DNA from: Methanomicrobiales archaeon HGW-Methanomicrobiales-1
GTDB lineage: Archaea; Halobacteriota; Methanomicrobia; Methanomicrobiales; Methanospirillaceae
Reading direction: 5' to 3'
NCBI GenBank assembly: GCA_002839675.1
Contig: PGYM01000002.1
Location: forward strand, 476,111 to 540,110
Length of the DNA stretch: 64,000 bases
The notes under the pieces are model-generated. The model worked only from the letters and a program-made list of their open reading frames with translations. It searched no databases and was not told the DNA's origin. The translations under genes were made by a program, and so were the position numbers. Below, piece by piece: positions 1 to 64,000 of the stretch (positions within the stretch are counted from its first letter, which is position 1; each line of letters opens with the position of its first letter).

Positions 1-89
1 ATCTGCCTGCCGTCACCTCCTCAGGTTCCTGATCTCCCGGCCAAGTGAGATCGAATCCTATAAATGGTGAATCCGGACAGATCTATGTG

Positions 90-120
90 CTATAACCCCG
101 TCCAAAGAGTGATTATCACT
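90..120 (+). promoter_or_regulatory. Possible promoter and operator of the GDP-mannose gene
   Basis: A TATA-like stretch (ctataac, 90-96) is followed by a perfect palindrome AGTGAT-T-ATCACT at 108-120. The palindrome sits where transcription would start for an archaeal promoter, about 25 bases after the TATA box, and 22 bases before the ATG at 143. A repressor site is plausible, but no regulator is identified. Bases 1-89 show no gene I can support. Confidence 0.3.
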
Positions 121-142
121 TGGCACGGGATCACGGTGATCT

Positions 143-1492
143 ATGAAATCCATTATTCTTGCCGGCGGTGTCGGGACCCGTCTCTGGCCACTTTCCCGTG
201 AGTACTATCCCAAGCAGTTCATCCAGATGGATGGTCTCTCGCTCTTCCAGAGGACCTGCGAGCGGGCAGCCCTGCTTTCAGGGTACGACGGGATCTATGT
301 GGTAACAAACGAGATCCACCACTACCTGGTCCGGAACCAGATAGAAGAACTGGGATATTCACTTCCCGATGATCATCTCCTTGCAGAACCTGCGGGAAAA
401 AATACTCTTCCTGCCATCGCATGGGCAATGCAGCAGGTCCGGGCAGACGACCCTTCGGCATCTGCCGTCGTCTTCCCCAGCGATCACCTCCTCGGCGATG
501 CTGCTCTCGACCAGATCCGGGCAGCCGAACCGCTTGCCGGTCAATATCTTGTGACATTCGGTGTCAGACCCACATCACCCCACACCGGTTACGGGTACAT
601 CAAACCGGGAAAACCTCTCTCGGTTGGCAGTGTTGTTGATGCCTTTAAGGAAAAACCCGATGAGAAGACTGCCGAAGAATATGTGAAGAGCGGGTATCTC
701 TGGAACAGCGGGATATTCCTCCTGTCTGTGTGCTGCTTTTTTGAGGAACTGAAACAGTACCGCCCTGATATCTTCGCTGCATTCTCTCCCGATATGACCC
801 CCGATTATGCGAATCTTGAATCCATCTCGATCGATTACGGGCTGCTCGAGCATTCGCAGCGTGTAGCGGTTGTCCCGCTTGACGCTCCATGGAGTGATCT
901 GGGGACATTCAAGGCGCTTTACGATGTCGAGCATCACGATGCACAGGGCAACGTAGGGAAGGCAGAGTACATCTCGGCGAAAAATAACTATGTTTACGCT
1001 TCAGGAAAGCATGTCGGGCTTATCGGGGTTCACGATCTGGTTGTGGTGGACACGACCGATGCACTCCTTATCTGCGACAATAAGCATACCGAGCAGGTGA
1101 AAAAACTCGTCAGCCTGTACAATAAAGCAGATGATCCAATCACCCGCTTCCACCGGCAGGTACACCGCCCGTGGGGCTCATATACCGTGCTCGAAGAGTC
1201 CGGAGTCTATAAAATCAAACGGGTCACCGTGCGGCCAGGCCAGAAACTCTCCCTCCAGCTCCACCATCACCGGAGTGAGCACTGGGTAGTGGTGAGCGGG
1301 ACCGCAGAAGTAGTGCTCGATGGGGAGACCCGTCTGCTCCGGAAGGGAGAGAGTACCTTTGTCCGCAGCGGGATGAAGCACCGGCTGAAAAATCCGGGTG
1401 TCATTCCGCTTGAGGTAATAGAGGTGCAGCTGGGCGAATATCTTGAAGAGGATGATATCGTCCGGTTTGAGGACGATTATGGCAGGGAGTAA
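143..1492 (+). CDS. manC: Mannose-1-phosphate guanylyltransferase / mannose-6-phosphate isomerase, type II
   Basis: Bifunctional cytoplasmic enzyme of GDP-mannose synthesis: it joins GTP and mannose-1-phosphate, and its cupin end interconverts fructose-6-phosphate and mannose-6-phosphate. The N-terminus carries the nucleotidyltransferase signature (LAGGVGTRLWPLSR, from about residue 6), then AEPAGKNT near 80, FKEKP near 168, and WSDLG near 250. The C-terminal ~110 residues form the type II isomerase cupin, with RPWGSY near 340 and the metal-ligand-like QLHHHRSEHW near 370. At 449 aa it is slightly shorter than the usual 465-480 aa, but all blocks are present. It stands alone in front of the island and would supply GDP-mannose for surface glycans or dolichyl-phosphate mannose. 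Guanylyl specificity is inferred from the two-domain arrangement. Confidence 0.9.
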   Translation: MKSIILAGGVGTRLWPLSREYYPKQFIQMDGLSLFQRTCERAALLSGYDGIYVVTNEIHHYLVRNQIEELGYSLPDDHLLAEPAGKNTLPAIAWAMQQVRADDPSASAVVFPSDHLLGDAALDQIRAAEPLAGQYLVTFGVRPTSPHTGYGYIKPGKPLSVGSVVDAFKEKPDEKTAEEYVKSGYLWNSGIFLLSVCCFFEELKQYRPDIFAAFSPDMTPDYANLESISIDYGLLEHSQRVAVVPLDAPWSDLGTFKALYDVEHHDAQGNVGKAEYISAKNNYVYASGKHVGLIGVHDLVVVDTTDALLICDNKHTEQVKKLVSLYNKADDPITRFHRQVHRPWGSYTVLEESGVYKIKRVTVRPGQKLSLQLHHHRSEHWVVVSGTAEVVLDGETRLLRKGESTFVRSGMKHRLKNPGVIPLEVIEVQLGEYLEEDDIVRFEDDYGRE

Positions 1493-1700
1493 TTTTCCCA
1501 TTCACCAGACTTTTATGAGAAAATCCCCTATAGTTGTGAGAAAGATCTGAGAATTTTTGGGATACTTTTCCCAACGAGATTATTATTTTTCAGACCGTGG
1601 TGGAAAAAACCCCAAAAAAACGGTATTTTGACCCATAAACCGTATAGTGCTATACGTAAGGCCGGGTTTTCCGGTCAGGCAAGAAACGTTTGAAACCGGG

Positions 1701-3539
1701 TTATTTTTTCGTTCCGCGATATTTTGTCAGGAATTGGCGATTTCCCCGGTCTTCCGCTGCAACAAGACATTCGTTTCCAGGGCCGATGAGATCGGTTCTG
1801 CCGGCAGCCCTGAGCCCTTCGATTACTAATTCCCTGTTGCGGGGATCGCGGTACTGCATCAGTGCCCGCTGGACCCTCTTCTCCTGCCCTTTGGGCACAT
1901 GCACTGGTTCGAGCGTGAACGGGTTAAGTCCGGTGTAATACATGCAGGTTGAGACGCTCATCGGAGTGGGAGTAAAGTCCTGCACCTGTTCCGTGTAGAG
2001 CCGGTTATTGCGGATATAGAGGGCAAGCTCGATCATGTCGGCCATTGTGCAACCGGGATGTCCTGACATGAAGTAGGGCAGGAGATACTGCCGGCTCTTT
2101 TTTCCGGTCTGGAGGGCCTCGAACTCTTCGCGGAACCGGTCAAAAACTTCCCGGTCCGGCTTGTTCATGATGCCGGTAACCTTTCTGGCAATGTGTTCCG
2201 GTGCTACTTTGAGATGCCCGGAGACATGATGATCGCAGATCGTGCGGAGATAATCCCCATCATCGGCAAGAGCAAGATCGTACCGGATACCCGAGCCGAT
2301 AAAGACCCTTTTCACACCCGGAATTTCCCGGAGTTTTTCCAGGAGATCACACTGTTCCCGGTGACTTGTCTTTAACGTTTTACAGGAAGGGTTGCAGTAT
2401 TTGTTCCGGCAGGCACCATAGGTTTCCCACTGTTCACAGGAAAGCCCGAACATGTTCGCCGTGGGGCCACCAACATCCTGCACAATGCCCTTGAACTCCG
2501 GCATCTTTGTCATCCGGGTCACCTCGCGGACAATCGAGGCTGTGCTCCGGCTCTGGATGATCCTTCCCTGGTGGTGGGTAAGGGCACAGAACGAGCACGC
2601 GCCGAAACACCCCCGGTGACTCGTTACCGAGAACTGTACAGGTTCGAGGGCAGGTACCGGTTGTTTGTATGACGGGTGCGCCCGACGGCTGAACGGGAGT
2701 TCATAGATATGATCGAGCTCTTCAGAAGTGAGCGGGGGTGCCGGGGGGTTCTGGATAACTACCGTCTTTGGGTGCGGCTGGGCAACGGGTTTTCCCCGCA
2801 CTGGATCCTGCTCGTAGTAATGGAGGGCGAATGCACGGGCGTACGCTGTTTTGTCCTGCGAGACTTCAGAAAAATGGGGGAGTTCAACAACACCTTCAGG
2901 ACGCTGGGCGCGCCATTCGGCGATCTCCATGGTATATGCGGTTCCCCGAACGTCCCGAAGGGAGGCGATGGGTTCTCCCGCTGCAAGCCGCCGGGCGATC
3001 TCCGTTATCTGGCGCTCACCCATACCAAAGATGAGAAGATCGGCCGGGGCATCGGCAAGCAGTGCCTGCCGGACGCGATCCTGCCAGTAATCATAATGGG
3101 CAAACCTGCGGAGACTTGCCTCGATGCCCCCGATAACTATCGGGGTATCCGGGAAAAGCCCGTGTACCTTGTTTGTATAAACGATGGTTGCACGATCGGG
3201 ACGTTTGGGAATCCCACCCGGCGAATACACATCGTCACTTCGCCGTTTCAGGTTGGGGGTGAAGTTGTTCACCAGGGAATCGACATTGCCGGACGAGATG
3301 CCAAAGAACAGACGGGGTTTTCCCAGCGCAGTGAAATCTGCATCGGACTTCCAGTCCGGCTGGGCAAGGACTCCCACTGAATACCCGGCATCCCAGAGAA
3401 CCCTGCCGATAAGCGCGGTGCCAAACGAGGGGTGATCCACATATGCATCACCGGTAATAAGAATGATGTCAAACTGGCTGATACCAAGTTTTTCCGCTTC
3501 TTTGACAGACATCGGAAGACAGAGGGGTTGCCGGGTCAT
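1701..3539 (-). CDS. YgiQ-family radical SAM protein
   Basis: Large radical SAM protein (612 aa) of the YgiQ family, whose biochemical role is not established. The iron-sulfur motif CFGACSFCA (CxxxCxxC) lies near residue 315, after an N-terminal region with the family hallmarks PLCLPMS, GDAYVDHPSFG and IGGIEASLRRFAHYDYW. The radical SAM barrel follows (VQDVGGPTANMFG, KVAPEHIA, LLPYFMSGHPGCT), and the C-terminus has the VQDFTPTPMSVSTCMYYTG block. Length matches the family. The gene faces manC tail to tail across about 200 AT-rich bases. The substrate is unknown. Confidence 0.9.
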   Translation of the reverse strand: MTRQPLCLPMSVKEAEKLGISQFDIILITGDAYVDHPSFGTALIGRVLWDAGYSVGVLAQPDWKSDADFTALGKPRLFFGISSGNVDSLVNNFTPNLKRRSDDVYSPGGIPKRPDRATIVYTNKVHGLFPDTPIVIGGIEASLRRFAHYDYWQDRVRQALLADAPADLLIFGMGERQITEIARRLAAGEPIASLRDVRGTAYTMEIAEWRAQRPEGVVELPHFSEVSQDKTAYARAFALHYYEQDPVRGKPVAQPHPKTVVIQNPPAPPLTSEELDHIYELPFSRRAHPSYKQPVPALEPVQFSVTSHRGCFGACSFCALTHHQGRIIQSRSTASIVREVTRMTKMPEFKGIVQDVGGPTANMFGLSCEQWETYGACRNKYCNPSCKTLKTSHREQCDLLEKLREIPGVKRVFIGSGIRYDLALADDGDYLRTICDHHVSGHLKVAPEHIARKVTGIMNKPDREVFDRFREEFEALQTGKKSRQYLLPYFMSGHPGCTMADMIELALYIRNNRLYTEQVQDFTPTPMSVSTCMYYTGLNPFTLEPVHVPKGQEKRVQRALMQYRDPRNRELVIEGLRAAGRTDLIGPGNECLVAAEDRGNRQFLTKYRGTKK

Positions 3540-3576
3540 GGGAAAAACGGGTTTAAACGCATGTTCATATCCGGGG

Positions 3577-4176
3577 TTATTGCGAAGATTTTGGAGGCGG
3601 GCGCCGGGTCAGGTCACGGATAATCTCGGCAAGTCCACCCGGGAGATCATCCGTCTCTTCCGTTTTCTCAACGGGGGAAGATTCTTCTTTTTGGGGAGAA
3701 GATTTCTCAAAATCGGTAAGCTTCGGTGTATCCCCCCGATCTCCAAGAAGAGGAAGATGGAGCTGGGTCTTCTGGTCGAATTCCCGTCGGGCTTTGAGAC
3801 CCGTGAACTCCATGATGACCGCTTCAATGATCAGGTAGGTTGTTGCTTTTTCCCTGAGACAGCCGGTGAGTGCATGTCCTGAGCGGCCGACCGAGGCGTG
3901 GTAATGGATATGGGGGCCACCTTCACCCGGGTAGATTGTGCCAATCCCGAATACCTCCCACCCGCCTTCAAACATGACAAAGTGGGGAACGGGAGGAATT
4001 ACCGGCTCTTCCGGGCCAGTCACCATTCTCCCGTTCATCAGCGCACCAAGGAAGGTGATCGAGCCGGCCTGGATATCTTTGTCAAGAACGAACTGACGTA
4101 GCGAGACGAGCATATCCTCACCGTCATCGATCCTCACGACAAAAACCCTGCCGAGCTGACCTTCCGTGTATTGCAT
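3577..4176 (-). CDS. PPC/DUF296 domain protein with a charged C-terminal tail
   Basis: Residues 1 to about 140 match the PPC (DUF296) fold found in archaeal stand-alone proteins and plant AT-hook proteins. Visible marks are LGALMNGRMVTGPEEP, a glycine-rich GGWEVFGIGTI segment, and the conserved HIHYHASVGR histidine cluster near 93, a likely metal site. The last ~55 residues are low-complexity and acidic/serine-rich and end in RDLTRRPPPKSSQ, so they are probably disordered. Many archaeal homologues are only about 140 aa, so the tail is an extension. It lies just upstream of, and in the same direction as, the YgiQ gene, with a 37-base gap. DNA or nucleotide binding has been proposed for the family; no specific function is claimed. 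Confidence 0.8.
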   Translation of the reverse strand: MQYTEGQLGRVFVVRIDDGEDMLVSLRQFVLDKDIQAGSITFLGALMNGRMVTGPEEPVIPPVPHFVMFEGGWEVFGIGTIYPGEGGPHIHYHASVGRSGHALTGCLREKATTYLIIEAVIMEFTGLKARREFDQKTQLHLPLLGDRGDTPKLTDFEKSSPQKEESSPVEKTEETDDLPGGLAEIIRDLTRRPPPKSSQ

Positions 4177-4301
4177 ATAATCAGATTCCTTTTTTGGTAT
4201 TCATATGGTTTGTGTGGATTTATACATTATATGAACATCCACGGGCTGTTTTTAGGCCAATATGGTATAATCGGGCTTTTTGGCAAAGGGGGGTTTTCGG
4301 T

Positions 4302-6128
4302 TTAACGTCCCCCGGCACCGCCGCCACCAAAACCTCCGCCTCCGCCAAATCCACCACCCCCAAAGCCGCCTCCACCTGAGCCGCCGTGACTGGGAGGAGA
4401 GAAATGCATGAGGGGGATAAACGCCGCGTTCATACCCATGACCCCCACTGGAATACCGGTATCCGCTACCTGGATATTGAGCGTTTTCATTGCCCGTTCG
4501 ACTTTATCTCCCACACCCAGTGCGGTTCCATACACCAGCCATTCACCCCACATCGACAGGTCCGCGGGAGCATACTTCTGGATCATGGCCATGTCCGAGA
4601 GGAAGTGGGTGAATGCATCCCATTCCAGTTTTTCTTTGTAACGGTCATCCTTCCAGTGCCCGAAAAGCGTGGAAGGGGCAGCAAACGCAATCGCTGCCTG
4701 GACAACGACAATTACCCACAACACAACTGCAGGGAACAGGATGTGGGACTGCATAGGCATAACCATTGCAAGAATGAGCGAGATCGCAAACAGGACAATG
4801 GAAACGAATCCCAGGGGTACGACATGATCCCTTCCGTCCACGATGTACTGGTTTGCAAGCGATGTGTCAACCCTGCTGGTGACATCGGTAAGAGAGCGCT
4901 GGTATTGCAGTGCTTTCTCCTCAGCACTACTGAGGGTGCTGGCACGTTTGGCGAGTGCGGCAATCGAATCGGTGTCCAGTATACCATTTTCCGATACGAG
5001 TCTGATAAACGCGAGAACCCGCAGCTCATAGGTATCGGTTGTTTCACCGGATAGGATACGAATCTCAACACCTTTTCCTTCGCCCTTCTCTTTAATGGTG
5101 ATGATCTTTCTCCGGTGAAGATCGAGAAGCGTGGCGTAATACCCAGATTCATCGAAATCCAGTGCATCGCCCTTGAAGAGCAGGTTTACCTGCCACGGTT
5201 TGAGCGCTGTGGAGGGGGGGGTACTCAGGTATGCAGGAACGGTGAACTCTTTCTCCCTGCCATACCGGTTGTAAATTACGAGGAGGAGAAGCGGTACCAG
5301 GATCACTGCCACCTTTGCGAGCCAGCTCAGCAGGAGGGCGAGGTAATAAGGGGCATTATACCAGAAGTTCGCTGAGGAGGTCTGGCCCTGGATATCCTGC
5401 TTTTCGGTACGGAATCCCGGAACCTGGGAAAAGCCCTGGGCATTTCCCACCATCTCAACGGCAATAATCTCATCGGCTGCAGCACTTCCCGTGATGATGT
5501 AACGGTTTCCGGATTTTTGCGTGGTAAGAGACGAGGGATAGGCATACACCTGTTCGATATTATCTGCAGGAATCGTGATCCTGATCGTCCGGTACGGGAT
5601 GTGATTTTCGCCGGCAAGTTTCAGGTTCAGATGGGTTGCAGCCGCATCGTATTCAATGGGTGGATGAAGTATGTAGGTATAATCAACCGGGTATTTTCCT
5701 GAGGTAAAGTAACCGGGATTGAATATTCCTACTTCATCGTCTTGTGCAAGGTTATTAATCAGGGATTTCGATTCGCTGGCACTGGAACCACCGGTAAGCT
5801 GGACATTTCCCAAGTCATCTTTTGCATACCCTATCGTACTGTCAGACGGAACCATCGATACAAAACGTACAGATGACTCCAGGGGATTGCTGTCAAAAAC
5901 AAGGGGAGCTTCCCATGTGCGATAGAGCATGCGATATTCGCCGGAGGACAGAACGTCATAGGTATAGTGTTCCTGCAGGGTTCCGTCTTCTGAAAGAATG
6001 GCTTCGTACGAATCAATCGCGAGATCCCCTTCAAAAAGGGGGGGAATCACTGTGACTGCAATCAGCCCGAGGATCCCGAGGATAAGCCCCCCGATGACAA
6101 GTGCATTCAGCTGCCTTTTTTCACTCAC
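4302..6128 (-). CDS. DUF2207-type membrane protein with glycine-rich C-terminus
   Basis: Predicted membrane protein of 608 aa. It has one N-terminal membrane segment (about 10-30), a roughly 230-residue external domain with beta-rich character, a second membrane segment near 265-290, a cytosolic region with HRRKIITIKEKGEG, and a hydrophobic pair near 420-465. It ends in a tail of repeated GGGGF units. This architecture fits the DUF2207 family, which in bacteria and archaea commonly sits beside LemA, as here: the LemA gene is 13 bases upstream on the same strand. Function is unknown; a cell-envelope role is inferred only from topology. Confidence 0.8.
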   Translation of the reverse strand: MSEKRQLNALVIGGLILGILGLIAVTVIPPLFEGDLAIDSYEAILSEDGTLQEHYTYDVLSSGEYRMLYRTWEAPLVFDSNPLESSVRFVSMVPSDSTIGYAKDDLGNVQLTGGSSASESKSLINNLAQDDEVGIFNPGYFTSGKYPVDYTYILHPPIEYDAAATHLNLKLAGENHIPYRTIRITIPADNIEQVYAYPSSLTTQKSGNRYIITGSAAADEIIAVEMVGNAQGFSQVPGFRTEKQDIQGQTSSANFWYNAPYYLALLLSWLAKVAVILVPLLLLVIYNRYGREKEFTVPAYLSTPPSTALKPWQVNLLFKGDALDFDESGYYATLLDLHRRKIITIKEKGEGKGVEIRILSGETTDTYELRVLAFIRLVSENGILDTDSIAALAKRASTLSSAEEKALQYQRSLTDVTSRVDTSLANQYIVDGRDHVVPLGFVSIVLFAISLILAMVMPMQSHILFPAVVLWVIVVVQAAIAFAAPSTLFGHWKDDRYKEKLEWDAFTHFLSDMAMIQKYAPADLSMWGEWLVYGTALGVGDKVERAMKTLNIQVADTGIPVGVMGMNAAFIPLMHFSPPSHGGSGGGGFGGGGFGGGGGFGGGGAGGR

Positions 6129-6141
6129 GTTCGTTGCCCCA

Positions 6142-6711
6142 TCAGAATTCTATCTTCGGGGGAGTCGCTATCGCTTCTTCGAACTGCAGGTACTCGAGTT
6201 TGATGAGTCCCATGAACTTTCCAACGAAATTGGAGGGTATCGTGTCTATCATCGTGTTGAATTCCTGCGAGATATTATTGAACGTGTACCGCTGGCGGCC
6301 AATCTCATCTTCGAGGCCTTTCACCGAGTCCATCATGCTCATGACGGTGCCGGAGGTCTTGAGATCGGGATAATTTTCCGCTACTGCAAGAAGGCGCCCG
6401 AAAATCGAACGGGATTCCGCTTCGACTTTGTTCAGATCACCGGGATTTGCTGTCGCAACACTCGCACGCATGGCAGTGACTTTTTCGAAGGTCTCTTTTT
6501 CAAATTTGGCATAGCTCTTCACGGATCCGAGAAGTTGCTCGATCATGTCCAGCCGCTTCTTCATGGCGACCCGGATCTGGCCGAGGGTTGCCTCAGATGA
6601 ATTTTTCAGCGTGACGAACCGGTTGTAAATACCAATTGCCCAGAGAATTAGTCCTATGATTACGAGGACGACAATTCCAAGGATAACCCATCCAATAAGA
6701 CTCTCAAACAT
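6142..6711 (-). CDS. lemA: LemA family protein
   Basis: Protein of 189 aa with one N-terminal membrane helix (about residues 6-27) followed by a long helical domain. Typical LemA blocks are visible: YNRFVTLKNSSEATLGQIRVAMKKR and a YPDLKTS segment preceding the conserved C-terminal helix (INRFP-like region; here NTMIDTIPSNFVGKFMG). Length is normal for the family. It is the first gene of a pair with the DUF2207 protein. LemA proteins are of unknown function. Confidence 0.9.
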   Translation of the reverse strand: MFESLIGWVILGIVVLVIIGLILWAIGIYNRFVTLKNSSEATLGQIRVAMKKRLDMIEQLLGSVKSYAKFEKETFEKVTAMRASVATANPGDLNKVEAESRSIFGRLLAVAENYPDLKTSGTVMSMMDSVKGLEDEIGRQRYTFNNISQEFNTMIDTIPSNFVGKFMGLIKLEYLQFEEAIATPPKIEF

Positions 6712-6807
6712 TGTTACTCAGAATAATGATGATCGTTCTTAAAGATAAGATCATGGTGAGGGTATAACACAATTGAAAAAATGAGAGGAAAATAGGGAGG
6801 GGATACA

Positions 6808-7779
6808 TTATTGGACGGTGAGCGAACCAACTACGCGAAGTTTGCCCCCTTCAAGGTAGTGCAGCACCACCTGTGCACCGGGAGGGTACACCAAGGCTTT
6901 TTCCATGGTTAGGGTAATGGTCGGCATTCTCCAGTCCCCATCCACGGTTATTTTTTCCAGCCGGGTCGGGAGGAACTGCATCCAGTAGCCGGCATACAGC
7001 ACCATGCCTTCCTTGAGCGGTGCCGGCCAGTATTTCACGATTTGTGCTTTCCCTGAAACGGTGGTGGAGAATTTTATTGCAGGATCATTGGTCAGGACGA
7101 ATCCCCGGTCAAGGTCTTCAGATTCGATATTTTTCAGGGCAAGGCCAACCCGTTCACCGGCAATCGCACTGTCGGAATCATCATCGTGCTTCTGGATGGA
7201 ACGGATCTGGGTGGTTTTTTCCGTGGGGAGGACTTTTAACGTGTCGTGCTTTTTTATGGACCCCTGCGCAACAAAGCCGAGCACAACTACGCCGACACCT
7301 TTCACATTGAAATGGGAGTCGACCGGTACAGATCCTTTTCCGGATCCTTCGTGTGTTTTGTGATGAGCGGACTGTTTTACGGATATCTCGAGCATCCTCT
7401 CACGAAGACCAACGATGTCTTCCTCAATGACCTCATAGTGCTCAAGAACTGTGCCTTTGATGAGTGGGGCGATCTGGTCCGGCGTGATATAATTCTTTAA
7501 AATGAGATATCCATTGGATTTGCCGGCACACTGGAGCATCAGCACACATTCACCAAAACTGGCATTGATTTCATCGACGACAAGGACTATCCGCTCCGAT
7601 ACCGATACGGTGTAAAACAGTGAGGATAGTTTCTCCGGGTACCGGGTCGGTTCGATGAAGGTAACGGTGGCGTCGCCTTTTTTCAGATTATAGAAGGTAA
7701 TATCGCTTACGGTACCCTTTTTTCCCAGATCCTTGGCATAATCGGGGGGAGCGAGGATTGCGACGGTGAGGTTGGACAT
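6808..7779 (-). CDS. EF-Tu/SelB-like protein lacking a recognisable GTPase P-loop
   Basis: A 323-aa protein. The middle and C-terminal parts resemble elongation factor beta-barrel domains 2 and 3 of the EF-Tu/SelB class: KGVGVVVLGFVAQGSIKKHDTLKVLP near 160-190, GERVGLALKNIESEDLDRGFVLT near 210-235, and a final domain with KYWPAPLKEGMVLYAGYW. The first ~110 residues occupy the place of the G domain, but no GHVDHGKT-type P-loop, DxxG or NKxD motif can be seen. The strand/helix pattern remains (VAILAPPDYAKDLGKKGT, IVLVVDEINA), so this looks like a degenerate GTPase fold. Many methanogens carry such a paralogue of archaeal SelB. Its role is unknown, and GTP hydrolysis seems unlikely. Confidence 0.7.
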   Translation of the reverse strand: MSNLTVAILAPPDYAKDLGKKGTVSDITFYNLKKGDATVTFIEPTRYPEKLSSLFYTVSVSERIVLVVDEINASFGECVLMLQCAGKSNGYLILKNYITPDQIAPLIKGTVLEHYEVIEEDIVGLRERMLEISVKQSAHHKTHEGSGKGSVPVDSHFNVKGVGVVVLGFVAQGSIKKHDTLKVLPTEKTTQIRSIQKHDDDSDSAIAGERVGLALKNIESEDLDRGFVLTNDPAIKFSTTVSGKAQIVKYWPAPLKEGMVLYAGYWMQFLPTRLEKITVDGDWRMPTITLTMEKALVYPPGAQVVLHYLEGGKLRVVGSLTVQ

Positions 7780-7926
7780 GATGACAACAACTTGGTTGTA
7801 GGAGGATATGAGAGTTTATCTCTTTGAAAAAAATTTGGAGATCGATTTCACTTATTACATTTCCATTGAGTTCAACCTAAAAATTTTAAAAATCAGGGTT
7901 TATTTTGATTTTTTCAGGCTACTTCA

Positions 7927-10224
7927 CTATTTTTCAGATTTCTTTCCTTTATTTGGTTTTTTACTGGCCACAGATTTGTTAATTCCTTTGAGATATGTCT
8001 CCAATTCCCGCCGTTTTATGATAAGCACAAAAATTACGATAATTCCAATCCCGGTTAATATCGCCCCAATCTTCACATCGAGTGGATCAAATTTGAACGT
8101 GACAGATGATGTTTCCGAAGAAAGCTGGGCCCCGACCATATTTCCTACATTGGATGCATCACGATTATTGACCTTCCATCCTGGGTAAAAAGCAGTTTTA
8201 AGTACGGCAACATCCCCTTGAAGGAATGGCCCGTATAAAACTACTTCGTCAGGAGTGAATTTTTCAATCTTGGATGGAATCAGTTGATCATTCCTGACTA
8301 CAAATGCATTGGGAAGAACGTTATCCGGTTTATATACGGAAATATTATTGACTTTGAAGGTAGCAGTGGGGAGGTTCTGGTTTCCATTCTCAAGATACGC
8401 AGTATCGATGATATAATCTGCTGTGAAATATTCAGTGTTACCAATTTTTAAGTTAAGCGGGGGCATATTTTTTGGCAGGTAGGTGTAATGCCCCACCATG
8501 GGATGCATATGATTTTTTATTAACCAGTACGTGAAATCCATATGCTGGAATGACCATCCGGCAGGATAAACCCATATTTGTGACGTCGTTTGAGGATATT
8601 CTTTTATTTTTTCAATTATTTTTAATGCCGGACTCTCATCTAAGTGAGGGTCATATATCTGTAAGACGCTGATGTTTGCTGTGATCGAGAGGAGAATTCC
8701 AATAATCAATAATCCTTCAAAGATATGTTTTTTCAGCCAGATTTTATTCACATAAAATCTGTTAACCAAGAGTAAAACAGCAACAAGGATGAGCGAGATA
8801 AGAAGACCTTTGATCAGTACCGATTCCGTAAAAACAGAAAAATTTTTAAAAATAATGACAACATCGACAAGGAATGATATCCAAAAAAATGCGGAGAGTG
8901 TGAATGCATCAGCTTTATTCAAATATATGAGCAGTAAAAACCCAAAAACCAGTACTATGCTTAAAGCTGCCTCTATTGAGGGTATAGAAATCCAAGGGAG
9001 TTCCAGCAATTTGAGGACTACAATGATGGCAACACCAAACGTAATTCTATTCTTTTGTTCACTGGATATCTCGAATGTATCATTATTTTTTAATTTTTGC
9101 TGGAGAATATACACGCCATATATAGAGAGCAATAATACAATCGGCATTATTGCCCCGAAGATCCTACCGGCGTTCCTGAAACCATTAATGACCGGGAACA
9201 AGTGAATGAACGAGAGAAGTGTTCTGCCGCCATCGGCCCAGACTAATGAGAAGAGAATCGCAAAAAAAGACGGCACCGTAATATCTTTTTTCCCCCAGAC
9301 AAGAGCAATGATGGCAAAAAGGATTGGTATGATACCTATAAGGGCCATGGTCTCGTAGGGGCCAAAAACCGTATCGATTGGTGTTCCAAAAATAAAGGAT
9401 GCCAAATTATTTTCCAGTAATCCGCCATCACCGAGTGGATTAATAATGTCAATTCTCTGGATATAAGGCATGATTGAAAGGTTCGGGATCAGCTTGATCG
9501 CACTAACTAAACCAAAGAGGATCCCTGCTACAGACAATGCAACAATCGTCTGCAGGTTAATTTTACGAGTGATTAGATAATACAGAAAATAAATTACCAA
9601 AATTGCATTTGTAAAAAAATTGAAATATCCCAATCCTGTAAAAACCAGAAGTGTTTCACAAAGAGCAAGACCGATGATATTGAAAATGGTATTTTCTGAC
9701 TTCCAGATAATTTTAAAGAAAAAATAATACAATAAAGGAATCCAAGCCAAGGCATACACAAACGAGATATGTCCTATAGATACACGTGATATGAGGACAC
9801 CGCAGAACATATATCCCAATGAATAGATCATCAGCAAATCGGAATTTTTTACAACAAGGGTCCCGAGTTTGTAAAACGCCAGGAAGGCGATATAGAGATT
9901 AATCAGGATAATCAGGTTAATTATAAAAATATCCTGAGAGATGTAGGTAAAAGGAAATGAGAAGGGATAAAACCGATCAGAATTAAAACTTGCAATTTCG
10001 GGTAAACCTGTATTCCAGTAATTATTCCATAATGAGAGTGGATTTTCCATCAAGAATAATTCCGGCATCATCAGCGACATCGCATCATGATACTCAGGAA
10101 TGAATACCTGATTCGATTGAAACGCTGCAGGAAAGACAATTAACAAGAAAAGAAGCGGGAGTAAAAGATATACTATGGTTTTTTTGGATTCATCACTGAC
10201 ATTAATTTTATCGATCAAAAACAT
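7927..10224 (-). CDS. YfhO-like polytopic membrane protein (GT-C type)
   Basis: A 765-aa protein with a dozen or more hydrophobic segments spread over residues 15-530. It then has a mostly soluble domain (about 540-715) with FYPGWKVNNRD near 683, and a last helix near 722-740 before a lysine-rich tail. FYPGWKV followed by VTFKFDPLDVKIGA is the ending seen in bacterial YfhO-like lipoteichoic-acid or glycan modifying membrane proteins. An acidic pair in the first external loop (EYHDAMS near 43) is where GT-C enzymes carry catalytic acid residues. The gene is distinctly AT-rich compared with the genes on its right end and begins the glycan island. A lipid-linked sugar transferase role is inferred; substrate unknown. 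Confidence 0.6.
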   Translation of the reverse strand: MFLIDKINVSDESKKTIVYLLLPLLFLLIVFPAAFQSNQVFIPEYHDAMSLMMPELFLMENPLSLWNNYWNTGLPEIASFNSDRFYPFSFPFTYISQDIFIINLIILINLYIAFLAFYKLGTLVVKNSDLLMIYSLGYMFCGVLISRVSIGHISFVYALAWIPLLYYFFFKIIWKSENTIFNIIGLALCETLLVFTGLGYFNFFTNAILVIYFLYYLITRKINLQTIVALSVAGILFGLVSAIKLIPNLSIMPYIQRIDIINPLGDGGLLENNLASFIFGTPIDTVFGPYETMALIGIIPILFAIIALVWGKKDITVPSFFAILFSLVWADGGRTLLSFIHLFPVINGFRNAGRIFGAIMPIVLLLSIYGVYILQQKLKNNDTFEISSEQKNRITFGVAIIVVLKLLELPWISIPSIEAALSIVLVFGFLLLIYLNKADAFTLSAFFWISFLVDVVIIFKNFSVFTESVLIKGLLISLILVAVLLLVNRFYVNKIWLKKHIFEGLLIIGILLSITANISVLQIYDPHLDESPALKIIEKIKEYPQTTSQIWVYPAGWSFQHMDFTYWLIKNHMHPMVGHYTYLPKNMPPLNLKIGNTEYFTADYIIDTAYLENGNQNLPTATFKVNNISVYKPDNVLPNAFVVRNDQLIPSKIEKFTPDEVVLYGPFLQGDVAVLKTAFYPGWKVNNRDASNVGNMVGAQLSSETSSVTFKFDPLDVKIGAILTGIGIIVIFVLIIKRRELETYLKGINKSVASKKPNKGKKSEK

Positions 10225-10336
10225 TTTGTATCAAGTATCAGTAGAGTCTTGATAATTTGAATTTTGCGATAAATACCTAGGAAATTGGGGTAAAAAAGAA
10301 TATTTTAAGAGATTCGAAATTCAACAATAACCAATA

Positions 10337-11395
10337 ATGTCTATAATAAAATATCTCATCACTGGGGGAGCCGGCTTCATCGGCAGCAATTTCATCCGGA
10401 ATTTGTTAAACCGCCATCAAGAAATTAAAATTCTGAATTTTGATAAGTTAACTTATGCCGGAAATCTCAATAATTTATCCGATCTCGAAAAGGATATAAG
10501 GTACTCTTTCGTCAAAGGAGATATTTGCGATATTAAAAAAACAGAGAATGTATTCAACCAATTCCACCCGGATTATGTAGTCAATTTCGCTGCAGAGTCC
10601 CATGTTGATAAAAGTATACATTATCCGGATGTTTTTGTAACATCAAACGTTTTGGGTGTCCAGAACTTATTACAGATTTCATTACAGCAAGGTGTGAAAA
10701 AATATCTCCAGATCTCCACTGATGAGGTATATGGATCGCTTGGAGCTGAAGGATTATTTACCGAGAAAACTTTACTCGATCCCAGCAGCCCATATTCTGC
10801 AAGTAAAGCCAGCGCCGATTTGCTGACACAGGCATATTTCCATACCTTCAACCTCCCGATCAACATCACCCGATGTTCCAACAATTATGGTCCGTATCAG
10901 TTCCCGGAGAAATTAATCCCCCTTACGATACTCAATTGCCTGAAAGGGAGAAAAATTCCGGTGTATGGAGATGGCCTCAATGTCCGGGACTGGATCCATG
11001 TTGATGATCATTGTTCTGCGATTGACCTTGTACTTCACAATGGAGTTGTTGGGGAAATCTACAATGTCGGTGCGAACAACGAGCGATCAAATATTGAGAT
11101 TGTGAAATTGATCATTCAAATACTTGCAGAATTACGCTCGGATTTGAAGATTTCAGAAGCACTTATTTCCTATGTTGAAGATCGTAAAGGTCATGATCGG
11201 CGTTATGCGATAGATTCAACAAAAATCCAGTCAACATTCTACTGGAAGCCAAAAATTGATTTTAACTATGGTCTAACCGAAACAATCAAGTGGTATTTGC
11301 ATCACCAAGAATGGTTAAATTCGGTTATAAATAATGATTATCTTACCTATTATGATAATAATTATGGGAAAAACAAATTTGTTCTGTTATCATGA
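10337..11395 (+). CDS. rfbB: dTDP-glucose 4,6-dehydratase (RmlB type)
   Basis: Short-chain dehydrogenase-family enzyme that turns dTDP-glucose into dTDP-4-keto-6-deoxyglucose. The Rossmann motif GGAGFIGSNFI is at about 10-20. The sequence FNFDKLTYAGNL-like block (here LNFDKLTYAGNL) is typical, followed by AESHVDKSI, the TDEVYGS catalytic region near 129, and the YSASKAS Tyr-Lys pair near 154. TRCSNNYGPYQFPEKLIP and DWIHVDDHC are further hallmarks. Length (352 aa) is normal. It opens a run of overlapping plus-strand genes and overlaps the next by ATGA. It is more AT-rich than flanking housekeeping genes. No RmlC or RmlD gene is present, so the keto-sugar most likely goes to the aminotransferase downstream. 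Confidence 0.93.
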   Translation: MSIIKYLITGGAGFIGSNFIRNLLNRHQEIKILNFDKLTYAGNLNNLSDLEKDIRYSFVKGDICDIKKTENVFNQFHPDYVVNFAAESHVDKSIHYPDVFVTSNVLGVQNLLQISLQQGVKKYLQISTDEVYGSLGAEGLFTEKTLLDPSSPYSASKASADLLTQAYFHTFNLPINITRCSNNYGPYQFPEKLIPLTILNCLKGRKIPVYGDGLNVRDWIHVDDHCSAIDLVLHNGVVGEIYNVGANNERSNIEIVKLIIQILAELRSDLKISEALISYVEDRKGHDRRYAIDSTKIQSTFYWKPKIDFNYGLTETIKWYLHHQEWLNSVINNDYLTYYDNNYGKNKFVLLS

Positions 11396-12123
11396 TTGCT
11401 TACCATGATGAAAAAAGGGATTGGCTTGATTCAATAAAATATTCTTTTAAGAAGTATCCGAATTTTTATAATTTTCTTATCTGGTTAATTTCTCCGGTAT
11501 TTAGTTATAAAAAAGATTCCTACAAGAGAATTGTAAAATATGTGACAAATGATAAAAACGCAATTATCTTAAACATAGGATCGGGCCCGTTTAAACTTGA
11601 AAAAAGTTTCATTAACCTGGATATTACTCCTTTTAGCAATGTTCATATCGTAGCTGATGCAACTCAATTACCATTTAAAAATAATTCTATTGATGCAATT
11701 GTCAACATTGTAATTCTGGAACATGTTCCGAAACCTGAAAAAGGAGTTGACGAAATGTATCGCGTGATGAAAAACAAGGGAGTAATTTATACACATATCC
11801 CATTTATGCAAGGATTTCATGCAAGTCCGCATGACTATAAACGATGGACGTCATCCGGTATCTCTCAATTACATCATAATTTTATCGAACTTGAATGTGG
11901 AGTTGGTGCAGGACCGACTTCGTCTTTGGTCTGGATTTTAACTGAATGGCTTGCTTTATTTCTCTCGTTCCGAATAATACCACTCTATAAAATATTGTTT
12001 GTTATGTTTACTCTCATTTTATGGCCAATAAAATTCATAGATCTAATTCTGATCGAACATCCCATGGCAAAAAATATTGCCAGTACTTTTTATTATATCG
12101 GACGCAAGGAGAAAGATACATGA
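11392..12123 (+). CDS. Class I SAM-dependent methyltransferase with C-terminal membrane segments
   Basis: Protein of 243 aa. The SAM-binding motif LNIGSGPFKLE is near residue 64, followed by NLDITP, DATQLPFKNNSIDAIVNIVILEHV (motifs II-III, near 90-115) and a post-motif YRVMKNKGVIYTHIPF. The last ~60 residues include two hydrophobic stretches (LVWILTEWLALFLSF and ILFVMFTLILWPIKFIDLIL), so it is probably membrane-anchored. It is very AT-rich. Start and end both overlap neighbours by ATGA, so it is translationally coupled in the sugar operon. The acceptor is unknown; a glycan or polyprenyl-linked sugar is the contextual guess. Confidence 0.8.
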   Translation: MIAYHDEKRDWLDSIKYSFKKYPNFYNFLIWLISPVFSYKKDSYKRIVKYVTNDKNAIILNIGSGPFKLEKSFINLDITPFSNVHIVADATQLPFKNNSIDAIVNIVILEHVPKPEKGVDEMYRVMKNKGVIYTHIPFMQGFHASPHDYKRWTSSGISQLHHNFIELECGVGAGPTSSLVWILTEWLALFLSFRIIPLYKILFVMFTLILWPIKFIDLILIEHPMAKNIASTFYYIGRKEKDT

Positions 12124-12863
12124 AAGGTGTAATACTCGCAGGAGGTACCGGCACCCGGTTATACCCCCTTACCAAAGTAACGAATAAACACCTGTTACCC
12201 GTGGGAAAAGAGCCGATGATCTTCAATCCTATCAGGCAATTGCTCTCTGCAGGGATTACCGATATCCTGGTTGTTACCGGAAAAGATCACATGGGGGAAA
12301 TTGTCCAGTTGCTTGGGAGTGGCTCTGATTTTGATTGCAATTTTACCTTCAGGGTGCAGGAGAAGGCAGGAGGGATTGCTGATGCCCTTGCACTTGCAAA
12401 AGTATTTGCAAACGGTGAAAGACTTGTCGTCATTCTTGGGGACAATATCCTCACCCATAGCATCCGGAAATACGTTGAGGCATTCAAAAAACAACCCGCT
12501 GGTGCGAAAGTGTTGCTTAAGCGCGTCGGGGATCCGGAACGGTTTGGTGTTGCGGCACTGGATGAACAGAATAAAATGATCATGCAGATCGAAGAAAAGC
12601 CGGAAAATCCAAAAAGCGATTATGCCGTAATCGGTGTGTATATGTATGATCCACTGGTGTTTGAGATAATCCAGAGTATCATACCCTCTGAACGTGGGGA
12701 ACTTGAGATCACTTCCGTCAACAACTGGTATGTGGAACATGCTGTGATGACCTATGATATTGTTAACGGTGACTGGACAGATGCCGGAACCTTTGAGTCG
12801 CTCATGCATGCAAACCAGATGCTCTTTTCCATCAATAATACCATCCAGAAAGGCGATGAATAA
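12120..12863 (+). CDS. rfbA: Glucose-1-phosphate thymidylyltransferase-like sugar nucleotidyltransferase (short RmlA)
   Basis: Predicted to join dTTP and glucose-1-phosphate to give dTDP-glucose, the substrate of the RmlB enzyme two genes upstream. The signature LAGGTGTRLYPLTKVTNKHL is at residues 5-24, with the VGKEPMIFNPI block, ILGDNI near 108, FGVAALDE near 142, EEKPENPKSDYAVIG near 157 and DWTDAGTFESL near 220. I chose the ATG at 12120, which overlaps the upstream stop as ATGA and starts exactly at the conserved N-terminus. A longer frame back to 12021 would add 33 residues lying inside the methyltransferase. At 247 aa it is the short form without the C-terminal helices of bacterial RmlA. 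Base composition is richer in GC than the genes on either side. Specificity for dTTP is inferred. Confidence 0.88.
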   Translation: MKGVILAGGTGTRLYPLTKVTNKHLLPVGKEPMIFNPIRQLLSAGITDILVVTGKDHMGEIVQLLGSGSDFDCNFTFRVQEKAGGIADALALAKVFANGERLVVILGDNILTHSIRKYVEAFKKQPAGAKVLLKRVGDPERFGVAALDEQNKMIMQIEEKPENPKSDYAVIGVYMYDPLVFEIIQSIIPSERGELEITSVNNWYVEHAVMTYDIVNGDWTDAGTFESLMHANQMLFSINNTIQKGDE

Positions 12864-14023
12864 TGCAGATCCCATTTAACCGCCCCTATCTTACTGGAGA
12901 TGAGATCCGGTATATGGATGATGTGCTTCACTCACTCATTGATGGGGGGCATATCAGCGGTGATGGGAAATATACCAAACTCGTGCAAAATTTCTTCCGG
13001 TCAAAATTTGGTGCACGAAAAGCGCTTATGACCACCTCATGCACAAGTGCGCTTGAACTGGCCACCCGGATTTTGGATCTCAAAGCCGGTGACGAAGTGA
13101 TTGTTCCTTCGTACACATTTTCCTCAACAGTCAATCCCATTTTACTCGCAGGTGCGAAACCGGTCTTTGCCGATATACTATCGGATACCCTGAATATTGA
13201 TCCCGCAGATATCCGTAAGAAAATTACCAAAAAAACCCGCGCCATCTATCCGGTTCATTATGGGGGTGTATCCTGTGCAATGGATGAAATTATGGAGATC
13301 GCACAGGATCACGATCTCAAAGTTGTGGAAGATGCAGCCCAAGGTGTGAATGCAAAATACAAGGGAAAATATCTCGGGACAATTGGGGATTTCGGGTGTT
13401 ATAGTTTCCACGAAACGAAGAACTATGTGTGCGGAGAGGGAGGATCTCTTCTCATCAATTCTGATGATCCAAAAATTATCGAGCGTGCAGAGATCATCCG
13501 GGAAAAAGGGACCAACCGGAGCAAGTTCCATCGCGGGGAAGTGGATAAATATACCTGGGTGGATATCGGTTCGAGCTATCTTCCAAGCGATCTGCTGTCT
13601 GCATTTCTCTATGCCCAACTGGAGAAAATGGACGAGATTCAGAATATGCGGATGAACGTATGGAATGCATATTATTCCGCGCTGAAACCGTTTGAGGATG
13701 CAGGAAAGATTCGTTTACCGATTGTTCCGGAGTATGCGAAACACAATGCTCACCTTTTCTATATTCTCTTTCACGATGAGCAGACTCGGGATAGGATCAT
13801 GAGCCAGCTGAAAAAAGCAGGGGTTCTGGCGGTATTCCATTATGTTCCGTTACATTCGTCGCCGGTTGGGCTGGGTCTGGGTTACCGAAAAGAGGATCTG
13901 CCGGTGACGGAAGAGATGAGTGGGAGGTTGCTGAGGCTGCCGATGTTTGCGGGGATGAGTGATGTGGAAACATCATTTTTAATAAGAAATATGAAAATTA
14001 CTTTGACTAATTCAAATATATGA
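12863..14023 (+). CDS. wecE: dTDP-4-amino-4,6-dideoxygalactose transaminase (WecE/RffA type)
   Basis: PLP-dependent aminotransferase of the DegT/DnrJ/EryC1/StrS family. It resembles bacterial WecE throughout: MQIPFNRPYLTGDE at the start, TTSCTSALELATRILDL near 58, GDEVIVPSYTFSSTVNP near 78, VVEDAAQGVNAKYKGK near 157, and SFHETKNY near 183, where the Lys is the PLP ligand. REKGTNRSKFHRGEVDKYTW near 214 and AVFHYVPLHSSP near 324 also match. It should aminate dTDP-4-keto-6-deoxyglucose at C4 to the galacto product. The start overlaps the upstream stop (TAATG). The last ~10 residues (TLTNSNI end) are AT-rich and differ in composition from the rest, suggesting the composition break to the next gene falls just inside this gene. 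Confidence 0.93.
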   Translation: MQIPFNRPYLTGDEIRYMDDVLHSLIDGGHISGDGKYTKLVQNFFRSKFGARKALMTTSCTSALELATRILDLKAGDEVIVPSYTFSSTVNPILLAGAKPVFADILSDTLNIDPADIRKKITKKTRAIYPVHYGGVSCAMDEIMEIAQDHDLKVVEDAAQGVNAKYKGKYLGTIGDFGCYSFHETKNYVCGEGGSLLINSDDPKIIERAEIIREKGTNRSKFHRGEVDKYTWVDIGSSYLPSDLLSAFLYAQLEKMDEIQNMRMNVWNAYYSALKPFEDAGKIRLPIVPEYAKHNAHLFYILFHDEQTRDRIMSQLKKAGVLAVFHYVPLHSSPVGLGLGYRKEDLPVTEEMSGRLLRLPMFAGMSDVETSFLIRNMKITLTNSNI

Positions 14024-14029
14024 GGGGAA

Positions 14030-14953
14030 ATGAATACTTTTTTGTGGTGCTTAAATACAGAAAAAGGATTAGATGTATTAAATTTTTTAATCAAGACAAA
14101 TATCAAGGATATTGGTGCCGTATGTTCATATCCTGAATGGAATGTTCAGAAAAATTTTGGTGATTTAATTGAGAAAAAATGCCACGAAAATGACATCCCA
14201 TATATATCTTGGAATGAACTCAAAAAAGATTTTAAAAAAAATATTAATAAATACCATATTTCAGGAATTGTAGCTATTGGTTGGCAATATCTGCTCCCAC
14301 TTGAATTGAATCGCAATTTACCTGATAAAATTATTGTTTTCCACGATTCCCTATTACCCAGATACAGAGGATTTTGCCCTACTGCAACTGCAATATTGAA
14401 AGGAGATGGGCAGATTGGAATATCTGTGCTGTATGCTTCTGAAGAAATTGATGCGGGTGATCTGATATTACAAAAGTCGGTTGAAATTAACGATTCTGTG
14501 TACATTGAAGAGGCAATAAAAATTATTTCAAAATTATATTGTGATTGTGCTGTAGAATTAATCTATCTAGTCCGGTCTAACAATATAAAAACAAAAAAAC
14601 AAGATGAAAGATTAGCCACATATTGTATATGGAGAAATCCTGAAGATAATGAGATAGATTGGAATTCCTCCGCACGAGATATTTTAAATTTAATCAGGGG
14701 AAGTGGATATCCGTATTTTGGTGCTTATACATCGTTACAAAATGATCTTATCAGAGTATGGGAAGCAACCGTACTGGATTATGATATTAATTTTGAGATT
14801 AGGGATACTGGTAAAATCTGGAAAATGGAAAATGGAAATCCAACAATAATTTGTAAAAATGGATTGTTAAAAATTTTAAGAGCTACTTATGAGGGGGGAG
14901 GGGATATATTTCCATTAAAAAAGTTTAGATTGCGATTTGGGAGATCAAGATGA
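14030..14953 (+). CDS. Sugar N-formyltransferase (Fmt/ArnA-N family)
   Basis: Protein of 307 aa with the formyltransferase core. The signature FHDSLLPRYRGFCPTATAI lies near residue 103, and the Asp-containing EIDAGDLILQ lies near 143. A C-terminal domain of the Fmt type (about 200-300) follows, with ATYCIWRNPEDNEIDW and IRGSGYPYFGAYT. In Fmt and ArnA the catalytic triad is Asn-x-His plus Asp. Here His and Asp are present, but the Asn position is Val (VFH). The gene sits 6 bases after the WecE gene and overlaps the next, so the 4-amino sugar nucleotide is the likely formyl acceptor, with N10-formyl-tetrahydrofolate or a methanogen formyl-pterin as donor. The donor question is open. The gene is strongly AT-rich. 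Confidence 0.82.
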   Translation: MNTFLWCLNTEKGLDVLNFLIKTNIKDIGAVCSYPEWNVQKNFGDLIEKKCHENDIPYISWNELKKDFKKNINKYHISGIVAIGWQYLLPLELNRNLPDKIIVFHDSLLPRYRGFCPTATAILKGDGQIGISVLYASEEIDAGDLILQKSVEINDSVYIEEAIKIISKLYCDCAVELIYLVRSNNIKTKKQDERLATYCIWRNPEDNEIDWNSSARDILNLIRGSGYPYFGAYTSLQNDLIRVWEATVLDYDINFEIRDTGKIWKMENGNPTIICKNGLLKILRATYEGGGDIFPLKKFRLRFGRSR

Positions 14954-15891
14954 AACCTGATTCAATTGAATATTCCATTGTAATACCAGTGTATAATGGG
15001 GAGAAGACCATTGAAGAATTAGTTGATAGAATTAAAACCGTCTTCGCATCACCCAATAGATCATTTGAGATTTTATTAGTTGACGATTCCAGTCATGATA
15101 ATAGTTGGAATATTCTGAAGAAATTGCGTGAAAAGGATAGCAATATTAAAATTATTCATTTAATTAGAAATTATGGGCAGCATAATGCTACAATTTGTGG
15201 TTTTCGTAATTCAAAAGGAAGATATGTTATAACCCTTGATGACGATCTGCAACATCCACCCGAAGAAATTCCAAAATTGATAGAGGGGATGAATCAACAC
15301 TATAATGTGATTTATGGAAAGTATAATCCAAATAATTCGACATTTTTTGAAAATGCACTAAGCACACTTTTTCAAAAATTGATGCACAAAATTTTTGAGA
15401 TTCCAAATAACATCTTTCTCTCCTCTTTTGCGATTTATCGGTGTGAAATCATTAAAAATATAATTTCAATCAGGAGTTCATATCCGTTTCTTTTTGGATT
15501 GATGATTAAATCAACGCCAACAAATAAAATCGGAAATGTTGAAGTTGATCATTTTAAAAGAGAGCGGGGCACTTCGAATTATGGTTTATTTAAATATTTT
15601 AAGTATTCACTCAATCTCATTATCAATTATTCTTCATGGCCGTTGATTTTCATTGCTTTGTTCGGATTTATTCTTAGTATATTGAGTATCTGTTTAGGGG
15701 CTTGGATTATAATTCAAAGACTAATAGATCCCTCCTATGGGGTGATGGGATGGAACTCCCTGATGGCAGCTATTTGCTTTTTAGGAGGTGCAATATTAAT
15801 GTCTATGGGGATTATCGGGGAATATTTACGGAGAATCCTTGCTGAAACATCCTATGGCCAGCAATACGTGATCGGGGAAATGGAAACATAA
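14950..15891 (+). CDS. ArnC/DPM-like polyprenyl-phosphate glycosyltransferase (GT2)
   Basis: GT2 enzyme of 313 aa. The N-terminal GT-A domain shows YSIVIPVYNGEKTIEEL near 8, ILLVDDSSHDNSW near 42, HNATICGFRNSKGRYVITLDDDLQHPPEE (DxD-type metal motif near 100), and HFKRERGTSNYG near 200. Two hydrophobic segments end the protein (about 225-255 and 270-295), the layout of ArnC/GtrB-type enzymes that load a sugar onto a polyprenyl phosphate at the membrane. The start overlaps the formyltransferase stop by ATGA, and the small ArnE-like gene follows after 1 base. The predicted substrate is dTDP-4-formamido-4,6-dideoxygalactose and dolichyl/polyprenyl phosphate; this is inferred from gene order. Confidence 0.85.
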   Translation: MKPDSIEYSIVIPVYNGEKTIEELVDRIKTVFASPNRSFEILLVDDSSHDNSWNILKKLREKDSNIKIIHLIRNYGQHNATICGFRNSKGRYVITLDDDLQHPPEEIPKLIEGMNQHYNVIYGKYNPNNSTFFENALSTLFQKLMHKIFEIPNNIFLSSFAIYRCEIIKNIISIRSSYPFLFGLMIKSTPTNKIGNVEVDHFKRERGTSNYGLFKYFKYSLNLIINYSSWPLIFIALFGFILSILSICLGAWIIIQRLIDPSYGVMGWNSLMAAICFLGGAILMSMGIIGEYLRRILAETSYGQQYVIGEMET

Positions 15892-15892
15892 T

Positions 15893-16255
15893 ATGCAATA
15901 CAGGTTCTCATTTGTTTTTATCCTGTTATCCGTTTTATTCCAGTCCCTTAGTGGAATTTTTGGAAAATACGCTGCATCAAATATCGAAGAAGTAACTATT
16001 TTTGCGATTATTACCAACTTTTTTTATCTCCTTGCACTGATTTGCCTGTTTTTTCAGGCACTCGTATGGCAACAAGCTCTCCATCGATATCCGTTGTCAT
16101 TTGCATATCCATTCATGAGCCTCATGAATTTTATCGTTCTCTTCGCTTCGGCACTTCTGTTTCATGAAGGGATCACCCCGTTCAATATTGCTGGTCTGAT
16201 ACTCATTTCCCTTGGGATTACCCTGTTGTCACGCCACAAAGGAGAGTGTGTATGA
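15893..16255 (+). CDS. ArnE/SMR-like small membrane protein, subunit 1
   Basis: A 120-aa protein with four hydrophobic helices (about 5-22, 30-52, 68-90, 95-113), the size and fold of EamA/SMR half-transporters such as ArnE. The sequences SLSGIFGKYAA at the first helix and YPLSFAYPFMSLMNFIVLFASALLFHE are typical of these (QxxxKxxxA-like and YxxxxP-like patterns). The downstream gene is a second member, overlapping by 4 bases, so the two are probably made together as a heterodimer. The role suggested by context is flipping the polyprenyl-phosphate-linked sugar made by the preceding GT2. Confidence 0.72.
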   Translation: MQYRFSFVFILLSVLFQSLSGIFGKYAASNIEEVTIFAIITNFFYLLALICLFFQALVWQQALHRYPLSFAYPFMSLMNFIVLFASALLFHEGITPFNIAGLILISLGITLLSRHKGECV

Positions 16256-16602
16256 TCGTTTCGTATGTTCTCCTGTTTCTGGCAATACTGCTTACTGGTG
16301 TCAGCCAAGTATTGATGAAAAAAGGATCCTCAAAAAAAGGGGAGGGTCGATTCCAGATTCTTTCAATGTATCTGAATACACCAACCATGACCGCGTACGG
16401 GCTTCTGCTAGTCACAACCGTACTCTCCGTAATTGTGTTGCGGGACATTCCCTTAAAAGTCTTCTATGCTGTTTCATCCCTAAACTTTCTGATAGTGACG
16501 GGGTTATCATACTGGCTGCTGAATGAGAGAGTTAATCGTGAAATGATCATTGCATTGGCATTGCTTGTTGGCGGGGTTCTGGTTTTTAATTATCCTGTTT
16601 AG
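16252..16602 (+). CDS. ArnF/SMR-like small membrane protein, subunit 2
   Basis: A 116-aa, four-helix membrane protein, homologous in layout to the preceding gene. It begins VSYVLLFLAILLTGVSQVLMKKGS, where the Q-x-x-x-K pattern matches the first helix of ArnF/EmrE-like proteins, and has LLNERVNREMIIALALLVGGVLVFNY at the end. I start it at the ATG at 16252, which overlaps the upstream TGA and follows an aaaggag Shine-Dalgarno sequence. A GTG at 16246 would add two residues only. Partner of the 120-aa protein in a predicted lipid-linked sugar flippase. Confidence 0.72.
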   Translation: MIVSYVLLFLAILLTGVSQVLMKKGSSKKGEGRFQILSMYLNTPTMTAYGLLLVTTVLSVIVLRDIPLKVFYAVSSLNFLIVTGLSYWLLNERVNREMIIALALLVGGVLVFNYPV

Positions 16603-16728
16603 GGCTGGTATGAAAAACACCAGATGACTTTGGATAACCTGTTCTGGATCGGTGTGTATCCGTTATTGACGGCCCTGATGATCGAATTTATCAATGATAC
16701 GTTTGGCCAATTTTTCCTAGATAAATAG
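16603..16728 (+). pseudogene. C-terminal remnant of an RfbH-type DegT sugar dehydratase
   Basis: Directly after the ArnF-like stop, one frame without an obvious start reads about 41 residues to a TAG at 16726. It includes NLFWIGVYP followed by LLTALMIEFINDTFGQFF. This matches my memory of the conserved end of RfbH-like CDP-4-keto-6-deoxyglucose-3-dehydratases (tFWIGvYPGlt...m.dy....f..f). Nothing upstream in frame supports the rest of the gene, so it is a decayed tail, probably left by recombination in this sugar locus. The identification rests on one short motif. Confidence 0.5.
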
Positions 16729-17060
16729 GAAACTCTCAATTTTTTAAAAATTGTCTGATTCTTCTAATGTGATGAGAGTATTAATGCCCTTTTTAAACAT
16801 GGAATAGAGAATGACAGGGAAATCTAATAACAAGGGTCAGATTTTTTTAGTTATGTCCGATGATTCCATAATCCGCAGTAAAAAATGTTATCTGTCATTT
16901 TAAGTGCAGAATTTCCGTCATAAAAAGACATAATTTTTAGATCCGCAAGATGTTGGTAATTCTTTACCTTCTCATGTTTGTTCTCGTAAAGTCAGAAAAT
17001 TATGAGTTATACGGTGAAGATTTGCAGTATTTAAATGAAAATAATTTTTCCACCGGCACC
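16729..17060. other. AT-rich spacer between convergent genes
   Basis: No supportable gene. It holds a palindrome of A/T character (CAATTTTT/AAAAATTG, about 16737-16753) that could act as a terminator for the plus-strand operon. A short open frame begins at 16950 but runs into the minus-strand glycosyltransferase and has no family features. Confidence 0.5.
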
Positions 17061-18179
17061 CTATCCAATTTCCTTTTTTCTTTGCCAGGTAATACGCCGG
17101 TTCGCCATAAAATTCCAGACAAAACCCAGAAGAATTCCCACAAGATTTGATAGCAGGTAATAGACGCCAAATACACTAGTTAGCAAAAATAAAACACCCA
17201 TGTTGATTACCAGTCCACCGGCGGATACTACATGAAAAGCGACTAAACGGTGCCAACGGCTGGATAACTCGTGTCCTGCTTTGGATTTAAACGTCCAAAG
17301 ATCATTCCAGATGAAATTATTGATGATGGATAATTCAATGGCGAAAAGACTGGCAATAAGATAATAAAAACCAACGAAATCCGTCAGGTACCAAAGTACC
17401 CCCATATTTACGACAATCCCGGAGATCCCAACCAGCCCGAATTTGAACACTCGTTTCCATTCCCTCCATGCCGCACTCTGGTGATGGGTGAATGAAAAGA
17501 GGGTGATATCGATAACCTGCTGCGCATACTCAACAATTGTTTTGATTTTTAGTTTGCTCGAACCAATTTCCCGATCCACGAATTCGAAGGGAATCTCCTT
17601 ATCTTTTTCCCAGGTTCCCTTACCAAGCACTTCTAACAGGATTTTGTAACCCCGGGGTTTTAAAGAAGCATTTGCGACAACACTTTTCTTAATAGCAAAA
17701 AAGCCGCTCACCGGGTCTGATACATCGGGAAAGAGCAGGCGCCCTAAAAACGTAGCTCCGAGCGAGATAACCCGGCGTTTAAGTGGCCATTTTTTTATTC
17801 CGCCACCATCCATATACCTGCTACCGATGACAACATCGTATCCTTCTTTGATCTCGTGATACATCGCAGGGATTAGAGCTGGGGGATGGGAAAGATCGGC
17901 ATCAATTACCACAAGAATATCCGACGATGCCTTATCGAACCCTTCTGCCACAGATTGTGAAAGTCCGTGATCCGCCAGACGGACGATACTGTTTACATTC
18001 GGTTTTGTTTTTTTGATTTCATTTGCAATGGTAATGGTTCCATCAGGAGAGTTATCATCGACAACAAGAATCTCCCCCTTGAGATTATTCCGCTTGAAAA
18101 CCGCGTCCACTTCAGTAATAATATTCCTGATGTTCGCCTCTTCTTTAAATGTGGGAATTATTACCGTAAGATCGTACAT
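17061..18179 (-). CDS. Dolichyl-phosphate mannose synthase-like GT2 fused to GtrA domain
   Basis: Two-domain protein of 372 aa. Residues 1-230 form a GT2 polyprenyl-phosphate hexosyltransferase: YDLTVIIPTFKEEANIRNI, ILVVDDNSPDGT near 38, VIDADLSHPPALIPAM near 92 (DxD), and SRYMDGGGIKKWPLKRR near 121. Residues about 240-365 form a four-helix GtrA-like domain (FKFGLVGISGIVVNMGVLWYL; NNFIWNDLWTFKSK near 290), which in other systems takes part in moving lipid-linked sugars. It should make dolichyl-phosphate mannose or glucose as donor for the GT39 enzyme, whose gene lies 20 bases upstream on the same strand. ManC in this window could supply the GDP-mannose. Confidence 0.88.
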   Translation of the reverse strand: MYDLTVIIPTFKEEANIRNIITEVDAVFKRNNLKGEILVVDDNSPDGTITIANEIKKTKPNVNSIVRLADHGLSQSVAEGFDKASSDILVVIDADLSHPPALIPAMYHEIKEGYDVVIGSRYMDGGGIKKWPLKRRVISLGATFLGRLLFPDVSDPVSGFFAIKKSVVANASLKPRGYKILLEVLGKGTWEKDKEIPFEFVDREIGSSKLKIKTIVEYAQQVIDITLFSFTHHQSAAWREWKRVFKFGLVGISGIVVNMGVLWYLTDFVGFYYLIASLFAIELSIINNFIWNDLWTFKSKAGHELSSRWHRLVAFHVVSAGGLVINMGVLFLLTSVFGVYYLLSNLVGILLGFVWNFMANRRITWQRKKEIG

Positions 18180-18199
18180 GGCTGCTCAAACAACGGATA

Positions 18200-19726
18200 C
18201 TACGCTGAAACAAAGAGATAAATTCCGGTATTCTGTCCGAGAGATTTTGTGTGTTCTTTTAACCATGCAATTGCATCACCATCAGGATTTGCTGCACTGA
18301 TATCTCCGGTAACAACGAAATAAGCGGTACTATTGCCTCTCCCGTTATTGATCCTTTCAAGATCTTTTCCGGTATCCGCACCAAATTCGAATGTCTTGTC
18401 CGAGGTATTCGAATAATAATAATTGAGTGGCTGGTAAATATAGCCCGGAACAACAATAACAAGATCACCGGACTGGGTTATTTTTTGCATCTGGCTGGAA
18501 AAGCCCCTCCAGTCATCCTTGGAATACCCCGAATAATAGGTTGCAAGAGTTGGGGCACTGATGATAATGAGGAGTGCCATAAACCCGTAGACTACCCCCC
18601 GGTTATTGATAAGCCGATAAAATATCCCGTACGAGGCTGCCACACCCAGGAAAAAGATCGTATTGAAAAAGATCAGGTAACGGGGCACCATGGGCATTTT
18701 GTACGACAGAATGAAGCTGATGACAAACGTAAGAACTGTGAGTGTCACTAAAAATATTCCTTTCTTTTTATCAATGAGAAATGCCTGGATGATACCGATT
18801 ATAAAGAGGATGAGAAGCAGGAACATCGGGATATCAGAAAAGCCCGAGAGCTCCCGGAAGGTCTCACTGATGATTCCGAGTCCTTGGATCCCGAAGGCTG
18901 GTGCAGAAGATGTCCGGGTAGCGAAGAGCTGGATTGCCAGCAGAATGAGGGGGAAACAGAGAACGACAAATACTACGATCGATAACGCGATCATTTTAAT
19001 ATTCTGGAGGTTTTTCCGGAAATTTTCAACCTGAAGGAAAAGTGCATAGAGTATAAGGGAAGCAATAATAACAAACGCATAGAAGTGGGACCAGAACGCA
19101 AGTGCCGATAGTATGCCAAAAAGTGCCCAGTTTTTCAGGTCATTTGTTTTGAGGGCTTTGAAATAGAAGACTAGGGCGAATGCCACGAAAAAGAGCATCA
19201 TCGAATATGCCCGGGCTTCCTGAGAATAGTAGATCAGGAATGGTGAGAATGCAAATGCTGCTGCAGCAATGATCCCGACGTTACGATCCATGAATTCTTT
19301 TCCTGCAAAATAAATCAGGGGAATAGTCAGTACCCCAAGGAGTGCAGGAATAAACCTGAGCGTAAATTCGTTGTTGCCAAATACCAGCATGAGATGTTCA
19401 AGCCAGTAAAAAAGAGGTGGATTGAACTCTCCCCCTGCTGTAGCTTTCCAGATATCGGGAATTGACATTATTGCAAACGTATTCGTAGAGGCTTCATCGA
19501 GCCAGAGTGAGTTGAGACCAAGATTATAGAAACGGAGCAGAAGGCCAAAAATGGTCAAAATGATGAGAGATTGTGCGTACCGGCTGTGGGTAACAAGAGA
19601 TACAACATTTTTGGTATTGAGATCTCGAAACGATTGGATTGGGGATATGTAATCCCCATCAAGATTACATTCGGTTACTACTCCCGATTTTTTTTCTTTT
19701 CCCCGATCCTCGCGTTTTTTTGCCAT
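18200..19726 (-). CDS. GT39-family (PMT/ArnT-like) membrane glycosyltransferase
   Basis: Polytopic protein of 508 aa, with about ten hydrophobic segments between residues 48 and 400 and a C-terminal extracytoplasmic domain. The first external loop has LGLNSLWLDEASTNTFA near 68, where the Asp-Glu pair is the GT-C catalytic motif. GGEFNPPLFYWLEHL near 97 and YYSQEARAYSMMLFFVAFAL near 167 are characteristic of the GT39/ArnT type. It should move a sugar from a dolichyl or polyprenyl phosphate to a surface protein or lipid. It forms a two-gene unit with the DPM-GtrA protein and faces the aminosugar operon tail to tail, so it is also a candidate end enzyme for that sugar. Confidence 0.82.
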   Translation of the reverse strand: MAKKREDRGKEKKSGVVTECNLDGDYISPIQSFRDLNTKNVVSLVTHSRYAQSLIILTIFGLLLRFYNLGLNSLWLDEASTNTFAIMSIPDIWKATAGGEFNPPLFYWLEHLMLVFGNNEFTLRFIPALLGVLTIPLIYFAGKEFMDRNVGIIAAAAFAFSPFLIYYSQEARAYSMMLFFVAFALVFYFKALKTNDLKNWALFGILSALAFWSHFYAFVIIASLILYALFLQVENFRKNLQNIKMIALSIVVFVVLCFPLILLAIQLFATRTSSAPAFGIQGLGIISETFRELSGFSDIPMFLLLILFIIGIIQAFLIDKKKGIFLVTLTVLTFVISFILSYKMPMVPRYLIFFNTIFFLGVAASYGIFYRLINNRGVVYGFMALLIIISAPTLATYYSGYSKDDWRGFSSQMQKITQSGDLVIVVPGYIYQPLNYYYSNTSDKTFEFGADTGKDLERINNGRGNSTAYFVVTGDISAANPDGDAIAWLKEHTKSLGQNTGIYLFVSA

Positions 19727-19856
19727 TTATATCATCTACTATTTCGTAAATATTCAGATATAGAATGTTGCATCCCGGTCCTATTCGGAGAACATTCCAA
19801 ACAAAGAAAATTTTGGGATAACAGCAACGGTAGAGTGATCTGGTGTCTAAAAAAAT

Positions 19857-20735
19857 TCAGATATCTCTTTGACCTATAAGCGGGGACCTGACTGATTCCA
19901 GCAACTCGATGGTACTGGAAACAACTGTTGATGATTCTTCAAGCATCAGGTTTACCTGCTCGTGCGTACCGACCCTGCGGAAATCCGTGCGAACCGCAAT
20001 CACTGGTTTATTGTGGGCAAATGCATATCCCATCTCCCATGCGGTGCCGGAATCTGCATCGGCTCCATCGATGACAGCAACAATGATATCGGCATGTTCG
20101 AGATCTTCTTTGTTTTTTAAGAAGATCCGTTCCTGCTCTGTTTTTTTCCTTGTGTCAGAATCATCACCTGCCTCCTGAGGGAGGAAAACTTCGAACAAGT
20201 GTTGCCTGAGCAGGCCCGCCAATGATACATTATAGGTTCGCTCAGCTTCTGAGAAGAGAGGGGCAGCGAGATAGATCCGGTATGTTGCAAAGGTTGCAAC
20301 ATCGATAGCACGGATAGCAGGAAACCGGGAAAGAAACACTCCCCGCCCTGTTCGCTTTGGAGGTTGCTTATCCTCACTCCCATAATAGGTGCTGGTCACT
20401 CCGCAGGTTGGGGAGGAGTTGACCCCAAGGATACAAAGAGGTGGACCCCGTTCATCGATGATTGCCTGAACTTTTAGAGCAAGATCGTCCACAAGGCGGG
20501 TAAATGCCGGGGTGTCCAGACGTTCAAGAAATGTCCCGGGTTTCCTGTCAGGACCAAGGTACAATGTCTCCGGGCAGGGCAGCGGCACCATTTCAATACC
20601 AAAACGTTTACATCGTGCGATAGTACGCTCGAACAATTCAATATCTGATAGTTTCGTTATGCCTTCTGTCCGGAGCGAGGGATTGAGTACGCAGGGGCTG
20701 CAGAGCACGTACATTATTACAGTGTGTGCACGCAT
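19857..20735 (-). CDS. TudS-like desulfidase domain fused to nucleoside 2-deoxyribosyltransferase domain
   Basis: Two-domain cytoplasmic protein (292 aa). Residues 1-145 resemble TudS/DUF523-like thiouracil desulfidases: the N-terminal CSPCVLNPSLRTEG, a central LPCPETLYLG, and VNSSPTCGV near 115 supply Cys residues placed as in the three-Cys 4Fe-4S site. Residues about 155-285 match nucleoside 2-deoxyribosyltransferases: YLAAPLFSEAER near 160, ADIIVAVIDGADADSGTAWEMGYAF near 225, and NKPVIAVRTD. The fusion points to salvage or cleaning of modified nucleobases. An internal start at Met8 (20714), just before the first Cys block, is equally possible; neither start has a clear Shine-Dalgarno. It is divergent from tsr3, only 9 bases away. 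Confidence 0.78.
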   Translation of the reverse strand: MRAHTVIMYVLCSPCVLNPSLRTEGITKLSDIELFERTIARCKRFGIEMVPLPCPETLYLGPDRKPGTFLERLDTPAFTRLVDDLALKVQAIIDERGPPLCILGVNSSPTCGVTSTYYGSEDKQPPKRTGRGVFLSRFPAIRAIDVATFATYRIYLAAPLFSEAERTYNVSLAGLLRQHLFEVFLPQEAGDDSDTRKKTEQERIFLKNKEDLEHADIIVAVIDGADADSGTAWEMGYAFAHNKPVIAVRTDFRRVGTHEQVNLMLEESSTVVSSTIELLESVRSPLIGQRDI

Positions 20736-20744
20736 GGATGATCA

Positions 20745-21239
20745 ATGATACCCCTGTACGCCTACCGGGATAATAGCTGTGACCCCCGGAAGTGCACGGT
20801 TAAAAAACTTGAAAAGGCGGGTTTTTTAAAAATATTTACCAAACTATCCCTTATCCCACGAAATACCCTCCTGCTCGATCCCACAGCTGAACAGGCACTC
20901 TCTCCCGCAGACCGGTTCGTAAGATCCATCACCGTACTCGACTGCTCCTGGGTAGTACTGGATACCGGAAAAGTCTGTTCATGGCGCATTCGCAGGGCAC
21001 TCCCATTCCTGGTAGCGGCAAATCCGGTCAACTTCGGCAAACCCTGCGTACTCTCCTCGATTGAGGCGCTCGCGGCAGCACTCTATATTCTGGGCGAACA
21101 GGATCGGGCTGCTGCTGTTCTCTCAAAGGTCAACTGGGGGATCCGTTTCCTGGAAGTGAACCAAGAACCACTTGATCTCTATGCGAAAGCAAAGAACAGC
21201 ACAGAAATTATTGAAATCCAGTCACTCTACATAGACTAA
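20745..21239 (+). CDS. tsr3: Tsr3-type rRNA aminocarboxypropyltransferase (DUF367)
   Basis: A 164-aa protein matching archaeal Tsr3, a SAM-dependent SPOUT-like enzyme that adds an aminocarboxypropyl group to a hypermodified uridine of small-subunit rRNA. Visible family blocks: DPRKCTVKKLEKAGF near 13, LLLDPTAEQALSPAD near 42, VLDCSWVVL near 63, RALPFLVAANPVNFGKP near 83, and LSSIEALAAALYILGE near 102. The length is typical of archaeal members. The start ATG overlaps nothing and lies 9 bases from the divergent fusion gene, so the two must share a very compact promoter region. Confidence 0.9.
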   Translation: MIPLYAYRDNSCDPRKCTVKKLEKAGFLKIFTKLSLIPRNTLLLDPTAEQALSPADRFVRSITVLDCSWVVLDTGKVCSWRIRRALPFLVAANPVNFGKPCVLSSIEALAAALYILGEQDRAAAVLSKVNWGIRFLEVNQEPLDLYAKAKNSTEIIEIQSLYID

Positions 21240-21270
21240 AACGGCTTTTTTAAAAAGGAATTTTTGGTTT

Positions 21271-21861
21271 TTAAGAGTTGTTCTGAAGATGCGGTGTTTT
21301 TTCAAAACAGGTCTTGTTGGTCCGCATTGACAACCCTGCAATTATGCAGAGAATTCCAATGATCCCCGCGTATATACCCCAGATTTTTACCAGAATTATA
21401 ACCGTGAGGGTGGGGAAAAGTGCCATTAAGATACTTAAAAAAAGGGTGATCATGCCCAGAAGTACGATAACGAGCCGCGTCTTCCACTCATCAGAGAGGG
21501 AACATCCGACAAGAATGAGGAGAATACTGTTGATGATCGCGATAAACGCCATAATTATAATAAATATTGGTGCAATGAGACCGGGAATCAAAAAGGTAAG
21601 GGCGGCAACGATCAGCGATGTAATGCCCGCCAGAAAGATGGGGAATTTATAGACAATCTCTTCTTTAAATGAGTAGGAAAAAGCGATCATTATCAGCCCG
21701 ACAACCAGGGCAAGGATACCAAAGAGCGTGACGAGTATATCGATAAACACCGGGGTCCAGAAGAAGGCAACTATTCCTGAAATAAAGATAATAATCCCAA
21801 GGAGTGCTATCTGCCACCAGCGTACCGGTGTTTCAGAAAACGCAATGGTGGTGGTTTTCAT
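21271..21861 (-). CDS. HdeD/DUF308-family membrane protein
   Basis: A 196-aa integral membrane protein with six hydrophobic segments (about 17-34, 39-60, 74-91, 97-118, 131-150, 155-177), the layout of HdeD-like DUF308 proteins. The pattern WWQIALLGIIIFISGIVAFF and the mid-protein GxxxIxxAI-like helices agree with the family. Bacterial HdeD is an acid-stress membrane protein; the role in archaea is unknown. It ends tail to tail with tsr3. Confidence 0.75.
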   Translation of the reverse strand: MKTTTIAFSETPVRWWQIALLGIIIFISGIVAFFWTPVFIDILVTLFGILALVVGLIMIAFSYSFKEEIVYKFPIFLAGITSLIVAALTFLIPGLIAPIFIIIMAFIAIINSILLILVGCSLSDEWKTRLVIVLLGMITLFLSILMALFPTLTVIILVKIWGIYAGIIGILCIIAGLSMRTNKTCFEKTPHLQNNS

Positions 21862-22177
21862 ATAATTGTTCTTCGTTTTCTGACAAATTTAAAATATTCC
21901 CAAATATATGAAACCGGCCTTTCATTTTCCACGTTCAATTTCAGAACGGGGGAATCTCCCTAAATAATGGTCAGATTCCCTCAGTCTCCCATAAGGATGC
22001 CTATTGTTTTTGTGATCCATCTGAGTTGGAAGACACGGGGCATGCTGGTTCCGGGATGTTTCAAAAAGGTCCTCTATTCCATCCAGTGGATTAAGGCAAA
22101 TCTGCAAGTCAGAAGCACCCGTGGTGCCCGCAATCATTCCGCATAGTTTTTTCTGTACCAGCGTCAAGTAGGATTGT
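21862..22177. other. Spacer between divergent hdeD-like and gap genes
   Basis: This region must hold the promoters for both neighbours. An A/T stretch (aaatttaaaatattccc, about 21888-21904) is a TATA candidate for the minus-strand gene. A 49-codon open frame (21997-22146, plus) has no family features and I do not call it a gene. No structured RNA was recognised. Confidence 0.4.
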
Positions 22178-23209
22178 ATGATCAAAGTTGCCATCAACGG
22201 GTATGGTACGATCGGCAAGCGGGTTGCCGATGCGGTCGCTGCTCAGAAAGACATGAAAGTGATCGGTGTCTCAAAGACCCGCCCCAATGCTGAGGCCTTT
22301 GTTGCAAAACAGCGGGGGTATCCACTCTATATCGCCGATCTTTCCAAGAAAGCCGCTTTTGAAAAAGTCGGTCTTTCTGTTGCGGGATCCGTAGAAGACA
22401 TGTGTAAAGCTGCTGACATCATTGTCGATGCAACACCGGGCGATGTCGGGGCTACGAATAAACCAATGTATGAGAGACTGGGGAAAAAGGCGCTCTGGCA
22501 GGGCGGAGAGGATCATGAGATCGCCGGGTTCTCATTCAATTCATCCTGCAACTACAAGGATGCAATCGGCAGACAGTTTGTCAGGGTTGTCTCTTGTAAC
22601 ACAACGGGTCTTTGCAGGATTATCCATGCCATCGATAAGGAATACGGCGTCACTCATGTGCACGCGATCATGGTACGACGCGGTTCCGACCCCGGGGAGA
22701 TCAAAAAAGGCCCCATCGATGCGATTGTTCTGGATCCTGTAAGTGTTCCCAGCCACCACGGCCCGGATGTTCTGTCCGTGCTCCCCCATATTTCGATTGT
22801 TACCATGGCCATGATCGTGCCAACCACGATGATGCACATGCATGCGATCCGGATCACCACGAAAAAAGATGTTTCAAGGGACCGCGTCATCGAACTGATC
22901 AACAACCATCCCCGGCTGGGCCTGATAAAAAAGAGTGTTGGTATCAGAAGTACTGCAGAGCTCAAGGAGTTCGCCATGGATCTGGGAAGACAACGATCCG
23001 ATCTGTACGAGAACTGTATCTTTGAAGATTCAATCTACGCGAACAAAAACGAGCTCTGTTTCTTCCAGGCAATCCATCAGGAAGCCGATGTCGTTGTTGA
23101 AAACGTTGATGCGATCCGCGCGATGATGGGTGTGCAGAAGGATGGGGCGGCGTCCATAAAAACCACCAACGATGCACTTGGGTTTACACCGATCCAGAAC
23201 AACCATTAA
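22178..23209 (+). CDS. gap: Type II glyceraldehyde-3-phosphate dehydrogenase
   Basis: Archaeal (type II) GAPDH of 343 aa, interconverting glyceraldehyde-3-phosphate and 1,3-bisphosphoglycerate in glycolysis/gluconeogenesis. The Rossmann motif NGYGTIGKRVADAV starts at residue 7. The nucleophile is in VVSCNTTGLCRII near 140, and KKGPIDAIVLDP, SHHGPDVL and NELCFFQAIHQEADVVVENVDAIRAMM are typical of the archaeal form. Length matches. The tyrS coding region begins only 25 bases after the stop. Confidence 0.95.
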   Translation: MIKVAINGYGTIGKRVADAVAAQKDMKVIGVSKTRPNAEAFVAKQRGYPLYIADLSKKAAFEKVGLSVAGSVEDMCKAADIIVDATPGDVGATNKPMYERLGKKALWQGGEDHEIAGFSFNSSCNYKDAIGRQFVRVVSCNTTGLCRIIHAIDKEYGVTHVHAIMVRRGSDPGEIKKGPIDAIVLDPVSVPSHHGPDVLSVLPHISIVTMAMIVPTTMMHMHAIRITTKKDVSRDRVIELINNHPRLGLIKKSVGIRSTAELKEFAMDLGRQRSDLYENCIFEDSIYANKNELCFFQAIHQEADVVVENVDAIRAMMGVQKDGAASIKTTNDALGFTPIQNNH

Positions 23210-23234
23210 CACCCATCATCACCCATTCTTTTCA

Positions 23235-24176
23235 ATGGACGCGTACGAACGGGTTACCCGTAATACAGTCGAGATCGTAACCGAAGACGATCTCCGTTCG
23301 CTACTTAACAAACCCACGAAAAAGGTCTATGCAGGATACGAACCCAGCGGTGAGATTCATCTCGGCCATCTGGTTACCGTAAACAAACTGGTGGATCTCC
23401 AGGCAGCCGGGTTTGAAGTCATTGTGCTGCTGGCTGATGTGCATGCTTTCCTGAACCGCAAGGGAACCATGGAAAAAGTGCAGGAACTTGCTGACTATAA
23501 CCGCCGCTGTTTCGAAGGGCTCGGACTGAAAAATGTCAGGTACGTTCTCGGGTCCGATCTCCAGCTCAACCGGGATTATGAGCTGCTTGTGCTCCAGCTC
23601 TCGCAACAGATCACGCTCAACCGTGCAACACGCAGCATGGACGAGGTGGGTCGGCAGATGGATCACCCCACCGTCTCCCAGATGATCTACCCGATCATGC
23701 AGATGGCCGATATTGCGATGCTTGGTGCTGATGCAGCGGTCGGAGGAATCGACCAACGCAAGATCCATATGCTTGCACGGGAGCACCTGGTCAACTTCGG
23801 CTATGCAGCACCCGTCTGCATTCATACCCCGATCCTGAACGGGATAGATGGTAAGAAGATGTCCTCTTCTCAGGGTAACTATATCTCTGTTGCAGACACT
23901 GAGGAGGAGATCAAGAAGAAATGCCAGAAAGCATTCTGTCCACCGGAGATCCCTGAAAACCCGGTACTCCAGATCTTCCAGCACCACATCTTCCCGCGCC
24001 TGCCCGAGATAACCATCAAGCGACCGGAGAAATTTGGCGGCGACCGGACGTTCTCAAGCTATATGGATCTGGAGGGTGCTTATGGCAAAGGCGAAGTCCA
24101 CCCGATGGATCTCAAGAAATCCTGTGGCGATTCCCTGATAGAGATCCTTGCACCGGTGCGGGATTATATCAAATAA
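23235..24176 (+). CDS. tyrS: Tyrosyl-tRNA synthetase, archaeal type
   Basis: Class Ic aminoacyl-tRNA synthetase of 313 aa, the compact archaeal/eukaryotic length. The HIGH-like motif appears as IHLGHLVTV near 42. Tyrosine-pocket blocks include QMIYPIMQMADI near 153 and GGIDQRKIHMLAREHL near 170. The KMSKS motif is KMSSSQGNYI near 209. I place the start at the ATG at 23235, which gives MDAYERVTRNTVEIV, the expected archaeal N-terminus; an upstream in-frame ATG at 23172 lies inside gap and adds 21 unrelated residues. Confidence 0.95.
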   Translation: MDAYERVTRNTVEIVTEDDLRSLLNKPTKKVYAGYEPSGEIHLGHLVTVNKLVDLQAAGFEVIVLLADVHAFLNRKGTMEKVQELADYNRRCFEGLGLKNVRYVLGSDLQLNRDYELLVLQLSQQITLNRATRSMDEVGRQMDHPTVSQMIYPIMQMADIAMLGADAAVGGIDQRKIHMLAREHLVNFGYAAPVCIHTPILNGIDGKKMSSSQGNYISVADTEEEIKKKCQKAFCPPEIPENPVLQIFQHHIFPRLPEITIKRPEKFGGDRTFSSYMDLEGAYGKGEVHPMDLKKSCGDSLIEILAPVRDYIK

Positions 24177-24209
24177 TTGTCCCGGAATATTTTAGGAATG
24201 TGACCCCCC

Positions 24210-24986
24210 GTGAATTTAGAGAAAAAAGAAGATAAGTTCGATCAGCGCCTCGAGGAAATGGGTATCCGCATCAAGGATGCGAATATGTTCAAGGTACGGG
24301 AGGATGTCTTTGACGAAGTCACCCTTCTTGCCCTTTACAAACTGGTACATAAAAAATGGTTGTCGGTGATTGGTGGTTCTATCAGTACCGGCAAGGAAGC
24401 CAATGTATTCTACGGTGAGCGGGACGGGGCAACAATTGCCATCAAAATCTACCGTATCCGTACCGCAAACTTCACCACAATGAGTTCCTATGTCACCGGT
24501 GACCGCAGGTTCTCTCATGTAAAAAAGGCAAAAAAAGATCTAATCTTTGCCTGGACCAGAAAGGAATTTTCCAATCTCGTACGGGCCCGGGATGCCGGCA
24601 TCGCAGTTCCTGAACCTCTCGTATGGGACAGGAATATCCTGATCATGTCGTTTTTAGGGGACGGAGAGACTGCTTACCCACAACTGCGGAATGTCGAGAT
24701 GGAAGATCCTGCAGCGATCTATAAGGAGATCACCGACACGATCGATATCCTGTACAACAAAGCGGAGCTGGTGCACGCAGATTTGAGCGAGTTCAATATT
24801 TTATATGGTGACCAGCTCTATTTCATAGACATGGGCCAGTCCGTGACCAAGGATCACCCCCGGGCGCTCCAGTTTTTAATGCGGGATATTCGCAATATCA
24901 ACCGGTATTTCAAAAACCGGTGCGAAACCCGGGGGGACATCGATCTCTTCAATGCGGTTACCGGACTGAATGCTGCCGAACCATGA
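24210..24986 (+). CDS. rio1: RIO1-type serine protein kinase
   Basis: Atypical kinase/ATPase involved in maturation of the small ribosomal subunit. Residues 50-75 hold SVIGGSISTGKEANVFYGE, the RIO nucleotide loop with STGKEA. KIYRIRTANFTTMSSYVTGD near 86 is the RIO1 flexible-loop region, LVHADLSEFNIL near 191 carries the catalytic Asp and Asn, and YFIDMGQSVTKDHP near 208 carries the metal-binding Asp. It starts with GTG at 24210; length (258 aa) is normal. It is followed by the KH-domain gene, a pairing common in archaea and matching Rio1-Dim2 partnership in ribosome assembly. Confidence 0.95.
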   Translation: MNLEKKEDKFDQRLEEMGIRIKDANMFKVREDVFDEVTLLALYKLVHKKWLSVIGGSISTGKEANVFYGERDGATIAIKIYRIRTANFTTMSSYVTGDRRFSHVKKAKKDLIFAWTRKEFSNLVRARDAGIAVPEPLVWDRNILIMSFLGDGETAYPQLRNVEMEDPAAIYKEITDTIDILYNKAELVHADLSEFNILYGDQLYFIDMGQSVTKDHPRALQFLMRDIRNINRYFKNRCETRGDIDLFNAVTGLNAAEP

Positions 24987-25067
24987 TAACCGTTGACTGC
25001 CAATGGATGAGTGTCGCAACGTTATGCAATTAAAATATAATCCTATCAAAACCAAGGTGAAACAAAC

Positions 25068-25613
25068 ATGATACAGGAAGTCAAGATTGCCGGAAGCAGG
25101 GTGGGTGTCCTTATTGGAAAAGGCGGAGCTACCAAGAGAGAGCTCGAGGCCAAAACCCACGCCACCATCACCATCGACAGCAAAGAGGGGATCGTAAAAG
25201 TTGAAGGGACTGAAGAGCACACGATCTCCCTTCTCCGGTGTGTCGAGATCATCAACGCCATCAACTACGGATTCTCTCCGGAACGCGCATTCGAGATGAT
25301 CGATGATGAAGATCTTCTGCTCGAAGTCATTGATCTTTCGGGAATGGCAGATGGTCCGCGCCAGCTGGACCGGCTCCGGGGCCGGATCATCGGCAAGGAT
25401 GGCAGGGCACGGGAACAGATCGAAGATATGACCGATGTGGAGATCTCGGTGTTCGGGAAGACCGTTGCCATGATCGGCTATCCTGAGCAGCTCAAAACCG
25501 CCCGGACTGCCGTGGACATGCTGATTGAGGGCGTGCCCCACGAGAATGTCTTTGCTTTCCTTGACCGGAAGAAGAAAGAAGCAAAACAGGATATGATAAG
25601 TTATTATTATTGA
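25068..25613 (+). CDS. Dim2/Pno1-like protein with two KH domains
   Basis: RNA-binding protein of 181 aa with two KH GxxG motifs: VLIGKGGATKRELEAKT near 14 and GRIIGKDGRAREQIEDMT near 104. This is the archaeal homologue type of Dim2/Pno1, acting at the 3' end of small-subunit rRNA during ribosome assembly. NYGFSPERAFEM near 66 and VPHENVFAFLDRKKKEAKQD at the end are conserved in the family. A TATA-like aaaatataatc lies at about 25031-25041, giving a short leader with the aaggtga Shine-Dalgarno site at 25053-25059, so it probably has its own promoter besides reading on from rio1. Confidence 0.92.
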   Translation: MIQEVKIAGSRVGVLIGKGGATKRELEAKTHATITIDSKEGIVKVEGTEEHTISLLRCVEIINAINYGFSPERAFEMIDDEDLLLEVIDLSGMADGPRQLDRLRGRIIGKDGRAREQIEDMTDVEISVFGKTVAMIGYPEQLKTARTAVDMLIEGVPHENVFAFLDRKKKEAKQDMISYYY

Positions 25614-25659
25614 TTGCGGCAATATTTGAAAATCCCGCAACAATATTTATAAGTTTGCT

Positions 25660-25750
25660 GTATTTCCACTGGAGAATAAATATCGAATAAAAGCGTAATT
25701 TTAAAAAATACCGAAAATACATGAGTGTTTCAGTGGAATTAAAGGGGTTT
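25660..25750 (+). promoter_or_regulatory. Two ORB-like elements in the hel308 upstream region
   Basis: The first, tatttccactggagaata at 25661-25678, has the inverted TTCCACTGGA core of archaeal origin recognition boxes. The second, 25725-25750, has gtttcagtggaattaaagggg: the dyad half, then an A-tract and a G-string in the order of a full ORB. They lie in an AT-rich 150-base gap before hel308, 4 kb from the probable origin. They could bind Orc1/Cdc6 or be chance; see findings. Confidence 0.4.
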
Positions 25751-25764
25751 AAAAGGGATTTCGC

Positions 25765-27939
25765 ATGCTGATCCATGAACTTCCGATTCCGGCAAGCCTC
25801 AAACACCAGTACACGCAGGCGGGCATCACGGAACTCTATCCACCCCAGGCAGAATGTGTTGAGCGGGGTATGCTCACCGGAAAAAACCTCCTTGTTGCAA
25901 TCCCAACGGCAAGCGGAAAAACCCTTATCGCCGAGATGGCGATGCACGGTCACATCGCTACTGGGGGGAAATGCCTGTATATTGTCCCCTTAAAAGCCCT
26001 CGCAAGCGAGAAATTTGATGAATTCGGTAACAAGGGTGTCCGCGTTGGTATTTCAACAGGCGATCTTGACCGGCGCGATGATATGCTGGGTAGGAACGAT
26101 ATCATTGTTGCTACGAGTGAAAAGGTGGATTCGCTCCTGCGCAACAATGCCCGCTGGATCAGCAATATCACCCTGATTGTTATCGATGAGATTCATCTGA
26201 TCGACTCCGATGGTCGCGGGCCAACGCTTGAAGTCGTGATCGCAAAGATGCGGTGCCGAAATCCGACCATGCAGGTGATCGGGCTTTCCGCAACGATCGG
26301 CAATCCAAAGATGCTTGCAGGCTGGCTGGAAGCCGAACTGGTCACCAGCAACTGGCGCCCGGTCGATCTGCGGCAGGGTGTGTTCTGCAACAACCGCATT
26401 CATTTCAAGGACCGGGAACGCCCGGTAAAACAGGTCTCAAAGAATTTTGATGATCTCAACCTCTGCCTTGATACTATCGAGGAGGGGGGGCAGTGTCTTG
26501 TTTTTGTCTCCTCCCGACGGAATGCAGAAGCGTTCGCAAAGCGGGCTGCCGGCGCAATAAAAAGTGAAGATCCTGCTCTTGCCGCCTATGCAGAGAAGCT
26601 CAGTAAAGGTGCAGAAACGGAGATGGTCAAAACGCTGGCAGCCTGTGTGGCAAAAGGCGCTGCTTTCCACCATGCCGGGCTGAGCCGGCCTGAACGTGCG
26701 ATCGTGGAAGAGGGATTCCGGAAAGGGCTGATTAAGTCCATCTCATCCACACCGACCCTGGCTGCGGGGCTCAACCTGCCTGCACGCCGGGTGATCGTAC
26801 GGGATTACCTGCGGTTTTCTGCCGGCGAGGGGATGCAGCCAATCCCGGCGAGCGAATACCACCAGATGGCGGGAAGAGCCGGCCGGCCGCGACTCGATCC
26901 CTATGGTGAGGCTGTCCTTATCGCAAAAGATGAGGGGCAGGTAGAAGAGCTCTTCGACCGGTATATCGATGCCCCTGCAGAAAATATCCATTCCAAAATT
27001 GCTGAACCCGATGCACTTTACACCCACGTGCTCTCCCTTATCGCATCGGGTTTTGCCGCTACCCGGGCCGAACTCGCCGATTTTATGGACCGGACTTTTT
27101 ATGTCCATGAGCACCGGCAGGGCCGGCTGATGAAAAAAGCCGTGGATGCCGCACTTGCTTTCCTCGTATCATCCGAGATGGTTGTCGAAGTGGGAGAGCA
27201 TCTGGGCGCAACCGAGTTTGGCAGCCTGGTCTCCCGGTTGTATATCGATCCCCGAAGTGCAGCGCTTATTGTCAGCAATCTCCGGAAAAACGACGGTTAT
27301 GCAGATATCGGAGTCCTCCAGACCATCTGCAGTACCCCTGATATGCCTAAGCTCTATGCAAGGAACACCGATCTTCCCGCTCTCGATCGCATGATAGAGG
27401 CGCATGCCGGTGAACTCTGGCTTGAACCGCCGCAGGATGAAGAGGAGTCGGAGCCCTACTACCGGGCACTCAAGACGACGATGCTCCTTTCCGATTGGAC
27501 CGATGAGCTGCCCGATGCAAAGATCTGCGAGCGGTATTCTGTGGGTCCCGGGGATCTCTACGGTATGGTAGAGAGCGTGAACTGGCTGCTCCACGCCAGC
27601 GTTGAACTGGCAAGGATGTTTGCACCCGCTATCCACACGAAGATCAGGGAATATGAGATCTGTATGAAAAATGGGATCCGGCGTGAACTGCTCCCACTCG
27701 TGAAACTGCGTGGAATAGGACGTGTCCGTGCCCGACGCCTTTTTAACAATGGCATTACTTCGCCGGGAACACTGGATGCAGCTGGCATTGAGACGGCAAC
27801 AAAGATCCTTGGACGGGGAATTGCAGAACAGCTCTTTGCACAACTGGATAAATCCCGGCGTTTAACATCAGGAGAGATGGATGCTGATGCACCTAGTGAT
27901 ATTGCACGCGGACAGTCAACGCTGTCAAAATTCGGGTGA
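25765..27939 (+). CDS. hel308: Hel308-type Ski2-like DNA helicase
   Basis: Superfamily 2 helicase (724 aa) that unwinds lagging strands at stalled forks with 3'-5' polarity. The Q-motif region [12 protein letters not shown] is near 24, Walker [15 protein letters not shown] near 44, motif Ib [13 protein letters not shown] near 92, and DEIH box [15 protein letters not shown] near 138. SATIGN follows near 175, [18 protein letters not shown] near 293, and [19 protein letters not shown] (motif VI) near 369. The C-terminal winged helix, ratchet and helix-hairpin-helix region ([18 protein letters not shown] near 650) is complete. A Shine-Dalgarno-like aaaaggga precedes the ATG. The KEOPS gene follows after 4 bases. 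Confidence 0.95.
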
Positions 27940-27943
27940 CTGA

Positions 27944-28540
27944 ATGACGGGAAACAACGGTACAGCAGGATCACATGATGAAAACAACGGGCACAAAAAC
28001 CAGAAGGTCGGTGGACCTTTTACCTGCAATGGCAGTACCTATGAGATTCGTGCTGCGATCGCAACCATTAATGATCGTGCTGCATTTCTCCAGGACATCC
28101 AGACTATAGCGAATGCGCATAATACCCATATCATCTGTTTTAATGCCGATATGCTTGCGGGAACGCGGCATGCTCATACGGCACTTTGCCATGCAGTACG
28201 CTCCTTTACTAAAGGGAAGATGGTCTCGAATACCCTGGAAATGGAGGCGCTCTTATTTGCTGCAGGTTCCCGGCAGTGTTCCCTGGCTGCACCATTTGGA
28301 ATTCACTCAGGAGAGAACCATCTGTATGTCTGCTGCTATCCGGAGTGCGATAACCTATGGGATGCCCTCGCCCCCTTGATTCATGTTGTGGAAGATGCCT
28401 GGAGCGGTATAGATTCTCAAAAGCAGGCATATCTTATGGATCTGTTCAATATCACCCGGGAAGAACTGGCCACAACCAATGGTGATCGCCTCACCGATCT
28501 CATCCTCGAACGAATTGCCTTACTGGAAGTATACCGGTAA
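27944..28540 (+). CDS. cgi121: KEOPS complex subunit Cgi121
   Basis: Protein of 198 aa matching Cgi121, the KEOPS component that binds the 3' CCA end of tRNA and helps N6-threonylcarbamoyladenosine (t6A37) formation. Family blocks: NADMLAGTRHAHTALCHAVRSF near 66, the conserved NTLEMEALLFAAGSRQCSLAAPFGIH near 97, and a C-terminal LTDLILERIALLEV helix. The first ~28 residues (rich in Asn, Gly and His) are not part of the usual domain and look disordered. The 4-base gap to hel308 indicates a shared transcript, an arrangement frequent in methanogens. Confidence 0.88.
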   Translation: MTGNNGTAGSHDENNGHKNQKVGGPFTCNGSTYEIRAAIATINDRAAFLQDIQTIANAHNTHIICFNADMLAGTRHAHTALCHAVRSFTKGKMVSNTLEMEALLFAAGSRQCSLAAPFGIHSGENHLYVCCYPECDNLWDALAPLIHVVEDAWSGIDSQKQAYLMDLFNITREELATTNGDRLTDLILERIALLEVYR

Positions 28541-28626
28541 GAGTCCAATGGTATGGCAGACACCAGGTGCGCATCCTAAAAAGGGTAGCGATGAGGAATA
28601 TGCCTCGCCGTTAAATGCCTGCTGAA

Positions 28627-29115
28627 TTACTTATTGATATGGGAAAGGATATGGACCGTCTCCGGAAGGATCAGTTCCTTCATTGCAAGGGTGACAGCCG
28701 GTGTTGATCCGGGGATGCAGAAAATTACCTTTCCATAAATCACACCGGCAATTGCACGCGAAAGCATGGATGCTGTTCCGATTTCCTGAATACTTTTCAT
28801 CCGGAAGAATTCACCAAACCCATCTATTTTTTTTTCAAGGAGTGGTGTAACGGCTTCGATAGTACAATCATCAAAAGTCAGGCCGGTCCCCCCATTGATA
28901 ATAATGCAGTTTGCTGTTTTCATAGCTGCATACAGCTCGTTCCGGATCGCATCTATCCGGTCAGGAACAATTGCATAATGGCTTACAGCGATACCGGCTC
29001 CTGTGAGCAAGGTGGATATTGCTGCCCCGCTGGTATCATTTTCCTTGTTTCTTGTGGTGGAAACGGTGATAATTGCCGCAAAAACCTCAATGGATCGCAG
29101 GTGATTCTGGTTCAT
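28627..29115 (-). CDS. moaB: MoaB/MogA-type molybdenum cofactor protein
   Basis: A 162-aa molybdopterin-binding-fold enzyme that adenylylates molybdopterin during molybdenum or tungsten cofactor synthesis. Key block: IIINGGTGLTFDDCTIEAVTPLLEKKIDGFGEFFR near 96-130, with the Asp residues of the active site. SRAIAGVIYGKVIFCIPGSTPAVTLAMKELILPE follows. Length is typical of MoaB. Methanogens need such cofactors for formylmethanofuran dehydrogenase and formate dehydrogenase. Its 5' end faces the AT-rich origin region. Confidence 0.9.
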   Translation of the reverse strand: MNQNHLRSIEVFAAIITVSTTRNKENDTSGAAISTLLTGAGIAVSHYAIVPDRIDAIRNELYAAMKTANCIIINGGTGLTFDDCTIEAVTPLLEKKIDGFGEFFRMKSIQEIGTASMLSRAIAGVIYGKVIFCIPGSTPAVTLAMKELILPETVHILSHINK

Positions 29116-29194
29116 ATGAGTGATAATATGGTAAAAGAAGCATTAATAAAAATCTTAGGTTAAAATAATCGGTATTTTCATGGTTTTCTAGGCG

Positions 29195-29223
29195 CCACCC
29201 CTTTATTTCCAGTGGAGATTTCC
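29195..29223 (-). promoter_or_regulatory. ORB-like element 1
   Basis: On the minus strand it reads tctccactggaaataaag followed by gggtgg: the TCCACTGGA dyad, an A-rich spacer and a G-string, the classic Orc1/Cdc6 box layout. It points toward moaB. Confidence 0.6.
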
Positions 29224-29379
29224 TAAAATTTTACCTCTTCTACCTTTTTCGAAGTAATAAAAAACCTTGAAAATATTTTTCCTGCAATCAATTCGATCAT
29301 TATATATATTAATAATAAAATATATAGAACTGGCTGTTTTTATTGTGTTTAAAATAATACCCAGTGGTATTTTTTAAAA

Positions 29380-29401
29380 GTTCCACACGAAGAAAAGGGG
29401 T
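29380..29401 (+). promoter_or_regulatory. ORB-like element 2
   Basis: Reads gttccacacgaagaaaagg plus ggt: TTCCA core, CGAA, A-tract and G-string. A short dyad tacccagtggta lies just before it at 29359-29370. It is oriented opposite to element 1, with the most AT-rich sequence between them. Confidence 0.55.
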
Positions 29402-29564
29402 CCCCCCCCTCATTACCAAATCATATGATTTCTCCAGGGATTTAAGAAAATTATCAAAGAAATAAGTACAATCTGAAAATACATCCTATAAAATTAAATT
29501 AAAATAATTAGGAATAAATTTTAATATTAGGTCACATTTGGCTTTTTAAAGGGTATATTACATT

Positions 29565-29590
29565 ATTTCCAATCGAAGTGGGGGGGTTAA
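29565..29590 (+). promoter_or_regulatory. ORB-like element 3
   Basis: Reads atttccaatcgaagt followed by a run of seven G and ttaa: the TTCCA..CGAA core and a strong G-string, parallel to element 2. It lies 65 bases before the initiator start and may also serve in autoregulation of that gene. Confidence 0.55.
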
Positions 29591-29654
29591 TATCCTGAAT
29601 ATACCGATCGTTTTTTAGGGTATTCGCACCAATTCTCTCCACTACAGAGTAACT

Positions 29655-30947
29655 ATGCCCGAACCAGAAGACCCATCAACGGGATTATTCAAAAAATATC
29701 TTACCAATAACCGGATATTCAAAGATCGTGAAGTGCTGAGGCACTCCTATCGCCCCCAGATCCTCCCTCACCGAAAACCACAGATTGAAGAAGTGGCGTC
29801 TATTCTTGCCCCTTCTTTGAGGAACGAAACCCCCTCGAATATCCTGATCTATGGGAAGACCGGTACAGGTAAGACGGCCTGTGTACGGTATGTCGGCACC
29901 GAGCTGGAAAAAGCAAGCAGCACGATGGGTCCCGTCTGCCGTCTCGTTCATCTGAACTGTGAAGTGATCGATACCCAGTACCGGGTGCTTGCCCAGATTG
30001 CCAAGAGTCTTGATGTATCTGAAGAACTGGGGAGTGACAAAACACGCACCCACATACCCATGACCGGGTGGCCCACCGATCAGGTGTATGCCGAGCTCAA
30101 GAACCAGCTCGAAGCCAGTGGGGGTGTCCTGGTCATCGTACTGGACGAGATCGACAAACTCGTCAAAAAGAGCGGGGATGACACGCTGTATAATCTCACC
30201 CGCATCAACTCCGATTTGAAAAATTCAAAAGTCAGTATCATCGGTATCTCAAATGACCTGAGTTTCAAGGACTTCTTAGATCCCCGAGTACTCTCCTCAC
30301 TCTCGGAAGAAGAGATCGTATTCCCTCCGTACAATGCACCCCAGCTGGTCGATATCCTTGCACAGCGCGCTGACGGGGCATTTATTGCAGGAGCACTTGC
30401 AGAAGGTGTTATTCCCCTCTGTTCTGCACTGGCGGCACAGGAGCATGGTGACGCCCGGCGGGCACTTGACCTGTTCAGGATCTCAGGTGAATTGGCCGAT
30501 CGGGACGAATCCTCGCAGGTTACCGAGGAACACGTCAAACAAGCGCAGGCAAAGATCGAAACCGATAGCATGATCGAATGCATCGCAACCCTGCCGACCC
30601 AGAGCAAACTGATCCTCTTCTCGATGCTGATCCTGGAGCAGCTGGGCCAGAATATCTTTACGAGCGGGGAAGTCTCACGTATCTACCAGGATATCGCCCC
30701 GGGCATCCAGCTCGATGTGCTCACCCACCGCAGGATCACCGATCTCATCTCGGAACTCAACATGCTCGGGGTGATCAATACCCGGGTCGTGAGTCGCGGG
30801 CGGTATGGCAGGACAAAAGAGATGTGGTTTGACTCCAACACGGACAAGATCCGCGAGGTTGTCCTGAAAGATCCACGGCTCAACGGGCTTAAGGATATTG
30901 ATGTTTCCAAGATGGAAGCAAAGTGGTTGAAAACTTGGTTCAGGTGA
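29655..30947 (+). CDS. cdc6: Orc1/Cdc6 replication initiator
   Basis: AAA+ initiator (430 aa) that recognises origin boxes and loads the MCM helicase. Walker A ILIYGKTGTGKTACVRYV is near residue 56, and Walker B VLVIVLDEIDKLVKK near 157. Sensor 1 is SIIGISNDLSF near 194, the box VII-like DPRVLSSLSEEEIVFPPYN near 210, and sensor 2 HGDARRALDLFRISGELA near 268. A C-terminal winged helix (about 340-420) contains IQLDVLTHRRITDLISELNMLGVI. Length is normal. It is followed at 3 bases by the Lrp-type regulator. Confidence 0.95.
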   Translation: MPEPEDPSTGLFKKYLTNNRIFKDREVLRHSYRPQILPHRKPQIEEVASILAPSLRNETPSNILIYGKTGTGKTACVRYVGTELEKASSTMGPVCRLVHLNCEVIDTQYRVLAQIAKSLDVSEELGSDKTRTHIPMTGWPTDQVYAELKNQLEASGGVLVIVLDEIDKLVKKSGDDTLYNLTRINSDLKNSKVSIIGISNDLSFKDFLDPRVLSSLSEEEIVFPPYNAPQLVDILAQRADGAFIAGALAEGVIPLCSALAAQEHGDARRALDLFRISGELADRDESSQVTEEHVKQAQAKIETDSMIECIATLPTQSKLILFSMLILEQLGQNIFTSGEVSRIYQDIAPGIQLDVLTHRRITDLISELNMLGVINTRVVSRGRYGRTKEMWFDSNTDKIREVVLKDPRLNGLKDIDVSKMEAKWLKTWFR

Positions 30948-30950
30948 TTA

Positions 30951-31445
30951 ATGATGGATGAAAAGGATCTCGAACTCCTCCGTATCTTAGAGGAGAACAG
31001 CCGGCTCTCAGCGGAAGAAATTTCGACCATGACCACTCTCTCAACAGCCGATGTCGAGAGCCGGGTTCACGCACTCGAAGCTGCACAGGTAATAAAACGG
31101 TATTCCACGGTTATCAACTGGGAACGGGCAGGCAACGGCGAGGTCTCGGCGATCATCGAACTGAAAGTCAGTCCTGAACGCGATTTTGGTTATGACCGGA
31201 TCGCAGAACGCCTCTCGCGGTTCCGGCAGGTCAAGACCCTGCGGCTCATGACCGGTACCTACGATCTTCAGCTTGTCGTGTCGGGCAAGAATATGCAGGA
31301 GGTTTCCCGTTTCGTGTCCGAACATGTTGCACCCATGGACCGGATACGCGAGACTGCGACGCATATTATCATGAAGTCGTATAAAGAAAACGGTCACACG
31401 CTTTTTGAGCAGGCGGAGTCTGAGCGTCTCCCGTACTCCTTCTGA
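30951..31445 (+). CDS. Lrp/AsnC-family transcriptional regulator
   Basis: A 164-aa protein with an N-terminal helix-turn-helix (LRILEENSRLSAEEISTMTTLSTADVESRVHALE, residues 9-43) and a C-terminal RAM/ligand domain (about 65-145), including VKTLRLMTGTYDLQLVVSGKNMQEVSRFVSEHV. The ATG at 30951 is followed by a second ATG codon, and either may be used. It lies between orc1 and an aminotransferase, 12 bases from the latter; Lrp regulators next to aminotransferases usually respond to amino acids and control that neighbour. Confidence 0.9.
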   Translation: MMDEKDLELLRILEENSRLSAEEISTMTTLSTADVESRVHALEAAQVIKRYSTVINWERAGNGEVSAIIELKVSPERDFGYDRIAERLSRFRQVKTLRLMTGTYDLQLVVSGKNMQEVSRFVSEHVAPMDRIRETATHIIMKSYKENGHTLFEQAESERLPYSF

Positions 31446-31457
31446 GGTTTTTTGAGA

Positions 31458-32615
31458 ATGCGCAACTTTGTTTCAGAACGGGCGAAAATGATCCCTCCAT
31501 CCGGGATCAGGAAATTTTTTGATCTGGCGCTCACGATGGACAACGTAATCTCGCTGGGTGTCGGCGAACCGGATTTCCGGACGCCCTGGAACATCTGCGA
31601 ATCGAGTATCTACTCCATCGAGCAGGGAACGACTTCCTATACCTCCAACAAAGGCCTCCAGTCATTAAGGGATGCCTTGTCCCGGTATCTCGGTCAGCAC
31701 TACAATCTCCCGTACACCAGCAATGATGAGATCATCATCACCAGCGGGGTATCCGAGGCACTCGATATAGCGATACGTTCTGTTGTTGATCCGGGTGACG
31801 AAGTAGCCATCGCCCAGCCCAGCTATGTCTCCTATGCACCCTGTGTAACCCTTTCGGGAGGAAAGCCGGTCCCGGTCCGGTGCACAGAAAAGGATCACTT
31901 CAAGCTCAATCCCGATGCCCTGCTGGAACAGATCACGCCAAAGACCAAGGCACTGATCATCAACTTCCCCAACAACCCGACCGGAGCGGTGATGAACGGG
32001 AGCGATCTCAAAGCGATCGCCGATATCGTAATCGATAAGGACATCCTGCTGATCAGCGATGAGGTCTACGCAGAATTAACCTACGACAGCACCCATGTTG
32101 CGGCTGCAACGGTCAGTGATCTCTGGGAGCGGACGATCACGCTGAATGGTTTTTCCAAGGCGTATGCAATGACCGGGTGGCGAATCGGGTACCTCTGTGC
32201 CCCTAAGGAGCTTTGCGATGCAGCGCTCAAGATCCACCAGTATATTATGCTCTGTGCGCCCGTGATGGGCCAGGTCGGGGCGCTCGAGGCACTCCGGTCA
32301 GCGGAGGAGGATAAGAACAGCATGGTCAACGAGTACCGCCTCCGGCGCAACATGTTTGTGGCCGGGTTAAACCGTATTGGTCTGACCTGTCATGTGCCAG
32401 AGGGGGCGTTCTATGCATTCCCCTCTGTCAAAAAAACTGGCCTTTCCGATGTGGAATTTGCCGAACGGCTGCTCAAGGAGCAGAAGATAGCGGTTGTTCC
32501 GGGTAGTGTTTTTGGTCCCGGTGGCGAGGATCATCTCCGGTGTGCCTATGCGGTCTCAAGAAAAGATCTGTCAGAAGCACTGGGCCGGATGGAGACGTTT
32601 ATCAACGGTCTCTGA
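31458..32615 (+). CDS. Class I/II PLP-dependent aminotransferase
   Basis: Fold-type I aminotransferase of 385 aa. VISLGVGEPDFRTPWNI is near 31, TSNKGLQSLRDALSRYL near 58, IINFPNNPTGAVM near 170, ISDEVYAELTYD near 199, and NGFSKAYAMTGWRIGYL near 231, with Lys as the PLP ligand. The C-terminal LRCAYAVS carries the carboxylate-binding Arg. I use the ATG at 31458, 10 bases after a gaggt ribosome site; a TTG at 31452 would add two residues. Overall pattern fits archaeal aspartate/aromatic aminotransferases; the amino donor and acceptor cannot be fixed from sequence. Confidence 0.92.
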   Translation: MRNFVSERAKMIPPSGIRKFFDLALTMDNVISLGVGEPDFRTPWNICESSIYSIEQGTTSYTSNKGLQSLRDALSRYLGQHYNLPYTSNDEIIITSGVSEALDIAIRSVVDPGDEVAIAQPSYVSYAPCVTLSGGKPVPVRCTEKDHFKLNPDALLEQITPKTKALIINFPNNPTGAVMNGSDLKAIADIVIDKDILLISDEVYAELTYDSTHVAAATVSDLWERTITLNGFSKAYAMTGWRIGYLCAPKELCDAALKIHQYIMLCAPVMGQVGALEALRSAEEDKNSMVNEYRLRRNMFVAGLNRIGLTCHVPEGAFYAFPSVKKTGLSDVEFAERLLKEQKIAVVPGSVFGPGGEDHLRCAYAVSRKDLSEALGRMETFINGL

Positions 32616-32723
32616 TCCGCTTTTTTTCTTCCCCCTCTCCCCTCCCTCGCTTGCTATTGACCGTTACAAAGGAGACAAGGGATAGTTTATTTTGCACTTC
32701 AACCTATACTACATGAAACAAAT

Positions 32724-33734
32724 ATGAGCTGCACTATCATCGTTGGTGGATTTTTTGGGGATGAGGGCAAAGGCAAGATTGTTGCCCACATTGCCTTCAA
32801 GGATAAACCTGAAATCATCTCCCGCGGCGGTGTGGGTCCGAATGCAGGACACACTGTCCAGGTCGGAGAAAGTACATACGGCGTCCGCATGGTCCCGTCC
32901 GGTTTTGTCTATAAGGACGCGAAACTCTGTATCGGGAGCGGCGTGCTCGTGGATCCCCGGGTGCTGAAATCCGAGGTTGACACCTTAGGGTTAAAAGGGC
33001 GTATCTTCGTGGACAAGCGCTGCGGTATCATCACCGAAGATCACATTGCACGGGATAAGGGGAGCGACCACCTTTCGAAAACGATCGGCAGCACAGGATC
33101 CGGATGCGGACCTGCCAACTCCGACCGGGTCATGCGGGTCTCCCCTCAGGCCAAGGATGTCCCCGAGCTTGCCGAATACCTGCTCGATGTACCCATGGCT
33201 ATCGATAAAGAGCTCAGGAACGGAAAGAATGTCCTGCTGGAAGGTACCCAGGGCTTTGGCATCTCCCTCTATTATGGAACCTATCCTTTCGTGACCAGCA
33301 AAGATACCTCCGCTTCCCAGATTGCGGCAGATAACGGTGTAGGACCGACAAAGATTGATGATGTAGTCGTGGTCTTCAAGGCGTACCCCACCCGTGTCGG
33401 GGAAGGCCCGTTCAGCACCGAGATGTCGTTTGAGAAATCCGATGGCATGGGGATCAAGGAGTTCGGGACCGTCACCCACCGGAAGCGCCGTATCGGCGTC
33501 TGGGATGGGGAGATGGCCAGGTACTCTGCCATGATCAACGGGTGCACGCAGGCTGCGATCACCGGTATTGATCGTGTGGACCAGGACTGCTTTGGCGTCA
33601 GGGAGTATTCGAAGTTGTCCAAGAAGGCAAAGGATTTCCTGAAACAGGCGGAAGATGATATCGGATGCGCCATCCCCCTGATCTCCACCGGCCCTGAAGT
33701 CACCCAGATTATTGATATGAGGAATGAGCTGTAA
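32724..33734 (+). CDS. purA: Adenylosuccinate synthetase, short archaeal form
   Basis: Catalyses GTP-dependent joining of IMP and aspartate in AMP synthesis. The P-loop-like GGFFGDEGKGKIVAH (from residue 8), GGVGPNAGHTVQVG near 35, GSTGSGCGPANSDRVMR near 122, LLEGTQGFGISLYYGTYPFVTSKDT near 172 and PTRVGEGPFSTEM near 217 are all present. VTHRKRRIGVWDGEM follows near 251. At 336 aa it is the shorter archaeal type rather than the ~430-aa bacterial one. The promoter region has an A/T tract at about 32685-32695. The Trm112-like gene overlaps its stop by one base (TAATG). Confidence 0.95.
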   Translation: MSCTIIVGGFFGDEGKGKIVAHIAFKDKPEIISRGGVGPNAGHTVQVGESTYGVRMVPSGFVYKDAKLCIGSGVLVDPRVLKSEVDTLGLKGRIFVDKRCGIITEDHIARDKGSDHLSKTIGSTGSGCGPANSDRVMRVSPQAKDVPELAEYLLDVPMAIDKELRNGKNVLLEGTQGFGISLYYGTYPFVTSKDTSASQIAADNGVGPTKIDDVVVVFKAYPTRVGEGPFSTEMSFEKSDGMGIKEFGTVTHRKRRIGVWDGEMARYSAMINGCTQAAITGIDRVDQDCFGVREYSKLSKKAKDFLKQAEDDIGCAIPLISTGPEVTQIIDMRNEL

Positions 33735-33916
33735 TGAGACGTTCCCTGATGGATATCCTCTGTTGTCCCGTTTGCAAAGGGGATCTCGTGTTATCTGTTA
33801 CCAAAGAGGACGATAAAGAGATCCTGGAAGGCGGACTGCATTGTGCTGCATGCCGGGTGGACTACCCCATCAGCGAAGGCATCCCCAATCTCCTTCCCCA
33901 GACTCACCAGGAATAA
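33734..33916 (+). CDS. Trm112-like small zinc-ribbon protein
   Basis: A 60-aa protein with MDILCCPVCKGDLVL and LHCAACRVDYPISEGIPNLLP: two CxxC pairs for a zinc ribbon and the characteristic YPI..GIPxLLP ending of the Trm112 family. In archaea and eukaryotes Trm112 activates several RNA and protein methyltransferases. The start codon overlaps the purA stop, so translation is coupled. Confidence 0.88.
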   Translation: MRRSLMDILCCPVCKGDLVLSVTKEDDKEILEGGLHCAACRVDYPISEGIPNLLPQTHQE

Positions 33917-33927
33917 GAGGTGGAGGT

Positions 33928-34497
33928 ATGATCTTCCCGTTACCCTTTTTTATACTGATCTCTGCGGGTACCGGGGGGAACGATTTCGGTACGGAGATAT
34001 ATCTTAATCGCAGCGGGATCAATTCGATCGAGCTGCCAAGGCAAAAGATCCAGGCGGCAACCGGCAGCAGCCTGCGGGTGAAATTCCTGAACCGGGGGGC
34101 ACCGATTCACATAACGACCTCTTCTGCAAATGCCAGCATGTACACCGATTTTTTTCACGAGAACCTGTATGTTGTTGATGAATCGGTACTGACCATTCCC
34201 ATATATACCGATATTCAGGAAGGATTCTTTGATCTTGAAATTATCGCCGGGTATGGCGGGATGAAAACAACCGCCCGGGTGAACGTGATATTCCCGCTAC
34301 AAAAGAAACCGATCATTTTAGAAGAATCGCCGATCCAGCCGATCGCCCGCGGTCGCCCCCATCTCCTGATGGTCATGATGGGAATTGCCCTTATTTTCTA
34401 TACCGCCTGGCTCTATACTTCCCTTGAACTGTTGAATATTGTCTCGTTCATCATCCTCATTGTTGGCGCACTCTACACATGGTACCGTCAGCGCTAG
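33928..34497 (+). CDS. Unknown membrane-anchored protein with a beta-rich exported domain
   Basis: I do not recognise a characterised family. The start at ATG 33928 follows a strong ggtggaggt site and yields 189 aa. An N-terminal hydrophobic stretch (FPLPFFILISAGT) is a weak signal or anchor. A beta-rich domain of about 130 residues follows (IYLNRSGINSIELPRQKIQAA, LEIIAGYGG), then two C-terminal membrane helices (about 143-160 and 165-182) ending in WYRQR. The gene sits between Trm112 and cbiB in a tightly packed run and overlaps cbiB by 19 bases. Frames extending upstream of 33928 lie inside the Trm112 gene and are not credible. Function unknown. Confidence 0.7.
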   Translation: MIFPLPFFILISAGTGGNDFGTEIYLNRSGINSIELPRQKIQAATGSSLRVKFLNRGAPIHITTSSANASMYTDFFHENLYVVDESVLTIPIYTDIQEGFFDLEIIAGYGGMKTTARVNVIFPLQKKPIILEESPIQPIARGRPHLLMVMMGIALIFYTAWLYTSLELLNIVSFIILIVGALYTWYRQR

Positions 34498-35420
34498 CTT
34501 CAGTTGCGATAGTCCTTTTTGCCGCTCTCCTGGTTGACCGGCTGATCGGGGACCCCCATTCGGCTTTGCACCCGGTTGCACTTCTTGGCCGGTTCATTGG
34601 CTGGTGGGGAAAGCCCGAACATTTCTCTCCAAAAATCCAGCGATTTACCGGAGCCTTTCTCTGGCTGGTGACCGTTGTCCTGTTCGCCGCCCCGTTTTAC
34701 TGTTTTGCCGCCCTCGCCCCCTGGTACTGGTACCTGATTGTCGCCCCGTTCCTGCTGAAATGTTGTTTTGCATGGCGATCGCTCGAGGAACATACACTCG
34801 CTGTCGTGGATGCTCTCAATGATGGCATTGAGACGGGGCGGGAAAAGGTGAAGATGCTGGTCTCCCGCAACACGGCAACTCTTGATCGCGAACACATTCT
34901 CTCTGCCGGCTACGAATCCATGACGGAAAACCTCACGGACAGTATCATCTCGCCGCTCTTCTTCTTCTCCCTGTTCGGGATTACCGGGGCTGCGGTTTTC
35001 CGTGCAGCCAATACCATGGATGCGATGCTCGGATACCGGGACGAACGCGAGCGTATCGGGTGGTGCGCAGCCCGGATGGATGATATCCTTAACTTCATAC
35101 CGGCCCGGATCACAGTCCTTCTGCTCCTGCTGCATTTTTTCCAGCGGGGACGTCTTTCCCCTGCCCTCAGGGTTATGCGGCGGGATGGAAAGAACCGCCC
35201 CGGGTTCAATGGGGGGATTGTGATGGCAACAATGGCGGGTGGTGTAGATATCCGTTTTGAAAAACCGGGTGTCTATACAATCGGTGACGGTGAACGGACA
35301 CTTGACGAGGGAGGAGCAGACATTCTGGAGGCAACCCGCATGGTAACTGTGATGTTTGCGCTGATTGCCGTGGGTACTCTGTTTTTATTGGGATCGCTGA
35401 TCAATAGTACCGCCATATGA
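34479..35420 (+). CDS. cbiB: Adenosylcobinamide-phosphate synthase CbiB/CobD
   Basis: Integral membrane enzyme (313 aa) that attaches the aminopropanol phosphate arm to adenosylcobyric acid in cobamide synthesis. Family marks: [25 protein letters not shown] near 20-42, [37 protein letters not shown] near 130-165, [21 protein letters not shown] near 177, and [17 protein letters not shown] near 240. Length is normal. It overlaps the preceding gene by 19 bases and pdxS by ATGA. Cobamides are required by the methyltransferases of methanogens. Confidence 0.92.
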
Positions 35421-36313
35421 AACTCGAGGAACTGAGATTCGGTACCGAGCTCCTCAAGCGCGGCTTTGCATCCATGCAGAAAGGGGGCGTTATCATGGAT
35501 GTCGTGAACGCTGAACAGGCAAAGATAGCCGAGGATGCCGGGGCCGTTGCAGTCATGTCGCTGGAACGCGTGCCTTCAGATATCCGGAAGATGGGCGGGG
35601 TTGCCCGCATGGCAGACCCCCAGAAGGTCACGGAGATCATCGACGCGGTATCGATTCCTGTCATGGGCAAAGTGCGGATTGGCCACTTTGTCGAGGCGCA
35701 GGTACTCGAAACGCTCGGTGTCGACATGATCGATGAGAGCGAAGTCCTGACACCGGCAGATGAGCAATACCATATCGATAAGAAACTCTTCAAGGTACCC
35801 TTTGTCTGCGGTGCCTGCGATCTGGGTGAGGCGTTGCGCCGTATTAATGAAGGTGCGGCCATGATCCGGACCAAGGGTGAGGCAGGTACCGGTAATGTTG
35901 TCGAGGCAGTACGCCACATGCGCAATATCATGGGGGAGATCCACAAACTTAAAGGCATGGACAAACAGGAGATGACTGTCTATGCCAGATCAATTGAAGC
36001 CCCCGCAGAACTGGTGATCGAATGTGCCGAGCGCGGCAGGCTACCCGTGGTGAACTTCTCGGCAGGTGGGATTGCCACTCCTTCGGATGCCGCGATGATG
36101 ATGCAGCTGGGTGCAGACGGTGTGTTTGTCGGATCAGGGATCTTCAAGTCCACGAATCCCGAGCTGATGGCAAAAGCGATTGTCGAAGCCGTAAACCACT
36201 TCAATGAACCTGAGGTTATCGCACGGGTAAGCCGCGGGCTTGGCGATGCGATGCCCGGGCTCGACGTCCATAAACTCAGGGACGATGAGGTGCTGCGAAC
36301 CCGTGGACGTTAA
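35417..36313 (+). CDS. pdxS: Pyridoxal 5'-phosphate synthase, PdxS subunit
   Basis: TIM-barrel subunit (298 aa) that builds PLP from ribose-5-phosphate, glyceraldehyde-3-phosphate and ammonia delivered by PdxT. Near-invariant blocks are visible: [31 protein letters not shown] from residue 16, RMADP near 64, [14 protein letters not shown] near 79 with the catalytic Lys, [11 protein letters not shown] near 103, [15 protein letters not shown] near 130, [14 protein letters not shown] near 152, and [30 protein letters not shown] near 215. The stop region overlaps the pdxT start by 11 bases. Confidence 0.97.
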
Positions 36314-36893
36314 GATCGGGGTTCTCGCGCTCCAGGGGAACGTGAGCGAGCACATCGATGCGTTTGTGCTCGCACTCGATCGTCTCGGTTACGGTGAAAC
36401 TTCCGAAGTTGTCACCGTACGCAACCCCGCTGAACTGGAAGGCTGCCATGCACTGGCCCTCCCCGGCGGGGAATCAACCACCATCTCCCGGCTTATTGAC
36501 AAGAATCATCTCTATGAGCCGATCCGCACCTTTTCCGGCGGTATTTTTGCAACCTGTGCCGGTATGGTGCTGGTAGCAACCCACGTGGACGATCCCCGCA
36601 TCAATACCCTCAATCTTATCGACATAACCGTGGACCGGAACGCATTCGGCCGGCAACGGGAATCGTTTGAAACGGACATTCCCTTAACCGGTATTGATGG
36701 CGGCCCGTTCCATGCAATCTTTATCCGGGCACCGGTTGCAACCCACGCGGGTGCCGGTGTTACGGTGCTCTCGAGGCTGGACCAGGGGATCGTTGCTGTT
36801 GAGCAGGGAAAACACATGGCCCTGTCGTTTCATCCGGAACTTGGCGGGGATACCCGGCTGCATGAGCGGTTTTTGAAAAAGATTGGGATTTAA
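36303..36893 (+). CDS. pdxT: Pyridoxal 5'-phosphate synthase, PdxT glutaminase subunit
   Basis: Class I glutamine amidotransferase (196 aa) that hydrolyses glutamine and channels ammonia to PdxS. It shows [18 protein letters not shown] at the start, [12 protein letters not shown] near 55, the nucleophile in [11 protein letters not shown] near 85, and the His-Glu pair in [17 protein letters not shown] near 178. I choose the GTG at 36303: it overlaps the pdxS end and starts exactly where the family starts. An ATG at 36240 would add 21 unrelated residues read from pdxS. The operon arrangement fits co-production of the 12:12 PdxS-PdxT complex. Confidence 0.95.
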
Positions 36894-36949
36894 TGGCAGA
36901 TCCCCGGCAGACCTCCGTTTTTCGCATATTCAGGAAAATTTAGGATGAA

Positions 36950-36978
36950 TATTTATTACCCGGTGCGTATTACGTACC
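36950..36978 (+). promoter_or_regulatory. TATA element and near-perfect palindrome before a small gene
   Basis: A TATA-like tatttattac (36951-36960) is followed at once by ggtgcgtattacgtacc (36962-36978), an 8-base inverted repeat with a single mismatch around a central T. The palindrome lies between TATA box and start codon (36982), where a bound repressor would block the polymerase. Confidence 0.5.
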
Positions 36979-36981
36979 ATA

Positions 36982-37236
36982 ATGACTATCAGAAAAACGC
37001 GCCGGAAGAATGATGAAAAACCGTTTCACGAAGCAGTGACCGATCTGCTCTTCTCTTCTATGGCAAACCATGAGGATTTTGTCCTGACCTACGAGGTCAA
37101 CCCCACCACGGGTAAAAAAGAAATTCATGTGATGGCAGGAAAATTAATTTCCCCCGATCTGGTTGTGAAGCTTAAGGATCATGTCGCACAACAACTTGAC
37201 GAGGGAAGCGGACATCATATCCGGATGATGGAATAA
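36982..37236 (+). CDS. Small conserved-looking protein of unknown function
   Basis: An 84-aa protein, basic at the start (MTIRKTRRKNDEKPF), then mixed alpha/beta (HEAVTDLLFSSMANHEDFV; LTYEVNPTTGKKEIHVMAGKL; DLVVKLKDHVAQQLDEG) with a final His pair. I recognise no family. Support for a real gene comes from codon use like its neighbours, a TATA-plus-palindrome promoter 4 bases upstream, a probable leaderless or very short leader start, and a good terminator at 37284. It is a stand-alone, individually regulated small gene. Confidence 0.65.
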   Translation: MTIRKTRRKNDEKPFHEAVTDLLFSSMANHEDFVLTYEVNPTTGKKEIHVMAGKLISPDLVVKLKDHVAQQLDEGSGHHIRMME

Positions 37237-37283
37237 GGAAAACCTCTTTCATCACTATCATTATCAATGGAGTGCACGTGAAT

Positions 37284-37320
37284 CCCTTATCTGCACGATA
37301 AGGGTGGCGTCATTTTTTTA
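37284..37320 (+). terminator. Hairpin with T-tract
   Basis: Perfect 8-base stem CCCTTATC-tgcac-GATAAGGG (37284-37304) followed by a T run at 37313-37319. It lies between the 84-aa gene and the convergent AlkD-like gene and would end the former. Confidence 0.55.
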
Positions 37321-37321
37321 T

Positions 37322-38035
37322 TTACCAATCCTTTTTCATTGCTTCTGTTTTCATCTCCTTTGGCATCAGTTCGATTGCATACCGCAGCGCCGTCCGGGGC
37401 ATTACTCTCTTGTTTTTCATCACGTAGGAGTAGATCTCATCGGTATGCTTCCGGCTCGCTTCTTTTAGCAGCCAGCCATAGCCTTTCTGCACCATATCGT
37501 CATCATCCACGAGAAGCAGGTCGGCAATTTCCATGGACTCTTTGAGGAACTTTCCGTGTTTTGCCGGGACAATCAGGGATACTGCTGCTGCCCGACGCAT
37601 CCACCGGTTCTTGGAAGGTGTCCAGCGCTTGAGTTCATCAATATATTCCGGGAATTGTTCCATGAAGTCGCCCATAGTGTGATTGCAGAAACCATCGCAC
37701 GACGCCCAATTGGTGATGTAGGTATCGATCCAGTGCCTGAACACGGGAAGATCGTCCCGCTCGTACCTTCCTGAAAGGGCATGGGCCCAGTTCGAAACGA
37801 TGAAGGACTCTTCAATATAACCGGATCGGTACAGCTCCTCGCAGAGTGCGAAGATCTCTTTCTTATCCCGGTTTTTGATCTCTTTCCAGTGCTTTTTTGC
37901 AATGGCAATGACGGTGGCAGTTTTCAAGCCATAACACAAAATTTCCTCTTTAAAAAACCGCTTCGAGCTTTTTTGGAGGATGGGATCTGCCTGTTGTTTA
38001 AGCTCCTGCCGGATCTGTTCAATAGCCGGGTCCAT
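37322..38035 (-). CDS. DNA alkylation repair protein (AlkD-like HEAT repeats)
   Basis: An all-helical 237-aa protein of the AlkC/AlkD glycosylase superfamily. The marks are YGLKTATVIAIAKKHWKEI near 35, WAHALSGRYERDDLPVFRHWI near 83, TNWASCDGFCNHTMGDFMEQFPE near 110 (a Trp-Asp active-site region typical of the family), MRRAAAVSLIVPAKHGKF near 145, and DDDMVQKGYGWLLKEASRKHTDEIYSYV near 177. It should excise alkylated bases or bind damaged DNA. Length is typical. The gene stands alone. Confidence 0.88.
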   Translation of the reverse strand: MDPAIEQIRQELKQQADPILQKSSKRFFKEEILCYGLKTATVIAIAKKHWKEIKNRDKKEIFALCEELYRSGYIEESFIVSNWAHALSGRYERDDLPVFRHWIDTYITNWASCDGFCNHTMGDFMEQFPEYIDELKRWTPSKNRWMRRAAAVSLIVPAKHGKFLKESMEIADLLLVDDDDMVQKGYGWLLKEASRKHTDEIYSYVMKNKRVMPRTALRYAIELMPKEMKTEAMKKDW

Positions 38036-38222
38036 ATTCTCCGGTAGGAGCGTGTACAGGATAAGGTATGTGGCAGACGGGGGGATGAAAATGAATTAGA
38101 CGTGGAGGAATGGCCCGGATGCTATCAAAGCACCGGGAATCCGGAACAACCCGGACCCGGGGGAATTCCCGGTTATAAAAATTTCAGGGTCCTATCTCCG
38201 TGACCCCGCTCGGGGACACTCC

Positions 38223-38573
38223 TCATTCAGGCTTGCAGTCTTTTTCTTCTGCTCCATCCGGCGGCGGATACTTCCCGCCCCACTCCAGCATCGCTTCAAT
38301 GATTGGCAGGAGTGCCTTGCCCCGCCCGGTCAGGGAGTACTCGACTCTAGGGGGAACTTCCGGGTAGACTTTGCGGTCAATAATAGCATGCTCCTCAAGA
38401 TCCCGGAGATGTTTGGTTATTGTTTTGGAATTGATCCCGCACATCCTGTTCTGGAGTTCCGTGAACCTGAGGACACTTTTGCGCAGGTGCCAGATAATGA
38501 GCAGGTTCCACTTGTTCCCGATGATATCAACGATACTGCCTATGCTGCATTTAGGGGTCTTTTCACATTTCAT
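38223..38573 (-). CDS. HxlR-family winged-helix regulator
   Basis: A 116-aa regulator with SIVDIIGNKWNLLIIWHLRKSVLRFTEL near 13, NSKTITKHLRDLEEHAIIDRKVYPEVPPRVEYSLTGRGKAL and a C-terminal helix IIEAMLEWG, all hallmarks of HxlR. CxxxPKC-like cysteines at the N-terminus (MKCEKTPKCSIG) and C26-like GINSK region could sense oxidants or electrophiles, as in related regulators; this is inference. It is divergent from the ferredoxin-nitroreductase gene, 99 bases away, which it probably controls together with the FMN reductase. Confidence 0.9.
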   Translation of the reverse strand: MKCEKTPKCSIGSIVDIIGNKWNLLIIWHLRKSVLRFTELQNRMCGINSKTITKHLRDLEEHAIIDRKVYPEVPPRVEYSLTGRGKALLPIIEAMLEWGGKYPPPDGAEEKDCKPE

Positions 38574-38590
38574 TCGAAATCCTTCAATAG

Positions 38591-38638
38591 TTACTTATTG
38601 GAAATAATGTTACAAAAACCCATCTGGTGTATATAATA
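38591..38638 (+). promoter_or_regulatory. Divergent promoter region with TATA box and inverted repeat
   Basis: The TATA element tatataata at 38630-38638 fits the plus-strand nitroreductase gene (ATG 38673). An inverted repeat TTATT-GGA-AATAA (38595-38607), flanked on both sides by GTTAC (38590-38594 and 38609-38613), lies between the two divergent genes and is the best candidate for the HxlR-type operator. Confidence 0.45.
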
Positions 38639-38672
38639 AACTAAAAGTGGAATGCATTCTTGTAGATTATTC

Positions 38673-39491
38673 ATGACCACGATACTTGTTGATCAGGATC
38701 TCTGTACCCGGTGCGGGATCTGTTCTGTTGTCTGTCCGATGGCCATCGTCGATCCTGCTGATGAGAATGCCCTCCCCCGGGTTCAGGATACTAATACCGG
38801 CAGGTGCATCCAGTGCGGGCACTGCGAGATATCATGCCCATCGCAGGCCCTCCTCCTGAATGTCCGCCCTGATGAGAGAGTGCCCCTGCCGGCCGGTGCC
38901 GGGACGATCTCTTCTGACGACTTGGCACTCTATCTTAAGAAACGCCGGTCAGTACGCCATTTCACGAAAGATCCTGTGCCGAAGGAGAAGATCGAACAGG
39001 TGCTTGATATCGCCCGGCACGCGGCTTCCGGTGGCAATGGCCAGCCGGTACAGTGGATCGTTGTCCATGATCCAAAGAAGGTGAAAATGATCGCCGGCCT
39101 GACGGTCGAGTGGATGAAGTCCCTTATCAATTCCACCCACCCCATGAGTGGCTATGTTCCGGGGCTGATCGGGGCATGGGAGAGCGGGACGGATGTTATC
39201 TGCCGGGGTGCACCGCACCTGCTCTTTGCTCATATCCCGGAGGGTAACCCGGTCGCACAAACGGATGCGATCATCGCACTCACCCATTTCGACATCGCAG
39301 CCCCCGCGTTTGGGATCGGCACCTGCTGGGCCGGCTTTGTTGCGATGGCAGCAATGTCCTATGAACCGCTCCAGAAGGAGCTCGGTCTGCCCACAGGACG
39401 GAAATCAGCTTATGCGATGATGTTCGGCCACCCGCAGTACAAGATCTACGGTATCCCCCGCCGGAAACCGTTTGAGGTTTCGTGGCAGTGA
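38673..39491 (+). CDS. Nitroreductase with N-terminal two-[4Fe-4S] ferredoxin domain
   Basis: A 272-aa flavin enzyme. The N-terminal 65 residues hold two ferredoxin motifs: CTRCGICSVVCPMAIVD from residue 10 and CIQCGHCEISCPSQALLL near 43. An FMN nitroreductase domain follows: LKKRRSVRHFTKDPVPKEKIEQVL near 87, HAASGGNGQPVQWIVVHD near 115, HFDIAAPAFGIGTCWAG near 212, and GLPTGRKSAYAMMFGHP near 243. It probably passes electrons from reduced ferredoxin to a small organic acceptor. I start it at the ATG at 38673, which begins directly with the ferredoxin domain; an ATG at 38652 would add 7 residues. Confidence 0.9.
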   Translation: MTTILVDQDLCTRCGICSVVCPMAIVDPADENALPRVQDTNTGRCIQCGHCEISCPSQALLLNVRPDERVPLPAGAGTISSDDLALYLKKRRSVRHFTKDPVPKEKIEQVLDIARHAASGGNGQPVQWIVVHDPKKVKMIAGLTVEWMKSLINSTHPMSGYVPGLIGAWESGTDVICRGAPHLLFAHIPEGNPVAQTDAIIALTHFDIAAPAFGIGTCWAGFVAMAAMSYEPLQKELGLPTGRKSAYAMMFGHPQYKIYGIPRRKPFEVSWQ

Positions 39492-39528
39492 CCTGCGAAT
39501 GTACTAACCCGGAAAAAGGAATACAAAC

Positions 39529-40194
39529 ATGAAAGTACTTGCAATCAACGGAAGCCCACGGAAAACGTGGAATACTGCGATGCTGCTGCAGAACGCCCTC
39601 GATGGCGCTGCATCCACAGGTGCGGAAACAGAACTGATCCATCTCTATGATCTCGATTTTAAGGGATGTACAAGCTGTTTTGCGTGCAAACTGAAAGGCG
39701 GGAAGAGCTACGGGAAATGTGCCATGCAGGACGGGCTGACCCCGGTGCTCGAACAGATACAGGATGCAGATGCACTCGTCCTCGGCTCCCCGATCTATTT
39801 CGGCACCGTCACCGGGGAGATGCGCTGTTTTATGGAGCGGCTCCTTTTTCCGTACCTTGCGTACACCAACCCTCCGTCATCCATTTTCAACGGGAAGATC
39901 CGGACCGCGTTCGTGTACACGATGAACGTCTCAGAACAGCAGATGAAAGATTTCCATTACACCGTGCATACCGGGCTGAATGAGAGCATCCTCAATCGCA
40001 CGTTCGGGAACGCTGAATCATTCTTCTCCTGTGAGACGCTCCAGTTCGAGGACTACGATAAGGTCGTTTTCAATTATTTCGACCCGGAAGAGCGAAAAGA
40101 GCGGCGGAAGACTGTTTTCCCGCAGGACTGCAAACGGGCGTTTGAGCTGGGAGCACGGCTTGTGCAGGCCGGAAAAGAGGTAACCCGGAGTTAA
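39529..40194 (+). CDS. NAD(P)H-dependent FMN reductase, iron-sulfur-flavoprotein-like
   Basis: Flavodoxin-fold protein of 221 aa. The FMN phosphate loop is LAINGSPRKTWNTAMLL from residue 4. GCTSCFACKLKGGKSYGKCAMQDGL near 45 brings four cysteines, as in iron-sulfur flavoproteins and related quinone/FMN reductases, and ALVLGSPIYFGTVTGEMRCFMERL near 84 is the second FMN block. It lies 37 bases after the nitroreductase, in the same direction, with its own Shine-Dalgarno-like ggaaaaagga. Together they form a small redox or detoxification unit. Its 3' end overlaps, on the opposite strand, the read-through tail of a truncated gene. Confidence 0.87.
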   Translation: MKVLAINGSPRKTWNTAMLLQNALDGAASTGAETELIHLYDLDFKGCTSCFACKLKGGKSYGKCAMQDGLTPVLEQIQDADALVLGSPIYFGTVTGEMRCFMERLLFPYLAYTNPPSSIFNGKIRTAFVYTMNVSEQQMKDFHYTVHTGLNESILNRTFGNAESFFSCETLQFEDYDKVVFNYFDPEERKERRKTVFPQDCKRAFELGARLVQAGKEVTRS

Positions 40195-40282
40195 TCAGGG
40201 TTGCAGTGCGTACCTGTGCATGTACGTTCGGGCACCAGCCCAACCAGCCGCGGACAATCTCTGAAATCCTCGTGATTGTCAT
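40070..40282 (-). pseudogene. Truncated second copy of the 'GWCPN' N-terminal module
   Basis: Starts with ATGA overlap at the stop of the 365-aa membrane gene. Its first residues, MTITRISEIVRGWLGWCPN, repeat the start of that protein (MTLARIGEIVHQWMGWCPN), and the following VRTATLIN echoes LRTAATVL. From about residue 33 the frame simply reads antisense through the 3' end of the FMN reductase gene, so the original body is lost. This is a partial tandem duplicate cut off by a rearrangement. Whether the 70-residue product is made is unknown. Confidence 0.6.
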
Positions 40283-41376
40283 TCAGGTCCCCGGGCCCCC
40301 CGCTCACCTTCAAACATTCCGGGCATCCGGCCACTCTTTGCATAGGAATACAGGCCGAAGAGTGAGACACCCACGGCGGTCGAACAGATGACCGTTACGG
40401 TACACCACACGAGGATATACAGGGCGGCACTGGCGATCCATCCCCCCTGGTACCAGAAAAACAGGTCATCAAAAGAAACGACCCCATAGGCTACGCGGAA
40501 GATAAGGGAGGACAGCGAAATTCCGATTACAATCAGGCCGAAAACAAGGAGGCAGGCAACAATCTCTCCCCAGACCTTTTTTACGAGCGAGAAGGATTCC
40601 GCGACAGCATCGGGCAGGCGCTTGTTTTCGAGAACCAGGACCGGGACAACGAACAGGGTGAGGATGAAGAAAACAACATTAATTATCATTGCCGCGATGG
40701 TGAAGGTGGCGGCTGATAAGGGGTTGACCACCGACGGTATCGGGCCCGGGCCGAGTACTTCCGGCCTGAGGACGAAGTAAAAGGGGAACTGGCCAATAAT
40801 CGAGGATATCGTGATGAATACGGAATCAGCATACCTGAGTTCGATGGCTGCCAGGAGGGCAGTTCCCAGGAGAGCCATGCCAACCGACCAGCCCGCGATC
40901 GATCGCATATGACTCCGGGCGTCAGACAATCCTTTACGGAAAGATATCATCTGACCCGAAGATCCCGATGAGATGCTCAGGATCAGGCCGGCCAGCAGGA
41001 AGTACAGGCAGAAGACCGTGATCAACTGGATTGAAAATACCAGGGCAAGCCAGAGGGGATAAGCAATCGCCGGGTAGGGATACGTTCCGTACACCATGAG
41101 GGAAAAGAACGCAGCGATCATGAACAGCATGACAAGACCGGTCAGGAGCGAGAACCAGAGCAGCTGTTTGTTCCTGGCCAGCGTTTTCAGGCTCCCCGTT
41201 GCGACTTGGATCCCCCGGCCGATTCGTCCCGATCCTCCCGCCCCGCCTTCGGGTTCCAGAGGGTTTACGGTAACCGGCGGTGTTGAGAGCACCGTCGCTG
41301 CTGTGCGCAGGACCGGTGCATTCGGGCACCAGCCCATCCATTGGTGAACAATTTCTCCTATACGTGCTAATGTCAT
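40279..41376 (-). CDS. Polytopic membrane protein with 'GWCPN' N-terminal tag
   Basis: A 365-aa protein. The N-terminal ~20 residues, with the WxGWCPN motif, resemble the start of Methanosarcina DUF1673-type proteins (from memory, unverified). A Pro/Gly-rich linker to about 65 follows, then six or so hydrophobic segments (about 75-100, 107-135, 157-180, 220-245, 270-297, 315-345). LVLENKRLPDAVAESFSLVKKVWGE near 240 is the sort of cytosolic loop seen in DUF6159/DUF7847-like archaeal membrane proteins. It is translationally coupled (ATGA) to the upstream HTH gene and, at its own stop, to the truncated copy. Function unknown. Confidence 0.7.
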   Translation of the reverse strand: MTLARIGEIVHQWMGWCPNAPVLRTAATVLSTPPVTVNPLEPEGGAGGSGRIGRGIQVATGSLKTLARNKQLLWFSLLTGLVMLFMIAAFFSLMVYGTYPYPAIAYPLWLALVFSIQLITVFCLYFLLAGLILSISSGSSGQMISFRKGLSDARSHMRSIAGWSVGMALLGTALLAAIELRYADSVFITISSIIGQFPFYFVLRPEVLGPGPIPSVVNPLSAATFTIAAMIINVVFFILTLFVVPVLVLENKRLPDAVAESFSLVKKVWGEIVACLLVFGLIVIGISLSSLIFRVAYGVVSFDDLFFWYQGGWIASAALYILVWCTVTVICSTAVGVSLFGLYSYAKSGRMPGMFEGERGARGPE

Positions 41377-41819
41377 ACCATCGCCTTCACTTTTGTAAAC
41401 AATTCTTCCGCCATTTTTGTCGGGTCTGCTGTTTTCTCAATCCGGATGCCGAGCTCGGTTGCATAATCCCAGAGCAGCTCGATGCATTCGGTATACCGCT
41501 GGCATTCACCGCAGTTACCGTCATGCTCGTACCAGACCTGCATCCCGTGCTTGTCGGAAACGAAGATGATTGCCGGCGTCTGGAAAGGTATCGAGCGCCC
41601 GATCAGGATCCCCCGCTCCGCGTTGATCTTTTCTATCGCGATCTGGTTCGCGTGCGCCATCTCCCGGAGTGCAACTTCGATCTTCTCGTCCATGACCTGA
41701 AGTGCCTTGGACACAGCCTGCCGGGAGATGCCCAGCAGGTTGGCAATAGTGATATTCGGGGTTCCGCTGCGCCGCATCTTCCAGAATCCGAACTGTTTGT
41801 CGTTCATGGGCAGAAGCAT
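41373..41819 (-). CDS. Helix-turn-helix regulator with Cys cluster
   Basis: A 148-aa protein. Residues about 8-45 form a sigma-70-region-4-like helix-turn-helix (FWKMRRSGTPNITIANLLGISRQAVSKALQVM). The C-terminal part has CGECQRYTEC near 108, which could bind a metal. It precedes and overlaps the gene of the GWCPN membrane protein (ATGA), the familiar pairing of a small HTH gene with a DUF1673-like gene in methanogens. The start could be Met1 or Met5. An inverted repeat directly upstream (41822-41841) could be its own operator. Confidence 0.75.
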   Translation of the reverse strand: MLLPMNDKQFGFWKMRRSGTPNITIANLLGISRQAVSKALQVMDEKIEVALREMAHANQIAIEKINAERGILIGRSIPFQTPAIIFVSDKHGMQVWYEHDGNCGECQRYTECIELLWDYATELGIRIEKTADPTKMAEELFTKVKAMV

Positions 41820-41821
41820 AT

Positions 41822-41841
41822 GTCAACGTATGCATATTGAC
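41822..41841 (-). promoter_or_regulatory. Inverted repeat at the HTH gene start
   Basis: gtcaacgtatgcatattgac: outer arms GTCAA/TTGAC are perfectly inverted and the centre contains TATGCATA. It lies 3 bases before the start codon, in front of a TATA-like tatataaaa at 41843-41851 that is correctly oriented only in part. It is a candidate autoregulatory site. Confidence 0.4.
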
Positions 41842-41945
41842 TATATAAAAGTTTTTAGAATAGTTGCCGGACCGGCAAACAGGAAGAGAAAAGAACAGGT
41901 CCGGGAAACGGTGCAGGTCCAATGTCTGCATTCTCTCCGGATCGC

Positions 41946-42056
41946 ACATGAGAGGACCCCCCCTATCAGAATATTGGGGGACCCCCCATGGGGGTCCCAG
42001 CCCCTCGCGTGAAAAATGAGCCACTCCCCCTCTCATGTCCAGGAGGGGGTACCCCC
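41946..42056. repeat. GC-rich nested inverted repeats
   Basis: Three structures are nested here. ACATGAGAGG (41946-41955) pairs with CCTCTCATGT (42029-42038). Inside is a perfect 9-base stem GGGACCCCC-CAT-GGGGGTCCC at 41978-41998. A perfect palindrome GGGGGTACCCCC follows at 42045-42056. No gene spans the region. It could be the folded 3' untranslated part of the minus-strand CARF gene, or a small RNA. Confidence 0.5.
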
Positions 42057-42100
42057 ATCCCCTCCCAAAAAGACTCCGGCGTGAGCAAAGCGATTATTGT

Positions 42101-42150
42101 CACATGTACATGTGATTGTAGCATGTACATGCTATTATCACATGTACATG
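42101..42150. repeat. Three CATGTACATG palindromes at exact 19-base steps
   Basis: The palindrome CATGTACATG occurs at 42103-42112, 42122-42131 and 42141-42150, with steps of exactly 19 bases; the flanks extend it to tcacatgtacatgtga and tagcatgtacatgcta. The array ends on the base before the stop codon of the CARF-like gene. Iteron-like spacing suggests cooperative protein binding; a termination role is the alternative. Confidence 0.6.
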
Positions 42151-43002
42151 CTACTCGCGTTTTCGCGGTTTGATCTCTGCGAGCTGCAAAGCCAGGGCTC
42201 CTGATGGAGTAATGGTGTAGTAATTTTCCTTCCGGTTGCTGTCCGGATTCGGGTATTCATGGACCAGATCCAATGCGACCATGGTCCTGAGAATATTTGC
42301 AAAGGTCCCCTGGCTGAGCTTGTGCATCACCGCCATCTTCCCGGTATACAGATTAGTTTTGCCCATCGTGTTCTCGGCAACCTTCACGCCCTTCTTCCGC
42401 ACCGGGATATAGGATACCGAGAGCTGGGTGAAGAGATACGAGCGGGGCACGACCCGAACCGGGTGATCCTGTTTCCCCGGGGTGTTGTACAGCATCTGGA
42501 GGATTTTGATATAGTTGGGGTTTGCTGCCACCGTCTCTGCCGGGGTTTTTGGCACCGCGAGTTTTGCGGCTGTTGCTTCGCCCTTTCGTTCTGCAAACGT
42601 GTAATACGCATCTCCCTGCACCCAGAGCGAGAGCGCGAACAGGGCCATGCACATGTCCTTAGAGCCGGCTGAAAGGTCGAACGAGAACCGTGCGTCCGGG
42701 TGCTCCTTTCTGATCTTCAGGAGTGCGTCGCGGGCGGTGGCATCTGCCGGGGGGCTGACATACACCAGCGGGGCAGGAATCTTCAGCGATGCCGCGAGTG
42801 TCCTGACCTGGTTCACCGCCTCCCGTGCGATATCCTTCTGTTTCCGGATTTCTTCCCCGTCCCGGGTGCTGTTGGAATAGAGTTCGATATCGGCAAACAC
42901 GTACACATGCGTGATATCCGGGTTGTCCCGGACGGTTGCAGCAAATGCCGGGAAGATATTCTCTCCTGCGGTGACGATGTGGACGTGTTCCTGCCGGGCC
43001 AT
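42151..43002 (-). CDS. CARF-like/winged-helix regulator (DUF6293/HFX_2341 type), copy 1
   Basis: A 283-aa protein. Residues 1-150 have the Rossmann-like layout of CARF-type ligand domains: VHIVTAGENIFPAFAATVRD at the start, THVYVFADIELYSNSTRD near 35, PLVYVSPP near 78, and FSFDLSAGSKDMCMALFALSLWV near 105, comparable to the (T/S)xGxK ligand loop of CARF proteins. Residues about 175-275 form a winged helix (TGKMAVMHKLSQGTFANILRTMVALDLVHEY...YYTITPSGALALQL). It resembles archaeal Csa3-like and HFX_2341-type regulators, but no cas gene or CRISPR array lies in this window. The ligand is unknown; a cyclic nucleotide is the family-based guess. It shares architecture with the gene at 47101. Confidence 0.75.
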   Translation of the reverse strand: MARQEHVHIVTAGENIFPAFAATVRDNPDITHVYVFADIELYSNSTRDGEEIRKQKDIAREAVNQVRTLAASLKIPAPLVYVSPPADATARDALLKIRKEHPDARFSFDLSAGSKDMCMALFALSLWVQGDAYYTFAERKGEATAAKLAVPKTPAETVAANPNYIKILQMLYNTPGKQDHPVRVVPRSYLFTQLSVSYIPVRKKGVKVAENTMGKTNLYTGKMAVMHKLSQGTFANILRTMVALDLVHEYPNPDSNRKENYYTITPSGALALQLAEIKPRKRE

Positions 43003-43074
43003 GATCAGCGTCCGGGGTTAAATGATAAATGCCTGCTGGACAAAACAAAGGAAATCCCGGCGCTCCTGCCGGCA

Positions 43075-44757
43075 TTATGAGAGCGTAAACCGGTACGCCC
43101 CTTTCGGTACCAGTATCTCGAACCGTGCGCCTTTCCCCGGCTCACCGGTCTCCGTGATCGTGATGCCGGTAATGGAGAGGATCTCGCGGGAGAGGAAAAG
43201 GCCGAGGCCGGTATTCTTCCCGAACCCCCGCTCGAAAAGGCGTTGTTTATCTTCGCTGGGGATACCGATCCCGTTATCCTCGCAGGTAATGACAAGCCCC
43301 TTTTCGGTTTCATGGCAGGAGATGTGGATCTTCGTCATGGCATCCCCGCCATATTTCAGGGCATTATCGATCAGGTTGTAAAAGACCTTCTCGAACAAGG
43401 GGTCACCATAGATCGAGAGGTCCTTCCGGTCGACCTCCACTCCCACGTCCCGTATGGGCAGGGCAGCTACAGCCCTTCGGACACTTGCATCGAGATTCTG
43501 CCAGGTGGGAGCAGTTGTTCCCATGTCCTCGTAGATTCTCGTAAAATCGATCTGGCGCCCGATCGCATCAGCAACCTCCCGCTCTTTCCGGAGATATTCA
43601 GTGGCTTCGGGAATATTGTCAAGGGAAGACCCCGAGAGTTCGAGGTAGGCTGAAAGGGCCATGAGCTGGTTCTTGATGTCGTGCCGGGTTATGGATGAGA
43701 GGATCGTGAGTTTTTTATTCACCCGGGAAAGGGTATCTTCTGCCAACTTCCGATCGGTGATATCGGTGATCACGGATAAGAACGACGGGGCCCCCTTCTC
43801 CTCAATCCGGACGGTCTTGATCATGCAGTACCGGGTGGTGCCGTCCTGGAGCTGGATCGCGATTTCGCGGAGGGGGGTTGGGGATGCTCCGCCCGGTGCT
43901 CCATCGGAGAACTCCTGGAAAACCTCAGCGCCTGAACCGGTCAGGAAGGAACTGATGGGTTGCCCGACAAGGGTCTCCCGGGATGGTCGCATGAGCCGGG
44001 TCGCTGCCGGGTTGGCGTACCGGATGATCTTCCGGTCGTGGACGAGAATATAATCAGGGAGGTTGTCTGAAAGGTTCCGGTACTGCTCCTCGCTTTGCCG
44101 GAGCTCGGTCTGGGTCCGGGCCATATTGAGCATCATAAAAGAACCCGTGGCGACGATATCCATGAGGATAGTGACGATAAAGAAGACAGGATTTATGGGA
44201 TCCGGACCTCCCAGCGAATGGTCCCCGGGAGTAACTAGCCCGTTGACTACTATCGCGGTCCAGAGGAGTGCCGTGACTAAGAAAGCCATGGCAAAGCTGT
44301 ACCTGATCAACCGGGTTTCTGGTTCTCTGGACCGTATCGCTATGAGGGAGATTGCAATAAAGCAGGGAACAATGAGCAACCCTATAATCATGCCACGCAT
44401 GACAACCGAATCGACACAGATCATAAAATAGAACAACAGGAATGCGGCCGGTATCAGCGCACCGTACACGATTGCAGGGAGTGTCCTTGACCGGAAATAT
44501 CTCCCGGTACTATCAAGCCGCATCATGACCGAGAGCGCGATCAAAAGATTTGCCACCGTTGAAGCGAACAGAACGGGCACGGCTCCTTCGAGCAGGTACA
44601 GGAAATACCCGCAGGACGTAACCAGCAGGCTGAGCACCCATGTCCTGACCCCATGATAGGTCTTCTGGGTCTTCCAGAAGGTAAAGAGCATCAGCGTGAG
44701 GACAACGTTGACGAGGAATAAGATAAGAAAAAGAGTCCTGATATCGGGGATCCACAT
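43075..44757 (-). CDS. Membrane sensor histidine kinase with PAS domain
   Basis: A 560-aa kinase. Seven or eight hydrophobic helices fill residues 5-225, of the archaeal histidine-kinase 7TM type. A PAS domain spans about 230-345 (YRNLSDNLPDYILVHDRKIIRYANPAATRLM), and the phosphoacceptor box is SSITRHDIKNQLMALSAYLELS near 365. The HATPase has N box NLIDNALKYGG near 462, G1 CEDNGIGIPSEDK near 500 and G2 NTGLGLFLSREIL near 520. The end, TETGEPGKGARFEILVPKGAYR, is shared with the kinase at 48096. No response-regulator gene adjoins it. The signal is unknown. Confidence 0.9.
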   Translation of the reverse strand: MWIPDIRTLFLILFLVNVVLTLMLFTFWKTQKTYHGVRTWVLSLLVTSCGYFLYLLEGAVPVLFASTVANLLIALSVMMRLDSTGRYFRSRTLPAIVYGALIPAAFLLFYFMICVDSVVMRGMIIGLLIVPCFIAISLIAIRSREPETRLIRYSFAMAFLVTALLWTAIVVNGLVTPGDHSLGGPDPINPVFFIVTILMDIVATGSFMMLNMARTQTELRQSEEQYRNLSDNLPDYILVHDRKIIRYANPAATRLMRPSRETLVGQPISSFLTGSGAEVFQEFSDGAPGGASPTPLREIAIQLQDGTTRYCMIKTVRIEEKGAPSFLSVITDITDRKLAEDTLSRVNKKLTILSSITRHDIKNQLMALSAYLELSGSSLDNIPEATEYLRKEREVADAIGRQIDFTRIYEDMGTTAPTWQNLDASVRRAVAALPIRDVGVEVDRKDLSIYGDPLFEKVFYNLIDNALKYGGDAMTKIHISCHETEKGLVITCEDNGIGIPSEDKQRLFERGFGKNTGLGLFLSREILSITGITITETGEPGKGARFEILVPKGAYRFTLS

Positions 44758-44927
44758 AGTATCACGCTCCGCCCGGTGTTAACCCACCGAACATCTGAAC
44801 AAAATGAGTTATGCGTATTTTTCCTGTGACGTTATGAATATTTGTCCCGAACATCCCTTTTTACTAATAATTGCACGCAGATATCGGGAGTGAACGTCAA
44901 TCTTTCACCAACGAAGGTGAATGGCCG

Positions 44928-45101
44928 TCACTTCCTCATGCCGAGAAACTTACGGATCCTTCCCCAGAAACTCCTTTTCGGCCTCCTGCAAAATGGCAGC
45001 CCGCCTTTTACCACGTGGACTGCCTCGCACTCATCGCACAGCGTATACCGCTCGCAGGTTTTTTTCGGGCAGGGGCAGTCCTTGCGGATGGTGGGTGGCA
45101 T
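44928..45101 (-). CDS. Small cysteine-rich basic protein
   Basis: A 57-aa protein beginning MPPTIRKDCPCPKKTCERY. Cysteines follow as CPCxxxxC, LCDEC and a later FC, with a His after the second cluster, suited to bind zinc or an iron-sulfur cluster. The tail is strongly basic and aromatic (RRPKRSFWGRIRKFLGMRK), suggesting nucleic-acid or membrane contact. The minus-strand reading is preferred over three overlapping plus-strand frames because of the Cys spacing, GC-rich third positions and a hairpin with arms TTCACC/GGTGAA just past the stop (44904-44920). I know no named family. Confidence 0.6.
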   Translation of the reverse strand: MPPTIRKDCPCPKKTCERYTLCDECEAVHVVKGGLPFCRRPKRSFWGRIRKFLGMRK

Positions 45102-45209
45102 TTCTGTACCACACTGAAATATCCGGTGGCTTAATGGTTTGCCTTAAAAAAAGTATACAGCCCGGGCAGGAACCCAACATTCAAGTCGTATCGCGATCGT
45201 TGTCTGTGT

Positions 45210-45542
45210 ATGGAAATTCCGGTCATTTATCCGGTGATCAACCTGTGCGGGATAGCTCTTGGGATTATAGGGGCCGCTCTCATCATCTACGGGGGATTCC
45301 GGGCAGTCATAAAGGTCGTATCGCTGGGACTCTTAAAACCGGCGTTTACCTATAACCAGATCCGTCGTGAATTCACGGACAAGATCGTATTCGGGCTCGA
45401 ATTTCTCATCGCAGCCGACATTCTTGCTACCCTGCTTTCCCCCAGCCAGCAGGATCTGATCAACCTTGCGGTGATTGTCGTGATCCGGACCGTACTGGGA
45501 TATTTCCTCTCAAAAGAGGCAGAGGAATTCAATCTCCAGTAA
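45210..45542 (+). CDS. DUF1622 membrane protein
   Basis: A 110-aa protein with a first helix (about 6-35, NLCGIALGIIGAALIIYGGFRAVIKVV), a cytosolic stretch IRREFTDKIVFGLEFLIAADILATLL, and a third helix INLAVIVVIRTVLGYFLSKEAEEF. This is the DUF1622 pattern, a three-helix family widespread in bacteria and archaea without known function. A TATA-like aaagtatacag lies at about 45149-45159. Confidence 0.85.
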   Translation: MEIPVIYPVINLCGIALGIIGAALIIYGGFRAVIKVVSLGLLKPAFTYNQIRREFTDKIVFGLEFLIAADILATLLSPSQQDLINLAVIVVIRTVLGYFLSKEAEEFNLQ

Positions 45543-45598
45543 CTTCCCGATACCCCTTTTTTAACCCTGCGATTCAAAGCAACAGGTCAAAGGATCCA

Positions 45599-46105
45599 TC
45601 ACCCCCGGTGCAGCTTTTCCGGCAGCTCCCTCGCCCATGCGGCAATCGCATCCCAGTCGCGGAAATCACCGCTCGGGATCTTTGCCATTGCCAGGAACTT
45701 CCGCATCACAAAGTTAACCTTTGCCGGATCCAGTTTACCGGCAAACAGGGCAGATGATACGGGGGTGAGGGGTCCAAGGGATTTTTTCAGGGCACCCATT
45801 GCCATCTCAACGGCACCGGGATCCGGGTTCTTTGGCGCAAGCCCGACGGCAAAGGCAGCAACCGGCAGGTTCTGGAGCTGCTCGTGATATCTCCCGATAA
45901 ATTTTCCCACAGCGCCATCGACACTCCCCATATAGAGCGGCCCGCCTACCACGACCGCGGTGTATCCCGCGAGCGTTGAAATGGTCTTGATCCCGGCGAC
46001 ATCAACTGCGAGTCCTGCGGCTGCCAGTTCTTTTCCTATCGCCTGCGCAATCTCTGCAGTTGATCCGTTCCGCGATGCATAGGCAACAAGTATTCGTGCA
46101 TCCAT
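45599..46105 (-). CDS. Flavodoxin-domain protein (HemG-like)
   Basis: A 168-aa flavodoxin. The FMN phosphate loop is ILVAYASRNGSTAEIAQAIGKEL from residue 5, then GYTAVVVGGPLYMGSVDGAVGKFI near 47, and LPVAAFAVGLAPKNPDP near 80. The C-terminal LDPAKVNFVMRKFLAMAKIPSGDFRDWDAIAAWAREL resembles the HemG/protoporphyrinogen-oxidase-like flavodoxin group. It probably transfers electrons; the partner is unknown. The start is 93 bases from the divergent coiled-coil gene. Confidence 0.87.
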   Translation of the reverse strand: MDARILVAYASRNGSTAEIAQAIGKELAAAGLAVDVAGIKTISTLAGYTAVVVGGPLYMGSVDGAVGKFIGRYHEQLQNLPVAAFAVGLAPKNPDPGAVEMAMGALKKSLGPLTPVSSALFAGKLDPAKVNFVMRKFLAMAKIPSGDFRDWDAIAAWARELPEKLHRG

Positions 46106-46198
46106 GATTGTTCCTGCCGGGTACTAAGTCAGGACGGGTATTAAAACCGGGCAGAAACAAATAAGACCATAAATCGCAAGTCAACATAGAGAAATTCT

Positions 46199-46999
46199 AT
46201 GAAACCTGAAGACGATCCCTGGCTGAAAAATGCTCATAAAAATGCAGAACACCTGGCAGCAGAGATCGAAAAACTGTCGTCGTTAACAGGTCCTATCCGG
46301 GAGAACCGCCCGATCATTACCAAATATCAGGATTTCTGGAACCAGGCAAAGCTAACGACCGCGTTGTTCAAAGAGTTAAAACCGCTCGCCCAGAGCGATC
46401 GCGACCTGCTCTGGAAACAATTCAATACGCTGTGCTGGGAAGTAAAAGAGAAACAAAAAACCGAGTACGGTTCGCTGGAATCCCTGTCGCAGGGGCATGT
46501 GGATGAAATTACGAAGCTGACGGAACTGGCACAGCTTCCCGCCAATACCACGGACCTTGAGCTCCATGATCTGGTGGAACGGGGGCAGGCTCTCAAAAAT
46601 GCCGGTGACCTGCTGGGAAAATACAAGCACGAGATGCTGGCAAAACACAAGAAGACCTGTTTCGACCAGATCCAGAAGATCAGGAAGACCCATGATACGG
46701 CCTGGGGATCGGTAAAGGCAGGAAAGCCCCGGCAGCAGTCGGAGACCGAGTCGCGAGTCCGGAAGAATCTCGAGGCCAATTATGAACGGCACGAGAAAGC
46801 AGCGAGTGCATTGGAGAACTTCCAGATCGGCAGGGCCCATATCCTTGCATTTCTCAGGACCTGCGAGATCCCCGAGAAGGTGACCGCGGCAAAGGCCCAG
46901 CTCGCAGATACCGAAGCCCGGATCAAGGATATCGAGGAAGGCATCCGGAAACTGAACCTGTGGATCGCAGAAGACGAGCGGGTCCTGAAGGGGAAGTAA
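46199..46999 (+). CDS. Soluble helical/coiled-coil protein of unknown function
   Basis: A 266-aa, highly charged, Lys/Glu/Gln-rich protein predicted to be almost entirely helical. Coiled-coil stretches are at about 17-35, 150-175, and 220-262 (AKAQLADTEARIKDIEEGIRKL). There is no signal peptide, membrane segment or catalytic motif. Tryptophans occur at spaced intervals (WLKN, FWNQ, LWKQ, CWEV), giving a weak resemblance to DUF349-like helical repeats, which I do not press. It stands alone between a flavodoxin and a CARF-like gene; the role is unknown. Confidence 0.75.
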   Translation: MKPEDDPWLKNAHKNAEHLAAEIEKLSSLTGPIRENRPIITKYQDFWNQAKLTTALFKELKPLAQSDRDLLWKQFNTLCWEVKEKQKTEYGSLESLSQGHVDEITKLTELAQLPANTTDLELHDLVERGQALKNAGDLLGKYKHEMLAKHKKTCFDQIQKIRKTHDTAWGSVKAGKPRQQSETESRVRKNLEANYERHEKAASALENFQIGRAHILAFLRTCEIPEKVTAAKAQLADTEARIKDIEEGIRKLNLWIAEDERVLKGK

Positions 47000-47100
47000 C
47001 CGCTGGTTCCGGTAATTTTTTCTCAATTATCCCGTTTTTTACCTGGCACACCCTGTCGGCATCCGGATCGATCCCATACCGTATTCCATCAGGGTATGAA

Positions 47101-47913
47101 TCAGGTAAGTTCCGGGGTTTTCCGGGCATGCCGTTTCCTCACTCGTGCGGAATAGACGAATAACGCGAGCTCGCCATCCGGGGTGATGCGGTACAGTTTT
47201 TCCTGATCATTACCCGGATCGGTCTCTTCCTGGATCAGGTTCCATTCGATCAGGGACGCGATGAGCCGCGAAAAAGCAACGGGAGATAGTTCCTGCCCGG
47301 TGGATCCCTCCTCCGTATCCCTGATCGGGAGCTGCCAGGCCTTTGTCTCGTTGAACAGCGTCTCTTTCGGCACCAGGGTATTTGCCTTCTTTCCGTGTTC
47401 CTGTCCCCGGAAGAGGATGGTGAGGATCACGAGGTAGTGCGGGTTGGCCGCCAGGTTTCTCGTGGGCAGGGAAGGCACCGGCACTCTTCGCGGGGGGGAA
47501 TTGCCGAATGCATAAAAAGCGTCACCCCCGACCCAGAGCGACATCGAGAACAGGCCCAGGGAGAGGCGTTTTGACCCGGCAGAGATGTCGAATGAATACC
47601 GGGCACCCGTATGCTCGCTGAATATCCCCAGCACCGGGTCGCGAATCGCGTCAAACGTTGCCGCATCGATGCAGACCAGAGCACAGGAAATCTGCCGGGC
47701 AAGGGACTGGGCGTTTACGTCATCAACCGCTTCGCGGATGGCGCACTTCCACATTCTTTTCTTATTGTCATCCCGCGCCGAGTTGGTATAGACCTCTTTT
47801 TCGGCAAAGATGAATGTGTGCGTGACGGTCCGGAGATCCTTGAGAACCGCAGGATAGGTTGTATGGATGCGGTCCCCTGCGCTGATGATGAGGATATGCT
47901 CCTGCGGATCCAT
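47101..47913 (-). CDS. CARF-like/winged-helix regulator (DUF6293/HFX_2341 type), copy 2
   Basis: A 270-aa relative of the protein at 42151. The N-terminus HILIISAGDRIHTTYPAVLKDLRTVTHTFIFAEKEVYTNSARDD lines up block by block with copy 1, and YSFDISAGSKRLSLGLFSMSLWVGGDAFYAF near 115 is the shared ligand-loop region. The winged helix follows at about 180-255 (LSPVAFSRLIASLIEWNLIQEE..LYRITPDGELALFV). Copy 2 is clearly diverged rather than a recent duplicate. No cas gene or array is nearby. The ligand and target genes are unknown. It ends tail to tail with the coiled-coil gene. Confidence 0.75.
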   Translation of the reverse strand: MDPQEHILIISAGDRIHTTYPAVLKDLRTVTHTFIFAEKEVYTNSARDDNKKRMWKCAIREAVDDVNAQSLARQISCALVCIDAATFDAIRDPVLGIFSEHTGARYSFDISAGSKRLSLGLFSMSLWVGGDAFYAFGNSPPRRVPVPSLPTRNLAANPHYLVILTILFRGQEHGKKANTLVPKETLFNETKAWQLPIRDTEEGSTGQELSPVAFSRLIASLIEWNLIQEETDPGNDQEKLYRITPDGELALFVYSARVRKRHARKTPELT

Positions 47914-48095
47914 GAGTAATATCCGGCGCCGGATAATAAATGACTGCCCGCTATACTGTTACCTTTTGGTCTGATTTCTCATTAGATCGTTCCAGAGCCG
48001 TTCTATTCAGATAAAACAAATTTTAATAAGAGAAGTTCAAATCGATCAATTTATTTAAACAAAAAAATACATTCTACTTTCCTATTGAGAATTAT

Positions 48096-51000
48096 ATGTC
48101 AAACATTCTTTATGTCGATGATGAACCTGCGCTTCTGGATCTCGGTAAAGAATTCCTTGAAATGTCAGGGCATCTCTCCGTCGAAACCGCAACCACGGTC
48201 GAAGATGCACTCGACAAGATAAAATTCAAGAAATTCGATGCGATCATTTCGGATTACCAGATGCCTGACATGTCGGGCATCGAATTTCTCCAGCATCTCC
48301 GCTCGAAACACCATGATATCCCGTTTATTCTGTTCACCGGCAGGGGCCGGGAAGAGATTGTCATCGAAGCATTGAACTGCGGGGCGGATTTCTATCTCCA
48401 GAAAGGCGGAGAACAGAAAGCGCAGTTTGCTGAACTCGAGCATAAGGTAAAAAACGCCATTGACCGGAAACGGACCCATGATGCGTTAAAGGAATCGGAG
48501 CAGCGCGTATTGGATATCATCAATTTCCTCCCCGATGCAACGTTTGCTGTCAACCTCGAGAACAAGGTGATTGCCTGGAACAAGATGATCGAGGAGATGA
48601 CCGGCATATCCAAGGCGGCAATCCTGGGGACCGGGGATTATTCCTATGCAGTCCCGTTTTACGGGGAGAAACGCCCAATTCTGGTTGATCTGGTCCTGAA
48701 TAACGACTGGAGCATTGAGAAAAAGTACCCTTTCCTGAAAAGAACCGGGGACAAGCTCATGACCGAGATCTGGAGTCCGTGCCTGTACGATGGGAAAGGA
48801 GCCCACATCGGGATCACGGTATCTCCCCTGTATGATACCAATGGCAGCATCATCGGGGCGATCGAGGCTATCCGCGACGTGACGGAACGCAAAGAAGCCG
48901 AAGAGAAACTGAAGTGTACGAACGATGAGCTGCATGCTGCCTACGAACAGCTGACCGCAGTCGAAGAGGAGTTGCGGTCAAACTATGAAGAGCTCAGCCG
49001 GGGCGAGCAGCAGCTCAGGCTCAGCGAGGAGCGGTACCGGGACGTGGTCGAGGACCAGACCGAGTTCATCTGCCGGTTCACTCCTGACGGTCGGCTCACG
49101 TTTGTCAATGATGCCTACTGCCGTTATTTTGGCCTCGATAAAGATGCCTGCCTTGAAAAACCCCACACGGTTGTTCTGCCCCCCGAAGACAAGCAGCTGA
49201 TAAAAGAGCACTTCTCGTCGTTCACCCCGGAACACTCCTCCAGCGTCGTCGAACACCGGATTGTCATGCCGACCGGGGAAGTACGGTGGCAGCGCTGGAG
49301 CGATCGGGCGATCTTTGACACGGATGGCCGAATTATCGAATACCAGTCCGTGGGAAGGGACACGACTGACAAGATCACTGCTGAAGAAAACCTGAGGCGC
49401 ACGAACGAGACACTGAATGCCGCTTACGAACAGCTGACCGCGATCGAAGAGGAGTTGCGGTCAAACTTTGAAGAACTCAGCCGGAACGAGCAGGAGCTTA
49501 GGCTTAGTGAAGAACGGTACCGGGATGTTGTCGAGGATCAGACCGAATTCATCTGCCGGTTCACTCCTGACGGTCGGCTCACGTTTGTCAACGATGCCTA
49601 CTGCCGCTATTTTGGCCTCGATAAGGATTCCTGTGTAGGTCGTCGGCACACGGTCGTCATTCCCCCGGAAGATGTGCCACAAATGAAACAGCATCTCTCC
49701 GCGTTCACACCGGAACATTCCTCCAGCATTATCGAACACCGGATCGTCATGTCGACCGGGGAAGTGCGTTGGCAGCGCTGGAGCGATCGGGCGATCTTTG
49801 ACACTGAAGGTCGAATCATTGAGTACCAGTCCGTGGGCAGGGATACCACTGATAAGATCACCGCTGAAGAAACCCTGAGGCGCATGAATGAGGAGCTGCA
49901 TGCTGCGTACGAGCAGCTGACCGCAGTTGAAGAAGAGCTGCGGTCAAATTATGAAGAGCTCAGCCGGGGCGAACAGGAGCTTAGGCTCAGTGAAGAACGG
50001 TACCGGGACGTGGTGGAGGACCAGACCGAGTTCATCTGCCGGTTTACTCCTGACGGCCGGCTCACGTTTGTTAACGATGCCTACTGCCGCTATTTTGGCC
50101 TCGATAAAAAAGCCTGTCTTGAAAAACCTCACACAGTGGTTGTGCCTCCTGAAGACAAACCGCTGATGAAAGAGCACTTTTCGTCGTTCACAACGGAACA
50201 CCCCTCCAGCATAGTTGAACACCGGATCGTCATGCCAACCGGGGAAGTACGGTGGCAGCGCTGGAGCGATCGGGCGATTTTTGACACGGATGGCCGGATC
50301 ATCGAATACCAGTCCGTGGGAAGGGACACCACCGATAAGATTACCGCTGAAGAAATCCTAAGGCGCACGAATGAAGAGCTGCATGCTGCGTACGAGCAGC
50401 TGACCGCGACCGAAGAGGAACTGCGCCAGAACTATGATGAACTCGGCAAAAGCCAGACAGAACTGCACGCCGCATATGAGCAGCTGACCGCAACCGAAGA
50501 GGAGCTACGATCGAACTATGAAGAGCTTGCCCGGGGCGAGCAGCAGCTTCGTTTCAGTGAAGAGCGGTACCGGAACGTAGTGGAGGACCAGACCGAGCTG
50601 ATCTGCCGGTTTGCTCCGGATGGAACCCATCTCTTTGTCAACGATGCCTACTGCCGTTATTTCGGGAAAAGCCGTGAAGATATTATCGACCAGCATTTTA
50701 TCCCGGATGTCCCCCCGGAAGACCATACTCTCCTGAAGGCCCATTTTGCCTCATTCAGCCCGGACTGCCCGGTGCATATGATTGAACACCGCATCGTCAT
50801 GTCAACCGGGGAAGTGCGGTGGCAGCAGTGGTCAGAGCGGGCGATTTTTAATGAAAAGGGTGTGTTAACGGAATACCAGTCCGTGGGAAGGGACATCACT
50901 GACCGCAAACGTACGGAATATGCGTTGAACGAGGTAAATATCAAGCTCAACCTGCTCTCCAGCATCACCCGGCATGATATCCTCAACCAGCTGACCGTGC

Positions 51001-51578
51001 TCCAGGGATACTGTGGATTGATCGAAGGAAAAACCGCGGATTCCATGACCCGGGAGTGGATCTTAAAAGCAACACAGGCGAGTGAAGTGATCCGCAGCCA
51101 GATCTCGTTTACCCAGCATTACCAGGATCTCGGCATGCAGAAACCCCTGTGGCAGGATATCTCGCTGACTGCCATGATCGTCTGCCAGAATAATGGCTTT
51201 TCCCAGGTGGCAATCGACGAAAAACTGGCCGGTGTTGAAGTATTTGCAGACCCCCTCCTCAAAACGGTTTTTTACCACCTTTTCGAAAACGCGGTCATGC
51301 ACGGCGGTAAAATGACCCAGATACGTGTACATGGGAAAAAGACACCCGGGTTTTTTACCCTTATTATCGAAGATGACGGGGATGGAATCAGCCCTGCTTA
51401 TAAGAAAAATATTTTCCAGAAGGGGTATGGCAAACATACCGGTCTCGGGTTATATCTCGTATGGGAGGTCCTGTCGATTACCGGTCTCACGATCAATGAG
51501 ACCGGTGAACCCGGCAAAGGGGCCCGTTTCGAGATCCGGGTTCCGGCGCAAATGTACCGGGAATCCTTAAATAAATAA
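48096..51578 (+). CDS. Hybrid receiver-multi-PAS histidine kinase with tandem PAS repeats
   Basis: A 1160-aa cytosolic kinase. A receiver domain (1-120) has VDDEP at the start, phosphoacceptor Asp53 in ISDYQMPD, and FYLQKGG near 105. A first PAS domain covers about 135-270. Three almost identical units of 161 residues then follow, each made of a coiled-coil linker (AYEQLTAVEEELRSNYEELS) and a PAS domain (RYRDVVEDQTEFICRFTPDG), and a fourth, more diverged PAS has a doubled linker. The kinase core is SSITRHDILNQLTVLQGYCGL near 953, the N box HLFENAVMHGG near 1063, and G boxes EDDGDGISPAYKK and HTGLGLYLVWEVL. The first histidine-kinase signal is probably cytosolic redox or small-molecule sensing; unproven. 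Confidence 0.92.
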   Translation: MSNILYVDDEPALLDLGKEFLEMSGHLSVETATTVEDALDKIKFKKFDAIISDYQMPDMSGIEFLQHLRSKHHDIPFILFTGRGREEIVIEALNCGADFYLQKGGEQKAQFAELEHKVKNAIDRKRTHDALKESEQRVLDIINFLPDATFAVNLENKVIAWNKMIEEMTGISKAAILGTGDYSYAVPFYGEKRPILVDLVLNNDWSIEKKYPFLKRTGDKLMTEIWSPCLYDGKGAHIGITVSPLYDTNGSIIGAIEAIRDVTERKEAEEKLKCTNDELHAAYEQLTAVEEELRSNYEELSRGEQQLRLSEERYRDVVEDQTEFICRFTPDGRLTFVNDAYCRYFGLDKDACLEKPHTVVLPPEDKQLIKEHFSSFTPEHSSSVVEHRIVMPTGEVRWQRWSDRAIFDTDGRIIEYQSVGRDTTDKITAEENLRRTNETLNAAYEQLTAIEEELRSNFEELSRNEQELRLSEERYRDVVEDQTEFICRFTPDGRLTFVNDAYCRYFGLDKDSCVGRRHTVVIPPEDVPQMKQHLSAFTPEHSSSIIEHRIVMSTGEVRWQRWSDRAIFDTEGRIIEYQSVGRDTTDKITAEETLRRMNEELHAAYEQLTAVEEELRSNYEELSRGEQELRLSEERYRDVVEDQTEFICRFTPDGRLTFVNDAYCRYFGLDKKACLEKPHTVVVPPEDKPLMKEHFSSFTTEHPSSIVEHRIVMPTGEVRWQRWSDRAIFDTDGRIIEYQSVGRDTTDKITAEEILRRTNEELHAAYEQLTATEEELRQNYDELGKSQTELHAAYEQLTATEEELRSNYEELARGEQQLRFSEERYRNVVEDQTELICRFAPDGTHLFVNDAYCRYFGKSREDIIDQHFIPDVPPEDHTLLKAHFASFSPDCPVHMIEHRIVMSTGEVRWQQWSERAIFNEKGVLTEYQSVGRDITDRKRTEYALNEVNIKLNLLSSITRHDILNQLTVLQGYCGLIEGKTADSMTREWILKATQASEVIRSQISFTQHYQDLGMQKPLWQDISLTAMIVCQNNGFSQVAIDEKLAGVEVFADPLLKTVFYHLFENAVMHGGKMTQIRVHGKKTPGFFTLIIEDDGDGISPAYKKNIFQKGYGKHTGLGLYLVWEVLSITGLTINETGEPGKGARFEIRVPAQMYRESLNK
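48945..50393 (+). repeat. Three tandem 483-bp in-frame repeats (linker plus PAS)
   Basis: The linker sequence ga(a/g)cagctgaccgc recurs at 48945, 49428, 49911 and 50394, steps of exactly 483 bases (161 codons), with long stretches of near identity between copies. After the third unit the linker is duplicated again by 84 bases (50394 to 50478) before the diverged fourth PAS. Confidence 0.9.
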
Positions 51579-51716
51579 CAAGTAAAAATCCGGATGTACC
51601 CTCCCGTACTTCCGGATCATCTGCATTCCCCTGATTATTTTCTTTGACAGTATCACGGGTTTGCCCTGTAGATATTCGGAAATCCAGTCGATGATGCCGT
51701 GCGTGCGCTTCTCCAC
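51567..51716 (-). CDS. Possible small basic protein
   Basis: A 49-codon frame starting with GTG just after a ttgag sequence. It begins EKRTHGIIDWISEYLQGKP and is basic throughout, with GC-rich third positions and plausible amphipathic helices. It overlaps the 3' end of the large kinase gene by 12 bases on the other strand. No family is recognised, and there is no independent support, so this is a weak call. The remainder of the gap to 51876 shows only a TATA-like A/T stretch before the YHS gene. Confidence 0.25.
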   Translation of the reverse strand: MEKRTHGIIDWISEYLQGKPVILSKKIIRGMQMIRKYGRVHPDFYLLFI

Positions 51717-51876
51717 CTCAAGACGTACTCTGATCGTTAAACCCTCTTACCGGGCATGTGCAACCAAAATCTCCGGATGCCATTTACCAACATATGAGAA
51801 CGGAATTGGATGAAACAAAATGCGATAACACTTAAAGGAAATAAACCCGATGTTAATACTAACGAGGTAAAACGCT

Positions 51877-52059
51877 ATGCCGACTGATCCTGTCTGTCTT
51901 ATGATATTCAATGAAGAAGATGCAAAGTTCTCCAGCACCTATAAAGATCAGAAATATTACTTCTGCTGTAACTGGTGCAAGAAACAGTTTGACGAGAATC
52001 CGAAGCGATACAGCCGGATCTCCAATGATATCAGTGTCAACCTGAAAGAAGTGAGATAA
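51877..52059 (+). CDS. YHS-domain protein
   Basis: A 60-aa protein consisting of a single YHS domain: DPVCLMIFNEEDAKFSSTYKDQKYYFCC, then NWCKKQFDENPKRY. The Cys residues (DPVC and FCCNWC) and the FxxNPxxY ending are the family pattern, found alone or at the end of metal-transport ATPases and thought to bind metals. It stands alone, starting with a ggtaaaac leader and ending at a clear hairpin terminator. Confidence 0.9.
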   Translation: MPTDPVCLMIFNEEDAKFSSTYKDQKYYFCCNWCKKQFDENPKRYSRISNDISVNLKEVR

Positions 52060-52061
52060 CC

Positions 52062-52097
52062 GGGGATGACCGGGCGACCGGTCCCCTGATCTTTTTT
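52062..52097 (+). terminator. Hairpin with T-tract after the YHS gene
   Basis: Stem GGGG-(atg bulge)-ACCGG, loop gcga, CCGGT-CCCC, followed by a T6 run at 52092-52097. A second small stem CCCGA-taca-TCGGG (52123-52136 region) lies between here and the convergent hppA end. The rest of 52098-52265 shows no gene. Confidence 0.55.
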
Positions 52098-52265
52098 ACA
52101 TCATTGCTTGTTGAACATTATCCCCGATACATCGGGTGTTCTCTCTTCGTATCGTTTCCACCCCGGGGCAAGGAACGGTAAACCCGAACCTCTGAAAAAC
52201 CAGCAGGTGCGGTATTTTGTTTGGCGCAGGGATAAGATACCCTCAAAAACAGAAAAAAAATATTT

Positions 52266-54326
52266 TTAAATGAAGAGTGGCGCGAGCACGAGCGTCAGGG
52301 TAGCAAGGAGCTTGATGAGCACGTGGAGTGACGGGCCGGCGGTGTCCTTGAACGGATCGCCGACGGTATCACCGATAACGGCTGCCTTGTGAGCCTCGCT
52401 CTTCTTGCCGCCATGGACACCGGTCTCGATGTATTTCTTGGCATTGTCCCATGCACCACCGCTGTTGTTGAGGATGAGTGCCATGAGGATACCGGTGATG
52501 GTTGCTACCATGAGGAAACCAGCGAGGGCTTCGTACTTCATGGTGACACCGATGATAATGGGGAACAGGATCACAAGGGCGCCGGGAAGAATCATGTTCT
52601 TCAGCGCACCCTGGGTCGTGATATCAATGACACGGGCATAGTCGGGCTTTTTGGTTCCTGCCATGATACCGGGGTCCCTGAACTGGATGCGGACCTCTTC
52701 GATAACATATTGCGCAGTCTTGGAGACTGCACGGATGGCGAGGCTTGCAAAGAGGAAGACGAGCATTGCGCCGATGAGTGCTCCGACAAAGACGTTTACG
52801 TTTGCCAGGTTGACAACATCGAATGCCTTGCCGGTGAGCTTGGAAATGTCGGCCATGTAGGCGTTGAAAAGCAGGAATACCGCGAGGGATGCACTGCCGA
52901 TGGCATACCCTTTGGTAAGTGCCTTTGTGGTGTTGCCGGCTGCATCGAGCTTGTCCATGCGGTGCCTGACTGCGTCAGGGGCCTGGCTCATCTCGACGAT
53001 ACCGCCGGCATTGTCGGCAATTGGGCCGAAGGTGTCCATGGTAAGGACGTAGGCGCAGACCATCAGCATACCGATGGTTGCAACGGCAGTACCGTAGAGA
53101 CCGCCCTGGGGGATACCGGTCTGGAGCCCGCACCAGTACGAAGCGAGGAGGGAAACTCCGATAAGGACTGCCGGAATCGCGGTGGTCTCAAGACCGACCG
53201 AGAATCCCATGATGATGTTAGTTCCTGCTCCGGTTTCAGAGGCGTCAGCGATATCCTGCACTGGCCGGTAGTGGTGGTCGGTGTAGTAGAGGGTGACCCT
53301 GAGGAAGGCTACGGAAAGGGCAATACCCACGAAACCTGCAAGGACGAAGTATATCCAGCCGGGTGTTGCACCGAGGAGGTAATAGACTCCGCCAGCGAGG
53401 AAGACTGCTGAGATGAGGGCGGTGATATAGTATCCGCGGTTCATGGCGTCCATCGGGTCGGCACCATCGACACCCTTGACGGAAAGGATACCGATCATGC
53501 TCGCGAGGAGACCGAGCGAACACATGACGATGGGGAAAAGAATCCCGTTGACACCGAAGATCGGGAAGAGCGCGACACCGAGGATCATTGCACCGATGTT
53601 CTCGGCTGCAGTGGACTCGAAGAGGTCAGCGCCACGGCCTGCACAGTCACCGACATTGTCACCGACAAGGTCTGCAATGGTGGCCGGGTTCCGGACATCG
53701 TCTTCAGGGATACCGGCCTCGACTTTGCCGACAATGTCTGCGCCGACATCAGCGGCTTTCGTGTAGATACCGCCACCGAGCTGGGCGAAGAGTGCCACGA
53801 ACGAGGCACCAAACGCGAACCCGATGATGACGAACGGAGTTGTCTGCGGGTCTGCACCGAGAGCGATATACGTCAGCGAGACCCCGAGGAGTGACATCGA
53901 GGTGATGATCAGACCTGAGATGGCCCCGCCGCGGAATGAGAAGTCAAGTGCCTTCCCGTCACTGGTCTGGGCCGCGGATGCTGTGCGGATGTTGGTCCTT
54001 ACGGCAATCCACATGGCGACGACACCGGCAACCGCACTGCAGGCTGCACCAACGATGAATGCCGCGGCCGTAGCGAGGGCAATCGCCTGTTGGTTGGTGA
54101 GGTAATAAATAGCAAAGATCACAACGGCAGCCACGACGGCGAGCACGGCGATAGTCGAATACTGGCGCTTGATGAATGCTTCTGCACCCACCCGAATCGC
54201 ATCGGCAACTTCGCGCATCTTGGGCGTTCCCTCATCCTGTGAGAGGAGGTTACGCGTCAGGATTGCTGCGAGTCCCAGTGCGATGATACATATCGCAATT
54301 ACGATGAGTAATACAAAGTCGATCAT
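52266..54326 (-). CDS. hppA: Membrane-bound ion-pumping pyrophosphatase
   Basis: A 686-aa protein with about 15-16 membrane helices that couples pyrophosphate hydrolysis to ion export. The catalytic loop DVGADIVGKVEAGIPEDDVRNPATIADLVGDNVGDCAGRGADLFES near 190-235 is intact, and the C-terminal DTVGDPFKDTAGPSLHVLIKL is present. GNTTKALTKGYAIGSASL near 458 has Lys after GNTT, the residue associated with the potassium-independent subfamily, so proton pumping without K+ activation is inferred. A good ggaggt ribosome site precedes the start. It is divergent from the ech operon, 488 bases away. Confidence 0.95.
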   Translation of the reverse strand: MIDFVLLIVIAICIIALGLAAILTRNLLSQDEGTPKMREVADAIRVGAEAFIKRQYSTIAVLAVVAAVVIFAIYYLTNQQAIALATAAAFIVGAACSAVAGVVAMWIAVRTNIRTASAAQTSDGKALDFSFRGGAISGLIITSMSLLGVSLTYIALGADPQTTPFVIIGFAFGASFVALFAQLGGGIYTKAADVGADIVGKVEAGIPEDDVRNPATIADLVGDNVGDCAGRGADLFESTAAENIGAMILGVALFPIFGVNGILFPIVMCSLGLLASMIGILSVKGVDGADPMDAMNRGYYITALISAVFLAGGVYYLLGATPGWIYFVLAGFVGIALSVAFLRVTLYYTDHHYRPVQDIADASETGAGTNIIMGFSVGLETTAIPAVLIGVSLLASYWCGLQTGIPQGGLYGTAVATIGMLMVCAYVLTMDTFGPIADNAGGIVEMSQAPDAVRHRMDKLDAAGNTTKALTKGYAIGSASLAVFLLFNAYMADISKLTGKAFDVVNLANVNVFVGALIGAMLVFLFASLAIRAVSKTAQYVIEEVRIQFRDPGIMAGTKKPDYARVIDITTQGALKNMILPGALVILFPIIIGVTMKYEALAGFLMVATITGILMALILNNSGGAWDNAKKYIETGVHGGKKSEAHKAAVIGDTVGDPFKDTAGPSLHVLIKLLATLTLVLAPLFI

Positions 54327-54814
54327 TCAATGACCTCCCTGCGGTTGAAGGAACTTTTTCTCCCATGCACCCGTGCCGCTGTACCGCACAGCATCAGCAA
54401 CAGGATGAGTGGATGTTCCCCGAAACATCAGGTAGAATATACTGGTGTCGAGCAGTAACCTGCTCTTGTTTTGGAACCAAAGGATGGCGCAACGGCCCCC
54501 GGGATAACCCGATTTTTTCCACAACCCATCCTAAGAGATTATTAGTGCTTTTTTTGAGCATTAAACTTTTATTATTTCTTCCGGCTCTGCACCACTTCTG
54601 GTTTTACACCGCCAGGAACAAAAATTCTCAAAATTCCTGATTTTTTACCCATTTTGGCCCGATTTTCAGGGTTTTCTCCCTTATTTCTGTGTTTATCCGG
54701 AAAATTTCTCACAATTTTAAGAAATTACGCTGGTTTTCCGGTACCTGCCTGCCGTGCACAATTCACTATGATTAATAATGATAAATTCTCATATTCATTG
54801 AAGGAGGGTATCTG
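54327..54814. other. Spacer between divergent hppA and ech genes
   Basis: Holds both promoters. On the hppA side, a 65-codon minus-strand frame (54524 to 54327) ends on the base before the hppA ATG and overlaps its ribosome site, and a stem GAGCAG-taac-CTGCTC lies at 54450-54465; these could be a leader with regulation, or chance. On the ech side, aaggaggg at 54801-54808 is the ribosome site of the first gene. The middle is T-rich (54530-54720), and the TATA boxes are ambiguous. Confidence 0.4.
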
Positions 54815-56731
54815 GTGCAACTTGCGCAGCTGTTAATATTTCTCATCCTGTTTCCGCTCATCGCCGCGTTCTTTTTGTTTCTGGCAAAAAGAGACTTAGA
54901 TCGCGCCTGGATTGTGAAACTGTCTGCACTGACGATTGGGATTGTCAGTGTCTACCTGTTGATATCGACCTATGATAAGGGGGGCCTTATGGTCTCTGGC
55001 ATCCCGGCAGAACCGACCGGCATGATCATGTTCATCCTCGAGATGCTGATTGCTCTTGCGATCCTGTATCTCGGTATCGTGCACAAGAAGTGGCTCGTTG
55101 TGGCGCTCATTATTATCCAGTCCGCAGTGATGCTCTACTTCGAACTGGTGTATGCCCATGCGATCCATGTGCAGTCGAACCTGTTCATCGATGAATTCTC
55201 CAATATCCTGGCACTCATTATCGGTATCATCGGCAGTCTCATCTGCGTGTATTCGCTGGGCTACATGAAGTTCTTCCATGAACACCACCCGGAGATGCCG
55301 GACCGGAGACCCTGGTTCTTTGCAGTCATGTTTGTCTTCATCGCAGCCATGTTCGGGCTGGTCTTTTCCAATAATCTCCTCTGGGTCTATTTCTTCTGGG
55401 AAGTCACTACCCTCTGTTCATTCCTGCTGATCGGGTACACAAAGACCGAAGAAGCTACCAATAACGCCTTCTTGGCCCTTTGGATGAACCTGCTTGGCGG
55501 TATTGCATTTGCCGTGGCCATTGTCTACCTTGCCATGTTCGGCAATGGTATCATGGGTCTGGACGAACTGCTCGCTTCCGGAAAGATAATTGCGCTCATC
55601 CCGGCAGCTCTCATTGGGTTCGCCGGTCTCACCAAGGCAGCCCAGCTGCCATTCTCCTCGTGGCTTGTAGGGGCAATGGTGGCGCCAACACCGGTCTCGG
55701 CACTCCTCCACTCCAGCACCATGGTAAAGGCCGGGGTCTATATTATTGTCAGACTTGCCCCCATATTCCAGTCCACCTTTACCGGATATCTTATTGCGAT
55801 GGTGGGAGCGCTTACCTTCCTTATCGCATCCGGCATTGCCATATCGCAGAGTAATGCAAAACGGGTGCTCGCCTACTCAACAATAGCTAACCTGGGTCTC
55901 ATCGTTGCCTGCGCCGGTATCGGGACCTATGAGGCGATCTGGGCCGCAATTCTCTTAATTGTCTTCCATGCGATCTCCAAGTCCCTGCTCTTCCTCTCGG
56001 TCGGGACGGTCGAGCACCGGATCAAGAGCCGCGAGATCGATGATATGAACGGGCTCATCGTGCGGATGCCAAAGATTGCTGCCATGATGGTGATCGGTAT
56101 GGCCGGTATGTTCCTTGCACCGTTTGGTATGCTGATCTCCAAGTGGGCGGCAATACGGGCATTTATGGATGCCCCGTATGGTTTTGTATTTGTCATCATC
56201 CTCGTCTTTGGCAGCGCCATGACGCTTTTCTTCTGGGCCAAATGGATGGGCAAGATCATTGCTGTCACGTCAGATGGTAAGAACATCGAAGGAGAGGTTG
56301 ATCACAGCGAGTGGGCGGCCCTGGTATCGCTTGCCGGGCTCTCGCTCATTACCACGCTGGTCTTCCCGCTGCTCTCGACAAAACTTCTTGAGCCCTTCCT
56401 CATGGAGAACTATGGTCACGTAGCCCAGTTGTCGCAGGACAATATCATTATCATGATGATGATGCTTATGCTCCTGGTTATCCTGCCGTTGAGCATCCTG
56501 ATCCCCACGAGAAAACACCGGCATGTTTCACCTTATATGAGTGGCAGAACCACCACGCATGATATGCGGTTCTCCGGATCATTAGGGGTCCAGAAAAAGA
56601 CGGTGCTCTCGAGCTATTATCTCACGGAGTATTTCGGTGAAATGAAACTCAAAACCGCAGGGATCTGGCTCTGTTCAGCACTCATCGGTATCATGTTTGT
56701 TGCAACCGCGTTGCAGGGGGTGATCCTGTGA
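54815..56731 (+). CDS. echA: Ech hydrogenase subunit A (ion-translocating antiporter-like)
   Basis: A 638-aa polytopic protein of the NuoL/MrpA class, the proton or sodium channel of the Ech complex. About 16 helices are visible. Family hallmarks: NNLLWVYFFWEVTTLCSFLLIGYTKTEEA near 188-215, GFAGLTKAAQLPFSSWLVGAMVAPTPVSALLHSSTMVKAGVYI near 268-308 (the discontinuous helix with ion-path Lys), and SNAKRVLAYSTIANLGLI near 347. It starts with GTG after a strong aaggaggg site. The next gene overlaps by ATGA-like GTGA (56728). Confidence 0.92.
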   Translation: MQLAQLLIFLILFPLIAAFFLFLAKRDLDRAWIVKLSALTIGIVSVYLLISTYDKGGLMVSGIPAEPTGMIMFILEMLIALAILYLGIVHKKWLVVALIIIQSAVMLYFELVYAHAIHVQSNLFIDEFSNILALIIGIIGSLICVYSLGYMKFFHEHHPEMPDRRPWFFAVMFVFIAAMFGLVFSNNLLWVYFFWEVTTLCSFLLIGYTKTEEATNNAFLALWMNLLGGIAFAVAIVYLAMFGNGIMGLDELLASGKIIALIPAALIGFAGLTKAAQLPFSSWLVGAMVAPTPVSALLHSSTMVKAGVYIIVRLAPIFQSTFTGYLIAMVGALTFLIASGIAISQSNAKRVLAYSTIANLGLIVACAGIGTYEAIWAAILLIVFHAISKSLLFLSVGTVEHRIKSREIDDMNGLIVRMPKIAAMMVIGMAGMFLAPFGMLISKWAAIRAFMDAPYGFVFVIILVFGSAMTLFFWAKWMGKIIAVTSDGKNIEGEVDHSEWAALVSLAGLSLITTLVFPLLSTKLLEPFLMENYGHVAQLSQDNIIIMMMMLMLLVILPLSILIPTRKHRHVSPYMSGRTTTHDMRFSGSLGVQKKTVLSSYYLTEYFGEMKLKTAGIWLCSALIGIMFVATALQGVIL

Positions 56732-57588
56732 TCGATATTATCTGGGCAATTGTCTTTGTCCTTGTAGCACCTGTTGTCGGTGGACTGGTTGCAGGTATTG
56801 ACCGGAAGATCACTGCTCACATGCAGGGCAGGGTCGGCCCCTCAATCTTTCAGTCATTCTACGATGTAGGCAAACTCTTCGAAAAAGAACAGGAGGTTGT
56901 AAACGAGACGCAGATCTTCTATGCGATCTGTTATACCATCTTTATGATATTTACCGGAGCGCTGTTCTTTGCCGGTGGGGATCTGCTGCTGGTCATCTTT
57001 GCACTCACCCTGGCGCAGATCTTCCTCGTACTGGGCGCATTTGCGGCTAATTCCCCTTACAGTTATGTGGGGGCGGAACGGGAACTGCTCCAGATCATGG
57101 CCTATGAACCCATGGTGATCCTGGCAGCAGTGGGCATGTTTGTCGCAACAAAGAGCTTCAATGTCAGCGATATCGCAACAACCACGACACCGGTTGTCCT
57201 TCTCATCCCTGGTATTTTCCTTGGGTTCCTCTACGTGCTGACCATCAAATTGCGCAAATCGCCGTTCGATATCTCGACATCGCACCATGCACACCAGGAA
57301 ATTGTAAAAGGCGTTACTACAGAGTTTTCCGGGCCTTCACTGGGCCTCATTGAGATCTGCCACTGGTACGAAACGGTTTTTTTACTCGGATTTGTCTACC
57401 TCTTCTTCGGGTTCAACCCATTGATTGGTGTAGCAGCCGTCATCATTGTCTACCTGTTAGAGATCCTGGTCGATAACACAAATGCCCGTGTCAAGTGGCA
57501 GCTTGCGGTGAAGAGCTCATGGCTGATTGCCGCAGTCGTGGGTGTGGTCAACCTGGCTGCACTCTACTTCGGTTGGGGAGGTTTATGA
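56728..57588 (+). CDS. echB: Ech hydrogenase subunit B (NuoH-like membrane anchor)
   Basis: A 286-aa membrane protein corresponding to NuoH, linking the hydrogenase module to the pump. GIDRKITAHMQGRVGPSIFQSFYDVGKLFEKE near 27-58 is the NuoH-type quinone-site loop (ARxQxRxGP-like). ELLQIMAYEPMVIL near 116 and KLRKSPFDISTSHHAHQEIVKGVTTEFSGPSLGLIEICHWYE near 172-212 are conserved. Starts with GTG overlapping the echA stop by four bases. Confidence 0.92.
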   Translation: MIDIIWAIVFVLVAPVVGGLVAGIDRKITAHMQGRVGPSIFQSFYDVGKLFEKEQEVVNETQIFYAICYTIFMIFTGALFFAGGDLLLVIFALTLAQIFLVLGAFAANSPYSYVGAERELLQIMAYEPMVILAAVGMFVATKSFNVSDIATTTTPVVLLIPGIFLGFLYVLTIKLRKSPFDISTSHHAHQEIVKGVTTEFSGPSLGLIEICHWYETVFLLGFVYLFFGFNPLIGVAAVIIVYLLEILVDNTNARVKWQLAVKSSWLIAAVVGVVNLAALYFGWGGL

Positions 57589-58079
57589 TGACCTATCTTG
57601 CAAAATCCCCGTGGATCATCCACTACGATGCATCGAGCTGCAATGGCTGCGATATCGAGATCCTTGCCTGTCTTACGCCGATGTACGATGTCGAGCGGTT
57701 CGGTATCATCAATACCGGTAACCCGAAACATGCGGATATCTTTGTTGTGACCGGCTCGATCAATGAACAGAACCGGGATATCATCCAGAACATCTACAAC
57801 CAGATGCCGGATCCGAAGGTGGTTGTTGCCGTTGGTATCTGCGCATGCTCCGGTGGAGTATTCCGGGAATGTTACAATGTAGCCGGTGGTATCGACAAAC
57901 TCATACCGGTTGATGTCTATGTGCCCGGGTGTGCAGCACGCCCCGAGTCAATCATCGACGGGATTGTCACTGCGCTGGGCATTCTTGAAGAGAAACGGAG
58001 CAAACAGGTGAGTTCCCCCACGGTTTCTGACCATGCTCATATAGAACACCATAATCATGCGGAAGGAGGTGCACAATGA
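57585..58079 (+). CDS. echC: Ech hydrogenase small subunit C
   Basis: NuoB-like iron-sulfur subunit (164 aa) with the N2-type [4Fe-4S] cluster. DASSCNGCDIEILACLTPMYDVERFG near 14 gives the CxxC pair, VVAVGICACSGGVFRE near 84 the third Cys, and VYVPGCAARPESIIDGIV near 111 the fourth. A His-rich tail (HAHIEHHNHAEGG) ends the protein. I start at the ATG at 57585, overlapping the echB stop, after a ggggaggt site; a second ATG follows at once. The frame extending upstream to 57495 lies inside echB. Confidence 0.93.
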   Translation: MMTYLAKSPWIIHYDASSCNGCDIEILACLTPMYDVERFGIINTGNPKHADIFVVTGSINEQNRDIIQNIYNQMPDPKVVVAVGICACSGGVFRECYNVAGGIDKLIPVDVYVPGCAARPESIIDGIVTALGILEEKRSKQVSSPTVSDHAHIEHHNHAEGGAQ

Positions 58080-58453
58080 TGGAACCACAAACGATTCTCC
58101 CGATCAGTGTCGGTGAGGTTGTTACAACTGCGGAACGGGCAAAGAAAGAGGGTAACCGGCTCGTCCAGATCGGGTGCACGAAGATCGAGGAAAACTTCGA
58201 GATCATCTACACGTATGATAAGGACTACAAACTGACAAACTACCGAATTACCGTAAAACAGGATGCTGAAATTCCCAGCATCAGCGGCGTGTACTTTGGT
58301 GCGTTTGTATACGAGAATGAGATTCACGACCTGTATGGTATTCACGTAACGGGAATCAATATCGATTTCAAGGGCACGTTCTACAAGACGGCCATCAAGC
58401 ATCCTTTCAGCGTGACCATTGTCAAGGAGGACGACCCATGTCAAAACAAATAA
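58076..58453 (+). CDS. echD: Ech hydrogenase subunit D (NuoC-like)
   Basis: A 125-aa protein of the NuoC/30-kDa type. The central IPSISGVYFGAFVYENEIHDLYGIHVTGINIDFKGTFYKT carries the ExEhxDhxGhxh signature of this family. It overlaps echC by ATGA and echE by 16 bases, as in compact ech operons. Confidence 0.88.
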   Translation: MMEPQTILPISVGEVVTTAERAKKEGNRLVQIGCTKIEENFEIIYTYDKDYKLTNYRITVKQDAEIPSISGVYFGAFVYENEIHDLYGIHVTGINIDFKGTFYKTAIKHPFSVTIVKEDDPCQNK

Positions 58454-59517
58454 CCGTCCCGTTCGGACCCCAGCACCCGGTACTTCCCGAGCCCCTCCAC
58501 CTCGATCTGGTGCTGGAGGATGAGAAAGTCGTGGATGTCATCCCGACCATCGGGTACGTCCACCGCGGTCTTGAGAAACTGGTGGAAAAACGGGAATACA
58601 CCGAGTACGTCTTTATCGCAGAGCGGATCTGTGGTATCTGCAGTCACATCCATGGCCAGACCTATGTAACGGGTGTTGAGCAGATCATGGGACTCGAGGT
58701 TCCTGAACGGGCCGAGTACCTCAGGACCATCTGGTCGGAATATTCAAGGATGCACTCGCACCTGCTCTGGCTGGGACTTTTTGCTGACAGTATGGGCTTT
58801 GAGAGCCTGTTCATGAACGCCTGGAGACTCCGCGAACATATCCTCGATGATCTCGAAGCAACCACCGGTGGCAGGGTTATCCAGGGTGTCTGCAAGGTTG
58901 GCGGCGTCCGGAAGGATATCTCTCCTGAAAAACTGGATGAGATGGTAAAAGGCCTGAGAGGTATCGAGCATGAACTGCAGGACCTCACGAAGGTATTCTT
59001 AAATGACAGTTCGGTCAAGCACCGGCTGTGCGGGGTTGGCGTGCTCAATAAAGAGGATGCCTATTACCTCGGTGCGGTAGGCCCGGTGGGAAGAGGCAGT
59101 GGTCTTTCAATTGATATCCGCGAGACCGGTTATTCAGCCTACGGGAAGATCAATTTCAAACCGGTTGTCGAGTATGAAGGGGACTGCTATGCCCGCTGTG
59201 CTGTGCGGGCAAAAGAGCTGTTCACTTCGATCGATATCATCGAACAGTGCGCAAGGAAGATCCCCGATGGGCCGGTAGACATGAAAGTGACCGGTGCACC
59301 GGATGGAGAATTCATTGCCCGGGCCGAGCAGCCACGGGGTGAGGTTATCCACTACATCAAGGGCAACGGGAAGAAGAACCTTGTCCGGCACCGGGTAAGG
59401 ACGCCGACATTCACGAACATTCCCCCGCTTGTCACCCTCTTAAAAGGGTGCGATCTTGCCGATGTACCGGTGATTGTCCTGTCAATCGATCCCTGTATCG
59501 GCTGTGCGGAGAGGTGA
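58438..59517 (+). CDS. echE: Ech hydrogenase large (catalytic [NiFe]) subunit E
   Basis: NuoD-like catalytic subunit (359 aa) that binds the NiFe centre. The N-terminal pair is in ERICGICSHIHGQTYVTG near 61 and the C-terminal pair in LSIDPCIGCAER at the end, so all four Cys ligands are present, unlike respiratory complex I. FGPQHPVLPEPLHLDLVLEDEKV from residue 10 and GYVHRGLEKLVEKREYTE near 39 are typical. The protein ends right after the DPCxxCxxR motif, so, as in other Ech enzymes, no C-terminal peptide needs to be cleaved off. It reduces protons with ferredoxin electrons or runs in reverse for biosynthesis. Confidence 0.95.
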   Translation: MSKQITVPFGPQHPVLPEPLHLDLVLEDEKVVDVIPTIGYVHRGLEKLVEKREYTEYVFIAERICGICSHIHGQTYVTGVEQIMGLEVPERAEYLRTIWSEYSRMHSHLLWLGLFADSMGFESLFMNAWRLREHILDDLEATTGGRVIQGVCKVGGVRKDISPEKLDEMVKGLRGIEHELQDLTKVFLNDSSVKHRLCGVGVLNKEDAYYLGAVGPVGRGSGLSIDIRETGYSAYGKINFKPVVEYEGDCYARCAVRAKELFTSIDIIEQCARKIPDGPVDMKVTGAPDGEFIARAEQPRGEVIHYIKGNGKKNLVRHRVRTPTFTNIPPLVTLLKGCDLADVPVIVLSIDPCIGCAER

Positions 59518-59525
59518 TTTGAGCG

Positions 59526-59921
59526 ATGACATTTTTTCAGATGACAAAAACGGTGTTAAAAAGTCTTTTCACTCGTCCGGCAACCCTGATGTACCCGGCA
59601 AAACCGGCCAAGAAGACACCCCTCTCCCGGGGACACGTGACAATCGATCCAACGAAATGCATCACCTGCCGGCTCTGCCAGCGTAAGTGTCCGACCCAGG
59701 CTATCTGTGTAGAGGTCAAGGAGAAGACCTGGGAGATCGATAACATGCGGTGTGTTGTCTGTAGCGTATGCGTCGAGGTCTGCCCGACCAAGTGCCTTAC
59801 CATGGATACGCAGTACCGCAAGGCGCTCACCACCCGTGGTGGCAAGGATAAGTTCACCGTTGCAGGGCCAAAGAAGAAGGAACCGGTTGCAGCTGATGTT
59901 GCAAAACCGGCACCAGAATAA
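59526..59921 (+). CDS. echF: Ech hydrogenase ferredoxin-like subunit F
   Basis: NuoI-like protein (131 aa) with two [4Fe-4S] motifs: CITCRLCQRKCPTQAICV near 44 and CVVCSVCVEVCPTKCLTM near 75. It carries electrons from soluble ferredoxin to EchC. The tail of about 35 residues (KKKEPVAADVAKPAPE) is Lys/Pro/Ala-rich and probably flexible. It begins 8 bases after echE and is the last gene of the operon. Confidence 0.93.
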   Translation: MTFFQMTKTVLKSLFTRPATLMYPAKPAKKTPLSRGHVTIDPTKCITCRLCQRKCPTQAICVEVKEKTWEIDNMRCVVCSVCVEVCPTKCLTMDTQYRKALTTRGGKDKFTVAGPKKKEPVAADVAKPAPE

Positions 59922-59937
59922 TTTTCAATAATCCCTG

Positions 59938-59967
59938 ACGGGAAATTGCTTCCCGTTTCACTTTTTT
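59938..59967 (+). terminator. Terminator of the ech operon
   Basis: Perfect 7-base stem ACGGGAA-attgc-TTCCCGT (59938-59956) followed by tcac and a T6 run (59962-59967), 17 bases after the echF stop. Confidence 0.65.
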
Positions 59968-60060
59968 GTTCCGGGACACCGGGCACTATTGCCACAAAAA
60001 ATGTATCAACCCGTGTCGGTATATCAAGGATCCGGACAACCTTTTCATGATCCTTTGTAC

Positions 60061-61899
60061 TCAGACGGGAGTCGGATCGCGTCTCATCGGACGGACGTTT
60101 GCCCCTTCCATCTCCCCTTCTGCCCATGCGAACCGTTCCTGTATGGTGGGCGGGAGTTCTTTCTCATCGATTGGGACAAACCCGAAATTGCCATAGAACT
60201 TTGCGAGACCCCAGACCGAATGCATGTAGAGCGTATCCTGCCCGCACGCTTCGACAAGTCCCCAGACAACGGCATTCGCGTACCCGTGACCCCGCTGGCT
60301 GACCGGCGTGAACACGCCGTCCACTTCAAACCCGTCGATGTGCCGTTTACACCGGGCAACCGAAACCGCCTGCCCCTCGTGAAAGGCCGCAAATATCCGG
60401 TCAGTTCCCGGGTCGGCCTTTGTATTGTGGTAATCGGTCCAGAGTGCCTCTGCAAGGGAATATTCCAGAGAAAACAACTCCCTCACGAATGCACCCGTAC
60501 TGTGTTTTGCGATATGCAGTGCCGGTACAGATGACACGGGGAGGGGTGGTGCCTCATTGATGGAGCCCTCGATACGGTACCCGCCGGGCGGGACATGGAT
60601 CACGAATTCTGCACCCCTGCCTTCGATCCCGGTCTCCTGTATGGTCATCTCGGTCACTTCAACAATCTGGCGGCAGATGAAAAGACCGATTCCTGCGTGT
60701 CCCCCGGCATCATATTCGAAGATCTGTTTTTTCTTTTCTGTCGGAATCCCGGTGCCATCATCTCTGAAACAGAGGTCAAGCCCTTCGGGTGTCTCGTGAT
60801 ACGTGACAACAATGTTCTTCACTGCACCGCCGCCATGCCGCAGTGAATTTTCAAGGAGATGGGTGAGGACATCGGCAAAGAGCGGGTCTGCATAAACTTC
60901 GAGACGTCCTGCCCAGCACCGGATCGAAACCGTACCGTCATCGGAAGGAAGGCGGGCGGTGTCAAGCGTCCGCTGCACGCTCATCCAGACAGGCGGAAGT
61001 GTCCCGAGATCCTTGTAGGATTCGGTAAGGAAGAGCTGGCGGGCAACGTTCCATGCCAGCGTCCGGATACGTTCGATATACGTGCGTATCCCGGTATCGC
61101 TGCAGCGGGCATCGGCCTCATCAACAGTCTCGATGATCTGGTCAACTGAACGGTGGAGGTGTTCCGCCGAAAAGCGTGAGAGAATGCTGAGTTTGTCGTT
61201 TGCCGTTTTCAAGGCATGCTCAGTGTGGACGCGGCTGGTGACATCGAAGAAGGTGAGGATCGCCCGGTCGCCGGGGAGCAAGGCAGCAGAGACGAGCACG
61301 ATGAACGGGTTCTCATCCGTCAGGGAGAATTTTGTTTCTGTGGCATATACCGCTCCCTCACTGGTGAGCCGGTTGAAAAATTCCTGCTCTTCCTCCCCGC
61401 TCCAGATCGTTGTAATAGTCTTGCCTTTCAGATCTGCAGCTTTTTGGCGGAGGAGGGCAGCAGCCTTCCAGTTGACTTCCTCTATGATCCGTTTGCTACC
61501 GGTATCGGCGATCAGGATGCTGCCTCCTTCCGAATGATCGAAGAGCGTTTTGTAGAGTACTTCCTGCTCCCTCATACGGATGGTAAGGGTTGAAACCAGC
61601 CACCCGATCACGATGATGACAACGGTGCGCAACACTGCTTCGATAAGGATGGCCGATGATGAGCCGGCAAGAAGGAAGACCATAAGGAGGTAGAGCGCTC
61701 CGATGCACCCGGCGAGAATGACCCCCCGGCGCGGGTACTGGTATGCTGCGAGAACTACCGGGATATAGAGAAGATGGGGGAGACCCGTTGAGATCCCGAA
61801 AAGAAGCCCTGCAAGGTTGGCAAGGAGTGCTGCCGCAGCCGTTCCAAGGATCGCCACATTCCAGACAAGATCGCGACCTTCGAACCGGGCACGGTTCAT
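60061..61899 (-). CDS. Membrane histidine-kinase-like protein fused to a GNAT acetyltransferase domain
   Basis: A 612-aa three-part protein. N-terminal membrane helices (about 13-35, 40-60, 60-80, 85-105) precede a PAS-like domain (about 115-230). The kinase region follows: the phosphoacceptor helix reads LSRFSAEHLHRSVDQI near 248, where sibling kinases have SITRHDIKNQL, so the usual His-Asp pair is altered although nearby His residues remain. The ATPase domain is intact: N box HLLENSLRHGG near 350, FRDDGTGIPTEKKK near 380, and HAGIGLFICRQIV. Residues about 465-600 form a GNAT fold, with VDGVFTPVSQRGHGYANAVVWGLVEA near 530 (acetyl-CoA loop RGxGxA) and YGNFGFVP near 577. Kinase-GNAT fusions are unusual; the acetyl target is unknown. 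Confidence 0.85.
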   Translation of the reverse strand: MNRARFEGRDLVWNVAILGTAAAALLANLAGLLFGISTGLPHLLYIPVVLAAYQYPRRGVILAGCIGALYLLMVFLLAGSSSAILIEAVLRTVVIIVIGWLVSTLTIRMREQEVLYKTLFDHSEGGSILIADTGSKRIIEEVNWKAAALLRQKAADLKGKTITTIWSGEEEQEFFNRLTSEGAVYATETKFSLTDENPFIVLVSAALLPGDRAILTFFDVTSRVHTEHALKTANDKLSILSRFSAEHLHRSVDQIIETVDEADARCSDTGIRTYIERIRTLAWNVARQLFLTESYKDLGTLPPVWMSVQRTLDTARLPSDDGTVSIRCWAGRLEVYADPLFADVLTHLLENSLRHGGGAVKNIVVTYHETPEGLDLCFRDDGTGIPTEKKKQIFEYDAGGHAGIGLFICRQIVEVTEMTIQETGIEGRGAEFVIHVPPGGYRIEGSINEAPPLPVSSVPALHIAKHSTGAFVRELFSLEYSLAEALWTDYHNTKADPGTDRIFAAFHEGQAVSVARCKRHIDGFEVDGVFTPVSQRGHGYANAVVWGLVEACGQDTLYMHSVWGLAKFYGNFGFVPIDEKELPPTIQERFAWAEGEMEGANVRPMRRDPTPV

Positions 61900-62176
61900 C
61901 GGTCAGCCCCTGGTACACCTGCTCCGGGTTCCATTCACGGATATTGCGAATTAAAATACTTGAGGGTTGTGATTTTGTAACCACTGGGTCAGGAGAACTA
62001 TAAACTGGCCCTTAGGCCCTGCATGCTTTAAAGCTGGAGAAGTTACCGCCCCATTGCATATTTCAGACGGAACCCCTGATTCCATTCCGGCACGAAACTG
62101 ACGGAGTAAACTACAGTAAATGTCCAGATTACCGGGCAATTGTCGGAAACCAAAAAGTTCCACAAAAAAGTGTTTT
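61900..62176. other. Spacer between two minus-strand genes
   Basis: No gene is supported in these 277 bases. TATA-like tataaact (61999-62006) and A/T-rich stretches could hold the kinase-GNAT promoter on the minus strand (for example the ttaaaatac region, about 61950-61960). A minus-strand frame of 70 codons here has no family features. Confidence 0.35.
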
Positions 62177-63613
62177 TCACGCGAATGAAAATGTCTCAGG
62201 AATCAGCGTTTGCAAATCGACGACAACTGCCAGTGCCGGTGTCGGGTTCACATTCATCTGTTTCTGGAACTTGGTCTGGGACTGCCAGGTACCGGCATTG
62301 ATGCCGAGCACGCCCCGGTAGGTCGTGATGCCCTTGATATGGACATGGCCGGTATGCAGGATCTCGGGCAGCGGATCGATGATCATACGGTCGATCTTTC
62401 CTGCAGCAATGGGTGTCCTGCGCCCATAGGCCGGTGCCAGGTGGCGGCGCTGGAGCATCTCCTGCATCATCTGCCCGCTCTGCTCATAGGATGCCCCGGG
62501 GATCAGCCCGATCATGTCATCGATCGATCGCCCGTGATACATCAGCACCCGCACGCCCTGCAGGTTGACCAGCGCCGGGTTTTCGACGAGCACGCAGTTG
62601 TCGGGGAAATTTTTAATGAATGCATCCGGCAGTACCGGTTGCGGCTCTGCGCCACGGACCACATCGTGGTTGCCCGGCGATATAATGATCTTCATCCGCG
62701 AGGGAAGCTTGCGCATCATGGCGCCGAACGCCTCGTACTGCTCGTAGATGTTTTTTATGGTCAGTTCGCTTTCCTGCCCGGGATAGATACCGATACCATC
62801 TACAAGGTCACCGGCAATCAGGAGGTAGGAAAAATCCGAATCCGCAAGCCAGTCGGAGAACCGGTCCCAGCTCTCCTGCAGGAAAGTGTCACTGCCCACA
62901 TGGACATCAGAGATTAAAACCGCCTTTCCCGGCTCTTCGCTCTTGAACGGGGTGTTGTCGATACGGATATCCGGGCGGTAGAGGAGCTCGGCAAAGAAAA
63001 GTTTTCCGTCGCTGGAGAGTTTGCCCTTCACCCCGATTACTTCATCATGGATGATCCGCTCGGCATCGGAAAAGACCGGGCGATCCTTCCTGAAGAGCAC
63101 GGGAATATTTGCCGAGATGTCCTCGATCTCGGCGATCCGGTGCCCGTTGGTCGTGGTTTTGACTTCCGTGACCATACCGATAATGGTGCATTCTTCCTGC
63201 CGGTACCGGTTGGAACGCGTCAGGGCCTCTATGGGCATAGTGCTGCACCGGCTCCGGATCATTCCCCCCAGCCGGGTGTAACGGTCGCGGAAATAATGGA
63301 GGTAATCTCCGGTACCGTTTATGGGTCCTGATGTCCCGGCAGAACCGCTGACCACTTCTACTGCAGGATCGGTAAGAAACCGGGTTCCGTCCCGGGTAAC
63401 ATTCATACCGGGGATGTGTTGCGCCGAGACCACGATTGCATGGTCCGGCACTCCTGCAATGATGCGCCCGATCAGCTCGGGCTCACCCTGCTCCAGGATG
63501 TACCGCACCACATCGGGATGTACCTGCAGCCGTGCCTCTAAAAAAGCGAGCGTGATCTGCTGTACATCGAGCATGGATAGTATATCGTCCACTGAGAAAA
63601 TATAGGATGCCAT
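62177..63613 (-). CDS. polB: DNA polymerase D small subunit (DP1) with exonuclease-type phosphoesterase
   Basis: Small, 3'-5' exonuclease subunit (478 aa) of the archaeal replicative polymerase D. An N-terminal helical region is followed by an OB fold (about 145-215, ECTIIGMVTEVKTTTNGHRIAEIED). The calcineurin-like phosphoesterase has its metal motifs intact: DVHVGSDTF near 243, GDLVDGIG near 272, SPGNHDVVRGAEP near 318, YHGRSIDDM near 361, and HTGHVHIKGI near 426. Its length is typical of euryarchaeal DP1. The large subunit is not in this window. It is divergent from the LysE-type gene. Confidence 0.95.
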   Translation of the reverse strand: MASYIFSVDDILSMLDVQQITLAFLEARLQVHPDVVRYILEQGEPELIGRIIAGVPDHAIVVSAQHIPGMNVTRDGTRFLTDPAVEVVSGSAGTSGPINGTGDYLHYFRDRYTRLGGMIRSRCSTMPIEALTRSNRYRQEECTIIGMVTEVKTTTNGHRIAEIEDISANIPVLFRKDRPVFSDAERIIHDEVIGVKGKLSSDGKLFFAELLYRPDIRIDNTPFKSEEPGKAVLISDVHVGSDTFLQESWDRFSDWLADSDFSYLLIAGDLVDGIGIYPGQESELTIKNIYEQYEAFGAMMRKLPSRMKIIISPGNHDVVRGAEPQPVLPDAFIKNFPDNCVLVENPALVNLQGVRVLMYHGRSIDDMIGLIPGASYEQSGQMMQEMLQRRHLAPAYGRRTPIAAGKIDRMIIDPLPEILHTGHVHIKGITTYRGVLGINAGTWQSQTKFQKQMNVNPTPALAVVVDLQTLIPETFSFA

Positions 63614-63710
63614 TGCGTCATCCCGGACATGCCACCAACCTCTTTTTCGGGGGATTTATTTCTCTTTCCCGCACACGTTATCATATTCTTGTGATCACGT
63701 AAGAGCACTC

Positions 63711-64000
63711 ATGTATGACGTTCTCCAGACATTTCTTCTTGGGTTGGTAATCGGTCTCACCGGTGCCCTGGCACCGGGGCCAACCCTGGTTGCCACGATC
63801 AATGCCTCGATAGCCGGTGACTGGAAGATCGGCCCGAAGGTGACCGTGGGCCATATGATCGCCGAGAGTGTCATTTTTCTCCTGATTGTCCTGGGGTTTG
63901 CAACCCTCGCCCTTCCTTACACAACAGCAATTGCGGCGATTGGCGGTATTGCCCTGATCGTATTCGGGGCACTTACGATAGCGGGAAGCCGGGGGGCATC
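63711..64000 (+). CDS. LysE-family amino-acid exporter, partial (runs off the window)
   Basis: The first ~96 residues of a LysE/RhtB-type transporter: LQTFLLGLVIGLTGALAPGP at the start is the family's first helix with its (S/A)PGP motif. A charged loop DWKIGPKVTVGHMIAESV precedes the second helix, and a third helix follows. The ATG at 63711 lies about 97 bases from the divergent DNA polymerase gene. The 3' end is beyond the window. Confidence 0.88.
   Translation, partial: MYDVLQTFLLGLVIGLTGALAPGPTLVATINASIAGDWKIGPKVTVGHMIAESVIFLLIVLGFATLALPYTTAIAAIGGIALIVFGALTIAGSRGA

Follow-up and report, generated by a model that had tools for sequence, protein, structure and literature searches.

A methanogen operon for the probable synthesis of a lipid-linked, N-formylated surface aminosugar

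Eight genes of Methanomicrobiales archaeon HGW-Methanomicrobiales-1, at 10337-16602 on the plus strand of the 64,000-nucleotide stretch of DNA analyzed here (the window), form a single tight, co-oriented operon whose product is probably an N-formylated aminosugar, linked to lipid and destined for the cell surface. By the dTDP-glucose route, RmlA and RmlB would supply dTDP-4-keto-6-deoxyglucose, WecE would aminate it to dTDP-4-amino-4,6-dideoxygalactose (dTDP-Fuc4N), and a formyltransferase (FT) would cap the 4-amino group with 10-formyl-tetrahydrofolate (10-formyl-THF) as donor. An ArnC-like GT2 would load the sugar onto polyprenyl or dolichyl phosphate, a pair of SMR-type proteins would flip the lipid-linked sugar outward, and a GT-C transferase, for which the best candidate is encoded at 7927-10224, would add it to a surface glycan, the formyl group staying in place without an ArnD-type enzyme. 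We infer this chemistry throughout, from the exact substrates and the lipid to the direction of flipping, the final acceptor and formyl retention.

Results

The operon runs RmlB, methyltransferase, RmlA, WecE, FT, GT2, SMR1, SMR2 (Table 1) with intergenic gaps, for ATG starts, of -4, -4, -1, +6, -4, +1 and -4 bp, the FT and GT2 genes overlapping by 4 bp. For SMR2 a GTG at 16246 is a possible start besides the ATG. Repeats around the operon give no indication of a mobile element. All ten genes named in a sequence-only reading of this DNA lie where it placed them and belong to the families that it assigned; the divergent gene at 7927-10224 was absent from its list.

Table 1. Genes of the operon and its flanks, in window coordinates
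Feature	Position	Strand	Family or closest match
765-aa multi-spanning protein, predicted GT-C fold, ArnT-position candidate	7927..10224	-	fold match
RmlB, dTDP-glucose 4,6-dehydratase	10337..11395	+	TIGR01181; 6bi4
SAM-dependent methyltransferase	11392..12123	+	PF08241
RmlA, glucose-1-phosphate thymidylyltransferase, short form	12120..12863	+	3hl3
WecE, dTDP-4-amino-4,6-dideoxygalactose transaminase	12863..14023	+	NF008687, TIGR02379
Sugar N-formyltransferase (predicted), HDSLLP family	14030..14953	+	PF00551+PF02911
ArnC/DPM-type GT2, predicted polyprenyl-phosphate sugar transferase	14950..15891	+	ArnC 9hwj
SMR1, EamA/SMR-type, predicted flippase subunit	15893..16255	+	EamA PF00892; ArnE best NCBIfam
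SMR2, predicted second flippase subunit	16252..16602	+	ArnE best NCBIfam; weak SMR PF00893
Dolichol-phosphate mannose synthase with GtrA domain	17061..18179	-	5mlz 294 bits
PMT_2/GT39-like GT-C protein	18200..19726	-	PF13231

RmlB belongs to TIGR01181 (465.7 bits, cut-off 365.1) and scores 401.7 bits against 6bi4. RmlA gives 314.6 bits to its solved counterpart and 236 bits, under the cut-off, to TIGR01208. The aminotransferase is a WecE by both NF008687 (563.9 bits, cut-off 375) and TIGR02379 (511.1 bits, cut-off 435), matches the solved WecE 6blg at 421.5 bits and reaches only 218 of the 631 bits required by the ArnB model NF008658; these scores bear out the earlier proposal that the aminosugar is dTDP-4-amino-4,6-dideoxygalactose. 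Counterparts of the operon methyltransferase are found in the cassettes of two other methanogens (G097, 61%; G031, 60%).

The structural model of FT (pLDDT 93.4) has the full two-domain fold of the Fmt/ArnA type, with TM-scores of 0.86 against Fmt 3tqq and, for the formyltransferase domain of ArnA, 0.80-0.81. Its catalytic residues H105 and D141 are invariant in 23/23 sequences, and with them the model conforms to the fold of the 10-formyl-THF-dependent formyltransferases. The NxH motif, by contrast, has lost its catalytic Asn: Val103 aligns to the Asn of Fmt, and none of the 23 aligned family sequences has Asn at this position. The hydrolase domain of formyl-THF dehydrogenase likewise lacks this Asn, and for this reason we describe the transferase activity of FT as predicted. 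The bifunctional ArnA model NF005998 (formyltransferase/decarboxylase) scores 103 bits against a cut-off of 777, and no dehydrogenase is fused to FT. A FolD-type enzyme is encoded in the genome, so 10-formyl-THF is a plausible cofactor. The initiator Met-tRNA of archaea is not known to be formylated, and apart from FT the genome encodes a single PF00551 protein, PurN-sized at 212 aa; it is therefore unlikely that FT is an Fmt. We set aside a role as Met-tRNA formyltransferase on the strength of the archaeal host, the WecE neighbors and an Fmt score under the cut-off.

FT is rare, being present in 2 of 393 genomes of the phylum. Relatives of FT lie beside WecE in G049, in two Paenibacillus and in many bacterial loci, many of them recovered with an HDSLLP pattern in genome contigs. 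A tblastn search of phages and plasmids returned matches only at the Fmt/ArnA level. WecE, FT and an ArnC-like GT2 are found adjacent or near one another in Chloroflexota, Planctomycetota, Akkermansia and Gammaproteobacteria, and no SMR pair was seen in the 8-kb stretches around these loci. In trees the bacterial FT and GT2 form clades separate from the archaeal ones, on which ground we rejected descent of the archaeal pair from the sampled bacterial loci. Proteins of ~600 aa beside some of the bacterial loci gave no family match; one, at L052, is RNase J. One haloarchaeal plasmid is reported to encode a predicted sugar N-formyltransferase (PMC11431627).

The closest solved relative of the GT2 is ArnC (148 bits), and the ArnC equivalog NF007986 is its best NCBIfam match, at 177.5 bits against a cut-off of 529. 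SMR1 and SMR2 find ArnE/ArnF as their best NCBIfam matches at 33-40 bits, far under the cut-offs of 92-99. At the position of EmrE Glu14, all nine SMR1 orthologs have Gln and all eight SMR2 orthologs have Thr. Lipid SMRs often lack this central Glu (PMC9574504), and in this respect the pair resembles them. GT2, SMR1 and SMR2 stand together in nine of the ten genomes of the order that possess the GT2 (in G097 an additional ORF separates GT2 from SMR1), a recurrence that exceeds chance. That the GT2 and SMR genes might be unrelated is a possibility that the sequence-only reading had raised against itself; they are co-inherited across the order and therefore are not.

The gene directly upstream of GT2 changes from genome to genome. 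It is FT in the present genome (G000), a methyltransferase in G097 and G031 (58% alike), a hexapeptide acyltransferase in G066 and a GNAT, with WecD as best NCBIfam match, in G079, G086 and G111. Four methanogens (G000, G097, G031 and G066) have WecE together with a capping-type gene directly upstream of GT2. Within the 12-20 kb examined WecE is present in only 7 of the 10 genomes with GT2, in three of these ~8 kb from it, and the stretches from G075, G468 and G111, the last with its GNAT, contain GT2-SMR1-SMR2 but no WecE. The slot enzymes presumably act on the amine, though the methyltransferases could be O-methyltransferases.

The product of 7927-10224 has no sequence match in Pfam, NCBIfam or the PDB. 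Its AlphaFold2 model (pLDDT 76.7) gives confident PDB matches that are all GT-C proteins, namely ArnT 5ezm at the top (E 9.7e-4), OST, AftD, the archaeal OST 3waj and ArnT 5f15, and a GT-C fold is accordingly predicted from matches whose TM-scores are low to modest (0.32-0.45). Members of the family adjoin SMR2 in G031 and WecE in G066, Asp47 is invariant (10/10), and the family is also found without the cassette. We regard it as the best candidate for the final transferase, ahead of the GT39-like protein. The latter and DPM-GtrA, on the opposite strand ~460 bp beyond the operon, had been counted as part of the set, a view that we do not retain: the GT39-like gene is present in all eight other listed genomes of the genus, where FT is absent, and the pair occupies the same locus in the same-genus genomes examined, where the cassette is absent. 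The pair is thus a constant flank of the locus rather than specific to the cassette, and the GT39-like protein was dropped as a dedicated ArnT.

Discussion

The families support the step order first suggested for this DNA, namely amination, N-formylation, ArnC-like loading and flipping by an SMR pair. The whole genome, 97.7% complete, has no match to PF01522, the ArnD type, although control genomes gave matches, and none to the PIG-L deacetylase family PF02585; the lack of an ArnD-like deformylase noted earlier thus extends to the genome, and the formyl group probably stays on the sugar. As for the claim that such a complete set is undescribed in methanogens, searches of the open-licence literature gave no account of a comparable set in archaea. 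In function the set is not new: bacteria pair WecE and FT with an ArnC-like GT2, and other methanogens have the cassette with different capping enzymes.

It is unlikely, though worth weighing, that the operon serves ordinary glycan assembly, with formylated dTDP-Fuc4N used by cytoplasmic WecF- or GT4-type transferases and the GT2-SMR genes mere neighbors that handle another sugar. FT relatives do keep such company: G049 has an RmlA-RmlB-FT-WecE group in which a WecF-family GT56 (PF07429, the Fuc4NAc transferase family) adjoins WecE, with neither an ArnC-like GT2 nor an SMR gene nearby, and the Paenibacillus relatives lie among rmlC and GT4-like genes. The three genomes with GT2-SMR1-SMR2 but no WecE in the stretch fit the same explanation. 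Against it stand the 4-bp overlap of FT and GT2 within one operon, the WecE and capping-type genes of the four methanogen cassettes and the recurrence of WecE-FT-GT2 adjacency in several bacterial phyla.

It appears quite improbable that the pathway is truly of the Arn type, with a formyl group that serves only temporarily and is taken off after loading by a deformylase from another family, so that a surface lipid or glycan would end up with a cationic aminosugar. ArnC acts on a formylated sugar, and the step order is that of Arn, but the genome lacks both deacetylase families and the methyl- and acetyl-type enzymes in the slot of related cassettes make the modification look like a lasting decoration, not a short-lived protecting group. 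We consider it very improbable that the FT-like protein is instead a hydrolase or has some other substrate, the sugar staying unformylated. The replaced Asn and the structural likeness to the hydrolase domain of 10-formyl-THF dehydrogenase (2cfi, TM-score 0.76) would suit a hydrolase; the invariant His and Asp, the WecE neighbor in many motif-recovered loci and the other amine- or sugar-modifying enzymes that fill the slot in sister cassettes would not.

Returning to the formylated, lipid-linked sugar as the preferred product, the slot suggests that formyl is one variant among methanogen cassettes and that the surface coat is easily changed. Since the capping enzyme (formyl, methyl or acetyl-type) is exchanged around an unchanged GT2-SMR1-SMR2 core, the locus appears to function as a multi-component transmembrane glycosylation system of modular build. 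A broader proposition, which we put forward tentatively and rate at somewhat under even, is that Methanomicrobiales possess a modular surface-glycan cassette in which GT2-SMR1-SMR2, the unchanging core for loading and flipping, is joined by WecE and by an amine-capping enzyme that can be exchanged (formyl, N-methyl or N-acetyl), so that a one-gene swap switches the chemistry of one surface sugar, for example under virus pressure; the Arn-like route, used by bacteria too, would have been assembled from separately derived parts. If true, methanogens would have a defined route, modular in its genes, to an uncommon formylated sugar on the cell surface, archaea a candidate flippase of the SMR type for a lipid-linked sugar, and the GT-C proteins a family unrecognized by sequence libraries. 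The predicted dideoxy-formamidohexose would have an N-methyl counterpart in G031, apparently Methanoplanus limicola, a relative that is in culture and has an S-layer glycoprotein (PMC4149034).

Comparison with known systems

The cassette is predicted to work like Arn without being a member of the Arn pathway; because no lipid-loading protein passes an Arn equivalog cut-off, 'Arn-like' denotes analogy of function. What it shares with the Arn (Pmr) L-Ara4N pathway of Gammaproteobacteria is the logical succession of an aminotransferase, a formyltransferase and an ArnC-like GT2, followed by two SMR-size subunits of a predicted flippase and a candidate GT-C transferase. It differs in using a dTDP-6-deoxyhexose rather than a UDP-pentose, WecE rather than ArnB and a free-standing FT of another family, and in having no ArnD, no lipid A and no protein over an Arn equivalog cut-off. 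The characterized sugar N-formyltransferases (WlaRD, QdtF, FdtF, WbkC and the ArnA N-domain) share the fold and presumed cofactor of FT, which differs from them in its HDSLLP signature, its missing catalytic Asn and its lack of a close solved relative.

The dTDP-Fuc4NAc branch of ECA biosynthesis (RmlA/RmlB-WecE-WecD-WecF) arrives at the same nucleotide sugar via WecE, and further likeness lies in the WecD-like GNATs of the sister-cassette slot and the WecF-family protein of G049. The cassette departs from it in adding formyl rather than acetyl and in the predicted transfer of the sugar to a polyprenyl monophosphate by an ArnC-like GT2. The bacterial WecE-FT-ArnC-like loci share these three enzymes, but their FT and GT2 fall in clades of their own, and their 8-kb stretches showed no SMR pair.

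In the multi-component transmembrane glycosylation systems CsbB-GtcA-YfhO and GtlA-GtcA-GtlB, a GT2, a small flippase and a GT-C transferase decorate a surface polymer (PMC8035078). The cassette shares with them the lipid-P-sugar GT2, the small flippase and the GT-C transferase, and differs in its SMR pair in place of a GtrA flippase, its own nucleotide-sugar genes in the operon, its archaeal host and a GT-C member without a sequence family. Gene content and recurrence indicate that a GT-A lipid-P-sugar synthase, a flippase and a GT-C protein are encoded together, as is characteristic of such systems, and the operon is thus best viewed as a predicted multi-component glycosylation cassette of a methanogen, its amine-capping slot being replaceable.

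Gene identities and operon layout

We found all ten genes named by the sequence-only reading in the window, and family assignment upholds their names. RmlB and WecE exceed curated cut-offs, the nearest solved structure to the GT2 is ArnC (148 bits), with the ArnC equivalog cut-off missed by far, and ArnE/ArnF are the top, sub-threshold matches of both SMR proteins. Given ATG starts for RmlA and SMR2, every junction of the run is overlapping or almost touching. GC content is 31.7% in the predicted sugar N-formyltransferase (FT) gene, 33% in GT2, 46% across RmlA-WecE and 49.8% in the window, and the operon therefore looks mosaic. Aligned with EmrE, the Glu14 position is occupied by Gln in 9 of 9 SMR1 and by Thr in 8 of 8 SMR2 proteins. 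Lipid-type SMRs are often without the EmrE-type Glu (PMC9574504).

Coordinates of the features discussed
Location	Strand	Feature
4302-6711	-	DUF2207 membrane protein next to LemA-like protein
6808-7779		EF-Tu-domain gene
6808-20735		variable glycosylation locus
7927-10224	-	divergent gene, 765 aa
10337-16602	+	operon, RmlB to SMR2
12120	+	RmlA start
14030-14953	+	FT
16252-16602	+	SMR2
17061-18179	-	DPM-GtrA
18200-19726	-	GT39-like
19857-20735	-	fusion gene
20745-21239		Tsr3-like gene
42151-43002	-	protein, no Pfam match
47101-47913	-	protein, no Pfam match
L130:12085-14286	+	733-aa protein, genome G097
L132:7680-9538	-	WecE-GT2 locus, genome G344

A core with a putative exchangeable capping slot

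We surveyed 232 genomes of the order and found a GT2 orthologue in ten. SMR1 and SMR2 come after GT2 in 9 of these ten; G047 has GT2 without the pair, and in G097 a 223-aa ORF separates GT2 from SMR1. The genes upstream of GT2 vary: FT in the source genome, methyltransferases (58% alike) in G097 and G031, a hexapeptide acyltransferase in G066, GNATs with WecD as best NCBIfam match, below cut-off, in G079 (directly) and in G086 and G111 (one ORF between), and NeuD-type and WbqC-like proteins in G468 (the latter called by eye from likeness to a named protein), with no sugar gene directly upstream in G075. This exchangeable slot is new beyond the earlier reading. WecE lies in the GT2 stretch of 7 of the 10 genomes (the source G000, and G097, G031, G066, G079, G086 and G047), ~8 kb from GT2 in three. 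One G031 stretch holds RmlB, a homolog of the divergent gene, SMR2, SMR1, GT2, methyltransferase, WecE, RmlA, methyltransferase, DPM-GtrA and GT39-like genes. In G344, two further genes come after a WecE-GT2 pair, one for a hexapeptide acyltransferase and one for an ATP-grasp ligase; they possibly add an aminoacyl cap to the same sugar.

The predicted formyltransferase

FT (307 aa) has both Formyl_trans_N and Formyl_trans_C, and its AlphaFold2 model (pLDDT 93.4) gives TM-scores of 0.86 against Fmt (3tqq) and 0.80-0.81 against the ArnA formyltransferase domain. HDSLLPxYRGF is the family signature, and H105 and D141 are invariant (23/23). The catalytic NxH position is without Asn in the family, as is, by alignment, the formyl-THF dehydrogenase hydrolase domain; this missing Asn is the main chemical caveat on FT as a transferase. 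The supply of 10-formyl-THF is plausible, since the genome encodes a FolD-type enzyme. PF01522 and PF02585 gave no match in the source genome but did match in control genomes, making retention of the formyl group, as first proposed, the simplest reading; action of another deformylase family on the formylated sugar is possible.

A close FT occurs in just 2 of 393 genomes of the phylum, the source and G049. In the FT tree, the source FT joins G049 first and Paenibacillus next, with a Chloroflexota/Planctomycetota/Akkermansia clade separate. RmlA, RmlB, WecE and FT genes are present at the G049 and Paenibacillus loci, near which we saw no ArnC-like GT2 or SMR gene, the Paenibacillus stretches (L055, L070) being just 8 kb; in G049, a WecF-family GT56 adjoins WecE.

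The variable locus and the candidate terminal transferase

The GT39-like gene is found in 8 of 8 other same-genus genomes listed, none with a close FT. It accompanies DPM-GtrA, a P. furiosus-type dolichol-phosphate mannose synthase, in seven same-genus stretches (L094-L099, L101) and one from another genus (L100), generally between the EF-Tu-domain and Tsr3-like genes, around a cargo that changes. Because the pair is kept together with mostly the same flanks while the cargo changes, we regard it as the fixed framework of a glycosylation locus with variable content, whose sugar and methyltransferase genes differ among same-genus genomes. L098 carries homologues of both SMR genes at the equivalent place. 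The fusion gene kept beside the locus in the genus joins a DUF523/2-thiouracil-desulfurase-like domain (weak) to a nucleoside 2-deoxyribosyltransferase domain. Elsewhere in the window, two related-looking proteins resemble, by eye, CARF/Csa3-type regulators, and the DUF2207 protein, which has a Gly-rich tail, adjoins a LemA-like protein (by eye).

The divergent gene, absent from the earlier gene list, has no match in Pfam, NCBIfam or PDB sequences. Confident matches of its model (pLDDT 76.7) are just GT-C enzymes (ArnT, OST, AftD, EmbB), at modest TM-scores; this predicted GT-C gene, which sequence families miss, is likewise new beyond the earlier reading. It adjoins cassette genes in G000, as do its homologs in G031 and G066, and the family also occurs without the cassette. 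The 733-aa protein directly after SMR2 in G097, without a family of its own and barely similar to that of the divergent gene (E 0.14), is perhaps another GT-C enzyme at the equivalent place.

Comparison with bacterial pathways

When we scanned 84,980 species genomes by motif, 28 loci were recovered, with WecE, FT and ArnC-like GT2 as neighbours in several Chloroflexota, one planctomycete, one Akkermansia and one gammaproteobacterium. Since the GT2s of these loci form a clade apart from the archaeal ones (in a partly unsure tree with long branches) and no SMR pair was seen within 8-kb stretches there, the functional pairing seems to have arisen more than once. We infer all substrates and the lipid carrier. 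The logic of steps proposed for an archaeal Arn-like pathway holds, but the set does not belong to Arn itself, and for the last step we now put forward the divergent, predicted GT-C gene as the best candidate.
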